DNA of 49,253 nt from an uncultured Chlorobiaceae bacterium (GCA_903920215.1 CAIXLG010000040.1:1-49253); one strand, 5' to 3'; positions 1 through 49,253 are shown, numbered from the stretch's first letter. Notes: generated from the sequence alone by a model not told the origin. A program made the numbers and translations.

Positions 1-1
1 C

Positions 2-211
2 ATCGCACTGATCCTGATCAGCGCTCTACGCCAGAAAATGAGAACATCTGGGCTCATAGAGAAATACACAATCCATGAACTCCTGCGTGAAATGGAGACT
101 ATTGTCAAAGTGCAATATTCTGGAAGGTACGGACACATTCTTACCGAGGTTACCAAGGTGCAGCGGGATGTTCTCAAAGTCCTGGATGTTCAGCTGGCCG
201 GTAGCTCATAG
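2..211 (+). CDS. Transposase, C-terminal part (cut by the window edge)
   Basis: An open frame enters from the left edge and gives 69 residues before TAG. It contains IALILISALRQKMRTSGL and a Lys/Arg-rich end (EVTKVQRDVLKVL), which resembles the C-terminus of DDE transposases of the IS4/IS1634 group. The start, the catalytic triad and the left end of the element lie outside the window. The stop codon directly abuts the broken hydrolase frame on the other strand, so the right end of the insertion sequence must lie within a few tens of bases of position 211. I cannot define the terminal inverted repeat from one end. The family assignment is tentative; that it is a transposase is fairly likely. 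Confidence 0.6.
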   Translation: MALILISALRQKMRTSGLIEKYTIHELLREMETIVKVQYSGRYGHILTEVTKVQRDVLKVLDVQLAGSS

Positions 212-364
212 TTATAATTTGCACGGGAATTTAGGATCCATATCGTGATAGAGCAATGCAGGCGCAATGCATCGGTACCCTTCGGCTTCAAACTTTTTCT
301 GATAGTTCTCCCAGTACCACGGACCACCAAACATTCCGTGAATCATGAATATCGTTTGAGCCAT
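212..364 (-). pseudogene. Alpha/beta-hydrolase, N-terminal fragment truncated by an IS
   Basis: A good ribosome site (GGGGAGGAGG) and ATG at 362-364 begin a 50-residue frame starting MAQTIFMIHGMFGGPWYWEN. This is the first beta strand and the oxyanion-hole HGxxGG region of an alpha/beta hydrolase. Full-length members have about 260 to 290 residues, including the nucleophile Ser, Asp and His, and none of these is present. The frame closes right where the transposase gene ends, so the simplest reading is that an insertion sequence removed the rest. The 50-residue peptide is probably not functional. Confidence 0.75.
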
Positions 365-462
365 TTTGCCTCCTCCCCATGACATAACCAGTGTGAAGAT
401 TCAGGTACTCTTGAGTATACCCAAAATGCTGATTACTTCACCGGCGGAATTTATAATAACAA

Positions 463-489
463 GAAACCCCGGTACTGCACCAGGGTTTC
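463..489 (-). terminator. Hairpin downstream of the TPR gene
   Basis: The inverted repeat GAAACCC(C)GGT / ACC(A)GGGTTTC has an 11-bp stem with a mismatch and a short loop. Read on the minus strand it follows the TPR-protein gene and is trailed by a T-rich stretch (TTGTTATT). It is a plausible but imperfect intrinsic terminator, and it also separates that gene from the hydrolase remnant. Confidence 0.45.
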
Positions 490-574
490 GGTATTTCATG
501 TAGATCATTCCGTTATCATAACGAGCGTAAACAGTAAGCGTATCACATCATCCCTTAATAATCTGAAGAGAGCA

Positions 575-1009
575 TTACCCTTGATTTTTATTGATCTCTT
601 GTTCTGCAACACTGTCGCCGGATAAACCCGCTCTTTTAAAGTCTGATTGTGCACCCTGAATGTCTCCAAGAGCCGTTTTGGCAAGGCCTCTGATTTTAAA
701 ACCTTGAGCGTCAATCGGAGTTGGATCAACTTCTATAGACTTTCTAAAGTCTGCTTTTGCTGATTCTGTTGAGCCGAAAGCGAGCTCTGAAACCCCTCGA
801 TTGTAGTATGCCTTTGAAAGATCATCTGAACCAAGTTTTGGACTGTTTTCAATTGCCTTGGTGAAGTTTTCTATGGCTTCCTGATACTGACCGGCTTTCA
901 ATTGGGCTTCTCCGGCACTCATCGCAGGACTGTTATGTGCATAAACGATAGTGCTGGCAAGCATCACATTCATTGCTGCAAGAGAGAGAAAACGAAAATA
1001 TTTTTTCAT
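575..1009 (-). CDS. Secreted TPR-repeat protein
   Basis: The protein has 144 residues when started at ATG 1007-1009 (MKKYFRFLSL), which has a G-rich ribosome site just upstream. An upstream in-frame ATG would add 15 residues that spoil the signal peptide. Residues 1-24 form a Sec signal peptide ending near VYA|H. Three tetratricopeptide-like repeats follow at about 33-58 (GQYQEAIENFTKAIENSP), 66-97 (AYYNRGVSELAFG) and 104-126 (KIRGLAKTALGDIQGA). The product is therefore a small periplasmic TPR scaffold. No enzymatic domain is seen and the partner is unknown. It appears to be a single-gene transcript, with a hairpin about 90 bp downstream. Confidence 0.8.
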   Translation of the reverse strand: MKKYFRFLSLAAMNVMLASTIVYAHNSPAMSAGEAQLKAGQYQEAIENFTKAIENSPKLGSDDLSKAYYNRGVSELAFGSTESAKADFRKSIEVDPTPIDAQGFKIRGLAKTALGDIQGAQSDFKRAGLSGDSVAEQEINKNQG

Positions 1010-1175
1010 GAGGCATCCCCCGATTTTTATGTTGAAGTATAGTTGAAACGGCAATTGAATGAGGTCTTGAAAACAGTCCTGTCAATAACCACACGCTCTA
1101 TAGTACGCAACACTCCCCTAAAGCGTCGTTAATGCAACCTTAAATTTTCATAAAAACACACACTTGACATAATAG

Positions 1176-1871
1176 CTATACAACGGTACCAAAAAGCCTG
1201 CCAACTCCGGCTGTAATCGCCATGGCGAGTGCGCCCCAAAAGGTAACCCGCAGGGCACCCTTGACTACAGATGCCCCACCTGCGTATGCCGCCATACCCC
1301 CAAGAACAGCTAATGAAACAAGAGCTGTCGCAGTTAAAACTTCAACAACACGCCCTGAAGGTGCCAGCAACACGGCTAAGATCGGAATAATTGCACCTGC
1401 AATAAAAGAAATAGCGGATGCAAATGCAGCCTGGATTGGCCGTGCCCGCATAGTCTCCGTAATGCCAAGTTCATCCCTGACATGTGCAGCTAGGGCATCT
1501 TTCGACATCAGGGTTACTGCTACAAGCCGCGCCATCGGTTCATCAAGCCCCCTCTTGACATAAATTGAGGTCAGCTCCTCCAATTCGTGCTCAGGATCTG
1601 TTGCAAGTTCCCGCTTTTCTCGTTCGATGTCCGCTTCTTCGGTGTCTGCTTGAGACTGGACCGATACATACTCACCTGCTGCCATAGACATAGCGCCAGC
1701 TACCAGACCAGCCACCCCTGTCAAGAGAATACTTCCCTGTGGAACACCGGCAGCGGCCACGCCGATAACAAGGCTTGCCACCGATATGGTTCCGTCATTT
1801 GCTCCAAGCACTGCAGCTCGAAGCCAGCCTATCCGTTCTGCTTTGTGCGTCTCATTGTGCATGTTTGGCAT
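1176..1871 (-). CDS. VIT1/CCC1 family metal transporter
   Basis: The 231-residue membrane protein begins MPNMHNETHK and has the family opening GWLRAAVLGANDGTISVASL (about 14-33), a second membrane segment with the AGAMSMAAGEYVSV signature, a charged cytosolic stretch rich in Glu (EEADIEREKREL), and three C-terminal hydrophobic segments. VIT/CCC1 proteins export Fe2+ or Mn2+ from the cytosol to the periplasm or a vacuole; the Glu-rich loop binds metal in the plant member. The bacterial substrate is inferred from the family only. The gene stands alone between the TPR gene and the divergent flavoprotein gene. The ribosome site is AGGAG upstream of the ATG. Confidence 0.85.
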   Translation of the reverse strand: MPNMHNETHKAERIGWLRAAVLGANDGTISVASLVIGVAAAGVPQGSILLTGVAGLVAGAMSMAAGEYVSVQSQADTEEADIEREKRELATDPEHELEELTSIYVKRGLDEPMARLVAVTLMSKDALAAHVRDELGITETMRARPIQAAFASAISFIAGAIIPILAVLLAPSGRVVEVLTATALVSLAVLGGMAAYAGGASVVKGALRVTFWGALAMAITAGVGRLFGTVV

Positions 1872-2173
1872 AAAATAAATCTCCTGTTACTCAACCGGTT
1901 ATTAAATTCTGAGGAGCCCACCTGATCTTACCATGTTATAAAAATTACCCGGATAAGGCTCAAGTATATAGATTATTAGTATATACTCATAAGGATTGAG
2001 CTTGCAGAGTTCGACTGGCAGATTGCATCAAAGTCAGGTTTCAATAGTCTGAAAAAAATCATATACTCTAACACATTACAATCGATAACATTACATACAC
2101 CTATTTCAGCGATAGGCCCGGCCTGTGTCGCCTGATTGTGCAAGATAATAGGGTCAAATCGAATAAAAATAAT

Positions 2174-2809
2174 ATGAAAGTAATAGCAATCAACGGAAGC
2201 CCCAAACAGGATGGGAATACCTGCCATGCATTGACAGGAGTCGGCAGGCAACTTCAGGAAAATGGCATTGAGTTTGAGATTATTCATGTCGGAAACAAGG
2301 CTGTCAGAGGTTGCATGGCCTGCGGAACATGTGCTAAAAATAAAGATGAAAAATGCAGCATAAGTACCGATCCTGTCAATGAGTGGATTCAGCAGATAAA
2401 AGAGGCTGACGGAATCATTCTTGGTTCGCCGGTTTATTATGCCGGCATTGCAGGTACTATGAAATGCTTTCTCGACAGGGCGTTTTATGTCGCAGGAGCT
2501 AATGGAGGACTGTTTCGCCAGAAAGTTGCCGCTGCAGTTGTTGCTGTTCGCCGCACAGGAGGTTCAGTCACATTCGACAGCCTCAATCATTATCTGACCT
2601 ATTCTGAAATGATTCTTGCCACCTCAAATTACTGGAACGTCACTCACGGAAGAACTCCCGGGGAAGTGCTGCAGGATGGAGAGGGGGTGCAGATTATGGA
2701 TGTTCTGGGGCAGAATATGGCCTGGCTGCTCAAAATGCGTGAGGCAACAAAAGCTACACTGCCCGGACCTGCAAAAGTTGACAAGATGTATACCCACTTC
2801 ATAAGGTAG
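2174..2809 (+). CDS. Iron-sulfur flavoprotein / NADPH-dependent FMN reductase family
   Basis: The protein has 211 residues from ATG 2174 (MKVIAINGSPKQDGNT). An upstream in-frame ATG at 2138 would add 12 polar residues with no family match. The phosphate-binding loop GSPKQDGNT (8-16) and GSPVYYAGI (about residue 83) place FMN in a flavodoxin fold. Between them lies a compact cysteine motif C47-x2-C50-x2-C53-x7-C61, typical of iron-sulfur flavoproteins with a 4Fe-4S cluster next to FMN. Such proteins carry electrons from ferredoxin in anaerobes, and some reduce oxygen species or quinones. The physiological partner is unknown. It lies 580 bp upstream of the Hdr/Flx cluster on the same strand, but an inverted repeat and a separate promoter candidate intervene, so it is probably a separate unit. 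Confidence 0.8.
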   Translation: MKVIAINGSPKQDGNTCHALTGVGRQLQENGIEFEIIHVGNKAVRGCMACGTCAKNKDEKCSISTDPVNEWIQQIKEADGIILGSPVYYAGIAGTMKCFLDRAFYVAGANGGLFRQKVAAAVVAVRRTGGSVTFDSLNHYLTYSEMILATSNYWNVTHGRTPGEVLQDGEGVQIMDVLGQNMAWLLKMREATKATLPGPAKVDKMYTHFIR

Positions 2810-2865
2810 ACAATACACAAGGAATCGCCTTACCGCTATCCTTCACATGAACTATTGACATCACG

Positions 2866-2910
2866 AATTGCATAAAAGCTCAAGGAAAAATCGGCTGCTT
2901 TTATGCAATT
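2866..2910. repeat. Perfect 14-bp inverted repeat (hairpin)
   Basis: AATTGCATAAAAGC at 2866-2879 is exactly complementary to GCTTTTATGCAATT at 2897-2910, with a 17-base spacer. There is no U-run after it on +, so it is a poor intrinsic terminator. It lies 57 bp after the flavoprotein stop and could act as an mRNA 3'-end stabiliser or as an operator palindrome for the downstream cluster. Confidence 0.6.
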
Positions 2911-3296
2911 GACTCCAATATTCCAACTTCACCTCACCTAAAGACCGTATGTTTATCCCTGCAGTGAACAAGACAAAGCGCTTTTTTATACTTTATTATT
3001 ACGCCTAATCAATTCCCATAATTACGTCAATCAATCATCCAAAAATTCCACTAATTTTCTCCCAATAACCGAGTGTCCGATTTGTCCGGTTTTGAAGGGA
3101 TTATGACGAAATAAAGGGATCCACAAATTACTTCACTACATCAACATTTTTGACGATTACACTTTTTTAAAAATTTTTTATCATTGCCATTGAACGCATT
3201 TACTGTTATTGGCGTTTTCTCTTCATACATCTTCATATCATAAGTTCATCGGGCAGACTTCTTTTACATAAGGACTAATAATTAAGGCTGTCGGAT

Positions 3297-3324
3297 TTGA
3301 CATTAATGTATTTTTCCGTAACAT
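3297..3324 (+). promoter_or_regulatory. Candidate sigma-70 promoter for hdrCB
   Basis: TTGACA at 3297-3302 matches the -35 consensus. TAACAT at 3319-3324 gives a 16-bp spacer and a reasonable -10. Transcription would start near 3331, leaving a 60-base leader before the ATG at 3392 and excluding the more upstream in-frame ATG at 3332 as the main start. This is pattern matching only. Confidence 0.35.
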
Positions 3325-3391
3325 ACTTTGTTTGTGTCATTTCGCTTCCTGCTCCACGTTAAGTAACCAATACCACGTGTCAAATATCAAG

Positions 3392-4885
3392 ATGACAGTA
3401 TCGGATGCCCTTAAGCATCAGCTTGAGGAATCTACCGGCAATGACTACAACTGCTGCTACCAGTGCGGTAAATGCACAGCTGGTTGCCCTGCAGGAACAT
3501 TCATGGATAATCCTCCAGCCCGGATAATGCGCCTTGTACAGGCCGGCTATATGGAGGAGGCACTGAAAAGTGATGCCCTCTGGTACTGTCTGGGCTGCCA
3601 GACCTGTACTTCGAGATGTCCCCAGAACATGGAGATAGCTGCTACCATGGACTCGCTTAGAGCCCTGGCACTTGAGAAAAACATTATTTCAGAAGACAAG
3701 GCAAAAAAACTTGTCAATGCCTTTCACCTCTCTTTCCTCAACAACATCCGTAAACACGGACGTCTGGAGGAACTTTCACTCGTCAATAGTTACAAGCTCC
3801 GCACCAGAACCTTTCTTCAGGATGCAGCGTCAGGCGTCAAGATGATCAAGGATGGAAAGATCAATCCAATGCATAGCCTTACCGGAAAGGGCGGCGTAAA
3901 GGCAAAGGATCAGATCGCCAGAATTTTTGAAGCTTCCGAAAAGCCATCTCATTCGTCTGTCACCAAACGTAAGCCGATAAAAAAAGAGTTTAAGCCTAAC
4001 GCTCCCCTCTCCATCAAGCCAGGCATGACCATCGGCTACTATCCCGGCTGTTCACTCAGCGGCACAGCTAAAGAGTTTGATATTTCAGTTAAAAAAATGT
4101 GTTCCCTGCTAGGAATTAAACTGCAGGAAATCGAAGACTGGAACTGCTGTGGAGCAACTTCAGCCCATGCCACCAATCACAAGCTTGCCCTGCTGCTTCC
4201 AGCAAGAAACCAGGCACTTGCTGATGCTCAGGGACTGACCTGTGTCCTTGCCCCTTGCGCAGCATGCCAGAACCGTCAGGTAACCACCCGACTGGCCCTT
4301 ATGGCTTCGGCTGAGCTTCGGGAAGAAGTTCGTTCAATCACCGGAATTGAGCCTACCTGTGCCGCAGAATTTATCGGCGTTACCCAGTTGCTTGAAGCGA
4401 TGGACCCGGAGGAGATTAAGAAAAGAGTAACTAAGCCTCTTACCGGACTTAGTCTTGCTTGCTATTATGGATGCCTGCTGGTTCGACCTATGGAGGCAAT
4501 GGGTTTTGATGATACAGAAAACCCTCTAAAGATGGAGGCAATCATGAGCGCTCTTGGAGCTGCACCTGTCGATTGGGCGTTTAAAATAGAGTGTTGCGGA
4601 GCAGGTCTCACACTGGCCCAGCAACCGCTTGTCGAAGAACTCACACACAAGATTGCCAAAAATGCTGCAATAAACGGTGCTGATGCATTTGTTGTAGCCT
4701 GCCCCCTGTGCCATTCCAATCTTGACATGCGTCAGGAAAGCATGAGAAAAAGGTACGGTGATGTTAAACCGATGCCTGTTTACTATATTTCAGAATTGGT
4801 AGCCATTGCCTGCGGGGCAGATCCATCTGAAGTTGCTGTTGGTAAACATTTTGTTCCTGCTCTCGATCTGGTTTCAAAACTTTAA
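3392..4885 (+). CDS. Fused HdrC-HdrB heterodisulfide reductase subunit (HdrD-like)
   Basis: The protein has 497 residues from ATG 3392 (MTVSDALKHQ); the in-frame ATG at 3332 is less likely given the promoter. The N-terminal HdrC part carries two 4Fe-4S motifs, C22/25/28/32 (CYQCGKCTAGCP) and C66/69/72/76 (CLGCQTCTSRCP). After a linker, the HdrB part has both CCG domains intact: C220, CC252-253, C289/C292, and C361, CC401-402, C437/C440. In HdrB these ligate two non-cubane 4Fe-4S clusters that reduce a disulfide. The order C then B in one chain matches HdrD, but there is no membrane HdrE nearby; hdrA and flx genes follow instead. The role is as the disulfide-reducing arm of a soluble Hdr-Flx complex. 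The substrate is unknown; a DsrC-type trisulfide or disulfide is an analogy from sulfate reducers. Confidence 0.88.
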   Translation: MTVSDALKHQLEESTGNDYNCCYQCGKCTAGCPAGTFMDNPPARIMRLVQAGYMEEALKSDALWYCLGCQTCTSRCPQNMEIAATMDSLRALALEKNIISEDKAKKLVNAFHLSFLNNIRKHGRLEELSLVNSYKLRTRTFLQDAASGVKMIKDGKINPMHSLTGKGGVKAKDQIARIFEASEKPSHSSVTKRKPIKKEFKPNAPLSIKPGMTIGYYPGCSLSGTAKEFDISVKKMCSLLGIKLQEIEDWNCCGATSAHATNHKLALLLPARNQALADAQGLTCVLAPCAACQNRQVTTRLALMASAELREEVRSITGIEPTCAAEFIGVTQLLEAMDPEEIKKRVTKPLTGLSLACYYGCLLVRPMEAMGFDDTENPLKMEAIMSALGAAPVDWAFKIECCGAGLTLAQQPLVEELTHKIAKNAAINGADAFVVACPLCHSNLDMRQESMRKRYGDVKPMPVYYISELVAIACGADPSEVAVGKHFVPALDLVSKL

Positions 4886-4912
4886 ACGTTTACGAGTATT
4901 GCTTTTGGTCTT

Positions 4913-4933
4913 CGATGATCTGAACGATCATCG
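4913..4933 (+). other. Intergenic hairpin between hdrCB and hdrA
   Basis: CGATGATC-tgaac-GATCATCG is a perfect 8-bp stem with a 5-base loop, starting 28 bp after the hdrCB stop. The following TTATTGG is not a convincing U-tract. In a 174-bp gap inside an otherwise tightly packed operon it may be an mRNA processing or attenuation element that adjusts the hdrCB:hdrA ratio, or a weak terminator followed by a second promoter. Confidence 0.45.
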
Positions 4934-5059
4934 TTATTGGCAGGGCTGTCTATGCAATTTCGTGCACAATTGAACATAATGAAACCAGTGCTGTTCTTTC
5001 TTTGCACCATTTACCAGAGGTGCCGTCATTATGGCGATTTCATACTAAATGATTGATTT

Positions 5060-7030
5060 ATGGCGAAAATAGGGGTATTCATTTGTCACTGCGGCGAAAA
5101 CATAGGCGCAAAGGTTGACTGTACCAAACTGGCTGCTGCAATGGGAGAACACCCTGGCGTTGCGGTTTCGGTTGAGTATAAATATTTTTGTTCTGATCCA
5201 GGCCAGGAGAGTGTTAAAAGGGCTATTCGCGACAATAATCTTACTGGTGTTGTCGTTGCTGCATGCTCTCCAAGAATGCACGAAGCCACCTTCCGCAAGG
5301 CATGTGCGGAAGCCGGCCTGAATCCCTATTTATGTGAAATTGCCAACATTCGTGAGCAGTGCTCATGGGTGCATACGGATAATGACCAGGCGACCGAAAA
5401 AGCCATGGACATCACCCGATCAATGGTTGAAAAAGTTAAACGCAATAATAAACTTCAGCCAATTGAGGTGCCTGTAACCCGTCGTGCCCTTGTCATTGGA
5501 GGAGGCATTGCAGGAATCCAGGCAGCACTCGATATTGCCAATGCAGGCCAGGATGTCGTGCTGGTTGAACGCGAACCATCTCTGGGCGGGCATATGGCCC
5601 AATTGTCTGAAACTTTCCCAACGCTCGATTGCTCCCAGTGCATCATGACCCCGCGAATGGTCGAAGCGGCTCAGCACCCGAAAATCAGGCTGCTCACCTA
5701 TGCGGAAATTGAGAGTGTTGATGGTTATATCGGAAACTTCTCGGTCAGGGTACGCATGAAATCGCGATATGTTGATATCAATAAATGTACCGGCTGTGGT
5801 GACTGTATAACAAAGTGTCCAGCAAAAAAAATCTCAAGTGAGTTCGATTGCGGTCTCGGAAAGCGTACAGCCATTTATACCCCTTTTGCCCAGTCTGTTC
5901 CTAATATCCCGGTTATTGACAAGGCAAATTGCATCTATTTCAAAAACGGAAAATGCAAAATCTGTTCGAAAACCTGCCAGTGCGATGCTATCGACTTTGA
6001 TATGCAGGACACCTTCGAGGATATTGAAGTTGGGGCCATTGTGGTTGCGACAGGATTTCAGGTTCAAAATAACACCATGTACGGAGAGTATGGCTACGGA
6101 AAATATCCCGATGTCATTAACGGCCTCCAATTCGAACGTCTCGCCTCAGCAAGTGGCCCTACAGCTGGCAAAATCCTGAGACCTTCGGATGGAGTTGAAC
6201 CGCAAACGGTAGTGTTTATCCAGTGTGCAGGATCTCGAGACCCTTCAAAAGGGGTGCGCTATTGCTCCAAGATCTGCTGCATGTACACCGCAAAACACGC
6301 CATGCTGTATGCCCATAAGGTCCATGGTGGAAAAACCCATATTTTCTATATGGATATCCGTGCTGCAGGCAAAGGATACGACGAGTTCAGCCGAAGGGCT
6401 ATTGAAGAAGACGAAGCAGCTTATTTACGTGGAAGGGTCAGCAAGGTATGGGAGGAAAACGGGAAACTGATGGTCAGGGGCGTTGACACCCTTCTTGGAA
6501 GACCTGTTGAAATAGCTGCTGATATGGTGATACTTGCTACCGCAATTATTGCACAGCCGGATGCAAAAGAGTTTGCCAAAACAATCGGCATCGGTTATGA
6601 TGAATACGGTTTCTACAATGAGGCCCACCTTAAACTGCGCCCAGTTGAATCATCCACCGCTGGAGTGTTCCTCGCAGGAGCCTGCCAGTCGCCGAAAGAT
6701 ATTCCCGATTCAGTTGCCCAGGCATCGGCAACGGCAAGCAAGGTACTTGCTCTTTTCAGCAAGGATATGCTTGAGAGAGAACCGGTTGTTGCCACAAATA
6801 ACGAAGCCACCTGTGCCGGATGCTGGGGTTGCGTTCTTGCGTGCCCTTATAATGCTATCGAGCAGAAAGATATTCTTGACCGTTCCGGAAGGATCATCAA
6901 ACGGGTTGCATCCGTTAATCCCGGCTTATGCCAGGGCTGCGGCACCTGTGTGACCTTCTGCCGCTCGAACAGTCTCGATCTGGCAGGCTTTACTGAAAGA
7001 CAGATTTTTGCAGAAGTGATGGGTCTCTGA
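5060..7030 (+). CDS. hdrA: HdrA-like FAD and iron-sulfur subunit (predicted bifurcating core)
   Basis: The length, 656 residues, is usual for HdrA. An N-terminal Cys-containing domain (VFICHCGENIG, 6-16; CSPRMHE near 69) precedes the FAD-binding loop GGGIAGIQAA (147-156). The CSQC pair (191-194) and a ferredoxin-like insert, C243/246/249/253 (CTGCGDCITKCP) plus a second Cys-rich stretch with CKICSKTCQC, follow. At the C-terminus are two 4Fe-4S motifs, C585/588/591/595 and C624/627/630/634. In methanogens and sulfate reducers HdrA carries the flavin that splits electron pairs between ferredoxin and HdrBC. Here it sits between hdrCB and flxDCBA, as expected for the hub of a soluble complex. The start is at ATG 5060; there is no clear ribosome site. 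Confidence 0.92.
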   Translation: MAKIGVFICHCGENIGAKVDCTKLAAAMGEHPGVAVSVEYKYFCSDPGQESVKRAIRDNNLTGVVVAACSPRMHEATFRKACAEAGLNPYLCEIANIREQCSWVHTDNDQATEKAMDITRSMVEKVKRNNKLQPIEVPVTRRALVIGGGIAGIQAALDIANAGQDVVLVEREPSLGGHMAQLSETFPTLDCSQCIMTPRMVEAAQHPKIRLLTYAEIESVDGYIGNFSVRVRMKSRYVDINKCTGCGDCITKCPAKKISSEFDCGLGKRTAIYTPFAQSVPNIPVIDKANCIYFKNGKCKICSKTCQCDAIDFDMQDTFEDIEVGAIVVATGFQVQNNTMYGEYGYGKYPDVINGLQFERLASASGPTAGKILRPSDGVEPQTVVFIQCAGSRDPSKGVRYCSKICCMYTAKHAMLYAHKVHGGKTHIFYMDIRAAGKGYDEFSRRAIEEDEAAYLRGRVSKVWEENGKLMVRGVDTLLGRPVEIAADMVILATAIIAQPDAKEFAKTIGIGYDEYGFYNEAHLKLRPVESSTAGVFLAGACQSPKDIPDSVAQASATASKVLALFSKDMLEREPVVATNNEATCAGCWGCVLACPYNAIEQKDILDRSGRIIKRVASVNPGLCQGCGTCVTFCRSNSLDLAGFTERQIFAEVMGL

Positions 7031-7085
7031 AAAAGAGCTCTTCTCTCTGCTGAACAACAGAACTTTGCTACCGGAGTTATTGCTG

Positions 7086-7535
7086 ATGAGTGAAACTTTT
7101 GAACCTGAAATCATAGCGTTTGTCTGCACTTACTGTACCTATGCAGGCGCCGACCTTGCAGGAACAAGCAGGTTGAAGTACGCACCTAATGTGCGTATTA
7201 TCCGCCTTCCATGTACAGGGAGAATCAGCCCGATGTTTATCCTTAAAGCTTTGCAGAAAGGCGCTGACGGGGTTCTTATAAGCGGATGCCACCCTGGCGA
7301 CTGCCATTTTACCCATGGAAACTATCATGCACGACGGAGATGGATGGTTTTTCGCGCATTGCTTGACTTTATAGGCATTCCGCCTGAACGGATCAAGTAT
7401 TCATGGATCAGTGCTGCTGAAGGAGTAAAGTTTGCTGAATTTATAAACAGCGTCACTGAAGATATCCGCAAACTCGGTCCTTTTGAGCAGTACACTCATT
7501 TGATCGAGCAAACCCAGGCACCAGCGTCACTATAA
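7086..7535 (+). CDS. flxD: FlxD / MvhD-like [2Fe-2S] electron-transfer subunit
   Basis: The protein has 149 residues from ATG 7086 (MSETFEPEII), 55 bp after hdrA; the in-frame ATG at 7065 is an alternative. It is a single MvhD-type domain with conserved cysteines C14, C17 (CTYCTYAGAD), C43 (PCTGR), C68 and C73 (GCHPGDCHF), the family ligands for a 2Fe-2S cluster. MvhD links a hydrogenase or another electron input module to HdrA. Since no hydrogenase large or small subunit follows, the input here is expected to be the FlxA/B/C NAD(P)H module. Some HdrA proteins carry MvhD as a fusion; here it is separate. Confidence 0.88.
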   Translation: MSETFEPEIIAFVCTYCTYAGADLAGTSRLKYAPNVRIIRLPCTGRISPMFILKALQKGADGVLISGCHPGDCHFTHGNYHARRRWMVFRALLDFIGIPPERIKYSWISAAEGVKFAEFINSVTEDIRKLGPFEQYTHLIEQTQAPASL

Positions 7536-7545
7536 AAAATACGTA

Positions 7546-8376
7546 ATGAGTATCGAGGAACAATACAGAACGAGAGCAAAGGAACTTCTTTCAGGCGGTG
7601 CCGTCAAAATGGTTATCGGCTATGGCAAAGGCTCTAACGCGAAACGTCGTCGACCGATTTTTATCAGCTCGGCGGATGAGGTTGAGCGGCTTGTGCTTGA
7701 TGATGCCTGCATAACCAACCTCTCAGGATATCTTGTCAGTGAAGGCCTCCTGAGCGATGAAAAGCGCGTTGCTGTCTTTCTCCGCCCTGAAGGAATACGC
7801 GCCATCAATATCCTTGCAGCGGAATCGCAGCTTGATGCCGAACAGATTGTTATTTTTGGTTTTGATGTCGCTGGAAATGAAGTCACGGCATTGAAAGGAA
7901 TAAATGTCGAAGAGTTTTCCGATATCATTGATTCAATCAAGGAGGGTGCTCCTGAAGCAGCAGAAGAAGAGCTGTTTGAGAAGATTGAAAAAATGAGTCC
8001 TCAGGAGCGCTTTTCATTCTGGCAGAAGGAGTTTGCCAAGTGCATAAAATGCTACGCCTGCCGCCAGGCATGCCCCATGTGCTACTGCCGTCGGTGCATT
8101 GTCGACAGCAATCAGCCGCAATGGGTCAATACCTCGTCACATACACTCGGCAATTTTGAATGGAATATCGTTCGGGCATTTCACCTTTCTGGACGATGTG
8201 TCGAATGCGGCAACTGTGATCGGGCATGTCCTGTCAATATTCCACTTCGTCTTATTAACCACCGTATGGCGGAGGAGGTACTGGGGGCATTCGATCACTT
8301 TGCCGGCACGAGCAAAACCCAGGAACCAGTGCTTGCCAGTTTTAAAAAAGACGATTCCGAGACATTCATTCTCTAA
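7546..8376 (+). CDS. flxC: FlxC-like 4Fe-4S protein
   Basis: The 276-residue protein follows flxD by 10 bp. The N-terminal half has no metal motif. The C-terminal half has a Cys-dense block from C166 (CIKCYACRQACP) running on into CYCRRC (C179, C181, C184), and a second 4Fe-4S motif at C218/221/224/228 (CVECGNCDRACP). This two-cluster arrangement matches the FlxC iron-sulfur subunit of the FlxABCD complex of sulfate reducers and relatives of the F420H2-dehydrogenase/hydrogenase beta subunits. Its inferred role is to relay electrons from the FlxA flavin through FlxB toward FlxD and HdrA. The extra cysteines in the first block may support an additional cluster. The exact subfamily name rests on gene order as much as on sequence. 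Confidence 0.78.
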   Translation: MSIEEQYRTRAKELLSGGAVKMVIGYGKGSNAKRRRPIFISSADEVERLVLDDACITNLSGYLVSEGLLSDEKRVAVFLRPEGIRAINILAAESQLDAEQIVIFGFDVAGNEVTALKGINVEEFSDIIDSIKEGAPEAAEEELFEKIEKMSPQERFSFWQKEFAKCIKCYACRQACPMCYCRRCIVDSNQPQWVNTSSHTLGNFEWNIVRAFHLSGRCVECGNCDRACPVNIPLRLINHRMAEEVLGAFDHFAGTSKTQEPVLASFKKDDSETFIL

Positions 8377-8389
8377 GTAACAAATTTGT

Positions 8390-9403
8390 ATGACAAAAAT
8401 CCTCTTCAGCGATAAACTTGACAATTGTGTCGAACGATGGAAATCAGCCGGATTAACCGTTATTGGTCCTGTACAAAGATCTAATATATCGACTTACGCC
8501 GCTATTGAACATGCTGCCGAATTAGATTTCAGCCTTGTTCTGCCAGACCGATCGATCAAAGATCTTTTCTTCCCTCAGAGTGAGCCGATGTTGCGTTATA
8601 CAATAAAAAAAGAGTCCATCGACACCGATGAGTGCCTGCCGCCCTCCGGGCCGAGAATTATCTTTGGTGCCCGACCTTGCGATGCTTCAGGAATGGCGAT
8701 TGACGACCCCCTTTTTGGGTGGGACTATAAGGATGAATACTGGTTTCAGCGACGCAATGAAACAGTTATTGTGACCATTGCATGCACAAAAGCAGATGAT
8801 TTCTGCATGTGCACATCCCTAAAAATGGCACCCGACAGCACGAAAGGCTCCGATATCCTGCTTCGGCCGCTTGCCGGCAACAAAGGTTGGCAGGTTGAGG
8901 AACTGACTGACCGCGGACGGGAAGCCTTCAAAACCATAGCTGATATCCTGCAGGAGAGCTCAGACCCTGCAGCTCCTTTGGCAGTCGTTGAGAAGAAGTT
9001 TGACCTCGATGCCTGTGTCACATGGCTGCAGAACCCTGAAAATTTTGAGAGCAGATTCTGGAAAGAGATATCGATGCGCTGCATCGGCTGTGCTTCATGT
9101 ACCTATCTTTGTCCGACCTGTCACTGCTTTGACATCCAGGATGAAGGTGATACATACACTGGTATCAGAAGAAAAAACTGGGACAGTTGCTCTTTTGCCC
9201 TCTTTACCATGCACACTTCAGGTCACAACCCCCGGTCGACACAATCTGCACGATGGCGCCAGCGAATCATGCACAAATTCAATTACTTTCCAGGCAAGTT
9301 CAGCGTGAACAGCTGCAGTGGATGCGGGCGTTGCTCACGCCAGTGCCCGGTTGACATGGGAATTACCGAGACTTTACAAGAGATATCAAAATTATCGCTG
9401 TGA
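8390..9403 (+). CDS. flxB: FlxB / sulfhydrogenase beta-subunit-like 4Fe-4S protein
   Basis: The 337-residue protein starts 13 bp after flxC. It has the HydB/AsrA-like layout: a long N-terminal domain containing IIFGARPCDASG (near 99), C-x2-C-x2-C-x3-C at 231/234/237/241 continuing to C244 and C246 (CPTCHC), and a second motif C309/312/315/319 (CSGCGRCSRQCP). In Pyrococcus sulfhydrogenase and anaerobic sulfite reductase, this subunit relays electrons between the flavoprotein and the catalytic part. Here the flavoprotein gene overlaps its end by 4 bp. No NiFe hydrogenase large or small subunit gene is found nearby, which supports the Flx assignment over a hydrogenase. Confidence 0.85.
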   Translation: MTKILFSDKLDNCVERWKSAGLTVIGPVQRSNISTYAAIEHAAELDFSLVLPDRSIKDLFFPQSEPMLRYTIKKESIDTDECLPPSGPRIIFGARPCDASGMAIDDPLFGWDYKDEYWFQRRNETVIVTIACTKADDFCMCTSLKMAPDSTKGSDILLRPLAGNKGWQVEELTDRGREAFKTIADILQESSDPAAPLAVVEKKFDLDACVTWLQNPENFESRFWKEISMRCIGCASCTYLCPTCHCFDIQDEGDTYTGIRRKNWDSCSFALFTMHTSGHNPRSTQSARWRQRIMHKFNYFPGKFSVNSCSGCGRCSRQCPVDMGITETLQEISKLSL

Positions 9404-10266
9404 CAGAACACAACCACAACACACAACAGAACATCTACAAGCCGGCCATCATGAAAATAGTTGGCCGCCACGACGAGGCGCCAGGCGTGAGAACCATGAA
9501 ACTCGAATTTCAGCACCCTGCTGACCATGAGATTTTCAAGGAAACATACCGCACCGGTATGTTTGGCCTCTACGGCGTTTACGGTGAGGGAGAGAGCACC
9601 TTCTGTGTCGCAAGCCCTGAAACCCGCAAGGATTATATCGAATGCACCTTTCGTCAATCCGGCAGGGTGACCTCGGCATTGGCGAATGCTGATATCGGCG
9701 ACCTCATCACCTTCAGGGGCCCCTATGGAAACCGCTTTCCCATTGAGGAGTTCCATGGCAAAAACCTTCTTTTCGTTTCAGGAGGAATTGCCCTGCCGCC
9801 AACGCGGAGCGTTATTTGGTCGTGCCTCGATCAGCGTGAAAAATTCGGCAAAGTCACCATTGTATACGGAGCCCGTAGTGTGGCTGATCTGGTATACAAG
9901 CATGAACTTGAGGAGTGGCAGGAACGGAGCGATGTCGATCTTGTATTGACCGTTGATCCAGGGGGGGAATCACCCGACTGGAAAAACAGGGTTGGCTTTG
10001 TGCCAACAGTGCTTGAGGAAGCTGCACCATCTCCGGATAACTGCATTGCGGTGATTTGCGGGCCACCCATCATGATCAAGTTCACTCTGATCTCGCTCAA
10101 AAAGCTTGGTTTCGATGAGTCAAACGTTTATACAACGCTTGAAAACCGAATGAAATGCGGACTTGGAAAATGCGGACGATGCAATGTCGGGTCGGTCTAT
10201 GTGTGCAAGGAAGGGCCTGTCTTTACAGCGGCGGAAGTATCTCTCATGCCTGCAAGTGACTTATAA
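9400..10266 (+). CDS. flxA: FlxA / HydG-like FAD-NAD(P)H oxidoreductase subunit
   Basis: The protein has 288 residues with a GTG start at 9400 whose last two bases are the first two of the flxB TGA (GTGA), so translation is coupled. It is a ferredoxin-NADP reductase fold: a flavin domain followed by FRGPYGNRFP (about 107-116), a nucleotide-binding loop VSGGIALPPTRS (about 126-137), a later VICGPPIMIK, and a C-terminal 2Fe-2S site at C253, C258, C261 and C269 (CGLGKCGRCNVG). It is the expected NAD(P)H entry point of the complex. Its last codons overlap the convergent murB-like gene by 6 bp, so the operon ends here without room for its own terminator. Confidence 0.88.
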   Translation: MTEHNHNTQQNIYKPAIMKIVGRHDEAPGVRTMKLEFQHPADHEIFKETYRTGMFGLYGVYGEGESTFCVASPETRKDYIECTFRQSGRVTSALANADIGDLITFRGPYGNRFPIEEFHGKNLLFVSGGIALPPTRSVIWSCLDQREKFGKVTIVYGARSVADLVYKHELEEWQERSDVDLVLTVDPGGESPDWKNRVGFVPTVLEEAAPSPDNCIAVICGPPIMIKFTLISLKKLGFDESNVYTTLENRMKCGLGKCGRCNVGSVYVCKEGPVFTAAEVSLMPASDL

Positions 10267-11883
10267 GAGAGTGATTGGATAAAAATGATCCGGCTGATGA
10301 AAATCGGCCGGGCCTGTTGATTCATCCCACCAGGGAAACAACCCGTACTCTCCCCTGCCTGAAGATACGCAGCACTGCATTGCAATAGTCTTCCCGTTTA
10401 TGAATGGCTCCAGCAGCTTATAGGAAAATTCCATCCCGAAATATCCCTCACTCTTCACCATGTTGATATCCTCCATCCATCGCTCTTCTGAAAGGATTGC
10501 ATACCCGTTCGATCTTTTTCTTGGAGCATCGAATCGCAGTGCGACCCAGTTCCCTTCAGGAGTCATTTCAAATTCCAGATAACCAGCAGAGGAATCGGGA
10601 TGAGCAATAAACAGTTCTGAAACGCCATACTGCCAGAGTCCCTCAGTAAACATACCTGGAGGAGTACCAGAAGGCGGTATCAATGAAAAAAGAGCGGAAT
10701 TGCTGCAACGGGTGGTCCACCGAAAAAAAGGGGCTTGAGGTGCAGCTATGGCATCATGTATCGAACGCAGTTGTTCAACTGCCACAAAAACTCCGGGAGG
10801 AATTTCCCTGTCGGCACACCTGTAACCAACAAAAGAGCCCTCAATAAGCACCTGCGGAAAAAACAGCTCCGGAATTTCCATCTTCTGGCTAAACTCCTGT
10901 GGTGACCATAGAAGACCGGCCCAGCCTTTTGAAGGGTCTTGATCATCCGAAACACTCTTTACCCCGCATGAAGCAAGAAGTTTTTGGTCAAACAAGCCGA
11001 TACACTGTACTTCAAGATCAAGTTGAACGCCCGCTTCATTCTGCGCAGCAATTTTCATCTGTGCGGCAAGTCCAAGCACCTCTGTTGCGGTAGCCCCTCC
11101 TTTGTTGAAAATAAAGTTGGCATGGTGCCCGCTGACCATTGCTCCCCCTTCACTGCGGCCTTTAAAACCAAGTTCTTCAAAAATAGTACCGCTTGAACGA
11201 CCTGCAGCATAGTTGTTCTTAAAGGTCGAACCGCAGCTCGGAAAATCGAAATGATGCTTTTTTGTGCGTTCGTCCAAATATCCGTCCATCTTGCATTTGA
11301 TCTCATCTTTCGTGCTTGTCTCGGGAAAACGAAGAAGGACAGCAATGACAATTTCCGGATTATCCATCAGCGAAGTATGCTTGTAACCATGAAAAACCTC
11401 ATCAGGGGTCTGCCAATGCAATCGTCCATCGATCGTCATAGTCTGAACTCCGGTTGTAACGGCAGAGATTTCACCTCCGAAGCAGCGGGCATTCATTCTG
11501 ACCGTCGATCCTATCTGACCGGGCAGGCGGTAAAGCCATTCACCTCCTTTCCTCCCGCATGTAAGAAGCTCTTCAGCAATAAGGGTATTGTCTGCACCAG
11601 ACTCGCAAAAAAGTTCATCATCGGATATCCAGAACATCCGTTGCATACGGTCTAAAGAGATGACAATACCTGGGTATAAGGAATCGGAAAAGAGGATATT
11701 ACTTCCTTTTCCCATGATGGCAAGAGGCAGTTGATACTCCCTGTTCCACAGGAGAAGATCGGCAAGTTCTGCAGGAGTTCCGGGATGAACAAGGAAACGA
11801 GCTCTGCCGCCTATCCCGTAATATGACTTTGAAGCCAGAGAAACATCACATTCAAAAGGACAGGGAAGGGATAACCCAGGCAT
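10261..11883 (-). CDS. murB: UDP-N-acetylenolpyruvoylglucosamine reductase fused to a CBM9/DOMON-like domain
   Basis: The length is 540 residues, whereas ordinary MurB has about 300. Residues 1-300 are a complete type II MurB: YYGIGGRARFLV (21-32), the FAD loop GKGSNILFSD (58-67), R129 and N131 before GGEIS, the proton-donor Ser in CGSTFKN (S219) and the C-terminal Glu in LDLEVQCIG (E291). It catalyses the NADPH-dependent step to UDP-MurNAc in peptidoglycan synthesis. Residues of about 305-540 have patterns of family 9 carbohydrate-binding/DOMON-like modules: YGVSELFIAHP, YLEFEMTPEGNWVALRF, and a terminal HQPDHFYPI. The fusion frame is uninterrupted. It is not next to other mur genes. The second domain assignment is less certain than MurB. 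It converges on flxA with a 6-bp overlap. Confidence 0.82.
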   Translation of the reverse strand: MPGLSLPCPFECDVSLASKSYYGIGGRARFLVHPGTPAELADLLLWNREYQLPLAIMGKGSNILFSDSLYPGIVISLDRMQRMFWISDDELFCESGADNTLIAEELLTCGRKGGEWLYRLPGQIGSTVRMNARCFGGEISAVTTGVQTMTIDGRLHWQTPDEVFHGYKHTSLMDNPEIVIAVLLRFPETSTKDEIKCKMDGYLDERTKKHHFDFPSCGSTFKNNYAAGRSSGTIFEELGFKGRSEGGAMVSGHHANFIFNKGGATATEVLGLAAQMKIAAQNEAGVQLDLEVQCIGLFDQKLLASCGVKSVSDDQDPSKGWAGLLWSPQEFSQKMEIPELFFPQVLIEGSFVGYRCADREIPPGVFVAVEQLRSIHDAIAAPQAPFFRWTTRCSNSALFSLIPPSGTPPGMFTEGLWQYGVSELFIAHPDSSAGYLEFEMTPEGNWVALRFDAPRKRSNGYAILSEERWMEDINMVKSEGYFGMEFSYKLLEPFINGKTIAMQCCVSSGRGEYGLFPWWDESTGPADFHQPDHFYPITLL

Positions 11884-12048
11884 AGCGTGGAGGCTTTAGA
11901 TGGTCGTCAGAAACTGGTAGTAACTACAGGAGCTATCAAAAAAAGAAAAGAAAACAGATGAAAATGGATAAATTCCATATTTTTAAGCTTTAAAACGCCT
12001 TTCAGTGTTCGGTTTCAGTATTCAGCAACCCTTATTATTTCTCATACC

Positions 12049-12501
12049 ATGCCAGAAAGCAACGACCGCAGGGTAAACTTTGCCCTTGCACAAATTACGA
12101 CTGAACAAATTGCGATTCTCCCTGAAGTACTTGTTGAAGACAAGCCTATTACCATAAATGCGGGCCTTAATTTTGGTATTGACAGTAAACAGCATCTGTT
12201 GAAAGTAATGTTCAAAAACGTCTTTCTGCAAGAGGAAACACCCTTTATCATTATTGAAACAGGATGTGTTTTTGCCATAGATCCCGAATCATGGGAGCTT
12301 TTTTCAAGTCAGGAGAACGGTTTTTTTGTATTGCCGAAAAACTTTGCTGGTCATCTTGCGACACTGACAGCCAGCACAGCTCGGGGTATATTGCACAACA
12401 AAACTGAAAATACCCCTATGAATCGCTTTTTTATTCCGGCCAACAATATCGAAGAGATGATTCCTGATAACCTGGCACTTCCTCTGGAACCTGCATCCTG
12501 A
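12049..12501 (+). CDS. SecB-like protein of unknown role
   Basis: The 150-residue protein begins MPESNDRRVN and has no signal peptide or membrane segment. A central stretch of alternating beta-strand character (PITINAGLNFGIDS, LLKVMFKNVF) and the ending LATLTASTARGIL...NRFFIPANNIEEMI resemble the fold and C-terminal pattern of SecB-family chaperones, also found as the chaperone of toxin-antitoxin-chaperone systems. No toxin or antitoxin gene is adjacent, so a stand-alone export or holdase chaperone is more likely. The similarity is by pattern only. A hairpin between it and the convergent nitroreductase gene probably ends both transcripts. Confidence 0.5.
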   Translation: MPESNDRRVNFALAQITTEQIAILPEVLVEDKPITINAGLNFGIDSKQHLLKVMFKNVFLQEETPFIIIETGCVFAIDPESWELFSSQENGFFVLPKNFAGHLATLTASTARGILHNKTENTPMNRFFIPANNIEEMIPDNLALPLEPAS

Positions 12502-12521
12502 AGAAAACACCTGGATATGAT

Positions 12522-12545
12522 GCCTGTCCGATGTTCAGGACAGGC
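12522..12545. terminator. Hairpin between convergent genes
   Basis: GCCTGTCC at 12522-12529 pairs perfectly with GGACAGGC at 12538-12545 across an 8-base loop. It lies 20 bp after the SecB-like stop and 37 bp before the nitroreductase stop on the other strand. T-tracts are weak on both sides, but the position suits a shared bidirectional terminator. Confidence 0.5.
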
Positions 12546-12582
12546 TCAATCATTTTCAACTCAGCACCCTCCCTCTTGACCT

Positions 12583-13149
12583 TCACTTCAAAAATGTTAC
12601 CGTATCTGGTTTTCGTGGAGCAGCTTCGGGCAAAGGCAGTGCACTGTACCCGAAAACCGCTGCAGCATAGGGAACATGGCCTTCAGGGAAATTGAGCCCT
12701 ATACTGCTCAGTGATGCTGGACCTTCAGGGGTTCCATACACCATCATTGGAGAGTGAACCCAGCATGAGCTTACCCCGAGTGACGAGGCTGCAAGTAACA
12801 TGTTTTCCATGGTAAGCACACAGTCCCACAAAGGCGCAACGGCCTTGTTGTCTCCTGATACAATTACGAGCGTAGGAGCATGATAAAAGACATGAACATC
12901 TTCACGACTTGACAATTCACGCAACGTGGCATTATCAGAATTCTTGAAACTTGCTTTGCATAGAATCTGAAGATTTTCTATCAGAACGGCATTCTGCACA
13001 ACTGTAAAATGCCATGGCTGATCCCCCATGGCGGATGGAGCATACTGCCCTGCAAGAAGAATCTCCTGCACATCTTTTTCGTCAATCTGTCTTGGCTGAT
13101 AAGCCCTTACACTGCGTCGGCTAAGAATAGTCTGTAGTATTTCATTCAT
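12583..13149 (-). CDS. Nitroreductase family protein
   Basis: The 188-residue protein has the FMN-binding N-terminus RRSVRAYQPRQI (11-22), followed by QYAPSAMGDQPWHF (34-47), the helix LAASSLGVSSCWVHS and the ending YAAAVFGYSA. These are standard nitroreductase-family landmarks. Members use NAD(P)H and FMN to reduce nitro compounds, quinones or flavins; the true substrate cannot be told from sequence. It stands 54 bp downstream of the hybrid histidine kinase gene on the same strand and could be read from the same transcript. Confidence 0.85.
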   Translation of the reverse strand: MNEILQTILSRRSVRAYQPRQIDEKDVQEILLAGQYAPSAMGDQPWHFTVVQNAVLIENLQILCKASFKNSDNATLRELSSREDVHVFYHAPTLVIVSGDNKAVAPLWDCVLTMENMLLAASSLGVSSCWVHSPMMVYGTPEGPASLSSIGLNFPEGHVPYAAAVFGYSALPLPEAAPRKPDTVTFLK

Positions 13150-13203
13150 CTCAATCTTCGTTACAGTTATAGAAATAGAAGCACAGGGTTGGATATATGC
13201 GGT

Positions 13204-14949
13204 TCAATGATTATCAAGGAGCTCACGTACTTTTGATGCAAGTTCTTTACGGTTAAACGGTTTCCCGAGAAACGGCATCGGCACATCCTGATTATCCTTG
13301 GGCTTTAAAAAGTCATCCGCGTATCCTGAAATAAGCAGAATTTTAAGCCCGGGACGACTCTTTTTCAAAAGCAGGGCAAGATCACGACCATTCATATCAG
13401 GCATGATAACGTCGGTAATGAGCAGATGAATATCACCTGAATAATTGAGTGAAAGCAAGCATGCCTCAGTTGGCGATTCGGCAACCAGAACCGTATATCC
13501 AAAACTTTTCAAAAATTCCAATGTAATATCCCTGACTAACTTGTCATCCTCAACAAACAAAATAATTTCATTGCCATTGGACATCTTTTCACCTGTTTTT
13601 GCTGACGGAGGAGAAAACAGTTTCCCAGAATATCTGGGCAGATAAATTTCAAATGTTGTCCCCTTTCCAATTTCACTGGATACAATAATAGCTCCATTGT
13701 TCTGTCTGACAATGCCATACACGGTAGCAAGTCCCAGGCCGGTACTGGATGTGTTTGATTTGGTCGAAAAGAAGGGCTCAAAAACAGAACCAAGAGTTAC
13801 TTTGTCCATGCCATTACCATTATCTCGGAAAACAAGCAATACATAATCGCCAGGAACAATATCAGGATGTTGCTTGCAAAATGCATTACCAACGCTGACA
13901 TTACGAGTTTCAATTGTAAGCGCTCCAATTCCTTGAATGGACTCTTTCGAATTTATAGCAAGATTGGTTATAATCTGGTCGATTTGTGTTGAATCCATTT
14001 TCACAGCCCAAAGATCCTTCGATAGTGAAAAAATCAATTCAAGATTAGCTCCAAGCAGTTGCTTGAGCATATTAAGCGTTTTGGAAACTGCTGCATTGAA
14101 ATCAACTACCTGTAGATCGATTGGTTGCTTTCGGGCAAAAGCAAGTAGTTGGCTTGTAAGCCCTGCAGATTTGAGAACAGACAATCGAAGATCGGAAAAA
14201 ATTTCCCGGTCGCGGCTTGTCAAATCTTCCGAATCAATCAAAAGATCAAGGTTGCCAAGCATCACCTGCAGCATATTATTAAAATCATGAGCAACCCCCC
14301 CCGCCAGCCGGCCGATAGATTCCATTTTCTGAGCCTGCATCAAATTTATCTGCAGTGCCACATTTTGCTCTTCTATCTGCTTTTGTTTTGTGATGTCGGT
14401 GAGAATAGCTCTGCATTCCTGAGCGTCATCGCTTACGACAGCATCTATACGAACCAACGTATGAGGAACAAAAGAAGCTTTCGAAGTCAGGTGAACATCT
14501 TCATTCAGCAGCCTCACCTCAGCGTATTTTTGTTCCCTGTGATTAAACACCTTTTCTATGAATGCATTGAATATCGCAAGGTCATCAGGATTAATAAAAC
14601 GCCCTAATCGATCACCTTTTAAGATGGAGCGATCAACACGGAGCATCTTTGTTGCAGTCAGATTTACCTCAAGTATCGAACTGTCCCTCGCAAGAGTCAG
14701 GTAACCCAGTGGAGCAAACTCATAAAGCTCCGTATATCTCTCAAGACTCGCCTCCAACTCTTCTCTTGATTGCAGCAATTCTTCCTGCTGCATTTCCAGT
14801 TCGATCTGATGAATCGAAAGTTCATTGATAACCCGATGCATTTCCTCTGGTGAGGTAACCGGAGATGTTTTCTGAATTTCAGGCCAGCGTTCTTCTGCCT
14901 TCCGCCTTAGTTCAGAAAGTCCCTCTGCAAGCGCTTTCTTCTTTTTCAT
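13204..14949 (-). CDS. PAS-containing hybrid sensor histidine kinase with receiver domain
   Basis: The 581-residue protein has no membrane segment, so it is cytosolic. An N-terminal helical/coiled-coil segment (about 35-75) leads into a PAS domain (about 75-190). The HisKA box GGVAHDFNN puts the phosphoacceptor at H221. The ATPase domain shows NLAINSKESIQ, DNGNGMD and TSSTGLGLATVYGIV. A C-terminal receiver domain begins ILFVEDDKLVRD, with phospho-acceptor D513 (TDVIMPDMNG) and the conserved Lys in GKPFNRKEL. The gene begins 17 bp after the CheB-CheR fusion gene and so is very likely in its operon. A downstream phosphorelay partner is not evident. Confidence 0.9.
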   Translation of the reverse strand: MKKKKALAEGLSELRRKAEERWPEIQKTSPVTSPEEMHRVINELSIHQIELEMQQEELLQSREELEASLERYTELYEFAPLGYLTLARDSSILEVNLTATKMLRVDRSILKGDRLGRFINPDDLAIFNAFIEKVFNHREQKYAEVRLLNEDVHLTSKASFVPHTLVRIDAVVSDDAQECRAILTDITKQKQIEEQNVALQINLMQAQKMESIGRLAGGVAHDFNNMLQVMLGNLDLLIDSEDLTSRDREIFSDLRLSVLKSAGLTSQLLAFARKQPIDLQVVDFNAAVSKTLNMLKQLLGANLELIFSLSKDLWAVKMDSTQIDQIITNLAINSKESIQGIGALTIETRNVSVGNAFCKQHPDIVPGDYVLLVFRDNGNGMDKVTLGSVFEPFFSTKSNTSSTGLGLATVYGIVRQNNGAIIVSSEIGKGTTFEIYLPRYSGKLFSPPSAKTGEKMSNGNEIILFVEDDKLVRDITLEFLKSFGYTVLVAESPTEACLLSLNYSGDIHLLITDVIMPDMNGRDLALLLKKSRPGLKILLISGYADDFLKPKDNQDVPMPFLGKPFNRKELASKVRELLDNH

Positions 14950-14966
14950 GCAGGATTTTTCTCTTT

Positions 14967-17900
14967 TCAGGCCTTTGGCATTTCAGGCTTTGGTTGACGA
15001 ATTTCAAGAAAAAAAGTATAAACCTGAACAGGTTTGAGCAGCGTAACATCCAATCTTGGCAGAACATTAGCCTTTATCCAGAGACAACTCTGATTAGGAG
15101 CTTGAATCATTCCAACAATGGAATCACTGACATCGTGCCCAGTGCGCAAGGCAACAAAAGCAGGGTGCTCTTCAGGAGGAAGAACTGATCCATCTTCACG
15201 TACGATTTTCCATCTGAGCTCAGACATCGTCTTGCCTTGCATTTCAGAAATTGGAAACCCGAGAATACGTTGCGCTTCTCGATTTGCCATAATGATTCGC
15301 CCTTCAGAATTCTGGATCATAACTCCACCGGATATAGCTTCAAACAAAAAGCGAAAACTTTCATCATAATCCTGCATACTCTGTTCATTTTTTTTAGCCT
15401 CGGTGATATCAAAAAACGTAATAACAACTCCATCTATTCTGTTTTCCTGGGTACGATACGGCATGATTCGCACCGTAAACCAGCGACCATCAGTTGCTGA
15501 AATCTGTTTTTCACTGTAAACAAGAGTATGAAGCACCTCCCGGGCATCATCTGCAAGGTTTGAATAATTCAAATCTGTAACGATATCGGTTATAGGACGT
15601 CCAACATCACTTCCAATAAGCTTGATGATAGTAGATGTGCGGGTTGTAAAGCGGCGAATGTTGAGTTCATTATCAAGAAAGAGTGTAGCAATTTCAGTGC
15701 TGTTCAGCAGGTTTTTCATATCATTGTTAACCTGCGAAAGGTCACTTACCTTGAACTGCAGCTCCTGATTTACTGTCTGCAACTCCTCGTTAAGAGACTG
15801 CATCTCCTCTTTTGAAGTGGTTAGTTCCTCATTGGTACTCTGCATCTCCTCATTGGCCGATTGCATCTCTTCATTTGTTGATTTTAGCTCCTCCTGCGAC
15901 GACTGCATCTGTTCACGAATGGTCACGATCTCATCTCTTGCCGCCTTGAGCTCCAACTGAAGTGATAAAATATTGCTTTGACTCATATTAACAGGAAAAC
16001 GACTCCCTACTGGATCAACCACCAGAGTGTGTTTCACGTCTTCAAAAACAATCAGGACAAGTCCACACAATTGGTCTGGTTTCTCAAGCTGCTCAATCCT
16101 CAGGTTCACAAAATCTTTGTTTCCATTGGAGCTGATAATCAATCCATTTTTGGAAACAGCTGATTTATTTTTTATCGCATTCCCAAAAAGAGATGTGAGT
16201 TCAAATCGTAACCCTTCACGGGCCATGGCGAAAATATTCCAGTTTGCTTTGCCCGCTGCCGGTTCAAGGTATTTACCCGTACGGCCATTAATGTATATAA
16301 TATCACCATTCTCATTCGTCAGTACAGCAGCCGGCGCATAATGATTAAGCAAAACGTGGTCGGTCATCACCTGCAGGTTAATTTCTAAAGTAGTATTATG
16401 GGGTTGTTTGAAATCCTTATCAGCAGGAATAACGGGAGTAGTATGATTGAAAGCAGCTGGAAAGTCAAGAGGTTTAGAGCGTACCCCCTTTGATAGTTGT
16501 CTGAAAATCCTTGATTTACCGTCAATGGATTCAAAAAGATTGTTATTAGAGCCAATCGTTTCAGCACTCCCAAGAACAAGAATACCTCCAGGATTAAGAC
16601 TGTAATGGAAAAGCGGCAAGAGCTTTTTCTGCAACTCTTGCTCCATGTATATAAGCAGATTTCGGCATACAAGAATATCCAGCTTGGTAAAAGGGGGATC
16701 CATGAGAACGTTATGTGGCGCAAAAACCACTGTCTCCCGTAACTCTCTTGATACCTTATAGCCACGGTCATCTTGTTCAAAAAACCGCTGCAGACGCCAT
16801 TGAGATACATCCGCTGATATATTTAGTGGATAAGTCCCAAGACGGGCCTTTTCGATAGCGTCCTTATCGATATCAGAAGCAAAAATCAGGATCCTGAAGT
16901 TTCCTGAAAGCTTCATCGATTCAATCGCCTCCTTTAAAATCATAGCAAGGGAATAGGCTTCCTCGCCAGTCGAACAGCCTGTTACCCATGCACGAATAGT
17001 ACCACCTGACGGTCTTGAAGAAAGAAGAGATGGTATGATCTTGGTTTTCAGGGTTTCCCATACAGCAGGATCCCGAAAAAAACTGGTTACTCCGATAAGC
17101 AGTTCCTTAAAAAGGAGTTCCGTCTCGTGAGGGTTCCCCTGCAAAAAATGAACGTAGTCAATAATCTTGTCAATCTGATGTATGCCCATGCGCCTCTCGA
17201 TTCGGCGATAAACAGTGTTTTTTTTATAAAGCGAAAAATCGTGACCAGTTTGGTTGCGCAAGAGAATCACAACCTTTTCCATAGCGCTCTGCACCTTGCT
17301 TTCGAAAGAAATATCTGGATTCGGAAAGTGAGGGAGATAACGAAGTTGATGAAGGTAGGCAATGATCGATGAGGGAAGCTTCTCTACTGGAGCAATGATA
17401 TCAGCCAGACCAGCTTCGATAGCACTACGCGGCATGCCATCAAATTTGGCTGAAGCAGGCTCCTGTATAAAAACGCCACCACCTTTTTCCTTGATATCAC
17501 GCAGTCCCAGTGTGCCATCAGAACCCATACCAGAGAGAATCACACCAATGCTCCTCTGCTGCATATCATCAGCCATTGACCGAAAGAAAAAATCTATGGG
17601 AAGCCTCAGACCTCGAGGCTGAACCATATCTAAAAGATGCAACACCCCATGCAATACCGACATATCCTTATTGGGAGGAATAAGATAAACATGATCAGGC
17701 TCAATCCTGAGGCAATCAGTGACCTGCACAACATGAAGATCAGTAACGCGCTGAAGAAGCTCCACCATAATCCCTTTATGCGTAGGATCAAGATGCTGAA
17801 CAATGACAAATGCCATACCAGACGTTGGCGGAATGTTTTTCAAAAATATTTCAAGCGCCTCAAGACCTCCAGCTGACGAACCAATGCCAACAATAGGAAA

Positions 17901-18008
17901 AGAACAGGAATTCTCTTTTTTGGAGGTAACTGCCGGCTCAGGTACATTAGCCAGGGTTTTGGCAATTTGGGAGCTTTTGGGAGAGGGTTTTAGTTTTTTT
18001 CCGGTCAT
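14967..18008 (-). CDS. CheB-CheR-coiled coil-PAS fusion protein
   Basis: The length is 1013 residues. Residues of about 36-215 are a CheB methylesterase domain with its triad (GSSAGG at 43-48, QHLDPTHKG with H72, GMGSDGTLG with D164) but no receiver domain. A CheR methyltransferase domain follows (about 230-490; SAM loop VTGCSTGEEAYSL). Next is a low-conservation PAS-like part, then a coiled coil of repeated EEMQSxNEE units (DNA 15745-15960), then two further PAS domains (LLNSTEIATLFLDNE and LFEAISGGVMIQNSEG). Such fusions are known sensor proteins, usually outside chemotaxis. There is no CheA, CheW or receptor gene nearby, so its methylation target is unknown. It is the first gene of a two-gene unit with the hybrid kinase. 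Confidence 0.9.
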   Translation of the reverse strand: MTGKKLKPSPKSSQIAKTLANVPEPAVTSKKENSCSFPIVGIGSSAGGLEALEIFLKNIPPTSGMAFVIVQHLDPTHKGIMVELLQRVTDLHVVQVTDCLRIEPDHVYLIPPNKDMSVLHGVLHLLDMVQPRGLRLPIDFFFRSMADDMQQRSIGVILSGMGSDGTLGLRDIKEKGGGVFIQEPASAKFDGMPRSAIEAGLADIIAPVEKLPSSIIAYLHQLRYLPHFPNPDISFESKVQSAMEKVVILLRNQTGHDFSLYKKNTVYRRIERRMGIHQIDKIIDYVHFLQGNPHETELLFKELLIGVTSFFRDPAVWETLKTKIIPSLLSSRPSGGTIRAWVTGCSTGEEAYSLAMILKEAIESMKLSGNFRILIFASDIDKDAIEKARLGTYPLNISADVSQWRLQRFFEQDDRGYKVSRELRETVVFAPHNVLMDPPFTKLDILVCRNLLIYMEQELQKKLLPLFHYSLNPGGILVLGSAETIGSNNNLFESIDGKSRIFRQLSKGVRSKPLDFPAAFNHTTPVIPADKDFKQPHNTTLEINLQVMTDHVLLNHYAPAAVLTNENGDIIYINGRTGKYLEPAAGKANWNIFAMAREGLRFELTSLFGNAIKNKSAVSKNGLIISSNGNKDFVNLRIEQLEKPDQLCGLVLIVFEDVKHTLVVDPVGSRFPVNMSQSNILSLQLELKAARDEIVTIREQMQSSQEELKSTNEEMQSANEEMQSTNEELTTSKEEMQSLNEELQTVNQELQFKVSDLSQVNNDMKNLLNSTEIATLFLDNELNIRRFTTRTSTIIKLIGSDVGRPITDIVTDLNYSNLADDAREVLHTLVYSEKQISATDGRWFTVRIMPYRTQENRIDGVVITFFDITEAKKNEQSMQDYDESFRFLFEAISGGVMIQNSEGRIIMANREAQRILGFPISEMQGKTMSELRWKIVREDGSVLPPEEHPAFVALRTGHDVSDSIVGMIQAPNQSCLWIKANVLPRLDVTLLKPVQVYTFFLEIRQPKPEMPKA

Positions 18009-18482
18009 CTGTTAGCCTGATAATTTAAATGGGGATGATAAAGAGAACGTTTTCGGACAGGTTTATGTAAATATTGCGGTTTATCTTGAAGAAGCAACGC
18101 AATTGGAAAAAAGTTTTAAAAAAAGGGTTTGCCCGCTTTACTCTTCTACATAGGTGCATGCCTGGATAAATTTAGACTTTTATAGTGATTTATCCGCTAT
18201 TTACAGAACAATCCCTTGCGTTCACTCTCGCAATATAGTTTGGTTTGCATATATGACAACTATACCAAAAGTGGCTATTTTTCACTCCGCAGCTTCCTTT
18301 GTGCATCCTTGAATACCACTCTAGCACTTCGAAAATAATGAAGCGGTTTTGAGCCCTTTAAAACATTTTTTGGCTTCAAGCATCTTTGTTACTATGTTTT
18401 GTGGTTATTATCGTTCAGCAATGGAGCGCAGTAATAATCACATACCGATAACCATCTACTATTTTCAGTTTACAACGGAGTA
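18009..18482. other. Divergent intergenic region, no gene
   Basis: The 474 bp lie between the divergently transcribed CheB-CheR fusion gene and tatC. No plausible reading frame or RNA gene is seen. A short imperfect hairpin, GTTTT...AAAAC, near 18346-18364 is followed by a T run but is weak. It presumably holds promoters for both directions, but no convincing consensus could be fixed. Confidence 0.5.
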
Positions 18483-19394
18483 ATGAGCGAGGAAAACGAA
18501 TCAATACCATCACCGGAGCTTCCCGAAGGCAGCCCCAAAAGAAGCGCTGATGAGAGTGTAATCCAGAAGCATCAGAAAGCTGAAGAATACATTACCCCTT
18601 ACGAGCCTGTCTTAACAGATCCTGACCATTCTTCAGATAATGAAGTAAATGCATCCGAATCCGGAAACGGGATGAACTTTATGGGGCATCTTGAGGAGAT
18701 ACGCTCAAGGCTTATCAAGTCTGCCATAGCTCTGGTGGTTGTTACAGGAATCTGTGCCAACTATTCTGATTTTCTTGTCAATGACATACTTATTGCGCCA
18801 CTGACACGGAGCAGTAAAACCCTGGTATTGCAGAATCTTGTTCCTTACGGACAGCTTTCCTTATACCTGCAGGTCGTTGTATTTTCTGCCTTCATTATCT
18901 TATTTCCTTTTCTTGCATGGCAGATTTGGCAGTTTGTTGCCCCTGGACTTCATGAAAATGAACGCAAGGCGGGACGGTTTTCAATTCTTTTTATATCGCT
19001 CTCATTTTTTACGGGTATAGGATTTGGCTATTTTGTTTTTCTGCCGGTTACGCTGCAATTTTTTGCCAGCTTCGGAACGCCACAGATTAAAAACAACATC
19101 TCCGTACAGGATTATGTCAGCTTTTTTACAGGCTCACTCCTTACAGCAGGGCTTGTGTTTGAACTTCCCTTTGTTGCCTATATTCTTTCAAAAATAGGGC
19201 TCCTGACACCGGCCTTCATGAGGTTTTACCGTAAACATGCCATTGTTTTTCTTTTGGTTGTGGCGGCAATTGTGACTCCGTCAACAGACATTGTCACCCA
19301 ACTTGTCATCGGCCTTCCGATGATACTGCTCTATGAGCTCAGTATCCTTATATCAGCCCATGTCAACCGCAAAAATAACGCTCTGAAAATGTGA
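18483..19394 (+). CDS. tatC: Sec-independent protein translocase TatC with an acidic N-terminal extension
   Basis: The 303-residue protein has about 63 residues of Glu/Ser/Pro-rich, unstructured sequence before the classic TatC start NFMGHLEEIRSRLIKS. Six hydrophobic segments follow. Family landmarks are FPFLAWQIWQFVAPGLHENE and the conserved Glu in GLVFELPFVAYIL, followed by LLTPAFMRFYRKHAIV. TatC binds twin-arginine signal peptides and forms the receptor of the Tat translocase. No tatA/B gene is adjacent. The N-terminal extension is longer than usual; the ATG at 18483 has GGAG upstream, supporting this start. The downstream esterase gene overlaps it by 4 bp. Confidence 0.93.
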   Translation: MSEENESIPSPELPEGSPKRSADESVIQKHQKAEEYITPYEPVLTDPDHSSDNEVNASESGNGMNFMGHLEEIRSRLIKSAIALVVVTGICANYSDFLVNDILIAPLTRSSKTLVLQNLVPYGQLSLYLQVVVFSAFIILFPFLAWQIWQFVAPGLHENERKAGRFSILFISLSFFTGIGFGYFVFLPVTLQFFASFGTPQIKNNISVQDYVSFFTGSLLTAGLVFELPFVAYILSKIGLLTPAFMRFYRKHAIVFLLVVAAIVTPSTDIVTQLVIGLPMILLYELSILISAHVNRKNNALKM

Positions 19395-20422
19395 GGAAAC
19401 ACATCCTGAAAAAATATCCGCGTATTATTGAGGTTGTTGTACCGGGCATGACCCTTGTGGGAAATCCTCTTGACGACCCGGCCGAGCGCCGGGTACCTGT
19501 CTATCTGCCTCCCTCATACGATGATAAAAAGCGGTTTCCGGTTATCTACCTGCTTGCAGGGTTTGCCTCTACGGGCCAAAGCTTTTTGAATTACAGCTTT
19601 GGCCGGCAAAGTGTGCCGGAAATGGCTCAATCTCTCATAGCTGGTGGCAAAATGCAGGAAGCAATAATTGTTTTTCCCGACTGCATGACCCGCTATGGAG
19701 GTTCACAGTATGTGGATTCGCCGGCTACCGGCAACTATGAAACCTATCTTATAGATGAATTAATCCCGTTCATTGACAGGATACTCCTCACTCTTGCCGA
19801 TAAAAAACATCGGGCTATAGCGGGAAAATCGTCAGGGGGATTTGGCGCACTCCGTTTGGCCATGAAACATCCGGATACGTTTGCTGCAGTTGCCTGCCAT
19901 AGCGGTGACATGGCTTTTGAGCTTTGCTACAAGCCAAACTTTCCGGCTGCGGCAAGAGTCCTTGAACAATACAAAGGGAGTGTTGTGGATTTCTTTACCT
20001 CTTATGAACGTGCACTGATCAAACCACAAAAAGAGTTCGCACTGCTTGACCTTATCGGAATGGCTGCCGCATACTCCCCTTCCAGGGAAACTTGCACATT
20101 GGAAAAGATACGTCTGCCCTTTGATCCTCATACCTGCGAAACGGTTGATGAAGTCTGGCAGGAGTGGCTGAGCTTTGATCCGATAGTGATGATTGAGCAG
20201 GAAAAGTACCGTAAAGCGCTGCGTTCACTTGATTTTCTGTTTCTTGACTGCGGAACCCTTGATGAATATAATCTTCAGTTTGGCCACAGGATTTTTTCAG
20301 CCAAAGCGACACATTTCTCAATAGCTCACTGTTATGAAGAGTTTATGGGTACGCACAGCAACACATCATACCGCTATGGAGTGTCGCTGCCAGCACTTTC
20401 AGAGGTGATTGCAGGCAGTTGA
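19391..20422 (+). CDS. Esterase D-type alpha/beta hydrolase
   Basis: The 343-residue protein starts at GTG 19391 inside the tatC stop (ATGTGA), so it is translationally coupled. The fold begins RVPVYLPPSYDDKKRFPVIYL (35-55), with nucleophile S147 in GKSSGGFGA (145-153). The acid is probably Asp in FLFLDCGTLDEYN, and the His is in the THFSIAHCYEEFMG region. These match the esterase D / antigen-85-like family, whose members hydrolyse or transfer acyl groups. The substrate is not known. No signal peptide is visible. The last 24 bp overlap the end of the convergent coaE gene. Confidence 0.8.
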   Translation: MRKHILKKYPRIIEVVVPGMTLVGNPLDDPAERRVPVYLPPSYDDKKRFPVIYLLAGFASTGQSFLNYSFGRQSVPEMAQSLIAGGKMQEAIIVFPDCMTRYGGSQYVDSPATGNYETYLIDELIPFIDRILLTLADKKHRAIAGKSSGGFGALRLAMKHPDTFAAVACHSGDMAFELCYKPNFPAAARVLEQYKGSVVDFFTSYERALIKPQKEFALLDLIGMAAAYSPSRETCTLEKIRLPFDPHTCETVDEVWQEWLSFDPIVMIEQEKYRKALRSLDFLFLDCGTLDEYNLQFGHRIFSAKATHFSIAHCYEEFMGTHSNTSYRYGVSLPALSEVIAGS

Positions 20423-21043
20423 GGCTGCAGAGAGCAGCCTGGTATAGAGTGTTTCTGTCTCTTTTTTTAACTCTTCCTGAGAACCGTTGTTTACAACCAC
20501 ATAATCTGCCTTTTCTATCAGCTTTTCCTGAGGCCACTGCAGGGCAATCCGCTGAATGATTTCTTCAGGGCTGCCGATACCTTTCCGGACAGCCCTTTTT
20601 ATCCTCTGCTGCTCATCCGCCACTACGACCACAACGACATCAAGCTGTTTGTTGCTGCCAGACTCAAAGAGAATAGCTGCTTCCTTTACCAGAATCTTTA
20701 CACCCTGGTTTTCAGCATCATGCACTACTTTTTGAAACTCGCTGAATACTCTAGGGTGAATAAGAGTGTTCAGTGCTTCAAGTTTTTCAGGGGATGAAAA
20801 AACTGTAGCTGCTATTTTTTTTCGGTCAAGAACGATCTGCCCTGCAATATCGACTGAATACACTTCAGACCCGAAAAGCTTTTTGATTCCATCGATCACT
20901 TCAGCATCATGAAGCTGCAGTTGCTTGGCCACCATGTCTGCCTCAAAAAGAGCGCAACCCATTTCAGAAAGAAAACGGCAGACCGTTGATTTGCCACTGC
21001 CTATCCCGCCTGTCACTCCTACAAGAAAAGGATAGCCCCTCAT
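20399..21043 (-). CDS. coaE: Dephospho-CoA kinase
   Basis: The 214-residue protein catalyses the last step of coenzyme A synthesis, phosphorylating the 3'-hydroxyl of dephospho-CoA with ATP. The Walker A loop GGIGSGKST sits at 12-20, followed by the substrate-binding FEADMVAKQL and the later LIHPRVFSEF and QQRIKRAVRKG motifs. The length is normal. The ATG overlaps the stop of the upstream lipoprotein gene (ATGA), so the two are coupled. The stop lies inside the convergent esterase gene, a 24-bp overlap that leaves no intergenic terminator. Confidence 0.95.
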   Translation of the reverse strand: MRGYPFLVGVTGGIGSGKSTVCRFLSEMGCALFEADMVAKQLQLHDAEVIDGIKKLFGSEVYSVDIAGQIVLDRKKIAATVFSSPEKLEALNTLIHPRVFSEFQKVVHDAENQGVKILVKEAAILFESGSNKQLDVVVVVVADEQQRIKRAVRKGIGSPEEIIQRIALQWPQEKLIEKADYVVVNNGSQEELKKETETLYTRLLSAASTACNHL

Positions 21044-21387
21044 TGCCCGGTACCTGATTTTTTGCGAATATTTTCCCTGATCTGTAAAAGAACCTCCCTC
21101 CAGAGCTCAGGATTCTGTTTGTAGGCTTCTGTCTTACGGTTGAGACTCTCACGGGTAAGAGCGTGACGCACAAGCAGGGCGTTAATATCAGCAGAGTTGG
21201 GAGCATTAAGCACAACAGTATCCTTTTCACCAGGGACTCCTGAGAGAAGAAGATAATCGCTATAGAATCCCGCAAAACGTATATCGTCCTTGTCAAGGGT
21301 GAAAGATTTTTTTTCTGCGCACCCTAAAAGTATAAAACCGGCCACAAGACAATAAAAAGATGCCCGGAAAATATCGCGCAATATCAT
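21040..21387 (-). CDS. Small lipoprotein of unknown function
   Basis: The protein has 115 residues when started at ATG 21385-21387 (MILRDIFRAS). AAAGGAG lies 11 bases upstream, which favours this over the in-frame TTG 33 bases earlier. The N-terminus is a lipoprotein signal peptide with lipobox LLGC (C23). The mature part is charged and probably helical, ending in KNQ- and Arg/Lys-rich segments. It may be a domain of the DUF4296 type, found in small Bacteroidetes/Chlorobi lipoproteins, but I am not sure. It overlaps coaE by 4 bp. Confidence 0.7.
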   Translation of the reverse strand: MILRDIFRASFYCLVAGFILLGCAEKKSFTLDKDDIRFAGFYSDYLLLSGVPGEKDTVVLNAPNSADINALLVRHALTRESLNRKTEAYKQNPELWREVLLQIRENIRKKSGTGQ

Positions 21388-21555
21388 TTGCCCGTAGACT
21401 CCTTTAATGTTTTTGATCAACGTAGAGTAGTGAAAATGAATTCTAGTAATTTTGATAACTTAATACAGAAATTGTGAACTTAATCGCCAAATTGCAAGTT
21501 TAAGAAATCTGAATCGTAGGTACAGGCACTTTTAAACCCTAAATAACAATACGTT

Positions 21556-22155
21556 ATGTCTTATCAGCAACCTCCTCTTGGATATGCAGAAAACGCACTG
21601 GAACCTTTTATTTCCGCAAAAACAATCGGCTTTCACTATGGAAAGCACCATGTCGCCTATATAACCAACTACAACAACTTGGTAGCCGGGACTTCTCTTG
21701 ATGACCTGAGCATAGAAGAGGTTATTACCAAGACCGCCACAGACCCCGAGAAAGTGGGCGTTTTCAATAATGGCGCACAGGCTTGGAATCACTCTTTTTA
21801 CTGGAATTGCCTTACTCCCAATGGTGGAGGGGAGCCGTCAGGGGAACTTGCAGCAAAAATTATTCAGGATTTCGGAAGTTTCGACAAGTTCAAAGAAGAG
21901 CTCAAGAGTGCTGCGACAACTCAATTCGGCAGTGGATGGGCATGGCTTGTACTCGACAACGGAACACTGAAGGTAGTTAAAACCGGTAACGCTCAAACCC
22001 CTGCAACAAGCGGCCAGAAACCAATACTGACGATTGACGTGTGGGAACACGCTTACTATCTTGACTTTCAGAATCGTCGGCCTGATTATGTCGCATCTGT
22101 AATTGATAACCTGCTTAACTGGGAGTTTGCCGCCAAGAATTTCGGCGCAGCATAG
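21556..22155 (+). CDS. sodB: Superoxide dismutase [Fe]
   Basis: The 199-residue enzyme has the metal ligands of Fe/Mn SOD: H27 (FHYGKHH), H79 (AQAWNHSFYW), D161 and H165 (DVWEHAYYLDF). The Gln in AQAWNH, preceding the second ligand, is the usual marker for the iron form. Cytosolic, with no signal peptide. It converts superoxide to oxygen and peroxide, which fits protection of an obligate anaerobe against oxygen exposure. It is a single gene flanked by its own upstream region and a strong terminator. Confidence 0.95.
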   Translation: MSYQQPPLGYAENALEPFISAKTIGFHYGKHHVAYITNYNNLVAGTSLDDLSIEEVITKTATDPEKVGVFNNGAQAWNHSFYWNCLTPNGGGEPSGELAAKIIQDFGSFDKFKEELKSAATTQFGSGWAWLVLDNGTLKVVKTGNAQTPATSGQKPILTIDVWEHAYYLDFQNRRPDYVASVIDNLLNWEFAAKNFGAA

Positions 22156-22183
22156 TTAGGCGGAACCATTTCCTTTATATGCT

Positions 22184-22219
22184 AAACAAAACAGGGCACC
22201 ACAGTGCCCTGTTTTGTTT
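22184..22219. terminator. Strong bidirectional terminator
   Basis: AAACAAAACAGGGCAC (22184-22199) and GTGCCCTGTTTTGTTT (22204-22219) form a perfect 16-bp stem with a 4-base loop. The A- and T-rich outer parts of the stem give a U-tract on both strands. It sits between sodB (+) and the convergent lipoprotein gene (-) and should end both. Confidence 0.9.
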
Positions 22220-22238
22220 ATGGTAATAATTGACGCGC

Positions 22239-23096
22239 TCACATCCATGGCAGAATTTCCGCATCATCAAGATTAACCACCTTGACATTTTTCGGCATCG
22301 AAAATCTGAGGGAACTCCCACTCTTGTTAAACACCCGTTCATCGTAGGCTATTACCAGCTGATGTTCACCAATACCATTCGCACCACTGTTATAGAGAAC
22401 CATCTCAATCTCTTTGGGAACAAGTGTTCTTTGTCCATTAAGAAGAATTGCCTCGTATTTGTTGAAATGAATTTCAGTTGTTGGTTTTCCCTGACTGTTC
22501 TTTATAAGAAGAGCACTCAAGGTACTGTTTGATGGATTGATAACTACATCTTTACTGCCCTCACGAGTGGCAATAGTAAATATTAAGGTTTCTGAGCCTT
22601 GTTTTACAGATCTTATTGTGCTTAACGGCTCGGTAATATTTATCAGTCCTAAAAGAGTTTCCGAAAGAAGAGGAAATCCGGAATTCACTCCAATAATTTT
22701 TTCAAGATTCAGATCGTTATTACTACCGAGAAAAAGCCGGTTATTAAGCATATCATGCACATAGAGTGAATCGGTGCTGAAAAACATATCCGCAACCGGC
22801 CATCCGAGCAATCCGGCGCTGACAATAAGACGGGCTTCACGTCCCCTGTTGACACGAATGTTACAGAAAACACGATTCTGACGTTTCGGGGTTTTTATCC
22901 AGACATCTGCGTAGCCATCGAGCGACTGGATAATCGGAGATGCTTTGGCAACTTCACGAAACAATGCAGCTTGTTCAGCAGTCAGAGCAACCTGTTCACC
23001 TGTTAACTCCTGGTGTCCTACAGTTCTGAAATCAGCACACCCTCCGGTCAAAATCAGCATGAACATTACCAACAACACTACTCCCTTTCGCTTCAT
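22239..23096 (-). CDS. DUF4292-type outer-membrane lipoprotein
   Basis: The 285-residue protein has a lipoprotein signal peptide with lipobox LTGGC (C20). The mature part reads as a series of beta strands (SLDGYADVWIKTP, ARLIVSAGLLGWPVADMFF, LYVHDMLNNRLFLG), the pattern of LolA/LolB-like half-barrels and of DUF4292 proteins from the Bacteroidetes/Chlorobi group. A role in lipid or lipoprotein handling at the outer membrane is possible by fold only. It is a single-gene unit sharing the terminator with sodB. Confidence 0.65.
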   Translation of the reverse strand: MKRKGVVLLVMFMLILTGGCADFRTVGHQELTGEQVALTAEQAALFREVAKASPIIQSLDGYADVWIKTPKRQNRVFCNIRVNRGREARLIVSAGLLGWPVADMFFSTDSLYVHDMLNNRLFLGSNNDLNLEKIIGVNSGFPLLSETLLGLINITEPLSTIRSVKQGSETLIFTIATREGSKDVVINPSNSTLSALLIKNSQGKPTTEIHFNKYEAILLNGQRTLVPKEIEMVLYNSGANGIGEHQLVIAYDERVFNKSGSSLRFSMPKNVKVVNLDDAEILPWM

Positions 23097-23323
23097 CTTT
23101 TCAATCCTTAATATTTTTCAGTCTCGTTTCCGTACCACATGCATATATTTTCCTTTGAGAATCATCGCTTTTGCTGCACATTGCATCAGGTTCTTAATCC
23201 GGCAGGTTCGAAGCTTTAGACTGGACATGCCTTTAATCATGAACGAAACAGTTGCATTTTACATTCAAACTGATGTTAAAGTAAAATATAACACCATCAA
23301 AACTACAAGCCATTTTTCAAGTT

Positions 23324-24505
23324 ATGCAATCCCTCTATCTTAAGCCAAAAGAACATCACAGAATCCAGAAAGGCCATTTATGGGTGTTCAGCAACGAACT
23401 TGCAAACGTTCCGCGAGATATCGCCTCCGGTGAAACCGTAAAGCTCTTTACCAACGACAAAAAGTTTCTGGGAACAGGTTTTTACAATCCCCACTCTCTG
23501 ATCTCTGTGAGGCTTATAAGCCGCAAAGATGAGCAGCCGGATAAGGAGTTTTTCAAAAAGAAATTTCTTGAAGCCCTCAAGCTTCGCGAAATAATTTACA
23601 AACATGATGAAACCAACGCCTATCGTCTTGTTCATGGCGAATCGGATGGACTCCCTGGATTGATTGTTGACCGCTTCAATCAGGCAATCGTCTTACAGGC
23701 TTTTTCTGCCGGCATGGATATTCATATTCCGATGATCTGCGATGTCTTGCAGGAATTATTGAATCCGACGGTTATCATCGTTCGCAATGAATCCCCCTTA
23801 AGAGAACTTGAGGGCCTGAAGCTTTACAAAGAGATTGTCCGTGGAGAAAAATCAGAAACAGTACAGACTATCCACGATGCCGGAATAACGTATGAGGTTA
23901 ATCTTTTTGAGGGACAGAAAACCGGTTTTTTCCTTGACCAGCGTGAAAACCGCAGAATTATCAGAAAGTTTGCTGAAAATGCTGAGGTACTGGACGTTTT
24001 TACCAATGACGGTGGCTTTGCACTTAACGCACTTTACGGAGGAGCCCATTCTGCTATTCTTATCGATGCATCCAAGGAGGCACTGCAGAGAGCGGATCGT
24101 AATGCTCAGCTGAACCAGTTCAGGGAATACAGCCTCGTAGCAGCAGATGCTTTTGATACCCTTGATCAGATGGTTGAGTCGAAGGAGTCATTCAATCTTG
24201 TCGTTCTGGATCCGCCAAGCTTCACCAAAAGCCGTAAAAACCTTCCCGGTGCCCTTAAAGCCTACAAAAGACTTAACAAGCTTGGGCTTCAGTTAGTGAA
24301 AAGTGGAGGTTTTCTGGCAACAGCCTCGTGCAGTCATCATGTTTCAGAAGAGGACTTTCTGCAATCTGTGCATCAGGCGGCTCTTTCGGCTGGCTGTCAA
24401 CTCAGGTTAATTCACAAAAACTCACAGCCCTTCGATCATCCAGTACTGCTTGCCATGCCGGAAACAAGCTATCTCAAGTTTGCCTGTTTTTACGTAACAC
24501 GCTGA
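23324..24505 (+). CDS. 23S rRNA cytosine-C5 methyltransferase, RlmI-like
   Basis: The 393-residue protein has an N-terminal PUA domain ([16 protein letters not shown], 11-26), a central domain ([19 protein letters not shown]) and a C-terminal Rossmann methyltransferase domain: [23 protein letters not shown] (SAM loop; the usual Cys in this loop is replaced, FTND rather than FCYTG), [11 protein letters not shown] and the catalytic-type [10 protein letters not shown]. This is the RlmI family order, modifying 23S rRNA C1962 in E. coli; the target here is inferred. Its stop is 1 bp from that of the convergent nucleotidase gene. Confidence 0.85.
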
Positions 24506-24506
24506 T

Positions 24507-25091
24507 TTAAGGCCGGTACATCCTCACCATATCGTACACCTCCTTCCATGATGCAGCTCTCGGGCTGCTGATATGGAGATTGGTGCTGTTTGCAAAGCAA
24601 ATGGTATACAATCCCCTTTCCCTGAGCTGAGTAACATTGTGGGGCGCATCTTCGACATAGATATCGGCACCAACCTGCGCCTTTTCCTTCATAAAACAGA
24701 GATCCCAATATGGAATCCCGTGACTGTCAAGCCATTCAACAGTCTGCTGAACGGCCGAGGCATGGAAATAATGAATAAAAAGTCTGTGGGTAATAATCCG
24801 GATACGATACCCCTCATCGGAAAGCATACGAAGGTATTTGCGGGCTCCGGGAATCATCCGCATGGTTTTAAAAAGTTCCCGCTGCGTCACAGCGAAACGG
24901 TGCAGACTTTCATACTGGCTTGTTCCGGTAACACCCCACTCGGTCATACCGTAGGATACCTCTCCGGAAAGCTGATCAAGCGGACATTCAAACCACTCAG
25001 AAGCAATCTCCCTCATGCGCCCGTAAAAATCTGCACAGACGCCATCAAGATCAACGCCAATAACTGTCGCTGGTTTTTCAATAAAGCTCAT
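24507..25091 (-). CDS. 5'(3')-deoxyribonucleotidase family phosphatase (HAD)
   Basis: The 194-residue protein has the HAD catalytic motif [15 protein letters not shown] (10-24), with nucleophile D14 and acid/base D16. Later motifs are the Thr in RIRIITHRL and the acidic YVEDAPHNV near residue 140. The shape, with the EMTEWG-like segment and no large cap domain, matches the NT5C/YorS group, which dephosphorylates deoxynucleotides. Substrate specificity cannot be read. It follows a 57-residue small ORF by 9 bp, so the two are probably cotranscribed. Confidence 0.75.
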
Positions 25092-25100
25092 TCTCCCCTG

Positions 25101-25274
25101 CTACTTCTGGAGTTCTGAAGATGCTCCGCGAATGTAGTCAAGAGCATCCTCAAGAATTTTCAAAGCCTGACGTATCTCATAATCATCATCAGCATCATCC
25201 TTGGCTCTGTTGAGGCGTTTTTTTGCATCCTCTATTGCATCCGCAGCAAGTTGCAGTTTTGACGAAATACCCAT
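25101..25274 (-). CDS. Small helical protein, unknown function
   Basis: The 57-residue frame begins MGISSKLQLAADAIEDAKKR, has a strong ribosome site (GGGGAG, 6 bases upstream), and ends at TAG 25101-25103, 9 bp before the nucleotidase ATG. It is predicted entirely alpha-helical, rich in Ala, Asp, Lys and Arg with a run of acidic residues (KDDADDDYEIRQAL), and could form a coiled coil. No signal peptide. I do not recognise a family. The ribosome site, the codon content and the tight spacing to the next gene support that it is real. Confidence 0.65.
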   Translation of the reverse strand: MGISSKLQLAADAIEDAKKRLNRAKDDADDDYEIRQALKILEDALDYIRGASSELQK

Positions 25275-25440
25275 TGCACTCCCCTCGTTTTATTATGTCT
25301 ATCTACTATTCTTTCTTAAATGTACGACTATCAGGGATTTTTTCGATGCATATCAGAAAAGGGGCAGTAATTCTCCAGATAATCCAGTGTTACCAATGGA
25401 TGGATGAGCAATAATGTTAGGGATGGAGTGTGGCGCCATA

Positions 25441-25468
25441 AAAAAAGGGAGCTAATGTGTCAGCTCCC
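25441..25468 (-). terminator. Intrinsic terminator of the signal-peptide protein gene
   Basis: On the minus strand, GGGAGCT (complement of 25462-25468) pairs with AGCTCCC (complement of 25447-25453) across an 8-base loop, immediately followed by a run of seven T. It lies 30 bp after the stop at 25498. This is a textbook rho-independent terminator. Confidence 0.85.
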
Positions 25469-25497
25469 TCTTAACGGTCTTTAAGCTAACGGATCAC

Positions 25498-25980
25498 TTA
25501 AGGTCTTCGATCCCTCTCATCCCTGCGGCGATCATCACGGCGTGGTTCTCTGTCATAACGCTCCCGATCATTGCGGTCTCTGTCTTCCCAGTAACTGCGG
25601 TCATGCCTGCGGTACTCAATGTCACGATATCTCCTGAGATCATCCCAGCGACGGCCTCTTATTTTGGAGGGAAGATTACGTTCCCGAACTACATCCCACG
25701 GTCCGCGGTAGTGTGAAGAACGGTACCAGCTGCCATCGCGATAGAGGTAATACAAGTCTCCGTAATAAATAATATCGTAAGGACTCCCTACTGATACTGA
25801 AAAGCCCTGATCCCGGAGATAGATAAAGCTCGGGCGAGTATCGATAACAAAGTGAGGCCTATCACCAATACCTACTCGAACATCCCCAATACGAATACCA
25901 ACTTCTGCTTGAAGATCAGTAAGGGGATTACCTAAAAACAGTCCTGCAATTCCTGCAGTCAGCCAGATTGATTTTTTCAT
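25498..25980 (-). CDS. Secreted Arg/Asp-rich protein
   Basis: The 160-residue protein has a signal peptide (MKKSIWLTAGIAGLFLGN, cleavage near LQA|E). The mature middle has an aromatic patch, YYGDLYYLYRDGSWYRSS, with YHRGPWDVV-like features seen in several small periplasmic proteins of unknown function. From about residue 115 the sequence is dominated by charged Arg/Asp/Glu repeats (RDRNDRERYDREPRRDD), probably disordered. No enzymatic motif is seen. It is a single gene with its own terminator. Confidence 0.7.
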   Translation of the reverse strand: MKKSIWLTAGIAGLFLGNPLTDLQAEVGIRIGDVRVGIGDRPHFVIDTRPSFIYLRDQGFSVSVGSPYDIIYYGDLYYLYRDGSWYRSSHYRGPWDVVRERNLPSKIRGRRWDDLRRYRDIEYRRHDRSYWEDRDRNDRERYDREPRRDDRRRDERDRRP

Positions 25981-26090
25981 AGTTTTTTTTCTGTTATCAA
26001 ATGGTGAAATTCAGAAGTATGTCTAATAAGAAACATTCGGATATTGTACTTTTTTATAAGAATCTCAGAGAATATCAAGAAAGAATATAG

Positions 26091-29000
26091 CTAAAAGGTG
26101 AGTACTGATCCATTTTGTACCTGTTTTTTCATGATATCCACCCATCCGGTACCAGAAAGTATTTCAGCAAGCTCAACAACAATATGCCGAGGTTCTATAC
26201 CAAGATCGAGATTCCTTCCAAGTCCCTGCACACATGATGGACAATTGGTTAATATGACTGCGTTTTCTTTTCCATGCATAACTGCGGTAATGGCCTCTCT
26301 TTTGCGGTGCAGCATGGAATCGGTAATATCGGGTCGTGACAATGCCAGTGTACCAGCCTCTGAACAGCAATGCGGCACTGCATTTACATTCCCAAAACCT
26401 CCAATAGTGCTAAGCGTCTGACGCGCTTTACCGGAAAGAGAATCATGGCAGGGAGCATGGTAAAGGTATTCTCTATTGCCATCCAGCTTCAGACCTTTTT
26501 CAAGAGCATATGCTGCAATATCAATAATTTGCCCTCCGAAAAGCTTGCCGGTTTCAATAGCATCAAGTCCCTCCATACAGGTACCACATGTGACAACGCA
26601 AGCATCAAAATCAAGATAGGAAAACATCTCCCTTATCTGACTGAACATCACGGTATTTCGAAGGACAATACTTGAATACTGATCTGTCTTTGCATTGACA
26701 TGAGCAGGAAATCCACAGCAGAGAAACGGTGGCGGCAGCACAATCCTCACACCAAGCTCAAGCAGTACATGAATTGCCGCCATCGAGATTGAAGAGTTCA
26801 TGCGCTCGGAACCACAGCCCGGAAAATAAAAAACATTACTTTTCACCTCTCCTGATGGCTCAAAAACAATCACCTGGTCAGAAGCACACTCTGGAAGAAT
26901 ATCGCGCAGGGTCTCTTCGGGCACTGGTGGTACGGGCGAACGCAGAAGCCTTAAAGGATAAAGATCCGGCGAATCAAGTTCCGGCTGCATTGGTGCTGAA
27001 AGTTTGTTCCCTGCACGCTGAAACGCACCGCCGATCCTGAGCACCGTTCTGCGGAATATCGCATTAAAAACCGGGGAACGACTATCGAGATATCGCAAGG
27101 TCAGTTCTGTGATGGGTGAAGAGTGTTTGTACCCCCATTCTGAAAGAATTTCACGCTCCAGCACCGAAACCTCACCGCTGTCGATATCCACCGGACAAGG
27201 CTTAAGGCATTTATGGCAAATTGTACAGTGATCGGCAACCTCTTCCAGCCACTTCAGTAACTCAAAATCAGTAGAACGCTCACGCTGGGCATCAAAAAGC
27301 AGTGCTTCAATCAATGAGCCAATCGCAAGATTCTTGTTTCTCGGATGGTAAAACATTCCCCGAGAGGGATAGTAAACACAGCAATCAGTCTTGCACTTAC
27401 CACATCGTATGCAGTAGTCAACCTTTTTTGAAAGCTCTTCAATCTGGGCTCGCCTGAGTATATGCGCCTCCAGTTCAAGCAAATTGAACGACGGAGTAAA
27501 AATGTGGTCAAGAGCCTCATAATCCTCAAGCTTTCCGGGATTCATAATCCCTTCAGGGTCGACCTTGCGACGATATATTGAAAGTTGTTCAACAATAGCC
27601 GGATCGAGGTACTTCAGCTTGGTTACACCGATACCGTGCTCTCCCGACACGACGCCGCCGAGTGAAACAACTTTTTCCATGACATTGTCAATCACCTTGT
27701 CGGCTCGTTCAAGCATCGGCCTGTCATTGGAAAGCACCGGTACATTGACATGAACATTGCCATCGCCGGCATGCATGTGTGTAGCAAGCACTATACGCCT
27801 GTCGCGAACATACGTATATGCTTTTTCAAAGGCCTCCTGCATTTCAGGATACCCCTGCACCAGTTCGCCAAGTTCATTGCCAAGTTCTTGAACAATTTCA
27901 AGAGAACGCAGTGAATCTTCAGGCGCCAGTAAAATTTTTTCATCGAACAGACGGCAAAGCTCAAGTCCTGCTGGAATTTTAGAGGCAAACCGCCCACCAT
28001 CTTCGTTAACGTCTGTCGTAGCAAAAATAGTGCGTGAACGTTCTACAAAGCAATGCTGCGCATATCGTTCCTCAGTAATATTGAGCTCGTCGATAAATCG
28101 GGAAAAAACGGCAAGCGCTTCAAGAGGAATAACAATGTCCTCATTGAGCTTAAACGCATTGGTCCGCCTGGCAATAGCACCAAGTTTTTTTCGATCAGCC
28201 CAGAAACGAACGGCATCAGCATTGTCTCTGGCCAGAAACATCATGGTATTTGGATGATGCTTGAGGAGAGTTTGTAAACGTTCAATACCGCTCTCAACCT
28301 CTCTGGATGAATGACCGGCTATATCGATGAGAAGCACGGCTTTCGGAATCTGAGCCCTTGGTGCCTTTACCTTGTAGTCGATAGCCCTTATATATTCATC
28401 ATCAAAATGCTCCAGCGCCAGAAGAGCTTCTTTATTCTCCGAATACAGCGGAAATATTTTAGACAGCTCAAGAATCACCCGGCTTGCCTCATCCATGTCA
28501 GGCCCGAAAAACTCAAGACAGAGGGTTCTCTTTTCAGGATACTTTGGATAAAGCACAAAAACAGCCGAGGTAATCACCCCGTCAGTTCCCTCTTTCTGAA
28601 GGCCCGGCACTCCACCAAGCGCTTTATTGGTAATATCTTTCCACAGTCCTTTTTTACGGATATCGGTTCCAAGCAACTCAATGCGATCAATTCGCTTGCC
28701 CGATTGATTCCAAACCTCGAAAGTAACAGTATCCTCATGCAGGATTTTCCTGAGGCGGTGATCAACACGCTTTACCGTCCAGTTTTCACCGGACGGCATT
28801 GCCATACGCCACTCAAGGAGGTTGTCTATGCAGGTACCCCATCGTACAGCCATCTTTCCGCCGGCATTTTCAGCAATATTGCCACCGATGGTGCAAGACC
28901 ATTCACTTGTCGGGTCGGTAGCAAATACAAGCCCATGCTCATCAGCCTCCTCCATAGCCTTTTCAGTGACCACTCCAGCTTCAACTTCAATGACTGAAGC

Positions 29001-29747
29001 CTGGGATATCTGACCGTTTTCAAGCTGAAAATCCCGAACCGAGATACCCTTGATGTGGTTCATTTTTTCCATGTTGATGATCACACACCTCGATCTCAAG
29101 GGTACAGCTCCACCGGTGAGCCCCGTTCCTGCACCGCGGGGAATGATATGGAGGCCAAGCCCGGCAATTGCTGTAATGAGAGGTGCAACCTGCGACTCCT
29201 GATCTGGGGTAACAACAGCCACTGGAAGATGAAGCCTCCAGTCAGTAGCATCAGTAGCGTGAGCTGCAAGGGAAAATGGGTCAAAAAGGACATTTTTAAC
29301 TCCTGCAACCGCTCCCAGTTCCCTCTTCATACGACGGCGAAGTTCGGGTGTTTTTTCAACTGCAGAGCGGAAACGCTCAAGTTGCTCTCGCACCGCCACA
29401 ACAATAGCTGAAACCCGGATTTCACCATTTGCCATTTCAGAGATGATATCAAGCTCGTGAAATGCCCTTTCAAAAAGACGCTTTCGACGAGCGGCAGAAT
29501 CAACAAGTTCCTGAAAAAGGTAGGGATTACGGCGATGAATAAGAATCTCTCCGATAATACCCATGAGCAAACGTGCCGAGCGGCCTGTAACCCGCAGATC
29601 ACGCAGTTCGTCAAGAATCCGAACGATATTCGGTCCCAGCAGAAACGATATCGCCTGCCTGTCGCCGGCAGAGGTATAATTAAACGGTATTTCGCGGGGG
29701 GTGCCCGTTATTGGTTTCACTCTATAAATGCCTGTTCTTATGGTCAT
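26091..29747 (-). CDS. FAD-linked oxidase / Fe-S oxidoreductase single-chain dehydrogenase (YdiJ/GlcD-GlcF type)
   Basis: The 1218-residue protein combines three parts. The N-terminal half is a GlcD-type FAD oxidase: PRGAGTGLTGGAVPL, TIGGNIAENAGG and, toward its end, HMHAGDGNVHVNVP and SGEHGIGVTKLKYLDP. A ferredoxin-like part follows with CIRCGKCKTDCC and CTICHKCLKPCP. The C-terminal part has two CCG domains, with PGCGSE...LCCGFPAH...CGTC and APCHDS...CCSEAG...CPSC. Family members oxidise 2-hydroxyacids such as D-lactate, glycolate or D-2-hydroxyglutarate and pass electrons to the membrane quinone pool; the substrate here is not determined. At 1218 residues it is longer than E. coli YdiJ (1018), with the extra sequence mainly in the first 180 residues. 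A monocistronic gene. Confidence 0.88.
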   Translation of the reverse strand: MTIRTGIYRVKPITGTPREIPFNYTSAGDRQAISFLLGPNIVRILDELRDLRVTGRSARLLMGIIGEILIHRRNPYLFQELVDSAARRKRLFERAFHELDIISEMANGEIRVSAIVVAVREQLERFRSAVEKTPELRRRMKRELGAVAGVKNVLFDPFSLAAHATDATDWRLHLPVAVVTPDQESQVAPLITAIAGLGLHIIPRGAGTGLTGGAVPLRSRCVIINMEKMNHIKGISVRDFQLENGQISQASVIEVEAGVVTEKAMEEADEHGLVFATDPTSEWSCTIGGNIAENAGGKMAVRWGTCIDNLLEWRMAMPSGENWTVKRVDHRLRKILHEDTVTFEVWNQSGKRIDRIELLGTDIRKKGLWKDITNKALGGVPGLQKEGTDGVITSAVFVLYPKYPEKRTLCLEFFGPDMDEASRVILELSKIFPLYSENKEALLALEHFDDEYIRAIDYKVKAPRAQIPKAVLLIDIAGHSSREVESGIERLQTLLKHHPNTMMFLARDNADAVRFWADRKKLGAIARRTNAFKLNEDIVIPLEALAVFSRFIDELNITEERYAQHCFVERSRTIFATTDVNEDGGRFASKIPAGLELCRLFDEKILLAPEDSLRSLEIVQELGNELGELVQGYPEMQEAFEKAYTYVRDRRIVLATHMHAGDGNVHVNVPVLSNDRPMLERADKVIDNVMEKVVSLGGVVSGEHGIGVTKLKYLDPAIVEQLSIYRRKVDPEGIMNPGKLEDYEALDHIFTPSFNLLELEAHILRRAQIEELSKKVDYCIRCGKCKTDCCVYYPSRGMFYHPRNKNLAIGSLIEALLFDAQRERSTDFELLKWLEEVADHCTICHKCLKPCPVDIDSGEVSVLEREILSEWGYKHSSPITELTLRYLDSRSPVFNAIFRRTVLRIGGAFQRAGNKLSAPMQPELDSPDLYPLRLLRSPVPPVPEETLRDILPECASDQVIVFEPSGEVKSNVFYFPGCGSERMNSSISMAAIHVLLELGVRIVLPPPFLCCGFPAHVNAKTDQYSSIVLRNTVMFSQIREMFSYLDFDACVVTCGTCMEGLDAIETGKLFGGQIIDIAAYALEKGLKLDGNREYLYHAPCHDSLSGKARQTLSTIGGFGNVNAVPHCCSEAGTLALSRPDITDSMLHRKREAITAVMHGKENAVILTNCPSCVQGLGRNLDLGIEPRHIVVELAEILSGTGWVDIMKKQVQNGSVLTF

Positions 29748-29784
29748 TAACTCTATAAAGAAATTTTATTTACCTGTTTCACAT

Positions 29785-30543
29785 CTACAACCTTGCTCCA
29801 CCGGAAATCTCAAGTATCTGCCCTGTAATAAACGCCGCGTCGTCTGAAGCGAGAAACAGTGCACAGCGGGCAACATCGTCTGGTGTTGCGACCCGTCCAA
29901 GCGGATAACGTGCTGCGCAATCCTTCTGAAGCATCTCCCACCGTTCAAGACCAAGAGCATTAACAAAAGCAGGAACAGCAACAAGAGCGGGCGCAAGTGC
30001 ATTAACTGTTATGCCATAGCGACCCAGCGATAAAGCAAGTGAACGTGTAAAGGCGTAAATACCGCCTTTGGCGGCAGAATAAGAAAACTGGTTCGGGCTC
30101 CCTCGATAGACAAGTGAACTCATATTCACTATTTTCCCGAACCCCTGGGGCTTCATAACTTTTGCAGCCTCACGGCAAGAGAGAATACATGACTTGAGGT
30201 TAAGATCAAGATTTGCACTCATCTTACCGTAATCAATATCCTCGACATCAGCAGCCGGTTCACAATCTCCACCAGCAATATTTACCACTATATCAAGTTG
30301 AGAGAACCGGTCTGCGATCTGGCGGTACAGCGACTGGATTTCATCTTCATGCAAGACATCTGCCTGCACTGACAAGCCACTTCCCCCGGCCTGTTCAAGG
30401 AGCTGCAGTGTTTCAGAGCAGCCAGCAGCATTGATATCGCTTGCAATAACAACTGCTCCCTCAATGGCAAAACAAAGAGCCACCGCCCTGCCAATGCCGC
30501 CTGCTGCTCCGGTAACGAGCGCAATTTTGCCCGAAAGTCGCAT
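29785..30543 (-). CDS. Short-chain dehydrogenase/reductase
   Basis: The protein has 252 residues from ATG 30541-30543 (MRLSGKIALV); a longer in-frame start would run into the exonuclease gene. The NAD(P) loop TGAAGGIGRA lies at 9-18, ADVLHEDE is near residue 65, NIAGGD follows, the catalytic Ser is in NMSSLVYRG and the Tyr-Lys pair in YSAAKGG. The end ISGGARL is standard. Such enzymes reduce or oxidise hydroxyl groups; FabG-type or sugar-alcohol dehydrogenases are common relatives, and the substrate cannot be assigned. It begins 11 bp after the exonuclease stop, so they may share a transcript. Confidence 0.85.
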   Translation of the reverse strand: MRLSGKIALVTGAAGGIGRAVALCFAIEGAVVIASDINAAGCSETLQLLEQAGGSGLSVQADVLHEDEIQSLYRQIADRFSQLDIVVNIAGGDCEPAADVEDIDYGKMSANLDLNLKSCILSCREAAKVMKPQGFGKIVNMSSLVYRGSPNQFSYSAAKGGIYAFTRSLALSLGRYGITVNALAPALVAVPAFVNALGLERWEMLQKDCAARYPLGRVATPDDVARCALFLASDDAAFITGQILEISGGARL

Positions 30544-30554
30544 ATTTAAGATTA

Positions 30555-31124
30555 TCAGATTACGCCTCTTTTCTTCAATTCCCAGAAACATCTGGCAGTG
30601 GCTTTAATATCAAGAGTTGCATTGTGCGCCTCTTCAAATCCAATTCCGAACAATGTTTGATGCAGTTCCGTCAACTTCGGCCACTTGTTCCCGCAGGGGC
30701 CTTTAATGGCACAAAAATCCGTAGCTCTTTCCATGGTGCATATTTTCTTCTTTGGAGGCAAGCTGTTCGGCATTCCGGCCCTGATCAGTTCACTGCCAAC
30801 AATCTTTTCATCAAACGACATATTGTGAGCCACAAGAACATCTGCTTCACCAATCAGCTTTTCGAACTCCAGGAGTACATTGTGCAGAAAAACGCCTTCC
30901 AACTTCGCCCGTTCTGTTGATATACCGTGAATGCCTGACGCACTTTCAGGAATGATAAATCCTTCGGGCTTAATGATATAATCCCCGGAACTCAGGGTTT
31001 TGCCATCACCGTCACAATATAAATAAGCCAACTGAACAAGCCTTGGCCAGTTGTTGACATCGGTTACAGGAGCTCGCCAGCTTTTTGGCAATCCTGTAGT
31101 TTCTGTATCAAAAAATAAATACAT
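30555..31124 (-). CDS. DnaQ-like 3'-5' exonuclease
   Basis: The protein has 189 residues from ATG 31122-31124 (MYLFFDTETTGL). The upstream in-frame ATG would add 20 residues ahead of the conserved beginning. The DEDDh motifs are seen: DTETTG (ExoI), HNMSFDEKIV (ExoII), and HNATLDIKATA (ExoIII with the His). It is a free-standing proofreading or repair-type exonuclease, not the polymerase-associated epsilon, which is judged from the short length. The gene follows the DUF3127 gene by 47 bp. A functional link to RecQ and the DUF3127 protein is suggested by position only. Confidence 0.85.
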   Translation of the reverse strand: MYLFFDTETTGLPKSWRAPVTDVNNWPRLVQLAYLYCDGDGKTLSSGDYIIKPEGFIIPESASGIHGISTERAKLEGVFLHNVLLEFEKLIGEADVLVAHNMSFDEKIVGSELIRAGMPNSLPPKKKICTMERATDFCAIKGPCGNKWPKLTELHQTLFGIGFEEAHNATLDIKATARCFWELKKRGVI

Positions 31125-31171
31125 GTTGATAATGAGATTGAAAATGAAATCGAATAGTATCTCACCGGTTC

Positions 31172-31537
31172 TTAAAACGGACAATCATCATCAACAATTG
31201 CACTGCCGCCTTCATGTTCATAAACCGGCGGATTATATGAGCCTGCCTGCTGAGACCGGGATGTACCTGCCTGACTGGCAGACTCAACCTTCCATGCTTT
31301 AACATCGGTATACCATTTTCCGTTGAACTCCCTGCTTTCAATGTCAAAAGAGATCGTCAGTCTGTTGCCAACATTCAAAAGATTTCTGTCAAACTTCTCT
31401 CCCCACAAAGAGATACAGACCTTTTTGGGGTATTGCCCATCAGTTTCGACAATAATGTCCTGTTTTTTCCATGGACCGTTCTTTCCGGCACCTGTTTGTT
31501 CAGGAAGAATTACTGAAAGTTTCGCTGTAAGCTGCAT
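31172..31537 (-). CDS. DUF3127 OB-fold protein with SSB-like acidic C-terminal tail
   Basis: The protein has 121 residues from ATG 31535-31537 (MQLTAKLSVILPEQ); upstream in-frame ATGs add an unrelated 18 residues. The core (QDIIVETDGQYPKKVCISLWG, SFDIESREFNGKWYTDVKAWKVE) is the DUF3127 domain common in Bacteroidetes/Chlorobi, with an OB-fold resembling single-stranded DNA-binding proteins. A Gln/Ser/Gly-rich linker is followed by the acidic tip DDDCPF, matching the SSB tail DDDIPF that recruits repair proteins. It lies between recQ and the DnaQ-like exonuclease, both of which are typical SSB-tail partners. Confidence 0.75.
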   Translation of the reverse strand: MQLTAKLSVILPEQTGAGKNGPWKKQDIIVETDGQYPKKVCISLWGEKFDRNLLNVGNRLTISFDIESREFNGKWYTDVKAWKVESASQAGTSRSQQAGSYNPPVYEHEGGSAIVDDDCPF

Positions 31538-31564
31538 AACACTATTATCGTCTACCCCGTTACT

Positions 31565-31603
31565 AAAAAGCCCCGTTCTATGAGAAACCATTCAGAACAG
31601 GGC
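31565..31603 (-). terminator. Terminator after recQ
   Basis: On the minus strand GCCCTGTTCT and AGAACGGGGC form a 10-bp stem with one mismatch, followed by TTTTT. It lies about 105 bp after the recQ stop and 28 bp before the DUF3127 start codon. The end of the recQ transcript and the start of the DUF3127 unit are thus close together. Confidence 0.75.
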
Positions 31604-31709
31604 ATCATGATTATTCATGAAAGCGTTTCAATTTAATATATGAATTGGGATTTATTTCCAGTGAAAACCATTCATTTCATACGCAGCGAGCTATCTGCAT
31701 TCAAAACCA

Positions 31710-33542
31710 TTATGCTGCCCGCTCAGGGTGGTCGGTGCAGTAGCGTTCGATGAGGTGGAGAAATTGACGACCATAGCGCTGGAGTTTGACTTCGCCAACA
31801 CCGGTAACCGTCAGCATGGTGTCGGCTGTTCGAGGGCAGATTGATGCCATATCATGAAGGGAACGATCTGAAAAAACAACATAAGGCGGTATCCCCTGCT
31901 CTTGAGCGATCTCCTTGCGTAAAACCCTGAGGAGTTCAAAAAGCTGCTGGTCATAAGGTGTTTCTGTGGCCTGAAGAGTTCTGTCATGTTCCTTTTCCTT
32001 TGTTTTTTCAACGACTCTTAGAATTTCAATGCACTCTTCATTCTTAAGAATCGAGACTGCTTTGGGCAAAAGAAAAAGTGTCGGATAGAGCCCTTCTGAT
32101 TTTTCGATCACTTTTTGAGCTAAAAGCTCGTCGACAAGCTGTCGCCAGTATGTTTTACTTTGCCCTTTTCCGATTCCATACGTTTTCAATCGATCATGGC
32201 CAAAATCACGGATTTTCCGGGTATTGCTTCCGAGAACGATGTCAACAATATGCGTTGCTCCAAACCTCTCTTCGGTACGGACAATGGCTGAAAGAAGCAT
32301 CTGGGCCTCGCGGGTGCAATCAACCCGTTCGCGGGTACCAAGACAGATGTCGCAGGAGCTGCAGTTATCATGCGGGTAGTGTTCTCCGAAGTAGTCAAGG
32401 AGGTTTCGACGCCGGCAGATTGAAGTTGAGGCAAAGGAAACCACTTTAGAAAGTGCATCAAGTGCCCTTTTGCGTTCAGTTTCGTCCGTCATTGTGTCAA
32501 TAAAGAAGCGCAGTTTGCTGATATCACCCGGAGAGAAAAGAAGGGTGCAATGTGCGGCTTCACCATCGCGTCCTGCCCTGCCGGTTTCCTGATAGTAATT
32601 TTCAATACTTTTGGGTAAGTCGGCATGAATGACGAAACGGATATTGGACTTGTCAATACCCATACCGAAGGCGATGGTGGCTACAATAACGTCCACTTCA
32701 TCGCGAATAAATGCTTCCTGATTGCGTTTACGATCATGATCACTGAGACCGGCATGATAAGGGAGGGCTCGAAACCCTTTTGCCTTAAGCATTTCTGCTG
32801 TTTCATGAACACTTTTGCGGCTGGTGCGATATATAATACCGGCTTTGCCGGCATTCTTTTTTAAGAGTGAAACTAGCTGGGCGTCAACTTTATCTTTTAA
32901 CCGGATATCGTAGGAGAGGTTTGGGCGGTCAAAGGAGGCCCTGACAATGAGGGAATTACGAAGTGAGAGTTTATCGAGTATGTTCTGCTGCACAAGGTGA
33001 GTCGCTGTAGCTGTAAATGCGGCTACAGGGAGATCGGGAAACATGGTTACCAGAGAGGAAAGCGAGAGGTAGTCGGGCCGGAAATCGTGACCCCACTCTG
33101 AAATACAGTGCGCCTCATCAATGACGGCCATACTGATGTTCACCCGGCCAAGCATCTTTTTGAACGCTTCGAGGGTAAACCGTTCCGGGGCGACATAGAG
33201 AAGGTCAAGAGAGTTTGAGAGAAGCTGCTGCATCACAGCATCGCGCTCTTCGGGGTCAAGGGAGCTGTTGAGAAACGCTGCCCGGATACCGTTTGCCCTT
33301 GCTCCATCAACCTGGTCTTTCATCAGGGAGATAAGCGGGCTGATAACCATGCAGGTGCCGGGAAGGAGTACAGCTGGAAGCTGGTAGCAAAGTGATTTAC
33401 CGCCACCGGTGGGCATAACGGCAAAAACATCCCTGTTTTCAAGGATGGCTCTTACTATCTGTTCCTGATTGGGGCGAAATTCACGAAACCCGAACACTTT
33501 GCGAAGCGTATCAAACAGCTCTGAATCTGTAATGGATTTCAT
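31710..33542 (-). CDS. recQ: ATP-dependent DNA helicase RecQ
   Basis: The 610-residue protein starts at ATG 33540-33542, whose first bases overlap the stop of the cupin gene (ATGA). Superfamily 2 helicase motifs are present: PTGGGKSLCYQLP (Walker A), IDEAHCISEWGHDFRPDY (DEAH), SFDRPNLSY, and GFRALPYHAGLSD...QETGRAGRDG. The RecQ-C zinc site is CRRRNLLDYFGEH...CSSCDIC. A winged-helix and HRDC region end the protein. It unwinds recombination and replication intermediates. Length and domains are complete. Confidence 0.95.
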   Translation of the reverse strand: MKSITDSELFDTLRKVFGFREFRPNQEQIVRAILENRDVFAVMPTGGGKSLCYQLPAVLLPGTCMVISPLISLMKDQVDGARANGIRAAFLNSSLDPEERDAVMQQLLSNSLDLLYVAPERFTLEAFKKMLGRVNISMAVIDEAHCISEWGHDFRPDYLSLSSLVTMFPDLPVAAFTATATHLVQQNILDKLSLRNSLIVRASFDRPNLSYDIRLKDKVDAQLVSLLKKNAGKAGIIYRTSRKSVHETAEMLKAKGFRALPYHAGLSDHDRKRNQEAFIRDEVDVIVATIAFGMGIDKSNIRFVIHADLPKSIENYYQETGRAGRDGEAAHCTLLFSPGDISKLRFFIDTMTDETERKRALDALSKVVSFASTSICRRRNLLDYFGEHYPHDNCSSCDICLGTRERVDCTREAQMLLSAIVRTEERFGATHIVDIVLGSNTRKIRDFGHDRLKTYGIGKGQSKTYWRQLVDELLAQKVIEKSEGLYPTLFLLPKAVSILKNEECIEILRVVEKTKEKEHDRTLQATETPYDQQLFELLRVLRKEIAQEQGIPPYVVFSDRSLHDMASICPRTADTMLTVTGVGEVKLQRYGRQFLHLIERYCTDHPERAA

Positions 33543-34018
33543 AGCTTTACACACCAGTCCTGAAGACCATCAACAACTTTTTTCCAAGCGACACCTTTTT
33601 CCTTCACTACATTCGGCACTCCAGCTGCTCCTGTGTAAAATACCACAAGAGTTGCGGTTTCGCTCCCTGAATTATATCCGTTATGCAGGGTATTCATCAC
33701 TTCAAGAATCGCATCACCCTTTTTAAAAACAGAAGTTTGACCTCCTTGAATTTCTACGTTAAGTGTTCCTTCAAGCATATAGGCATAAACGGGCACTGGA
33801 TGCTGGTGCCAGCCGGTTGAACCACCCGGAGGAACACGAACGACAAGAACCGTAACTTCCGGCCGGGCGGTTTGAAGATATTTGAGCGGAGTGCCGTTAC
33901 TTGTGACAGATGAAACAAGAACCTTGCTCACCTCAACACTCTTGTAGTCCTGCCCCCAAACCGGGGTGCTCAATATCAATAACAGGAAACCCACAAAAAT
34001 ACCATGAACCTTTTTCAT
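33539..34018 (-). CDS. Secreted cupin-domain protein
   Basis: The protein has 159 residues from ATG 34016-34018 (MKKVHGIFVGF), with a signal peptide ending near VWG|QD. One cupin barrel is present: PPGGSTGWHQHPVPVYAYMLEGTLNV (metal-binding GxHxHP region) and FKKGDAILEVMNTLHNGYN (second motif). The His residues could bind a metal; no catalytic identity can be assigned. Its stop overlaps the recQ start by 4 bp. It follows the YdcF gene by 41 bp, so the three may be one operon. Confidence 0.8.
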   Translation of the reverse strand: MKKVHGIFVGFLLLILSTPVWGQDYKSVEVSKVLVSSVTSNGTPLKYLQTARPEVTVLVVRVPPGGSTGWHQHPVPVYAYMLEGTLNVEIQGGQTSVFKKGDAILEVMNTLHNGYNSGSETATLVVFYTGAAGVPNVVKEKGVAWKKVVDGLQDWCVKL

Positions 34019-34059
34019 GAAACATCCATTATTGGTTAAAATCAGCCTTGGCAAATGCG

Positions 34060-34827
34060 CTATGGTACTTTAAAAAATCCTTTGCTCCAGTAAAATAGCC
34101 AACCGATCATCTCACGCAAAGCTGTTTCTGATTCAGCAAGCGATTCTCCATTGGGCAGATAATTTAAAACCGTTAGCTCAGGAGTATCATCCGTGTGATA
34201 ATCCACCCTGAAGGGAATAACCGTAAAACCTGCCTGTTCAAATAAAAAACGAGCCCTCGGCATATGAAAGGCGCTGGTGACAAGAATAATCCTCTTTACG
34301 CTGCCACCGTTTCCAACACCAAGCAACTTTGCAGCAGCAACCGATTCTTCAGCAGTATTGCCTACAGTTGCGGTTAAACGGATCGCATGTTGTGGAACGC
34401 CGAGCAGTATCGCCCTCCTGGCCAACAAGTCACCTTCGGGAACACCATCAGTGTGCCATGGAATCTGGCCACGGGTAAAGACAATAACAGGAGCTTTCCC
34501 TGCCTTGAAAAGATCGATACCTCCTTCAAATCTATCGACAGCATCATCCCACTCGCCCAATGGAGCGCCTTTAATCTGGTGAAGCATTCCACTCAACACT
34601 ACAATGGCATCGGCTTTACCAACATCACTTATCGGTGCACGTCTGAGTGGACCTTCAACAAGGCGCATCAGCGCATCACTAACGATGGGCAGACTGAACA
34701 GGCAGAGCACAAGAACACCTGACCAGAGAAATACCCTTTTGCGCAGAACAAGACCAGCGAGCAGACATAAGAGGGTGAATCCTGTGGGAAGGAAGAACAA
34801 GGGGAGGATTTTGTTGAGAAGAAGCAT
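34060..34827 (-). CDS. YdcF/ElyC/SanA (DUF218) family membrane protein
   Basis: The 255-residue protein has two N-terminal membrane helices (about 5-25 and 32-52). The periplasmic DUF218 domain follows: ADAIVVLSGM (about 72-81), GIDLFKAGKAPVIVFTRG, TVGNTAEESVAAAKLL, ILVTSAFHMPRARFLFEQAG. Such proteins influence peptidoglycan or envelope polymer precursor metabolism (ElyC, SanA) but their chemistry is undefined. The strong DUF218 landmarks make the family assignment secure. It is the first gene of a likely ydcF-cupin-recQ unit. Confidence 0.85.
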   Translation of the reverse strand: MLLLNKILPLFFLPTGFTLLCLLAGLVLRKRVFLWSGVLVLCLFSLPIVSDALMRLVEGPLRRAPISDVGKADAIVVLSGMLHQIKGAPLGEWDDAVDRFEGGIDLFKAGKAPVIVFTRGQIPWHTDGVPEGDLLARRAILLGVPQHAIRLTATVGNTAEESVAAAKLLGVGNGGSVKRIILVTSAFHMPRARFLFEQAGFTVIPFRVDYHTDDTPELTVLNYLPNGESLAESETALREMIGWLFYWSKGFFKVP

Positions 34828-35107
34828 GAACTCTATAATTGGCAGTTGGCAAAGCTTTAAGGCATTACTTAAGATAAGAAAGATGGCCTTTTGGTGGCAT
34901 GCTGAACCACTGGATTGATTTGAATTTGAGGGGTCAAGTTTTCAGTTTTTAGGGTGATGGAAATGGACAAATTACACACTCAACCCCTGTTTTCAGCACT
35001 AAAATCGGATAAAAGTATACAATCAGCATTTTAATTCACGGATATTTTACGTAGCTTTTGTAAGATTAAGATAGGTATTTATTATCATATAACAACACAC
35101 AGATACG

Positions 35108-35476
35108 ATGAAACTACATCAAGCAAGAATTAACAGTTTAATCGAGTTTATTGGTGAGGGAATGACCATTGATAGCGCCTGTTATGCTGCCGGTATCAGC
35201 AGGAAGACTTATTATTTATGGAGAGATCAGGGGAAAAAGGATTTGGAGAGTGGGACCAAAAGCCTGCAGCAAGAGCTTTTTGAGGGGGTACCCCAAGCTC
35301 TGGCGCTGAACGAGTTGGCACACCTTCGAATCATCATGGCGGCCAGTAAAAAAACCTGGAAAGCCAGCGCATGGTATCTGGAGCGTACACGACCGGAGCG
35401 GTATGGAAGGCGGAAGCCGCTACCCTGGAATAAGGCTGAGGGCTTTGAGAGGGATGGGCTCGTGGTCATCGGTTAG
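35108..35476 (+). CDS. Phage terminase small-subunit-like HTH protein
   Basis: The 122-residue protein has an N-terminal helix-turn-helix ([23 protein letters not shown], about 18-40). A central helix ([37 protein letters not shown]) resembles small terminase subunits and HTH proteins of prophages. It could bind DNA specifically. No terminase large subunit, portal, integrase or other phage gene is nearby, so it is either a solitary remnant or a domesticated regulator. It lies just before a heptamer repeat tract, and a single copy of the same heptamer precedes it at 34841-34847. Confidence 0.55.
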
Positions 35477-35482
35477 GGAGTT

Positions 35483-35613
35483 GGCAGTTGGCAGTTGGCA
35501 GTCGGCAGTTGGCAGTGGGCAGTCGGCAGTTGGCAGTGGGCAGTCGGCAGTGGGCAGTGGGCAGTCGGCAGTTGGCAGTGGGCAGTCGGCAGTTGGCAGT
35601 GGGCAGTCGGCAG
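35483..35613. repeat. Heptamer tandem repeat (GGCAGTN), 18 copies plus a partial
   Basis: Eighteen consecutive units GGCAGT followed by T, G or C occupy 35483-35608, with a partial GGCAG after them. From the third unit on, the last base follows mostly a T-G-C order, so there is a higher-order 21-bp period. All frames stay open, which creates apparent ORFs that are not genes. A single GGCAGTT also occurs at 34841-34847, upstream of the HTH gene. No spacers, so it is not a CRISPR array. Confidence 0.9.
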
Positions 35614-35689
35614 GAAGACAGATTCCTCGCGGGAACTCGGAATGACACAGTTGAGAAAAAGAGTGCTGAGACGTGAGGGATGAGTTGGG

Positions 35690-36355
35690 TTAGAGGCCGG
35701 TCAGGAAGTGGCGGGTTTTGGGGGGGAGGGATTGGAGGTATGATTTGATGTAGTCGATGTGGACTGTGGAGGGAGGGTCGGTTGCGGGGCGCCATGTTGA
35801 TACCCGGACCATGAGGTTGTTGGGAATGTCGCCGATGAGGATTCGAGGGACTTCCTTGAATCGCTGTGTCATGGGGATGTTGTCCTGTAGGGCTGAGTCA
35901 TGGATTCCTCCGGTTACTCTCCAGTAGATTACCTGTTCGATCATATCTCCGTAGCGACCTTCGAAGGTAACGACATCGAGATTTTGGCCGCCCACCATCA
36001 ATGTAATGTTTTTGGGGGTTGAGACGGTAAAGCCTTGGGAATTATAGCAGACTTCCTGTGGGTGCCCTGCCTGGTGGAAACCGTCGTAGCTCCAGGTCAT
36101 GACTATTGAGGCTGCTTTGCCATCGGCACGTTTATAGATTTGAGTAACGACCAGATCGTATGGGTTGTTCTGTGTACTGGGAACTACGGATGAACCGGAG
36201 ATAGCCTGCCAGCCTTGGGGATGCTGCTTTATGATGCTTTGCAGGTCTGGTTTTGGGCCCTTGACCGGGTGCTGCCTTATCTCCACAAATATCTCTGAGG
36301 AAATGAGGATAAGGCAAAACGCTAGAGCAAGAAGAGAGTATTTAGTCAGCCGCAT
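35690..36355 (-). CDS. epsI: EpsI family exosortase-associated protein
   Basis: The 221-residue protein has an N-terminal membrane anchor ([19 protein letters not shown]). The EpsI / DUF3485 pattern follows, with [15 protein letters not shown] (about 95-109; conserved Cys) and a later YWRVTGG. EpsI is frequently encoded with, or fused to, exosortases; its precise function is unknown. It overlaps the exosortase gene by 14 bp and ends the operon close to the heptamer tract. The location supports a role at the membrane in exopolysaccharide or protein sorting. Confidence 0.82.
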
Positions 36356-37205
36356 GTGCGCTCCCCTTCTCAGGCTTTACAAGCGAGGATGCAAAAAGCA
36401 GCCCCCTGTCAATGAGTGTGAGAAGCAGGAGTGCCAGAATAAAAGCCACAACACCAATGGTCTCATGGAAAATGCTCTGGGCAAACCAGTCTCCAACGTA
36501 CCAGGTGGCAAGTACCACAAGCATCACCCTCATAAAATTGGTAAGCACTGCAACTGGAATGATACTGACCACCATCACGGCAATATGCCAGGGTTTGCGA
36601 TTAACCCCCTCACTGAGGTAGAGAATGGAAAGTGCCGTCAATGAAAAAATGGAGTTCATCCCTGAACAGTCTTTGGTCACAGTGGCACTGTATTGGCCAA
36701 AATAGAGAGTGACACCATTTGCGACAACAGGAAAAATTGTTGCGCTGAGCACTTTGGCTGAAAGCGCAGCTAACGCAACTGCAAGTTCAGACGACAGGAG
36801 CGAAGGCCCGATTGAGCCAAGGATCACTATCACAATTCCGGCAAATGCAATGAAGAGTGCTGAACGAAGATAAGCGGAAGGGGCAAAAGCAGCAACGAAT
36901 CCTGCTGCAATAAAAAAAAGTCCTAAAACTTCAACAACCAGTGAGGGGGCCACTCCACCAGCTACAGAGAAACAAGATCCAAGGACAAAAAGGAGAGATC
37001 CCAACATTGGATGACCCAATGCGCTACTGCGAAAGGTTTCGAAAATGCTTTTGCGCTCCATCCATAACACTGCCAAAAGTGTCGGGTACAACAAGAGCAG
37101 ATCGTTTTCAATCGACAACGAGAGAGTGTACTCTACTGCAGAATGCACCAGAACAGCAACAAAAAGCAGCCAGGGAAACCATGACACCTGCACTTTGATG
37201 CTCAT
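36342..37205 (-). CDS. Exosortase
   Basis: The protein has 287 residues from ATG 37203-37205 (MSIKVQVSWF); the upstream extension is Cys/Phe-rich and belongs to the shadow of the epsD-like gene. About eight membrane segments are predicted. The catalytic Cys-Arg-His triad is intact: C180 (TKDCSGMNS), R226 (NFMRVMLVV) and H247 (FHETIGVV). Exosortases cleave and process proteins with a PEP-CTERM signal. The start overlaps the epsD-like stop (ATGA). The neighbouring substrate gene is broken (38578-39355), so a substrate elsewhere is needed for function. Subtype (XrtA, B, C or other) was not determined. Confidence 0.88.
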   Translation of the reverse strand: MSIKVQVSWFPWLLFVAVLVHSAVEYTLSLSIENDLLLLYPTLLAVLWMERKSIFETFRSSALGHPMLGSLLFVLGSCFSVAGGVAPSLVVEVLGLFFIAAGFVAAFAPSAYLRSALFIAFAGIVIVILGSIGPSLLSSELAVALAALSAKVLSATIFPVVANGVTLYFGQYSATVTKDCSGMNSIFSLTALSILYLSEGVNRKPWHIAVMVVSIIPVAVLTNFMRVMLVVLATWYVGDWFAQSIFHETIGVVAFILALLLLTLIDRGLLFASSLVKPEKGSAHAAD

Positions 37206-38581
37206 AAACCGATAAGGCGCTTTGTCGCAATTACAACAGCAACAAGACAAAAAGAAAAGAAAAGGATAGGCAGAAAACGCATATTCTGCGTCAACCTCAT
37301 AAAGAGATTGAGAGAAAAGATGTAAGTGAAAACAACACCAAGTAAAAGACCGGAAAGTACCGATACACCAACAATCCATTCCGGAGTTTTTCCCCATATA
37401 AGCATCATCTGATATCCAAGAGTGAAAAGTGCTCCAGCAGCAACAAAGAAAAGAAAATACCGTATATAAACAGGTGGTTTATATACCGGATACAATATTT
37501 CATCATCATCTTCACTATGGCCTTCAGGTGCAACAGAGTTAGCCTTCTTCGATTTATGCGACATAAGAGGCTGCCAGAACTTGCCAAGAAAGAGCCGCAT
37601 CCAGAATGTCAGCAACAACACTGAAAACGTGTACGCTGCTCCCAGGGCTACAGCAAGCTCAATCGTGAGTGATTCGTTTTCGGCAACCATTCCGGAATCA
37701 ACTGTCGGCAGTGGAACCAATTGCCCTGACCCCTTTTTGGCAGCTGCGCCAGGAGCATACGCACCGAAATAGGTGATTTTGGATGCGTCAACAACATTCT
37801 TCATTTTTTTGCCGAATTCCTGATTACGGAGTTGTGCTGTTGTTATATTTCGAGCGGTCTGCAGAGCTGAACCACCCACAAGAGGAATAGGAAGAGCACT
37901 CTTCAGCATCAACACCATGGCAAACTTATCCTCAACACGCATAACAATCGGCACATTAGGCTTGGCATTGCTCATAATACGAGCAATAGCCGGCTGCATC
38001 TGATCGGTTGACTGCGTTTGCGTAACCTGCTGAAACTGAAGCTTTTTAGCTTTGATCGAATCCACCAGATGCGAAAGCGAGGCACCATTGCCCGCAGCAA
38101 CATTAAGCGACTGAAGAAACGGGACATCGACAACAGGCATCAAAACCTGCTCATAGACAAGCAGCTTACGCTCACCGAAAATAAGGGGATTTTGTTTAAC
38201 AACACCTTGGAGCGCTTCATCAGAAAGAGGCTTAATTGAAGCAAGCATACCTTTTTCAGCCATTCCAGCAAGAACCTGACGACGTGCTTCGTGCATTGTA
38301 AGCACAAACTCAGGTGAACGATCCAGATTCTCAGCCGCAGCCTTCTGGGCAAGCAGCTCACTCCGAACCAAACCAGCTAAAATAGCCCGTTGCTGATTGC
38401 TCCTAATCTCCTCACTGACACCGGCAGTAGCAGTGCGCTCATAAAGAGCTGTTACTTCACGCTGGGTAATTTCAATACCATTCACAGTAGCTGCAACACG
38501 TCCAGCATCTTTCTTCTCAGTCTCAGGGGAACACCCTGCAATAGTAAAGACTAAAAGAAAAAGGTAAAAAAAAGAGTTCAC
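37202..38581 (-). CDS. EpsD-like peptidyl-prolyl isomerase lipoprotein with C-terminal membrane domain
   Basis: The 459-residue protein starts at GTG 38579-38581. Lipobox IAGC is near residue 17. The next ~290 residues resemble the SurA/EpsD-type foldase core (VAATVNGIEITQREVTALYERT, VRSELLAQKAAAENLDRSPEF). Residues of about 300-459 contain four membrane segments (LTIELAVALGAAYTFSVLL, YIRYFLFFVAAGALFTLGY, WIVGVSVLSGLLLGVVFTY, LPILFFSFCLVAVVIATKRL), which is not usual for EpsD lipoproteins. It overlaps the exosortase start (ATGA) and is itself overlapped by the PEP-CTERM pseudogene stop. The PPIase activity is inferred from family; the full canonical PpiC catalytic domain is not evident. Confidence 0.7.
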   Translation of the reverse strand: MNSFFYLFLLVFTIAGCSPETEKKDAGRVAATVNGIEITQREVTALYERTATAGVSEEIRSNQQRAILAGLVRSELLAQKAAAENLDRSPEFVLTMHEARRQVLAGMAEKGMLASIKPLSDEALQGVVKQNPLIFGERKLLVYEQVLMPVVDVPFLQSLNVAAGNGASLSHLVDSIKAKKLQFQQVTQTQSTDQMQPAIARIMSNAKPNVPIVMRVEDKFAMVLMLKSALPIPLVGGSALQTARNITTAQLRNQEFGKKMKNVVDASKITYFGAYAPGAAAKKGSGQLVPLPTVDSGMVAENESLTIELAVALGAAYTFSVLLLTFWMRLFLGKFWQPLMSHKSKKANSVAPEGHSEDDDEILYPVYKPPVYIRYFLFFVAAGALFTLGYQMMLIWGKTPEWIVGVSVLSGLLLGVVFTYIFSLNLFMRLTQNMRFLPILFFSFCLVAVVIATKRLIGL

Positions 38582-39355
38582 GCAATAAATCCTGATATTT
38601 CTTGAGACTTCTGTAAACTAAACACTACAAAAAGACCACCAATACCCATAAGAATAAAAGTTGCAGGTTATAGAACCGGTGAGAAACCTGTGGATGGCGA
38701 TGAAGATAATTGCAGAGCGTTGATAAGTCCTCTAACACTAGACCCAGCTATACCGGATGGCGCATAAATCAACCATAAGACTCCCTGGCTATCGGTTTTA
38801 ACCGTCAAGCTTACAAGTTATTACCTTTTATAAAACTTGAACTACCAGTAGAACTTGAAGCAGTTACTGAAGAATAAGTCGTTGAGCCTATAATATTAGA
38901 TATTTTCAGCCTATCGTAAACTACATTCGCCTCGCCCTGAGTATAATATATACAGATAGCATTCAGTATTTGCTGTCAGCCCTGAAAGCTTCATTGATAG
39001 ACTGGAGGTAGAAGATATATATCCTCCCGCGAAGTCTCCATAAGCACCTTCCAAAAATGCGTTTTGAGCATCACCAATACCGGAAGAACTCGCCGCACTG
39101 TAACCAATTTTCACTGTTGACACAACGTTTGATGCATCGCGAAGATAAGCTGACTATACTGAGTGTGAAGTTTTTGTACCAGAGTACCCACCTGACGTAT
39201 TCTACTCACCGCCATTATTCAAGAAATCAAGAGGGCTATGATAGGTGTAATTTATACATGCAAATTGCAAATTAATCAACTCAGCCATTGCCTTAACTGA
39301 CCAAAAAAGCATCACCACGGCATATACCAGAAGGGAAAAAAACTAATCTTTTCAT
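38578..39355 (-). pseudogene. Decayed PEP-CTERM protein gene
   Basis: A good start (GGGAGGG ribosome site, ATG 39353-39355) is followed by a frame that breaks repeatedly. Readable pieces on the minus strand are KAMAELINLQFACINYTYHS, DASNVVSTVKIGYSAASSSG, GIGDAQNAFLEGAYGDFAGG, LTVKTDSQGVLWLIYAPSGI, and the end PATFILMGIGGLFVVFSLQ. In the last piece the expected V-P-E-P is GTT-CTA-TAA-CCT (V-L-stop-P), with the stop at 38668-38670. The TGA overlaps the next gene's GTG start (GTGA), so the ancestral coupling is still visible. Internal stops at several places and at least two frameshifts make a functional product unlikely. It was evidently an exosortase substrate, secreted, with a beta-rich mature region. 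Confidence 0.8.
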
Positions 39356-39608
39356 TTTATCCCTCCCCATTTCGTTATCTACTTGAATTCATTCTTTCAA
39401 GTTACGAATTTTTTTTTAACCTACACACCACAACCAAGTCCATTCATTGTGCATATTATTTTTTCCCCCACGCCCAATCCAGCACAAAATACGTTCATCG
39501 TTACACATACAACTCTGAATAACCATCAGATCCCGCGAATAGTTTCACAATGACGATCGTTTGCATGATAAAAAAAAGAATGTTGTAGTCGCAAGCTGGA
39601 AGAGTTTC

Positions 39609-39890
39609 TCAGAATGACGAGCGTACAGCCCGAGCGCTTTGGAAAATCGGCTCAAAGACAGGCGAGACAAAATTTGAACCGGCTGAGGATAAATGACCGG
39701 AATCAATGTAAAAAAGCTGATTTTCCTCGAAAACACGATACCTCCCGTTATCAATGAGCATGGAATCAGGATAGACAATCCTGACTCTGGGGTTCACTGC
39801 AAGTTTTTTAAAAACCGCAAGAGATCCATCGTTATACTTGAGATATTCGACTCTTGTTGGTAATAAATCTTGTAATCGAAAATCAAGACA
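39609..39890 (-). pseudogene. SGNH-domain acyltransferase, C-terminal fragment
   Basis: The minus-strand frame gives PRVRIVYPDSMLIDNG, YRVFEENQLFYIDSGHLSSAGSN and FVSPVFEPIF, the C-terminal catalytic Asp/Gly-His-Leu-Ser-x-x-Gly block of acyltransferase-3/SGNH fusion proteins that O-acetylate polysaccharides. There is no N-terminal part: the preceding gene ends at 39883 and this frame just emerges from it. It is an inactive relic, consistent with local decay of this segment along with the PEP-CTERM pseudogene. The ancestor was probably a polysaccharide acetyltransferase of the adjacent locus. Confidence 0.7.
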
Positions 39891-41106
39891 CGTTAACGAG
39901 TACCTTTACAAGATCAATTATTTTATTCAGTTTTGCCTCCTGCTCCTTCAGTGAGTCGAAGCGAAGAAACAAAACACCTATGGCATGAATGGCACGATCA
40001 AAAGCATGGACTGAATCACCAATCTTAACGTTTAAGATGGTTTGGTAAACGTTACCTTTTATTTCATCGGCCAAGATAAGATCCTGTAAAATACCTGACT
40101 TTTGAGAATGAATCATATACGTTGCAACACACCTTGCATCTTTAAGGTACCGTACATTTACATCCTCTCCAAGAGATGCATCGACCAAGGCTGCAATAAG
40201 ATCCACTCCTGTTGCTTGTTGAAGTAGTTCAGGAATATAATTCCCTCCATTACGGACCGCGAGTTCAATGATGTAGAGATTTCCGGACTTGTCATACATC
40301 AATTCCAGGTTTAAACCTCCCAGTCGAATACCTAAGGCATCTACCAGTGACTGGATAGTTCTTTTTACAGTCATCTGCTGTTCCAAATTTAGAGCAACCG
40401 GATAACTGGTACCTGTAGGGAGAAACGGATATTCAGATGAAGCCCGATGACTATTCATAAGCCCCCAAAATACTACTTGACCATCAAGAACAAATGCATC
40501 ACCTGCAATCATATAGGGATGACTCATCTGAATGTACTCTTCGACAATCACCTGCTTAGCAGATGATGCGCTCATGGCAAGATCAAAAGCTGATGACAAC
40601 TCAGCCCATTCCATAACCCTGGAAACACCTGTGCTTCCTGCTGAATCTACGGGCTTAACCATCACAGGAAGCTGAAATTGATTGCACTGAAGCAATACAT
40701 TCTCAACCGATGAGAAAGTAGAAGCCTTTGGAGAGTTAAAGCCATGTGATGATAAAAACGCACGAAAAAGATCTTTTCGCCCCATGGCAAGCACAGAATC
40801 GTAAGGATTTGATGGCAACCCAAGCGCTTGACCAACAAAGGCTGACGTAGCTGCCATCACATCAGAACCAAACGATACTATCCCATCTACCGCATGATTG
40901 CGAGCAACCTCCAAAACACCGCCAAGATCAGTAGTACTCACCTGAACAAATAGAGTGGCAAGATTTCGGCAGGGATTATCAGTGTCACGGTCGCAAAGCA
41001 GCACATTATAGCCTTTGGTGATCGCATAACGAACTAAAGGAATCGACTTTTCTGAACCACCAAGCACCAAGAGTTTTTTCACAACCGAGCTATTACAATT
41101 TACCAT
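39883..41106 (-). CDS. ATP-grasp enzyme of polysaccharide locus
   Basis: The protein has 407 residues from ATG 41104-41106 (MVNCNSSVVKKLLVLGG); the extended frame upstream belongs to the shadow of the FemAB-like gene. The N-terminal pre-ATP-grasp domain (KLLVLGGSEKSIPLVRYA, VDGIVSFGSDVMA) is followed by the ATP-grasp core (LPVMVKPVDSAGSTGVSRV, VIVEEYIQMSHPYMIAGDAF, LGGLNLELMYDKSGNLYIIELAVRNGG). Family members join an amino acid or carboxylate to a partner with ATP. The substrate is unknown. It overlaps the FemAB-like gene by 14 bp, so the two are coupled. Confidence 0.8.
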   Translation of the reverse strand: MVNCNSSVVKKLLVLGGSEKSIPLVRYAITKGYNVLLCDRDTDNPCRNLATLFVQVSTTDLGGVLEVARNHAVDGIVSFGSDVMAATSAFVGQALGLPSNPYDSVLAMGRKDLFRAFLSSHGFNSPKASTFSSVENVLLQCNQFQLPVMVKPVDSAGSTGVSRVMEWAELSSAFDLAMSASSAKQVIVEEYIQMSHPYMIAGDAFVLDGQVVFWGLMNSHRASSEYPFLPTGTSYPVALNLEQQMTVKRTIQSLVDALGIRLGGLNLELMYDKSGNLYIIELAVRNGGNYIPELLQQATGVDLIAALVDASLGEDVNVRYLKDARCVATYMIHSQKSGILQDLILADEIKGNVYQTILNVKIGDSVHAFDRAIHAIGVLFLRFDSLKEQEAKLNKIIDLVKVLVNVS

Positions 41107-42157
41107 GCTGGGCGCGATAGGGAGGGAAAAAGCCATTGGATTCAACTGATTCAATATGCGCCTGTGTGCACCAATTTGCACATTCTTGCCTAAACGCCTT
41201 TTCATTGTGCACTACCGAAACCGTTCGAAACGTCAATATTTCTCCTCCAAACCGCAGCTTAAATTCAAAAAGAGAGTCACGACCGCTACCAAGACCACCT
41301 CCAAGATGAAAGTATTTTATCTTATGCTCTTGGGCCCATTTTCGCATATTTAACAATACCAGCTTCATCGGGGCTTGTTTGGTATACTCCCCTTTTGTTC
41401 CGCTAAGATGGTACTGAAGAATCCCTGATACACTTGTAAACAACCCAGCACACATTACTTCACCAGCAGAATCAAGAAGTGCTCCACAGTGAACGTACTC
41501 TGAAAGCTTGTGACGAAAACCAGCAAGATATTCGTCTGAGTAACAATAGCCTTTTTCGGCGCCTATTCTCTCCATCGTGCTGCGATAAATCAAAGGGAAT
41601 GCATTCCATGCCTCATCGGAATCAAGAATAAACGTGCACCCTTTGTCAATAAGTTTGCATATATCAAGCCGGTGTCCTTTAGCCACACGACCAAGCCACT
41701 CCTCATTTTCGCCGTCCAATGGCATGGTTACCGTATTCCCGCGTACCGTTTGTGTCCAACTGCCAGTAGTCACCATAGATATACACCCAAGCTCTGAGTG
41801 CAAAAGAGGGTGCAGACGCATAAATGTTGTTATAAAACCTTGTTGCAGAGCCGCAGTCTGAAAAGCGACAAGCGCCTCAATCATGAATTCAATTGGCGCA
41901 TCTTGCGTGAAAACTGGTGAAGAGTATCCATAAGGAGTAACTGCATCGAAACCCATAGCACCAGGAGTAGGGCGCACAAGAAGAGGCAGAAGCATGGTAT
42001 ACTGTGCATTATCATAACGGAAGGCCAGAGGCTCAGCTTTTATCCAGTCGGACTCAAGCGATGCATAAGCAGGAAGATGATAAATGTCATGTTCGCAAAG
42101 TTCAAGAGCCTGCATCCATAAAGAGTCATCAGTCTGTAAAAATCGTGACAAGCTCAT
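41093..42157 (-). CDS. FemAB/GNAT-type acyltransferase
   Basis: The 354-residue protein has a FemAB-like double-GNAT architecture: RVAKGHRLDICKLIDKGC in the first half, then FPLIYRSTMERIGAEKGYCYSD (about 198) and LLDSAGEVMCAGLFTSVSGILQYHLSGTKGEY. These resemble acetyltransferase family 6 and FemAB-related proteins found in exosortase/exopolysaccharide loci. Such proteins transfer amino acids or acyl groups to cell-wall or surface polymers. It is coupled to both neighbours, overlapping the aminotransferase by 4 bp and the ATP-grasp gene by 14 bp. Confidence 0.78.
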   Translation of the reverse strand: MSLSRFLQTDDSLWMQALELCEHDIYHLPAYASLESDWIKAEPLAFRYDNAQYTMLLPLLVRPTPGAMGFDAVTPYGYSSPVFTQDAPIEFMIEALVAFQTAALQQGFITTFMRLHPLLHSELGCISMVTTGSWTQTVRGNTVTMPLDGENEEWLGRVAKGHRLDICKLIDKGCTFILDSDEAWNAFPLIYRSTMERIGAEKGYCYSDEYLAGFRHKLSEYVHCGALLDSAGEVMCAGLFTSVSGILQYHLSGTKGEYTKQAPMKLVLLNMRKWAQEHKIKYFHLGGGLGSGRDSLFEFKLRFGGEILTFRTVSVVHNEKAFRQECANWCTQAHIESVESNGFFPPYRAQHGKL

Positions 42158-43218
42158 TGTTCAGTTTCTAAAGCTTCAGCAATAGCGCCAATCCGACATG
42201 CAACTTTGCGCATATCGTCTGGCGAATATCGAGCATCAACATGCACTGCAAGTGTTTCATTTGAAAAATCAAGATCTTCCTTACGATACCATACTGCATT
42301 AGCATCTCTTATGGGCCATAACACGGCCGTGTAAATATTCTCTTCATTTAACCGAGCTCGAAGTGTATCTCGCAACATCATATTGCCCAGACGAATAATT
42401 GCCATTGCTGGAACATCAAGAATTTCCGGACCAAGTACTTCCACCTTATCAAACGTTGCCATGGCAATACGGAAAGAACTGTAATTATTAACCCTTGCAA
42501 GACGAAAGGTTTCATACGGGAAACGGTCAAGCATAACTTTTGACCAAGTCGATATCCCAGAAGGAGTACCTTCCGACAACAACTCTTCACTTGCTATTTC
42601 CTGCTGGCGATAGAAAGATTTATCAGCTACAAAACCCTGCAGGTAGGCCCGCTTCGCAACCATAGCTGCAAGACGATTAAGCACCGCAGCCTCATGCCTT
42701 GGATGAATGGCAGGAGCCTCTGGTAACGCATATCCTTTAGGCGACCACAACACGCCTCCATCGGGGACGGGAAAGGTCTTTCTAAGAGAAGCAAATACAA
42801 AATCCGCGTTTGATTTCAAACCACCATGAGGGTAATGGGAGTGATCCTCAATAACATCTCCTCCAAACTTAAGATCAAGCGGGTTTAAACCCCAACCAAA
42901 ATATGATAACCGCAGGAGCACGTCACCCACCAGCGCCTCTGGAACAACATCTTCACCTAAAGGCCCACAAGGATATCTTTTAATGATCACAGGATTTCCC
43001 TGGAGACTTTGGACAACATCCTCACAATAATAAGAGGGAATCCAGAGTCTCTTCCATCCACGCATTCCGTAGCCGAGGCGAAGGAGTTCTAACAGAGCAA
43101 TGCGACCGGAGCCTACAAAGCTGGCCTTGACATCGAAAACTGATGAATTATCATTCCATGATAGATCAGGCAAATGAAAGTTGGAACCATGCTCCCAATG
43201 CATAAAATCAAATGACAT
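42154..43218 (-). CDS. DegT/DnrJ/EryC1-like PLP aminotransferase
   Basis: The 354-residue protein has a type I aminotransferase-like fold with glycine-rich entry (VGSGRIALLELLRLG, 35-49), WIPSYYCEDVV, a PLP-binding Asp in VIEDHSHYP (D125), and the Schiff-base Lys in ASLRKTFPVPDGG (K147). These match the sugar- or small-molecule-modifying DegT group but in a diverged form; the length is slightly shorter than the usual ~380. The substrate could be a keto sugar of the surface polysaccharide, which is inference. It is the first of a coupled three-gene set with FemAB-like and ATP-grasp genes. Confidence 0.78.
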   Translation of the reverse strand: MSFDFMHWEHGSNFHLPDLSWNDNSSVFDVKASFVGSGRIALLELLRLGYGMRGWKRLWIPSYYCEDVVQSLQGNPVIIKRYPCGPLGEDVVPEALVGDVLLRLSYFGWGLNPLDLKFGGDVIEDHSHYPHGGLKSNADFVFASLRKTFPVPDGGVLWSPKGYALPEAPAIHPRHEAAVLNRLAAMVAKRAYLQGFVADKSFYRQQEIASEELLSEGTPSGISTWSKVMLDRFPYETFRLARVNNYSSFRIAMATFDKVEVLGPEILDVPAMAIIRLGNMMLRDTLRARLNEENIYTAVLWPIRDANAVWYRKEDLDFSNETLAVHVDARYSPDDMRKVACRIGAIAEALETEQ

Positions 43219-43265
43219 TTATAGTGACTCCGAAAACAGGCTTCTAATCATGACACATCGATAGA

Positions 43266-43895
43266 TTATTGCGGGGGATATGGTTTACGCTCTTCGTTAA
43301 GCGAAGTTAAAGTGAAGTTTTCTCCCCTGACGCCTACATCGAAAGGGAATGCCAAACGAAACAGCGTCTTGAAAAGAATAATCAGGTCAAGGGATAAGCT
43401 TATATTTTCTACGTACTTTACATCAAAAGCAAACTTTTCCTCCCAAGAGAGAAAGTTTCGTCCATTTACTTGTGCCAGTCCACTCATACCCGGACGAATC
43501 TGGTGGCGAACTCTCTCCTGTGGAGTAAAATAGGGAAGATAAACGACAGGCATAGGACGAGGACCAATAAAACTCATCTCCCCCCTGATAAGATTCACCA
43601 ATTGCGGTAGTTCATCAATGCTGAATTTCCTGAATAAACGGCCTGTTCTAAGCATACGTTCAGAGTCAGTAAGTTTTCTGCCATCACGAAAGCGCTCAGA
43701 GGTCATAGTCCTTAATTTAAGCAAGGTAAAAGGGTTCTCATGAAAGCCAATTCTATCCTGCTTTAAAAAGGGAGTATCTGATGGATCTTCAAACCAGATA
43801 AGCAATGCAGAAAAAAGAATAATTGGCCCAGAAAAAATGATGGCAAAAAAAGAACATAATAAGTCTATTGAACGCTTGACATCTATATATTTCAT
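43266..43895 (-). CDS. Initiating sugar transferase (undecaprenyl-phosphate)
   Basis: The protein has 209 residues from ATG 43893-43895 (a GTG 9 bases earlier is possible). The N-terminal membrane helix (SIDLLCSFFAIIFSGPIIL) is followed by the family motifs FTLLKLRTMT, FSIDELPQLVNLIRGEMSFI, GPRPMP and RPGMSGLAQVNGRN. It transfers a sugar-1-phosphate to undecaprenyl phosphate, starting an exopolysaccharide or O-antigen repeat. It is well conserved, unlike the AT-rich genes on its right (coordinates above 43950). It lies 48 bp from the aminotransferase gene and is very likely cotranscribed. Confidence 0.9.
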   Translation of the reverse strand: MKYIDVKRSIDLLCSFFAIIFSGPIILFSALLIWFEDPSDTPFLKQDRIGFHENPFTLLKLRTMTSERFRDGRKLTDSERMLRTGRLFRKFSIDELPQLVNLIRGEMSFIGPRPMPVVYLPYFTPQERVRHQIRPGMSGLAQVNGRNFLSWEEKFAFDVKYVENISLSLDLIILFKTLFRLAFPFDVGVRGENFTLTSLNEERKPYPPQ

Positions 43896-43952
43896 ATCTA
43901 TCACAAAGCTAGAGGGATGTACCTTGTCTCTTTAAGTAAAATGATAACCTAT

Positions 43953-44939
43953 TTAAGCAAAAACATCATACAACCATGAGTGCAATGAATATTTTTTATA
44001 AATATCAGATGAAACAGGCCTATATGGAACAGAAAAGAATTCTTTTTCAATAATAGGATTATTTCGGTCAATAATTAGAATATTTTGCTCATCATAAAAA
44101 TCATAAGATTTAATATTATGATTTGTGGTTACGAGTTTTCTTTTAGCACCAAGCATTTCTATAGGTCTTAGAGTCAAAGCAGATTGAGCTGGATGCTGAA
44201 TATCAAGCGATGCTTTAGATTTTGAAACAATATGAATAGTCTGATCAAGATTAAGAAGAGTTAGTTTAAATTCCTTTAACGAGGTCTTACGAATATTTTT
44301 ATCGTAAATATATTTCTTATAATACATAATACGGCCAGGAAAATACATATAGGAATAAAGAAGTAAGCCTTGATTAGAAATTTGTAACTTGATTTTATCA
44401 AGGACATCTAATCTATCTGAATGGATTGTACCAAAAAAAAACAAGTCAATTCCATTATGATGTTGATCTGCTATATCTTTATACTGATCGAGATAAAAAG
44501 TGGGGCGATATAATAATAATTGATTATCATTTACATCATTTATATCATAAGAGAATGCTTTATCAAAATAAGGTATTATTTTTGTTGTGTCGGTATTAAC
44601 TATTGAGTCCCATAAATACAAAATAAATTTAGCATAAGGAAATGCTTTTCTTAACGCTTGAACAGAAGAAGGGTGAAAAGCCTCAGCTCTAATTACTAAA
44701 ACATAATCATACTGAATATTAATATTTTCTGCAATAACATTATTTATATAATAATTAAAAGGGATATCTGAAATATTTTTTGATACCCTTGTAAATATTT
44801 TCCCAAAAACTGTTACTGATGGCCTTTCATTATATACAGTTACATCAGCTTCTTGGTTTTGAATTTTTCTTTTAATTTCAGAGCCATATATTCCTTCACC
44901 ACCGGGCACGAAAAGTAATATTTTTTTATTTTTGAACAA
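43953..44939 (-). CDS. Putative glycosyltransferase (CgeB/capsule type)
   Basis: The 328-residue protein begins MFKNKKILLFVPGGEG (1-16). The central part FILYLWDSIVNTDTTK and a C-terminal half with SKASLDIQHPAQSALTLRPIEMLGAKRKLVTTN are typical of CgeB-like and related capsular glycosyltransferases, in which the latter block binds the nucleotide sugar. The acceptor is not known. AT-rich compared with genes below 43.9 kb. I would not name a specific enzyme. Confidence 0.65.
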   Translation of the reverse strand: MFKNKKILLFVPGGEGIYGSEIKRKIQNQEADVTVYNERPSVTVFGKIFTRVSKNISDIPFNYYINNVIAENINIQYDYVLVIRAEAFHPSSVQALRKAFPYAKFILYLWDSIVNTDTTKIIPYFDKAFSYDINDVNDNQLLLYRPTFYLDQYKDIADQHHNGIDLFFFGTIHSDRLDVLDKIKLQISNQGLLLYSYMYFPGRIMYYKKYIYDKNIRKTSLKEFKLTLLNLDQTIHIVSKSKASLDIQHPAQSALTLRPIEMLGAKRKLVTTNHNIKSYDFYDEQNILIIDRNNPIIEKEFFSVPYRPVSSDIYKKYSLHSWLYDVFA

Positions 44940-44966
44940 GAATATTTTAATTATTATTTTATTAAA

Positions 44967-45596
44967 TTAAATACTTTTAATTATTGGCTCCCATTTATTT
45001 TTATCAAAGTTAAACTTTTTTATTGGTTTAGCTGGAACACCCACAGCAATTGTAAATGGTGGTATATCTTTTGTAACCACTGAATTTGCACCAATGACGG
45101 AACACCTGCCAATTGTTACGCCAGGCAATACTGATACAGACTCACAAATCCAAACATTATCTTGAATAATAATTTCTTTACCATAAACAGGGCGACTACC
45201 AGAAATGTCTTCAGGGTACGTATCACTTTGACTTCCATCGAACAAACCATGATTTAAATCAGATATATAAACTTTACTTGCGATTAACACATTATCACAG
45301 ATCTTAACTTTAACAAGTCCAGCTATATGAACAAAATCATTTATTTCAACATTCTTTCCAAATTCAATTATTGAACCTTTGTGCAAATAAGGGTATGCCT
45401 CAATTCTACAATATTTGCCAATTGTTATATTTGAGCCGAAGTTAATATATTTTTTCCCTCGTACATCAAAAGGACGCCGTATTAGCCTTGCGGTTGGATA
45501 AAATATCTTTGTAAGTATTATGTAAAAAACAATTTTTATAACACCAATAAATCCATATAATTCTATTTTTGTAGGCTTGTAACGTGAATTAATCAT
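44967..45596 (-). CDS. Left-handed beta-helix (hexapeptide) acyltransferase
   Basis: The 209-residue protein has a short N-terminal hydrophobic stretch and then hexapeptide repeats (ITIGKYCRIEA, VEINDFVHIAGLVKVKI, NVWICESVSVLPGVTIGRCSVIGANSVVTKDIPP, the WcaF/maltose-acetyltransferase pattern). The likely catalytic His is in DLNHGLFDG. It acetylates or otherwise acylates a sugar of the capsule or O-antigen. It overlaps the next glycosyltransferase stop/start by 4 bp and is in the same operon. Confidence 0.85.
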   Translation of the reverse strand: MINSRYKPTKIELYGFIGVIKIVFYIILTKIFYPTARLIRRPFDVRGKKYINFGSNITIGKYCRIEAYPYLHKGSIIEFGKNVEINDFVHIAGLVKVKICDNVLIASKVYISDLNHGLFDGSQSDTYPEDISGSRPVYGKEIIIQDNVWICESVSVLPGVTIGRCSVIGANSVVTKDIPPFTIAVGVPAKPIKKFNFDKNKWEPIIKSI

Positions 45597-46735
45597 AATC
45601 CTGATATCTGTTTACATATATTTAGGTATTTAGACGCTCTGAGAGAAGCATTATCAAATTTAGTTAATTGGATTTGTCCATTTTTTATTAAGATTTTTTG
45701 TCTGTATTCACTAGTTATTATTAATAGTATTTTATTAACTATATCATCAACATCTAAAGGATCAAAATATAAAGCTGCTTCTTCACATATAGATCTTGCA
45801 AAGGATAAATTAGATGTTAATATGGGCTTTTCCATGATCATTGCCTCAGGATAGCTAGCAGAAAAGCACTCCAATAAAGTTGGCAAAAACAAAGCATCAC
45901 ATTCTGAATATATTTGAGGACAAAGATCAATTGGAATTCTTCCAATATTTATAATTGATTGTTTAGCTTTTTTTGTAAAAAATTTATCGAATATCTCACT
46001 GTCAATAGTTAATACAAACATGATAGACCAATCGGGTATCCTTTCTTTTATAACGGTGACGATTTGGTTAATTATTGTTAAGTTTTTATGACTCATAAAA
46101 GAGCAGGGTGATAATAAGCGATATTCATTATGCTCTTTTTCCTTTAGTAAGTTGTTGGATTTTTTAGTCGTGAAATTAAAATATACAGAACTACAGGTAT
46201 TGTTTACAGTGTAAACATTTTTTTTTGGAACGTTAAGTAGCGAAACAACCCTGTCAGATACATCTTGACTTTCACAAACATAATATTTTCCAGTATTTTT
46301 AAAATATGTTAAATGTATAAAACGTAAACATTTAATTTTAAGTAATTGCCACTTATTAATAGTTGCCCAGTAAGGAGAGTCACTATAAATATAATGTGGA
46401 TATGCAAACCCTTGTAAATGAGGCACTTTTGGCTTCCAATATGAAGGGCCAAATATTGTAAAAACAACATCAGGGTTTATTTTAGCTTCAATTTTTTTTA
46501 ACAATCTCCTTGTTTTAGCAGAACGTATAATTCCCGAACTCATTGGATGGTATGGGATTTCGTAGAAATAAAAATTTTCCGGAAATTCTATTTTATTTAT
46601 TTCAGTGGAAATTTTTTTACTGATCAGTATATAATATATATTGGAAGAGATATTAATAATCTCATGTAAAAAAGAAATTGTGACTTGAGTTGCACCTGTT
46701 GCATAAATATTAGAAGCATTAATAAGTAACTTCAA
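45593..46735 (-). CDS. Glycosyltransferase, group 1 (GT4-like)
   Basis: The 380-residue protein begins MKLLINASNIYATGATQVT. The C-terminal domain contains LLSPCSFMSHKNLTIINQIV, the IINIGRIP segment and the GT4-type EX7E-like region CDALFLPTLLECFSASYPEAMIMEKPIL, followed by ARSICEEAALYFDPLDVDDI. This is a retaining GT-B enzyme adding a sugar to a lipid-linked or polymer acceptor. The donor and acceptor are unknown. AT-rich. The start is close to a REP-like hairpin region at 46741-46860. Confidence 0.85.
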   Translation of the reverse strand: MKLLINASNIYATGATQVTISFLHEIINISSNIYYILISKKISTEINKIEFPENFYFYEIPYHPMSSGIIRSAKTRRLLKKIEAKINPDVVFTIFGPSYWKPKVPHLQGFAYPHYIYSDSPYWATINKWQLLKIKCLRFIHLTYFKNTGKYYVCESQDVSDRVVSLLNVPKKNVYTVNNTCSSVYFNFTTKKSNNLLKEKEHNEYRLLSPCSFMSHKNLTIINQIVTVIKERIPDWSIMFVLTIDSEIFDKFFTKKAKQSIINIGRIPIDLCPQIYSECDALFLPTLLECFSASYPEAMIMEKPILTSNLSFARSICEEAALYFDPLDVDDIVNKILLIITSEYRQKILIKNGQIQLTKFDNASLRASKYLNICKQISGL

Positions 46736-46740
46736 TTTTT

Positions 46741-46860
46741 TTCTCCAATGAAACTCCCTGCCGCAAGCAGCGGGGTATCTGTTTTTAGAAATACTAACTT
46801 TCGCCGCAAGCGGCGGGGAATATGACTCGTAAAGATTAAATCTTTATGGGATATACTCCC
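46741..46860. repeat. REP-like palindromic elements
   Basis: Two related units, CCGCAAGCAGCGGGGTAT (46761-46778) and CCGCAAGCGGCGGGGAAT (46804-46821), each form a small hairpin (GCCGC-aa-GCGGC at 46803-46814 is perfect). Between them and the next gene lies the palindrome TAAAGATTAAATCTTTA (46830-46846). This sits in a 161-bp intergenic gap of a capsule operon. The pattern resembles extragenic REP sequences, mobilised elsewhere by RAYT transposases; no such gene is in the window. Confidence 0.65.
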
Positions 46861-46896
46861 AGCAGCTTATTCCATGGTTGTCGATTAAAATAATTA

Positions 46897-47973
46897 TCAA
46901 ATAATGAAATTCTGGAACTTTTCACCTATTAATTCAGGAGAATATTTATTTATGTATTCTTTTCCATTTTTACCAAAATCTTTACACAACTGATAATTAT
47001 CAATCAACAATTCTAATTTTTTAGAAAAAAGATCATAATTGAATAAAGGCACAAGATACCCGCTAATCCCATCTATAACCATATCAGAAGGCCCAGCCAT
47101 ACAATCAAAAGAAACAACTGGCAAACCAGCAGACATTGCCTCTCCAATTACATTAGGAAAACCTTCAGAACTTGATGTAAATGCAAATATTTTACTACTA
47201 AGATAAAATTTATCAACATCTAGCCGATTACCCATCAAAATAACTCTATCGTTTGCATCAAGCTCATTAATAAGCTCCTTCAAATAACTAAAGTTTTTTT
47301 GTTTTAAGGCATCGGCACCAACTATCACAAGTTTCCACCCTGGTTTATTTATCTTTATAAATGTTCTGATAAGTTGATCGTGGTGTTTTGTCTCTATCAA
47401 GCGTCCTACGCTAAGAACAATATTTTCTTTTTTAATGTCTGTATTTGTATCAATAAAATGAATAGGATTACCGATAGTCTGTATATTTGAATATTTAAAT
47501 AGTAATCGATAAATTGACTCAGCCTTTTGTGTCTGAGTTATAATCCCCTTCGCACCAGGGTAAAAGAACCTCCGAAGTATATCATGTATTTTTCCATATT
47601 TTTTATCAGGCTGACATCTATCAGAAATAAAAACAGGATATTTCATACCATATAATGAAAGCAATACCAAACTGTTCCAGTATTCACCAAAACTTAAAAC
47701 TGAATTTGGTTTAATCGAAGAAACGATGCGACGAATAAATAAAATTGTTTTTATAGTGCTCCATAATTTCATATTATCATTGAACTTAAAATGCGGAGTA
47801 TGAACTGTAATATTGTCAGGAACAGAATAGAATATTTCTCGCGTTTTACCATATAACACTAAATGGACCTCTAAATCTGGCTGCCTACAAAAGTAATGTG
47901 CAAGCTCTGCCATCACCCTTTCCATACCTCCAGGCCCTATAGATGGAATAACCAGAGCAAGTCGTTTTATCAT
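46897..47973 (-). CDS. Glycosyltransferase family 4 protein (PglH-like)
   Basis: The 358-residue protein begins MIKRLALVIPSIGPGGMERV, the characteristic GT4 opening with GG(M)E. KENIVLSVGRLIETKHHDQL (about 183) and FAFTSSSEGFPNVIGEAMSAGLPVV (about 272), followed by SFDCMAGPSDMV, cover the donor-binding and E-x7-E regions. It resembles enzymes adding GalNAc or Glc units to undecaprenyl-linked glycans, but specificity is not readable. It overlaps the upstream gene by 4 bp. Confidence 0.88.
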   Translation of the reverse strand: MIKRLALVIPSIGPGGMERVMAELAHYFCRQPDLEVHLVLYGKTREIFYSVPDNITVHTPHFKFNDNMKLWSTIKTILFIRRIVSSIKPNSVLSFGEYWNSLVLLSLYGMKYPVFISDRCQPDKKYGKIHDILRRFFYPGAKGIITQTQKAESIYRLLFKYSNIQTIGNPIHFIDTNTDIKKENIVLSVGRLIETKHHDQLIRTFIKINKPGWKLVIVGADALKQKNFSYLKELINELDANDRVILMGNRLDVDKFYLSSKIFAFTSSSEGFPNVIGEAMSAGLPVVSFDCMAGPSDMVIDGISGYLVPLFNYDLFSKKLELLIDNYQLCKDFGKNGKEYINKYSPELIGEKFQNFII

Positions 47974-48986
47974 AATGTTATTAGTAATCTTTGTATAACA
48001 ATTTCAGGCTTAATATAATTGTTGTAATATGCATAAGCGCCTTGCTCTAATCTTTCTCTATACGAATCATCATTAAATATTTTACGTATCCCCTCTTTTA
48101 GATCATTTTCATTATAAACAAAATGAATATTTATACCATGTGTCATAGGAACTGGCATTTCATTTGATAAAGGTGTTGATATTATTGCTTTCCCTAATGC
48201 CAAATACTCTCCAAGCTTCCAACCATGGCAATCCCATACCGCTGGCGTATTAAAACAAAAAACAGATTTTTTCACATTTTTTATATAATCTTTTAATATT
48301 ATATATTTTGTACATATTATGTCGCTATATTTCTGATATTCAATATGAGATGGCTTAGCGAACACCCCGCCATCAAACTTTACTCCAAGATTTTTACAAT
48401 AACGAATATATGTTGCTCTAAACAAATTTGTTTTTTCTATACAATTCGCATGATCCCATAAACTTGAAACAAAAAATATATAATTTTTATCACTTGATAC
48501 AGGCTTATATATATTATATGAAACGCGTTTTAATTGCCAAATATAGCCGGATAAAAAAACCCTAAAAGAAACTCTTAAATAGGGAAAACTTTTAATATAA
48601 TTGGAAATACAATAAAATATTGTTTTACTCAATCCATAAATCTTAATACCAAAACCAGGACCAATTGCAATAATTTTTTTATCATATTTATCAAGAGCAC
48701 TAATGTTGTAATTTACTTTTCCATATACATCACACCATTCATAAGCCTCTTTACTTATATCAATTTTATCTCTATAATCAATGATTATTTTATATATTTT
48801 ATTATTTTCGCATACGATAAATGCAAAATACTGATCAAAAGCAAATGAGTTTTCATCTTGTTTTAAATCCTTAAAATACTTTATTGAATATTTAACATTA
48901 TTTTCTCCATAAGTTTCAAACAAACCCTTTAGATAGAATGAGGCATACACTAATCTAGCTCTTGGATCAACAAAAATTTTTGCCAT
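47970..48986 (-). CDS. Glycosyltransferase-like protein (capsule)
   Basis: The 338-residue protein is strongly AT-rich and begins MAKIFVDPRARLVYAS. The C-terminal half has FVSSLWDHANC, FCFNTPAVWDCHGWKLGEYLALGKAIISTPLSNEMP and HFVYNENDLKEGIRKI, consistent with the donor-binding part of a GT-B glycosyltransferase. The N-terminal half is not recognised. It is the first gene of the capsule operon inside the window, with a 4-bp overlap into the next gene. Confidence 0.65.
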   Translation of the reverse strand: MAKIFVDPRARLVYASFYLKGLFETYGENNVKYSIKYFKDLKQDENSFAFDQYFAFIVCENNKIYKIIIDYRDKIDISKEAYEWCDVYGKVNYNISALDKYDKKIIAIGPGFGIKIYGLSKTIFYCISNYIKSFPYLRVSFRVFLSGYIWQLKRVSYNIYKPVSSDKNYIFFVSSLWDHANCIEKTNLFRATYIRYCKNLGVKFDGGVFAKPSHIEYQKYSDIICTKYIILKDYIKNVKKSVFCFNTPAVWDCHGWKLGEYLALGKAIISTPLSNEMPVPMTHGINIHFVYNENDLKEGIRKIFNDDSYRERLEQGAYAYYNNYIKPEIVIQRLLITL

Positions 48987-49097
48987 ACGTATATTTTATC
49001 AGTGTATAAGCGCTTAACAGAAAATGATTCCGTATAATAAGGCCCTATACTAAACGGAACCATAAATACATTATGACGCTAAGTAACCTGGAATTAA

Positions 49098-49253
49098 CTG
49101 CCGAAGATTACGTTTCTGGGCTTTACCTTCTGTTCACGGCAGGCTGTTGGTAAAAATGGAGTCTGGTTTACAAATTTTTTACCGGGGGTAAGCCGTGATG
49201 CTCTGCGACACATGAGGCAAACCATCAGAAGGTGGAAGCTACAGTTCAAGAAC
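49098..49253 (+). pseudogene. Group II intron reverse transcriptase/maturase, fragment at window edge
   Basis: A + strand frame, preceded by a stop at 49095-49097, reads ITFLGFTFCSRQAVGKNG and then FLPGVSRDALRHMRQTIRRW up to the window edge. This matches the end of the reverse transcriptase domain (FLGFTF...R) and the maturase X-domain start (ALRxMRxxIRRW) of group II intron proteins. The N-terminal domains are missing because nothing in 48987-49097 encodes them, so it is truncated at its 5' end. The ribozyme part is not visible here. It may continue beyond the window. Confidence 0.7.

Follow-up and report, generated by a model that had tools for sequence, protein, structure and literature searches.

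The window analysed here is the whole stretch of 49,253 nucleotides deposited as contig GCA_903920215.1 CAIXLG010000040.1:1-49253 (C40 of genome G000) from an uncultured Chlorobiaceae bacterium whose 3.04 Mb genome has a completeness of 99.73% and a contamination of 1.38%; all coordinates are counted on this window. Six genes in the order hdrCB-hdrA-flxD-flxC-flxB-flxA occupy positions 3377-10266 of the plus strand. The first, hdrCB (3377..4885), encodes an HdrC part fused to an HdrB part, recognized by stretches matching TIGR03290 and TIGR03288 and by two matches to PF02754. It is followed by hdrA (5060..7030), which encodes the FAD-binding, multi-[4Fe-4S] subunit A of heterodisulfide reductase (NF040770 HdrA2, E=6.7e-232, residues 3-653), and by flxD (7086..7535, starting at ATG 7086), which encodes an MvhD/FlpD-like [2Fe-2S] protein (PF02662, E=7.2e-53). 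The product of flxC (7546..8376) is an iron-sulfur subunit with two ferredoxin motifs, assigned from Fer4 dicluster matches and from its place in the conserved cluster; flxB (8390..9403) encodes a sulfhydrogenase-beta-like iron-sulfur subunit (NF040833, E=3.5e-41; PF17179, E=4.6e-31). The last gene, flxA (9400..10266), starts at GTG 9400, overlaps the flxB stop, and encodes a diaphorase subunit that binds NAD(P) and FAD and carries a C-terminal [2Fe-2S] site (PRK08345, E=2.5e-63; PF00175; PF10418). HdrA, HdrB, HdrC, FlxA, FlxB, FlxC, and FlxD are thus all encoded together, and judged by its sequence the cluster is complete and of the known HdrABC-FlxABCD kind.

The first-pass annotation had described these six genes, in this order and on this strand, as encoding an NADH-linked Hdr-Flx complex in a phototroph. 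The gene order is confirmed, the assignment is backed by the protein families and motifs, and the host is indeed a phototroph, as its genome encodes the FMO antenna protein (E=1.6e-226). The proposed beginning of the locus at position 3392 probably needs moving: among 66 Chlorobiaceae loci, GTG is kept at the 3377 codon in 51 and Met at 3392 in 34, and HdrCB therefore probably starts at GTG 3377 rather than at ATG 3392.

Numbered from 3392, the HdrC part carries two [4Fe-4S] motifs within residues ∼19-116 and is separated by a linker of ∼100 residues from an HdrB part that consists of two CCG domains (residues ∼215-497). The HdrC part aligns to PDB chain 5odc_C and the HdrB part to 7bkb_B and 5odc_B. 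The AlphaFold model of HdrCB has a mean pLDDT of 61.6 and is of poor quality in the HdrC part and in the linker; the HdrB half alone was used for structural comparison, in which the predicted fold matches 5odc_B and 7bkb_B with TM scores of 0.84-0.87 normalized by target length. The alignment of HdrA to the solved chain 5odc_A covers its full length (E=5.2e-204), and the solved structure nearest to FlxA is the sulfhydrogenase gamma subunit 9nez_C, with further relationship to PyrK and NqrF.

Conservation of the ligand cysteines was assessed in 58-66 Chlorobiaceae sequences per gene. Essentially invariant in the family are the two CxxCxxCxxxC motifs of the HdrC part (C22/25/28/32 and C66/69/72/76), the two five-cysteine CCG sets of the HdrB part (C220/252/253/289/292 and C361/401/402/437/440), the five Cys4 sets of HdrA, which include a CX12CX3CC set (C389/C402/C406/C407), the two ferredoxin motifs of FlxB, and the Cys4 [2Fe-2S] motif of FlxA. 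Five cysteines of FlxD are conserved in 60 of 60 sequences and those of the two ferredoxin motifs of FlxC in 59 of 59. The full set of sites characteristic of FlxABCD-HdrABC is accordingly present, namely two noncubane CCG sites, the clusters and FAD fold of HdrA, the [2Fe-2S] site of FlxD, and the FAD/NAD fold of FlxA with its [2Fe-2S] site. That all cofactor cysteines are intact had been noted for this one locus; their near invariance across the family is the reason why, at the level of sequence, the complex looks functional.

HdrC and HdrB had also been described as one polypeptide in this locus, and the observation extends to the family, in which one open frame without an internal stop runs across both parts in 66 of 66 Chlorobiaceae loci. 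In all 13 outgroup loci at least one stop codon separates HdrC from HdrB at the junction, and a fusion in the outgroups is rejected because their matches cross these stops. Among 394 Bacteroidota genomes sampled, an uninterrupted full-length HdrCB match is found only in Chlorobiaceae, and 17 other genomes of this sample have either a match to HdrB only or a match with stops. Within the family, the fusion is intact in G020, and in G016 (one contig) hdrCB is interrupted by a one-base difference. As read from these alignments, the fusion is real and confined to Chlorobiaceae within the sets searched, and it is a simple kind of family trait that consists of the loss of a stop and a linker. Fused HdrC-HdrB proteins are not new as such, as HdrD of methanogens is one. 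The locus is nevertheless not of the HdrDE type, in which a fused HdrC-HdrB occurs with a membrane cytochrome and without HdrA: here hdrA and the flx genes follow directly, and no cytochrome gene is found in the cluster.

The distribution of the cluster was examined in 86 Chlorobiaceae genomes and 12 other genomes of the same order. Strong HdrCB matches occur in 84 of the 86, the two misses being incomplete genomes (66% and 87%), and FlxB is present in 83; neither protein has a close match in the 12 genomes outside the family. The six-gene order, which the first-pass annotation had suggested looking for in other Chlorobi, recurs in every named Chlorobiaceae locus long enough to show it, which excludes chance. 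The same order with separate hdrC and hdrB genes is found in Thermosyntropha, Planctomycetes, Dysgonomonas, and Desulfovibrionaceae. Chlorobium and Chlorobaculum have upstream genes in common (SecA-like, PurL-like, and others, named by eye from sequence), which argues for vertical inheritance, and the combined pattern indicates that the cluster is a fixed, vertically inherited trait of Chlorobiaceae. No conserved partner gene was found inside or directly beside the cluster across the family, and a partner encoded in the conserved neighborhood is thus rejected.

The nearest relatives found outside the family are the loci of Dysgonomonas and Planctomycetes (L108 and L106), whose HdrA is 66-68% and FlxA 59-63% identical and whose gene order is the same, but in which hdrC and hdrB are separate neighbors; these genomes have neither DsrC nor BshC. 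Among described systems, FlxABCD-HdrABC of Desulfovibrio vulgaris and Bilophila wadsworthia has the same subunits, likewise without hydrogenase subunits, and in Bilophila the order hdrCBA-flxDCBA is identical (PMC12125255), whereas in Chlorobiaceae HdrC and HdrB are fused and the host is phototrophic. The Endoriftia and Escarpia tubeworm symbionts are, like Chlorobiaceae, reductive-TCA autotrophs with Hdr-Flx (PMC6315080, PMC11636981), but their Hdr-Flx genes are interleaved with kor and tfr, which belong to the cycle, whereas the Chlorobiaceae cluster stands alone. Methanogen HdrABC-MvhAGD (PDB 5odc) shares the HdrA, HdrB, and HdrC parts, the MvhD-like FlxD, and the cluster ligands; it differs in having the MvhAG hydrogenase where Chlorobiaceae have the NAD(P)-binding FlxABC module, and its acceptor is CoM-S-S-CoB. 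No MvhA or MvhG subunits are linked to hdrA at the present locus.

No hydrogenase gene was found adjoining or inside the cluster, as originally observed, and the NiFe hydrogenases of the window genome lie on two other contigs (C203 and C32), unlinked to it. The C32 hydrogenase locus contains the sole FlxB paralogue of this genome, which is 24% identical. Strict co-occurrence with a hydrogenase, named in the first-pass annotation as grounds for abandoning its reading, is not what the family displays: five near-complete Chlorobiaceae genomes (G022, G026, G029, G030, and G039) keep the cluster and have no NiFe hydrogenase match. Hydrogenase coupling is rejected on this basis and, as far as gene content can tell, Hdr-Flx is independent of hydrogenase in Chlorobiaceae.

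The reading that we regard as probable is that a soluble HdrABC-FlxABCD complex is inherited throughout Chlorobiaceae and links NADH, ferredoxin, and a disulfide that need not be DsrC. From homology with related systems we infer that the subunits assemble and bifurcate electrons, and that NADH rather than NADPH is the donor. FlxA would take hydride from NADH or return it, and electrons would travel from FlxA by way of FlxB, FlxC, and FlxD to the FAD of HdrA, with FlxD as the connection between HdrA and the NADH module. This FAD is the putative site of bifurcation, at which electron pairs would be split or joined. One branch would lead to ferredoxin through the ferredoxin-like domain of HdrA, and the second would run via the HdrC part into the HdrB part, whose two noncubane clusters would reduce the disulfide. 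The fusion would fix the ratio of HdrC to HdrB at 1:1. A plain, non-bifurcating conduit from NADH to a disulfide or to ferredoxin appears improbable, given that HdrA matches the HdrA chains of solved methanogen complexes over its full length and keeps the CX12CX3CC set, even though proof of bifurcation in vitro for any Flx-Hdr was not found in the open literature.

A complex of the same kind in Bilophila and Nitratidesulfovibrio is described as transferring electrons reversibly from NADH to ferredoxin and DsrC, and that of D. vulgaris as working in both directions (PMC12125255); no biochemistry of the Chlorobiaceae complex was found in the literature searched. Green sulfur bacteria already obtain reduced ferredoxin photochemically, possess a ferredoxin-NAD(P)+ reductase (as cited in PMC6282198), and in the case of C. 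tepidum are listed as carriers of Nfn (PMC6085437), and the need for Hdr-Flx is therefore not obvious. From general energetics, the complex would most likely oxidize NADH in the dark, a direction that the dark breakdown of stored carbon would favor, and reduce NAD+ in the light when ferredoxin is highly reduced. Like a reversible valve, it would connect the pools of ferredoxin, NADH, and thiols.

The first-pass annotation had proposed a DsrC-like disulfide as the link between this complex and sulfur oxidation, and had suggested examining co-occurrence with dsrC and dsrAB. The proposal finds no support in the window genome (99.7% complete), which has no PF04358 match for DsrC and nothing above the cut-off for DsrA; its one weak match to the DsrA model (2.9e-24) is, judging from the score, probably a shorter sulfite-reductase-like protein. 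A PF02754 search of this genome, expected to catch DsrK too, gave other proteins only. The cluster occurs without a DsrC match in 24 Chlorobiaceae genomes, the window genome and 23 others, which is a further difference from D. vulgaris and Bilophila. Some of the 24 are incomplete or have an interrupted dsr locus (a dsrA fragment in G017, a dsrB-like match at a contig start in G072), but nine that are at least 95% complete (G000, G028, G033, G042, G051, G052, G053, G064, and G071) have no DsrC and only weak DsrA matches. One of the 24 is the isolate Chlorobium ferrooxidans DSM 13031 (L067, whose contig position agrees with G024), which has the cluster and no DsrC match; DsrAB does not appear in its published gene table (PMC5498476). 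For the genus, 71% of Chlorobium mOTUs have DsrA according to Garcia et al. (PMC8125076). As G061, a near sister of the window genome, has dsrABC, both a recent loss and an assembly gap are possible for the window genome itself. Outside the family, G086 has DsrC and no Hdr-Flx, so that DsrC and Hdr-Flx are decoupled in both directions, and DsrC is lacking in six of the seven outgroup genomes with Hdr-type clusters. DsrC as an obligatory partner is rejected by this co-occurrence. That DsrC or its trisulfide is the partner, and that sulfur oxidation is thereby connected with NADH and ferredoxin, is very unlikely in view of these same absences, despite the presence of DsrC in most Chlorobiaceae and its interaction with Hdr-Flx in D. 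vulgaris, as cited in PMC10504309.

Bacillithiol synthesis is nearly universal in the family, with BshC in 84 of the 86 Chlorobiaceae, including the window genome, and N-methyl-bacillithiol (N-Me-BSH) is the redox-responsive thiol of C. tepidum (PMC6282198). The usual bacillithiol disulfide reductase, Bdr/YpdA, is above the cut-off in none of the 86; the only genomes in which it exceeds the cut-off, G086 and G088, are non-Chlorobiaceae relatives without Hdr-Flx. The disulfide might accordingly be that of bacillithiol or N-methyl-bacillithiol, with Hdr-Flx standing in for the missing reductase and connecting NADH and ferredoxin with the thiol pool, an idea that we hold to be rather unlikely. 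The exchange is not one-for-one, as ten of the 12 non-Chlorobiaceae genomes lack both Bdr and Hdr-Flx even though BshC is present in almost all, and a thioredoxin-type reductase could do the same job. The more specific proposal that Hdr-Flx of Chlorobiaceae takes the place of Bdr/YpdA as a bifurcating reductase of N-methyl-bacillithiol disulfide, also in the Dsr-less iron-oxidizing members, is unlikely; if true, the low-molecular-weight thiol pool would be coupled directly to photochemically reduced ferredoxin and NADH. BshC is absent from all seven outgroup genomes with Hdr-type clusters, which rejects bacillithiol as a universal partner and makes its use family-specific at best.

Because these outgroups have no BshC, and six of the seven no DsrC, both DsrC and bacillithiol drop out as the general acceptor, and the ancestral acceptor would be something else or differ by lineage. 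It is quite possible, if short of probable, that the HdrB part acts on a partner of another kind that is common to all Hdr-Flx lineages, a small redox protein or an enzyme (thioredoxin-like or of the fumarate-reductase type). The gene content of the outgroups points in this direction, as does Endoriftia, whose Hdr-Flx genes are expressed together with those of the reductive TCA cycle and for which a thiol:fumarate reductase model exists (PMC6315080, PMC11636981), but the lack of a conserved partner gene in or beside the cluster across Chlorobiaceae speaks against it.

The probable presence of a soluble Hdr-Flx complex throughout Chlorobiaceae means that green sulfur bacteria have a near-universal, highly conserved complex that is hardly discussed in the open literature searched. 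The new elements are its fixation across a phototrophic family, the fusion as a trait of that family, and its persistence in genomes that lack DsrC, DsrAB, or hydrogenase, although Ramos 2015 may already list Chlorobi or the fusion. This persistence shows that the partner model now held for Hdr-Flx does not apply generally, and it raises the question of which disulfide serves Hdr-Flx in a phototroph living on Fe(II). The identity of the partner bears on the balance of ferredoxin, NADH, and thiols of green sulfur bacteria in the light and in the dark.

Strong conservation is found around the hdrCB start (window 3365-3391), where many Chlorobium loci carry the form TATACCACGTGTCAAA. The palindrome CACGTG lies inside this conserved stretch, which, judging from the sequence, may be a regulatory element. 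Within the coding region (window 3392-4882), HdrCB has additional cysteines beyond the cofactor motifs that are conserved within Chlorobiaceae and rare among outgroups. In a sequence comparison of loci, C21 is present in 65 of 66 Chlorobiaceae and 0 of 13 outgroups, C237 in 66/66 and 3/13, and C474 in 62/66 and 1/13, respectively. In G016, a Chlorobaculum-like genome in one contig, a one-base difference that follows a six-A run near residue 103 breaks hdrCB (locus L128, G016:C1:765900-767800) in two; this difference reflects a frameshift mutation, a sequencing error or slippage.

The hdrA gene of the outgroup Thermosyntropha lipolytica (locus L104, ∼12333) has an in-frame TGA where HdrA of the window has Cys194. 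The protein is otherwise intact, and from this context the TGA probably encodes selenocysteine. The genome of G086, a relative outside Chlorobiaceae, contains two genes of the DsrC family (G086:C1:758913 and 1932130), and searches of the same genome for DsrA and for Hdr-Flx returned no match to either.

In most Chlorobiaceae loci flxA is adjoined by a gene (window 10261-11883, minus strand) encoding MurB domains and, after them, a stretch of ∼240 residues that matches no Pfam family. Also on the minus strand, 26091-29747 encodes a protein of 1218 aa in which DUF3683 is combined with an FAD-linked oxidase and a CCG iron-sulfur part, and the exosortase, ATP-grasp and glycosyltransferase genes at 36342-48986 are an exopolysaccharide-type cluster.
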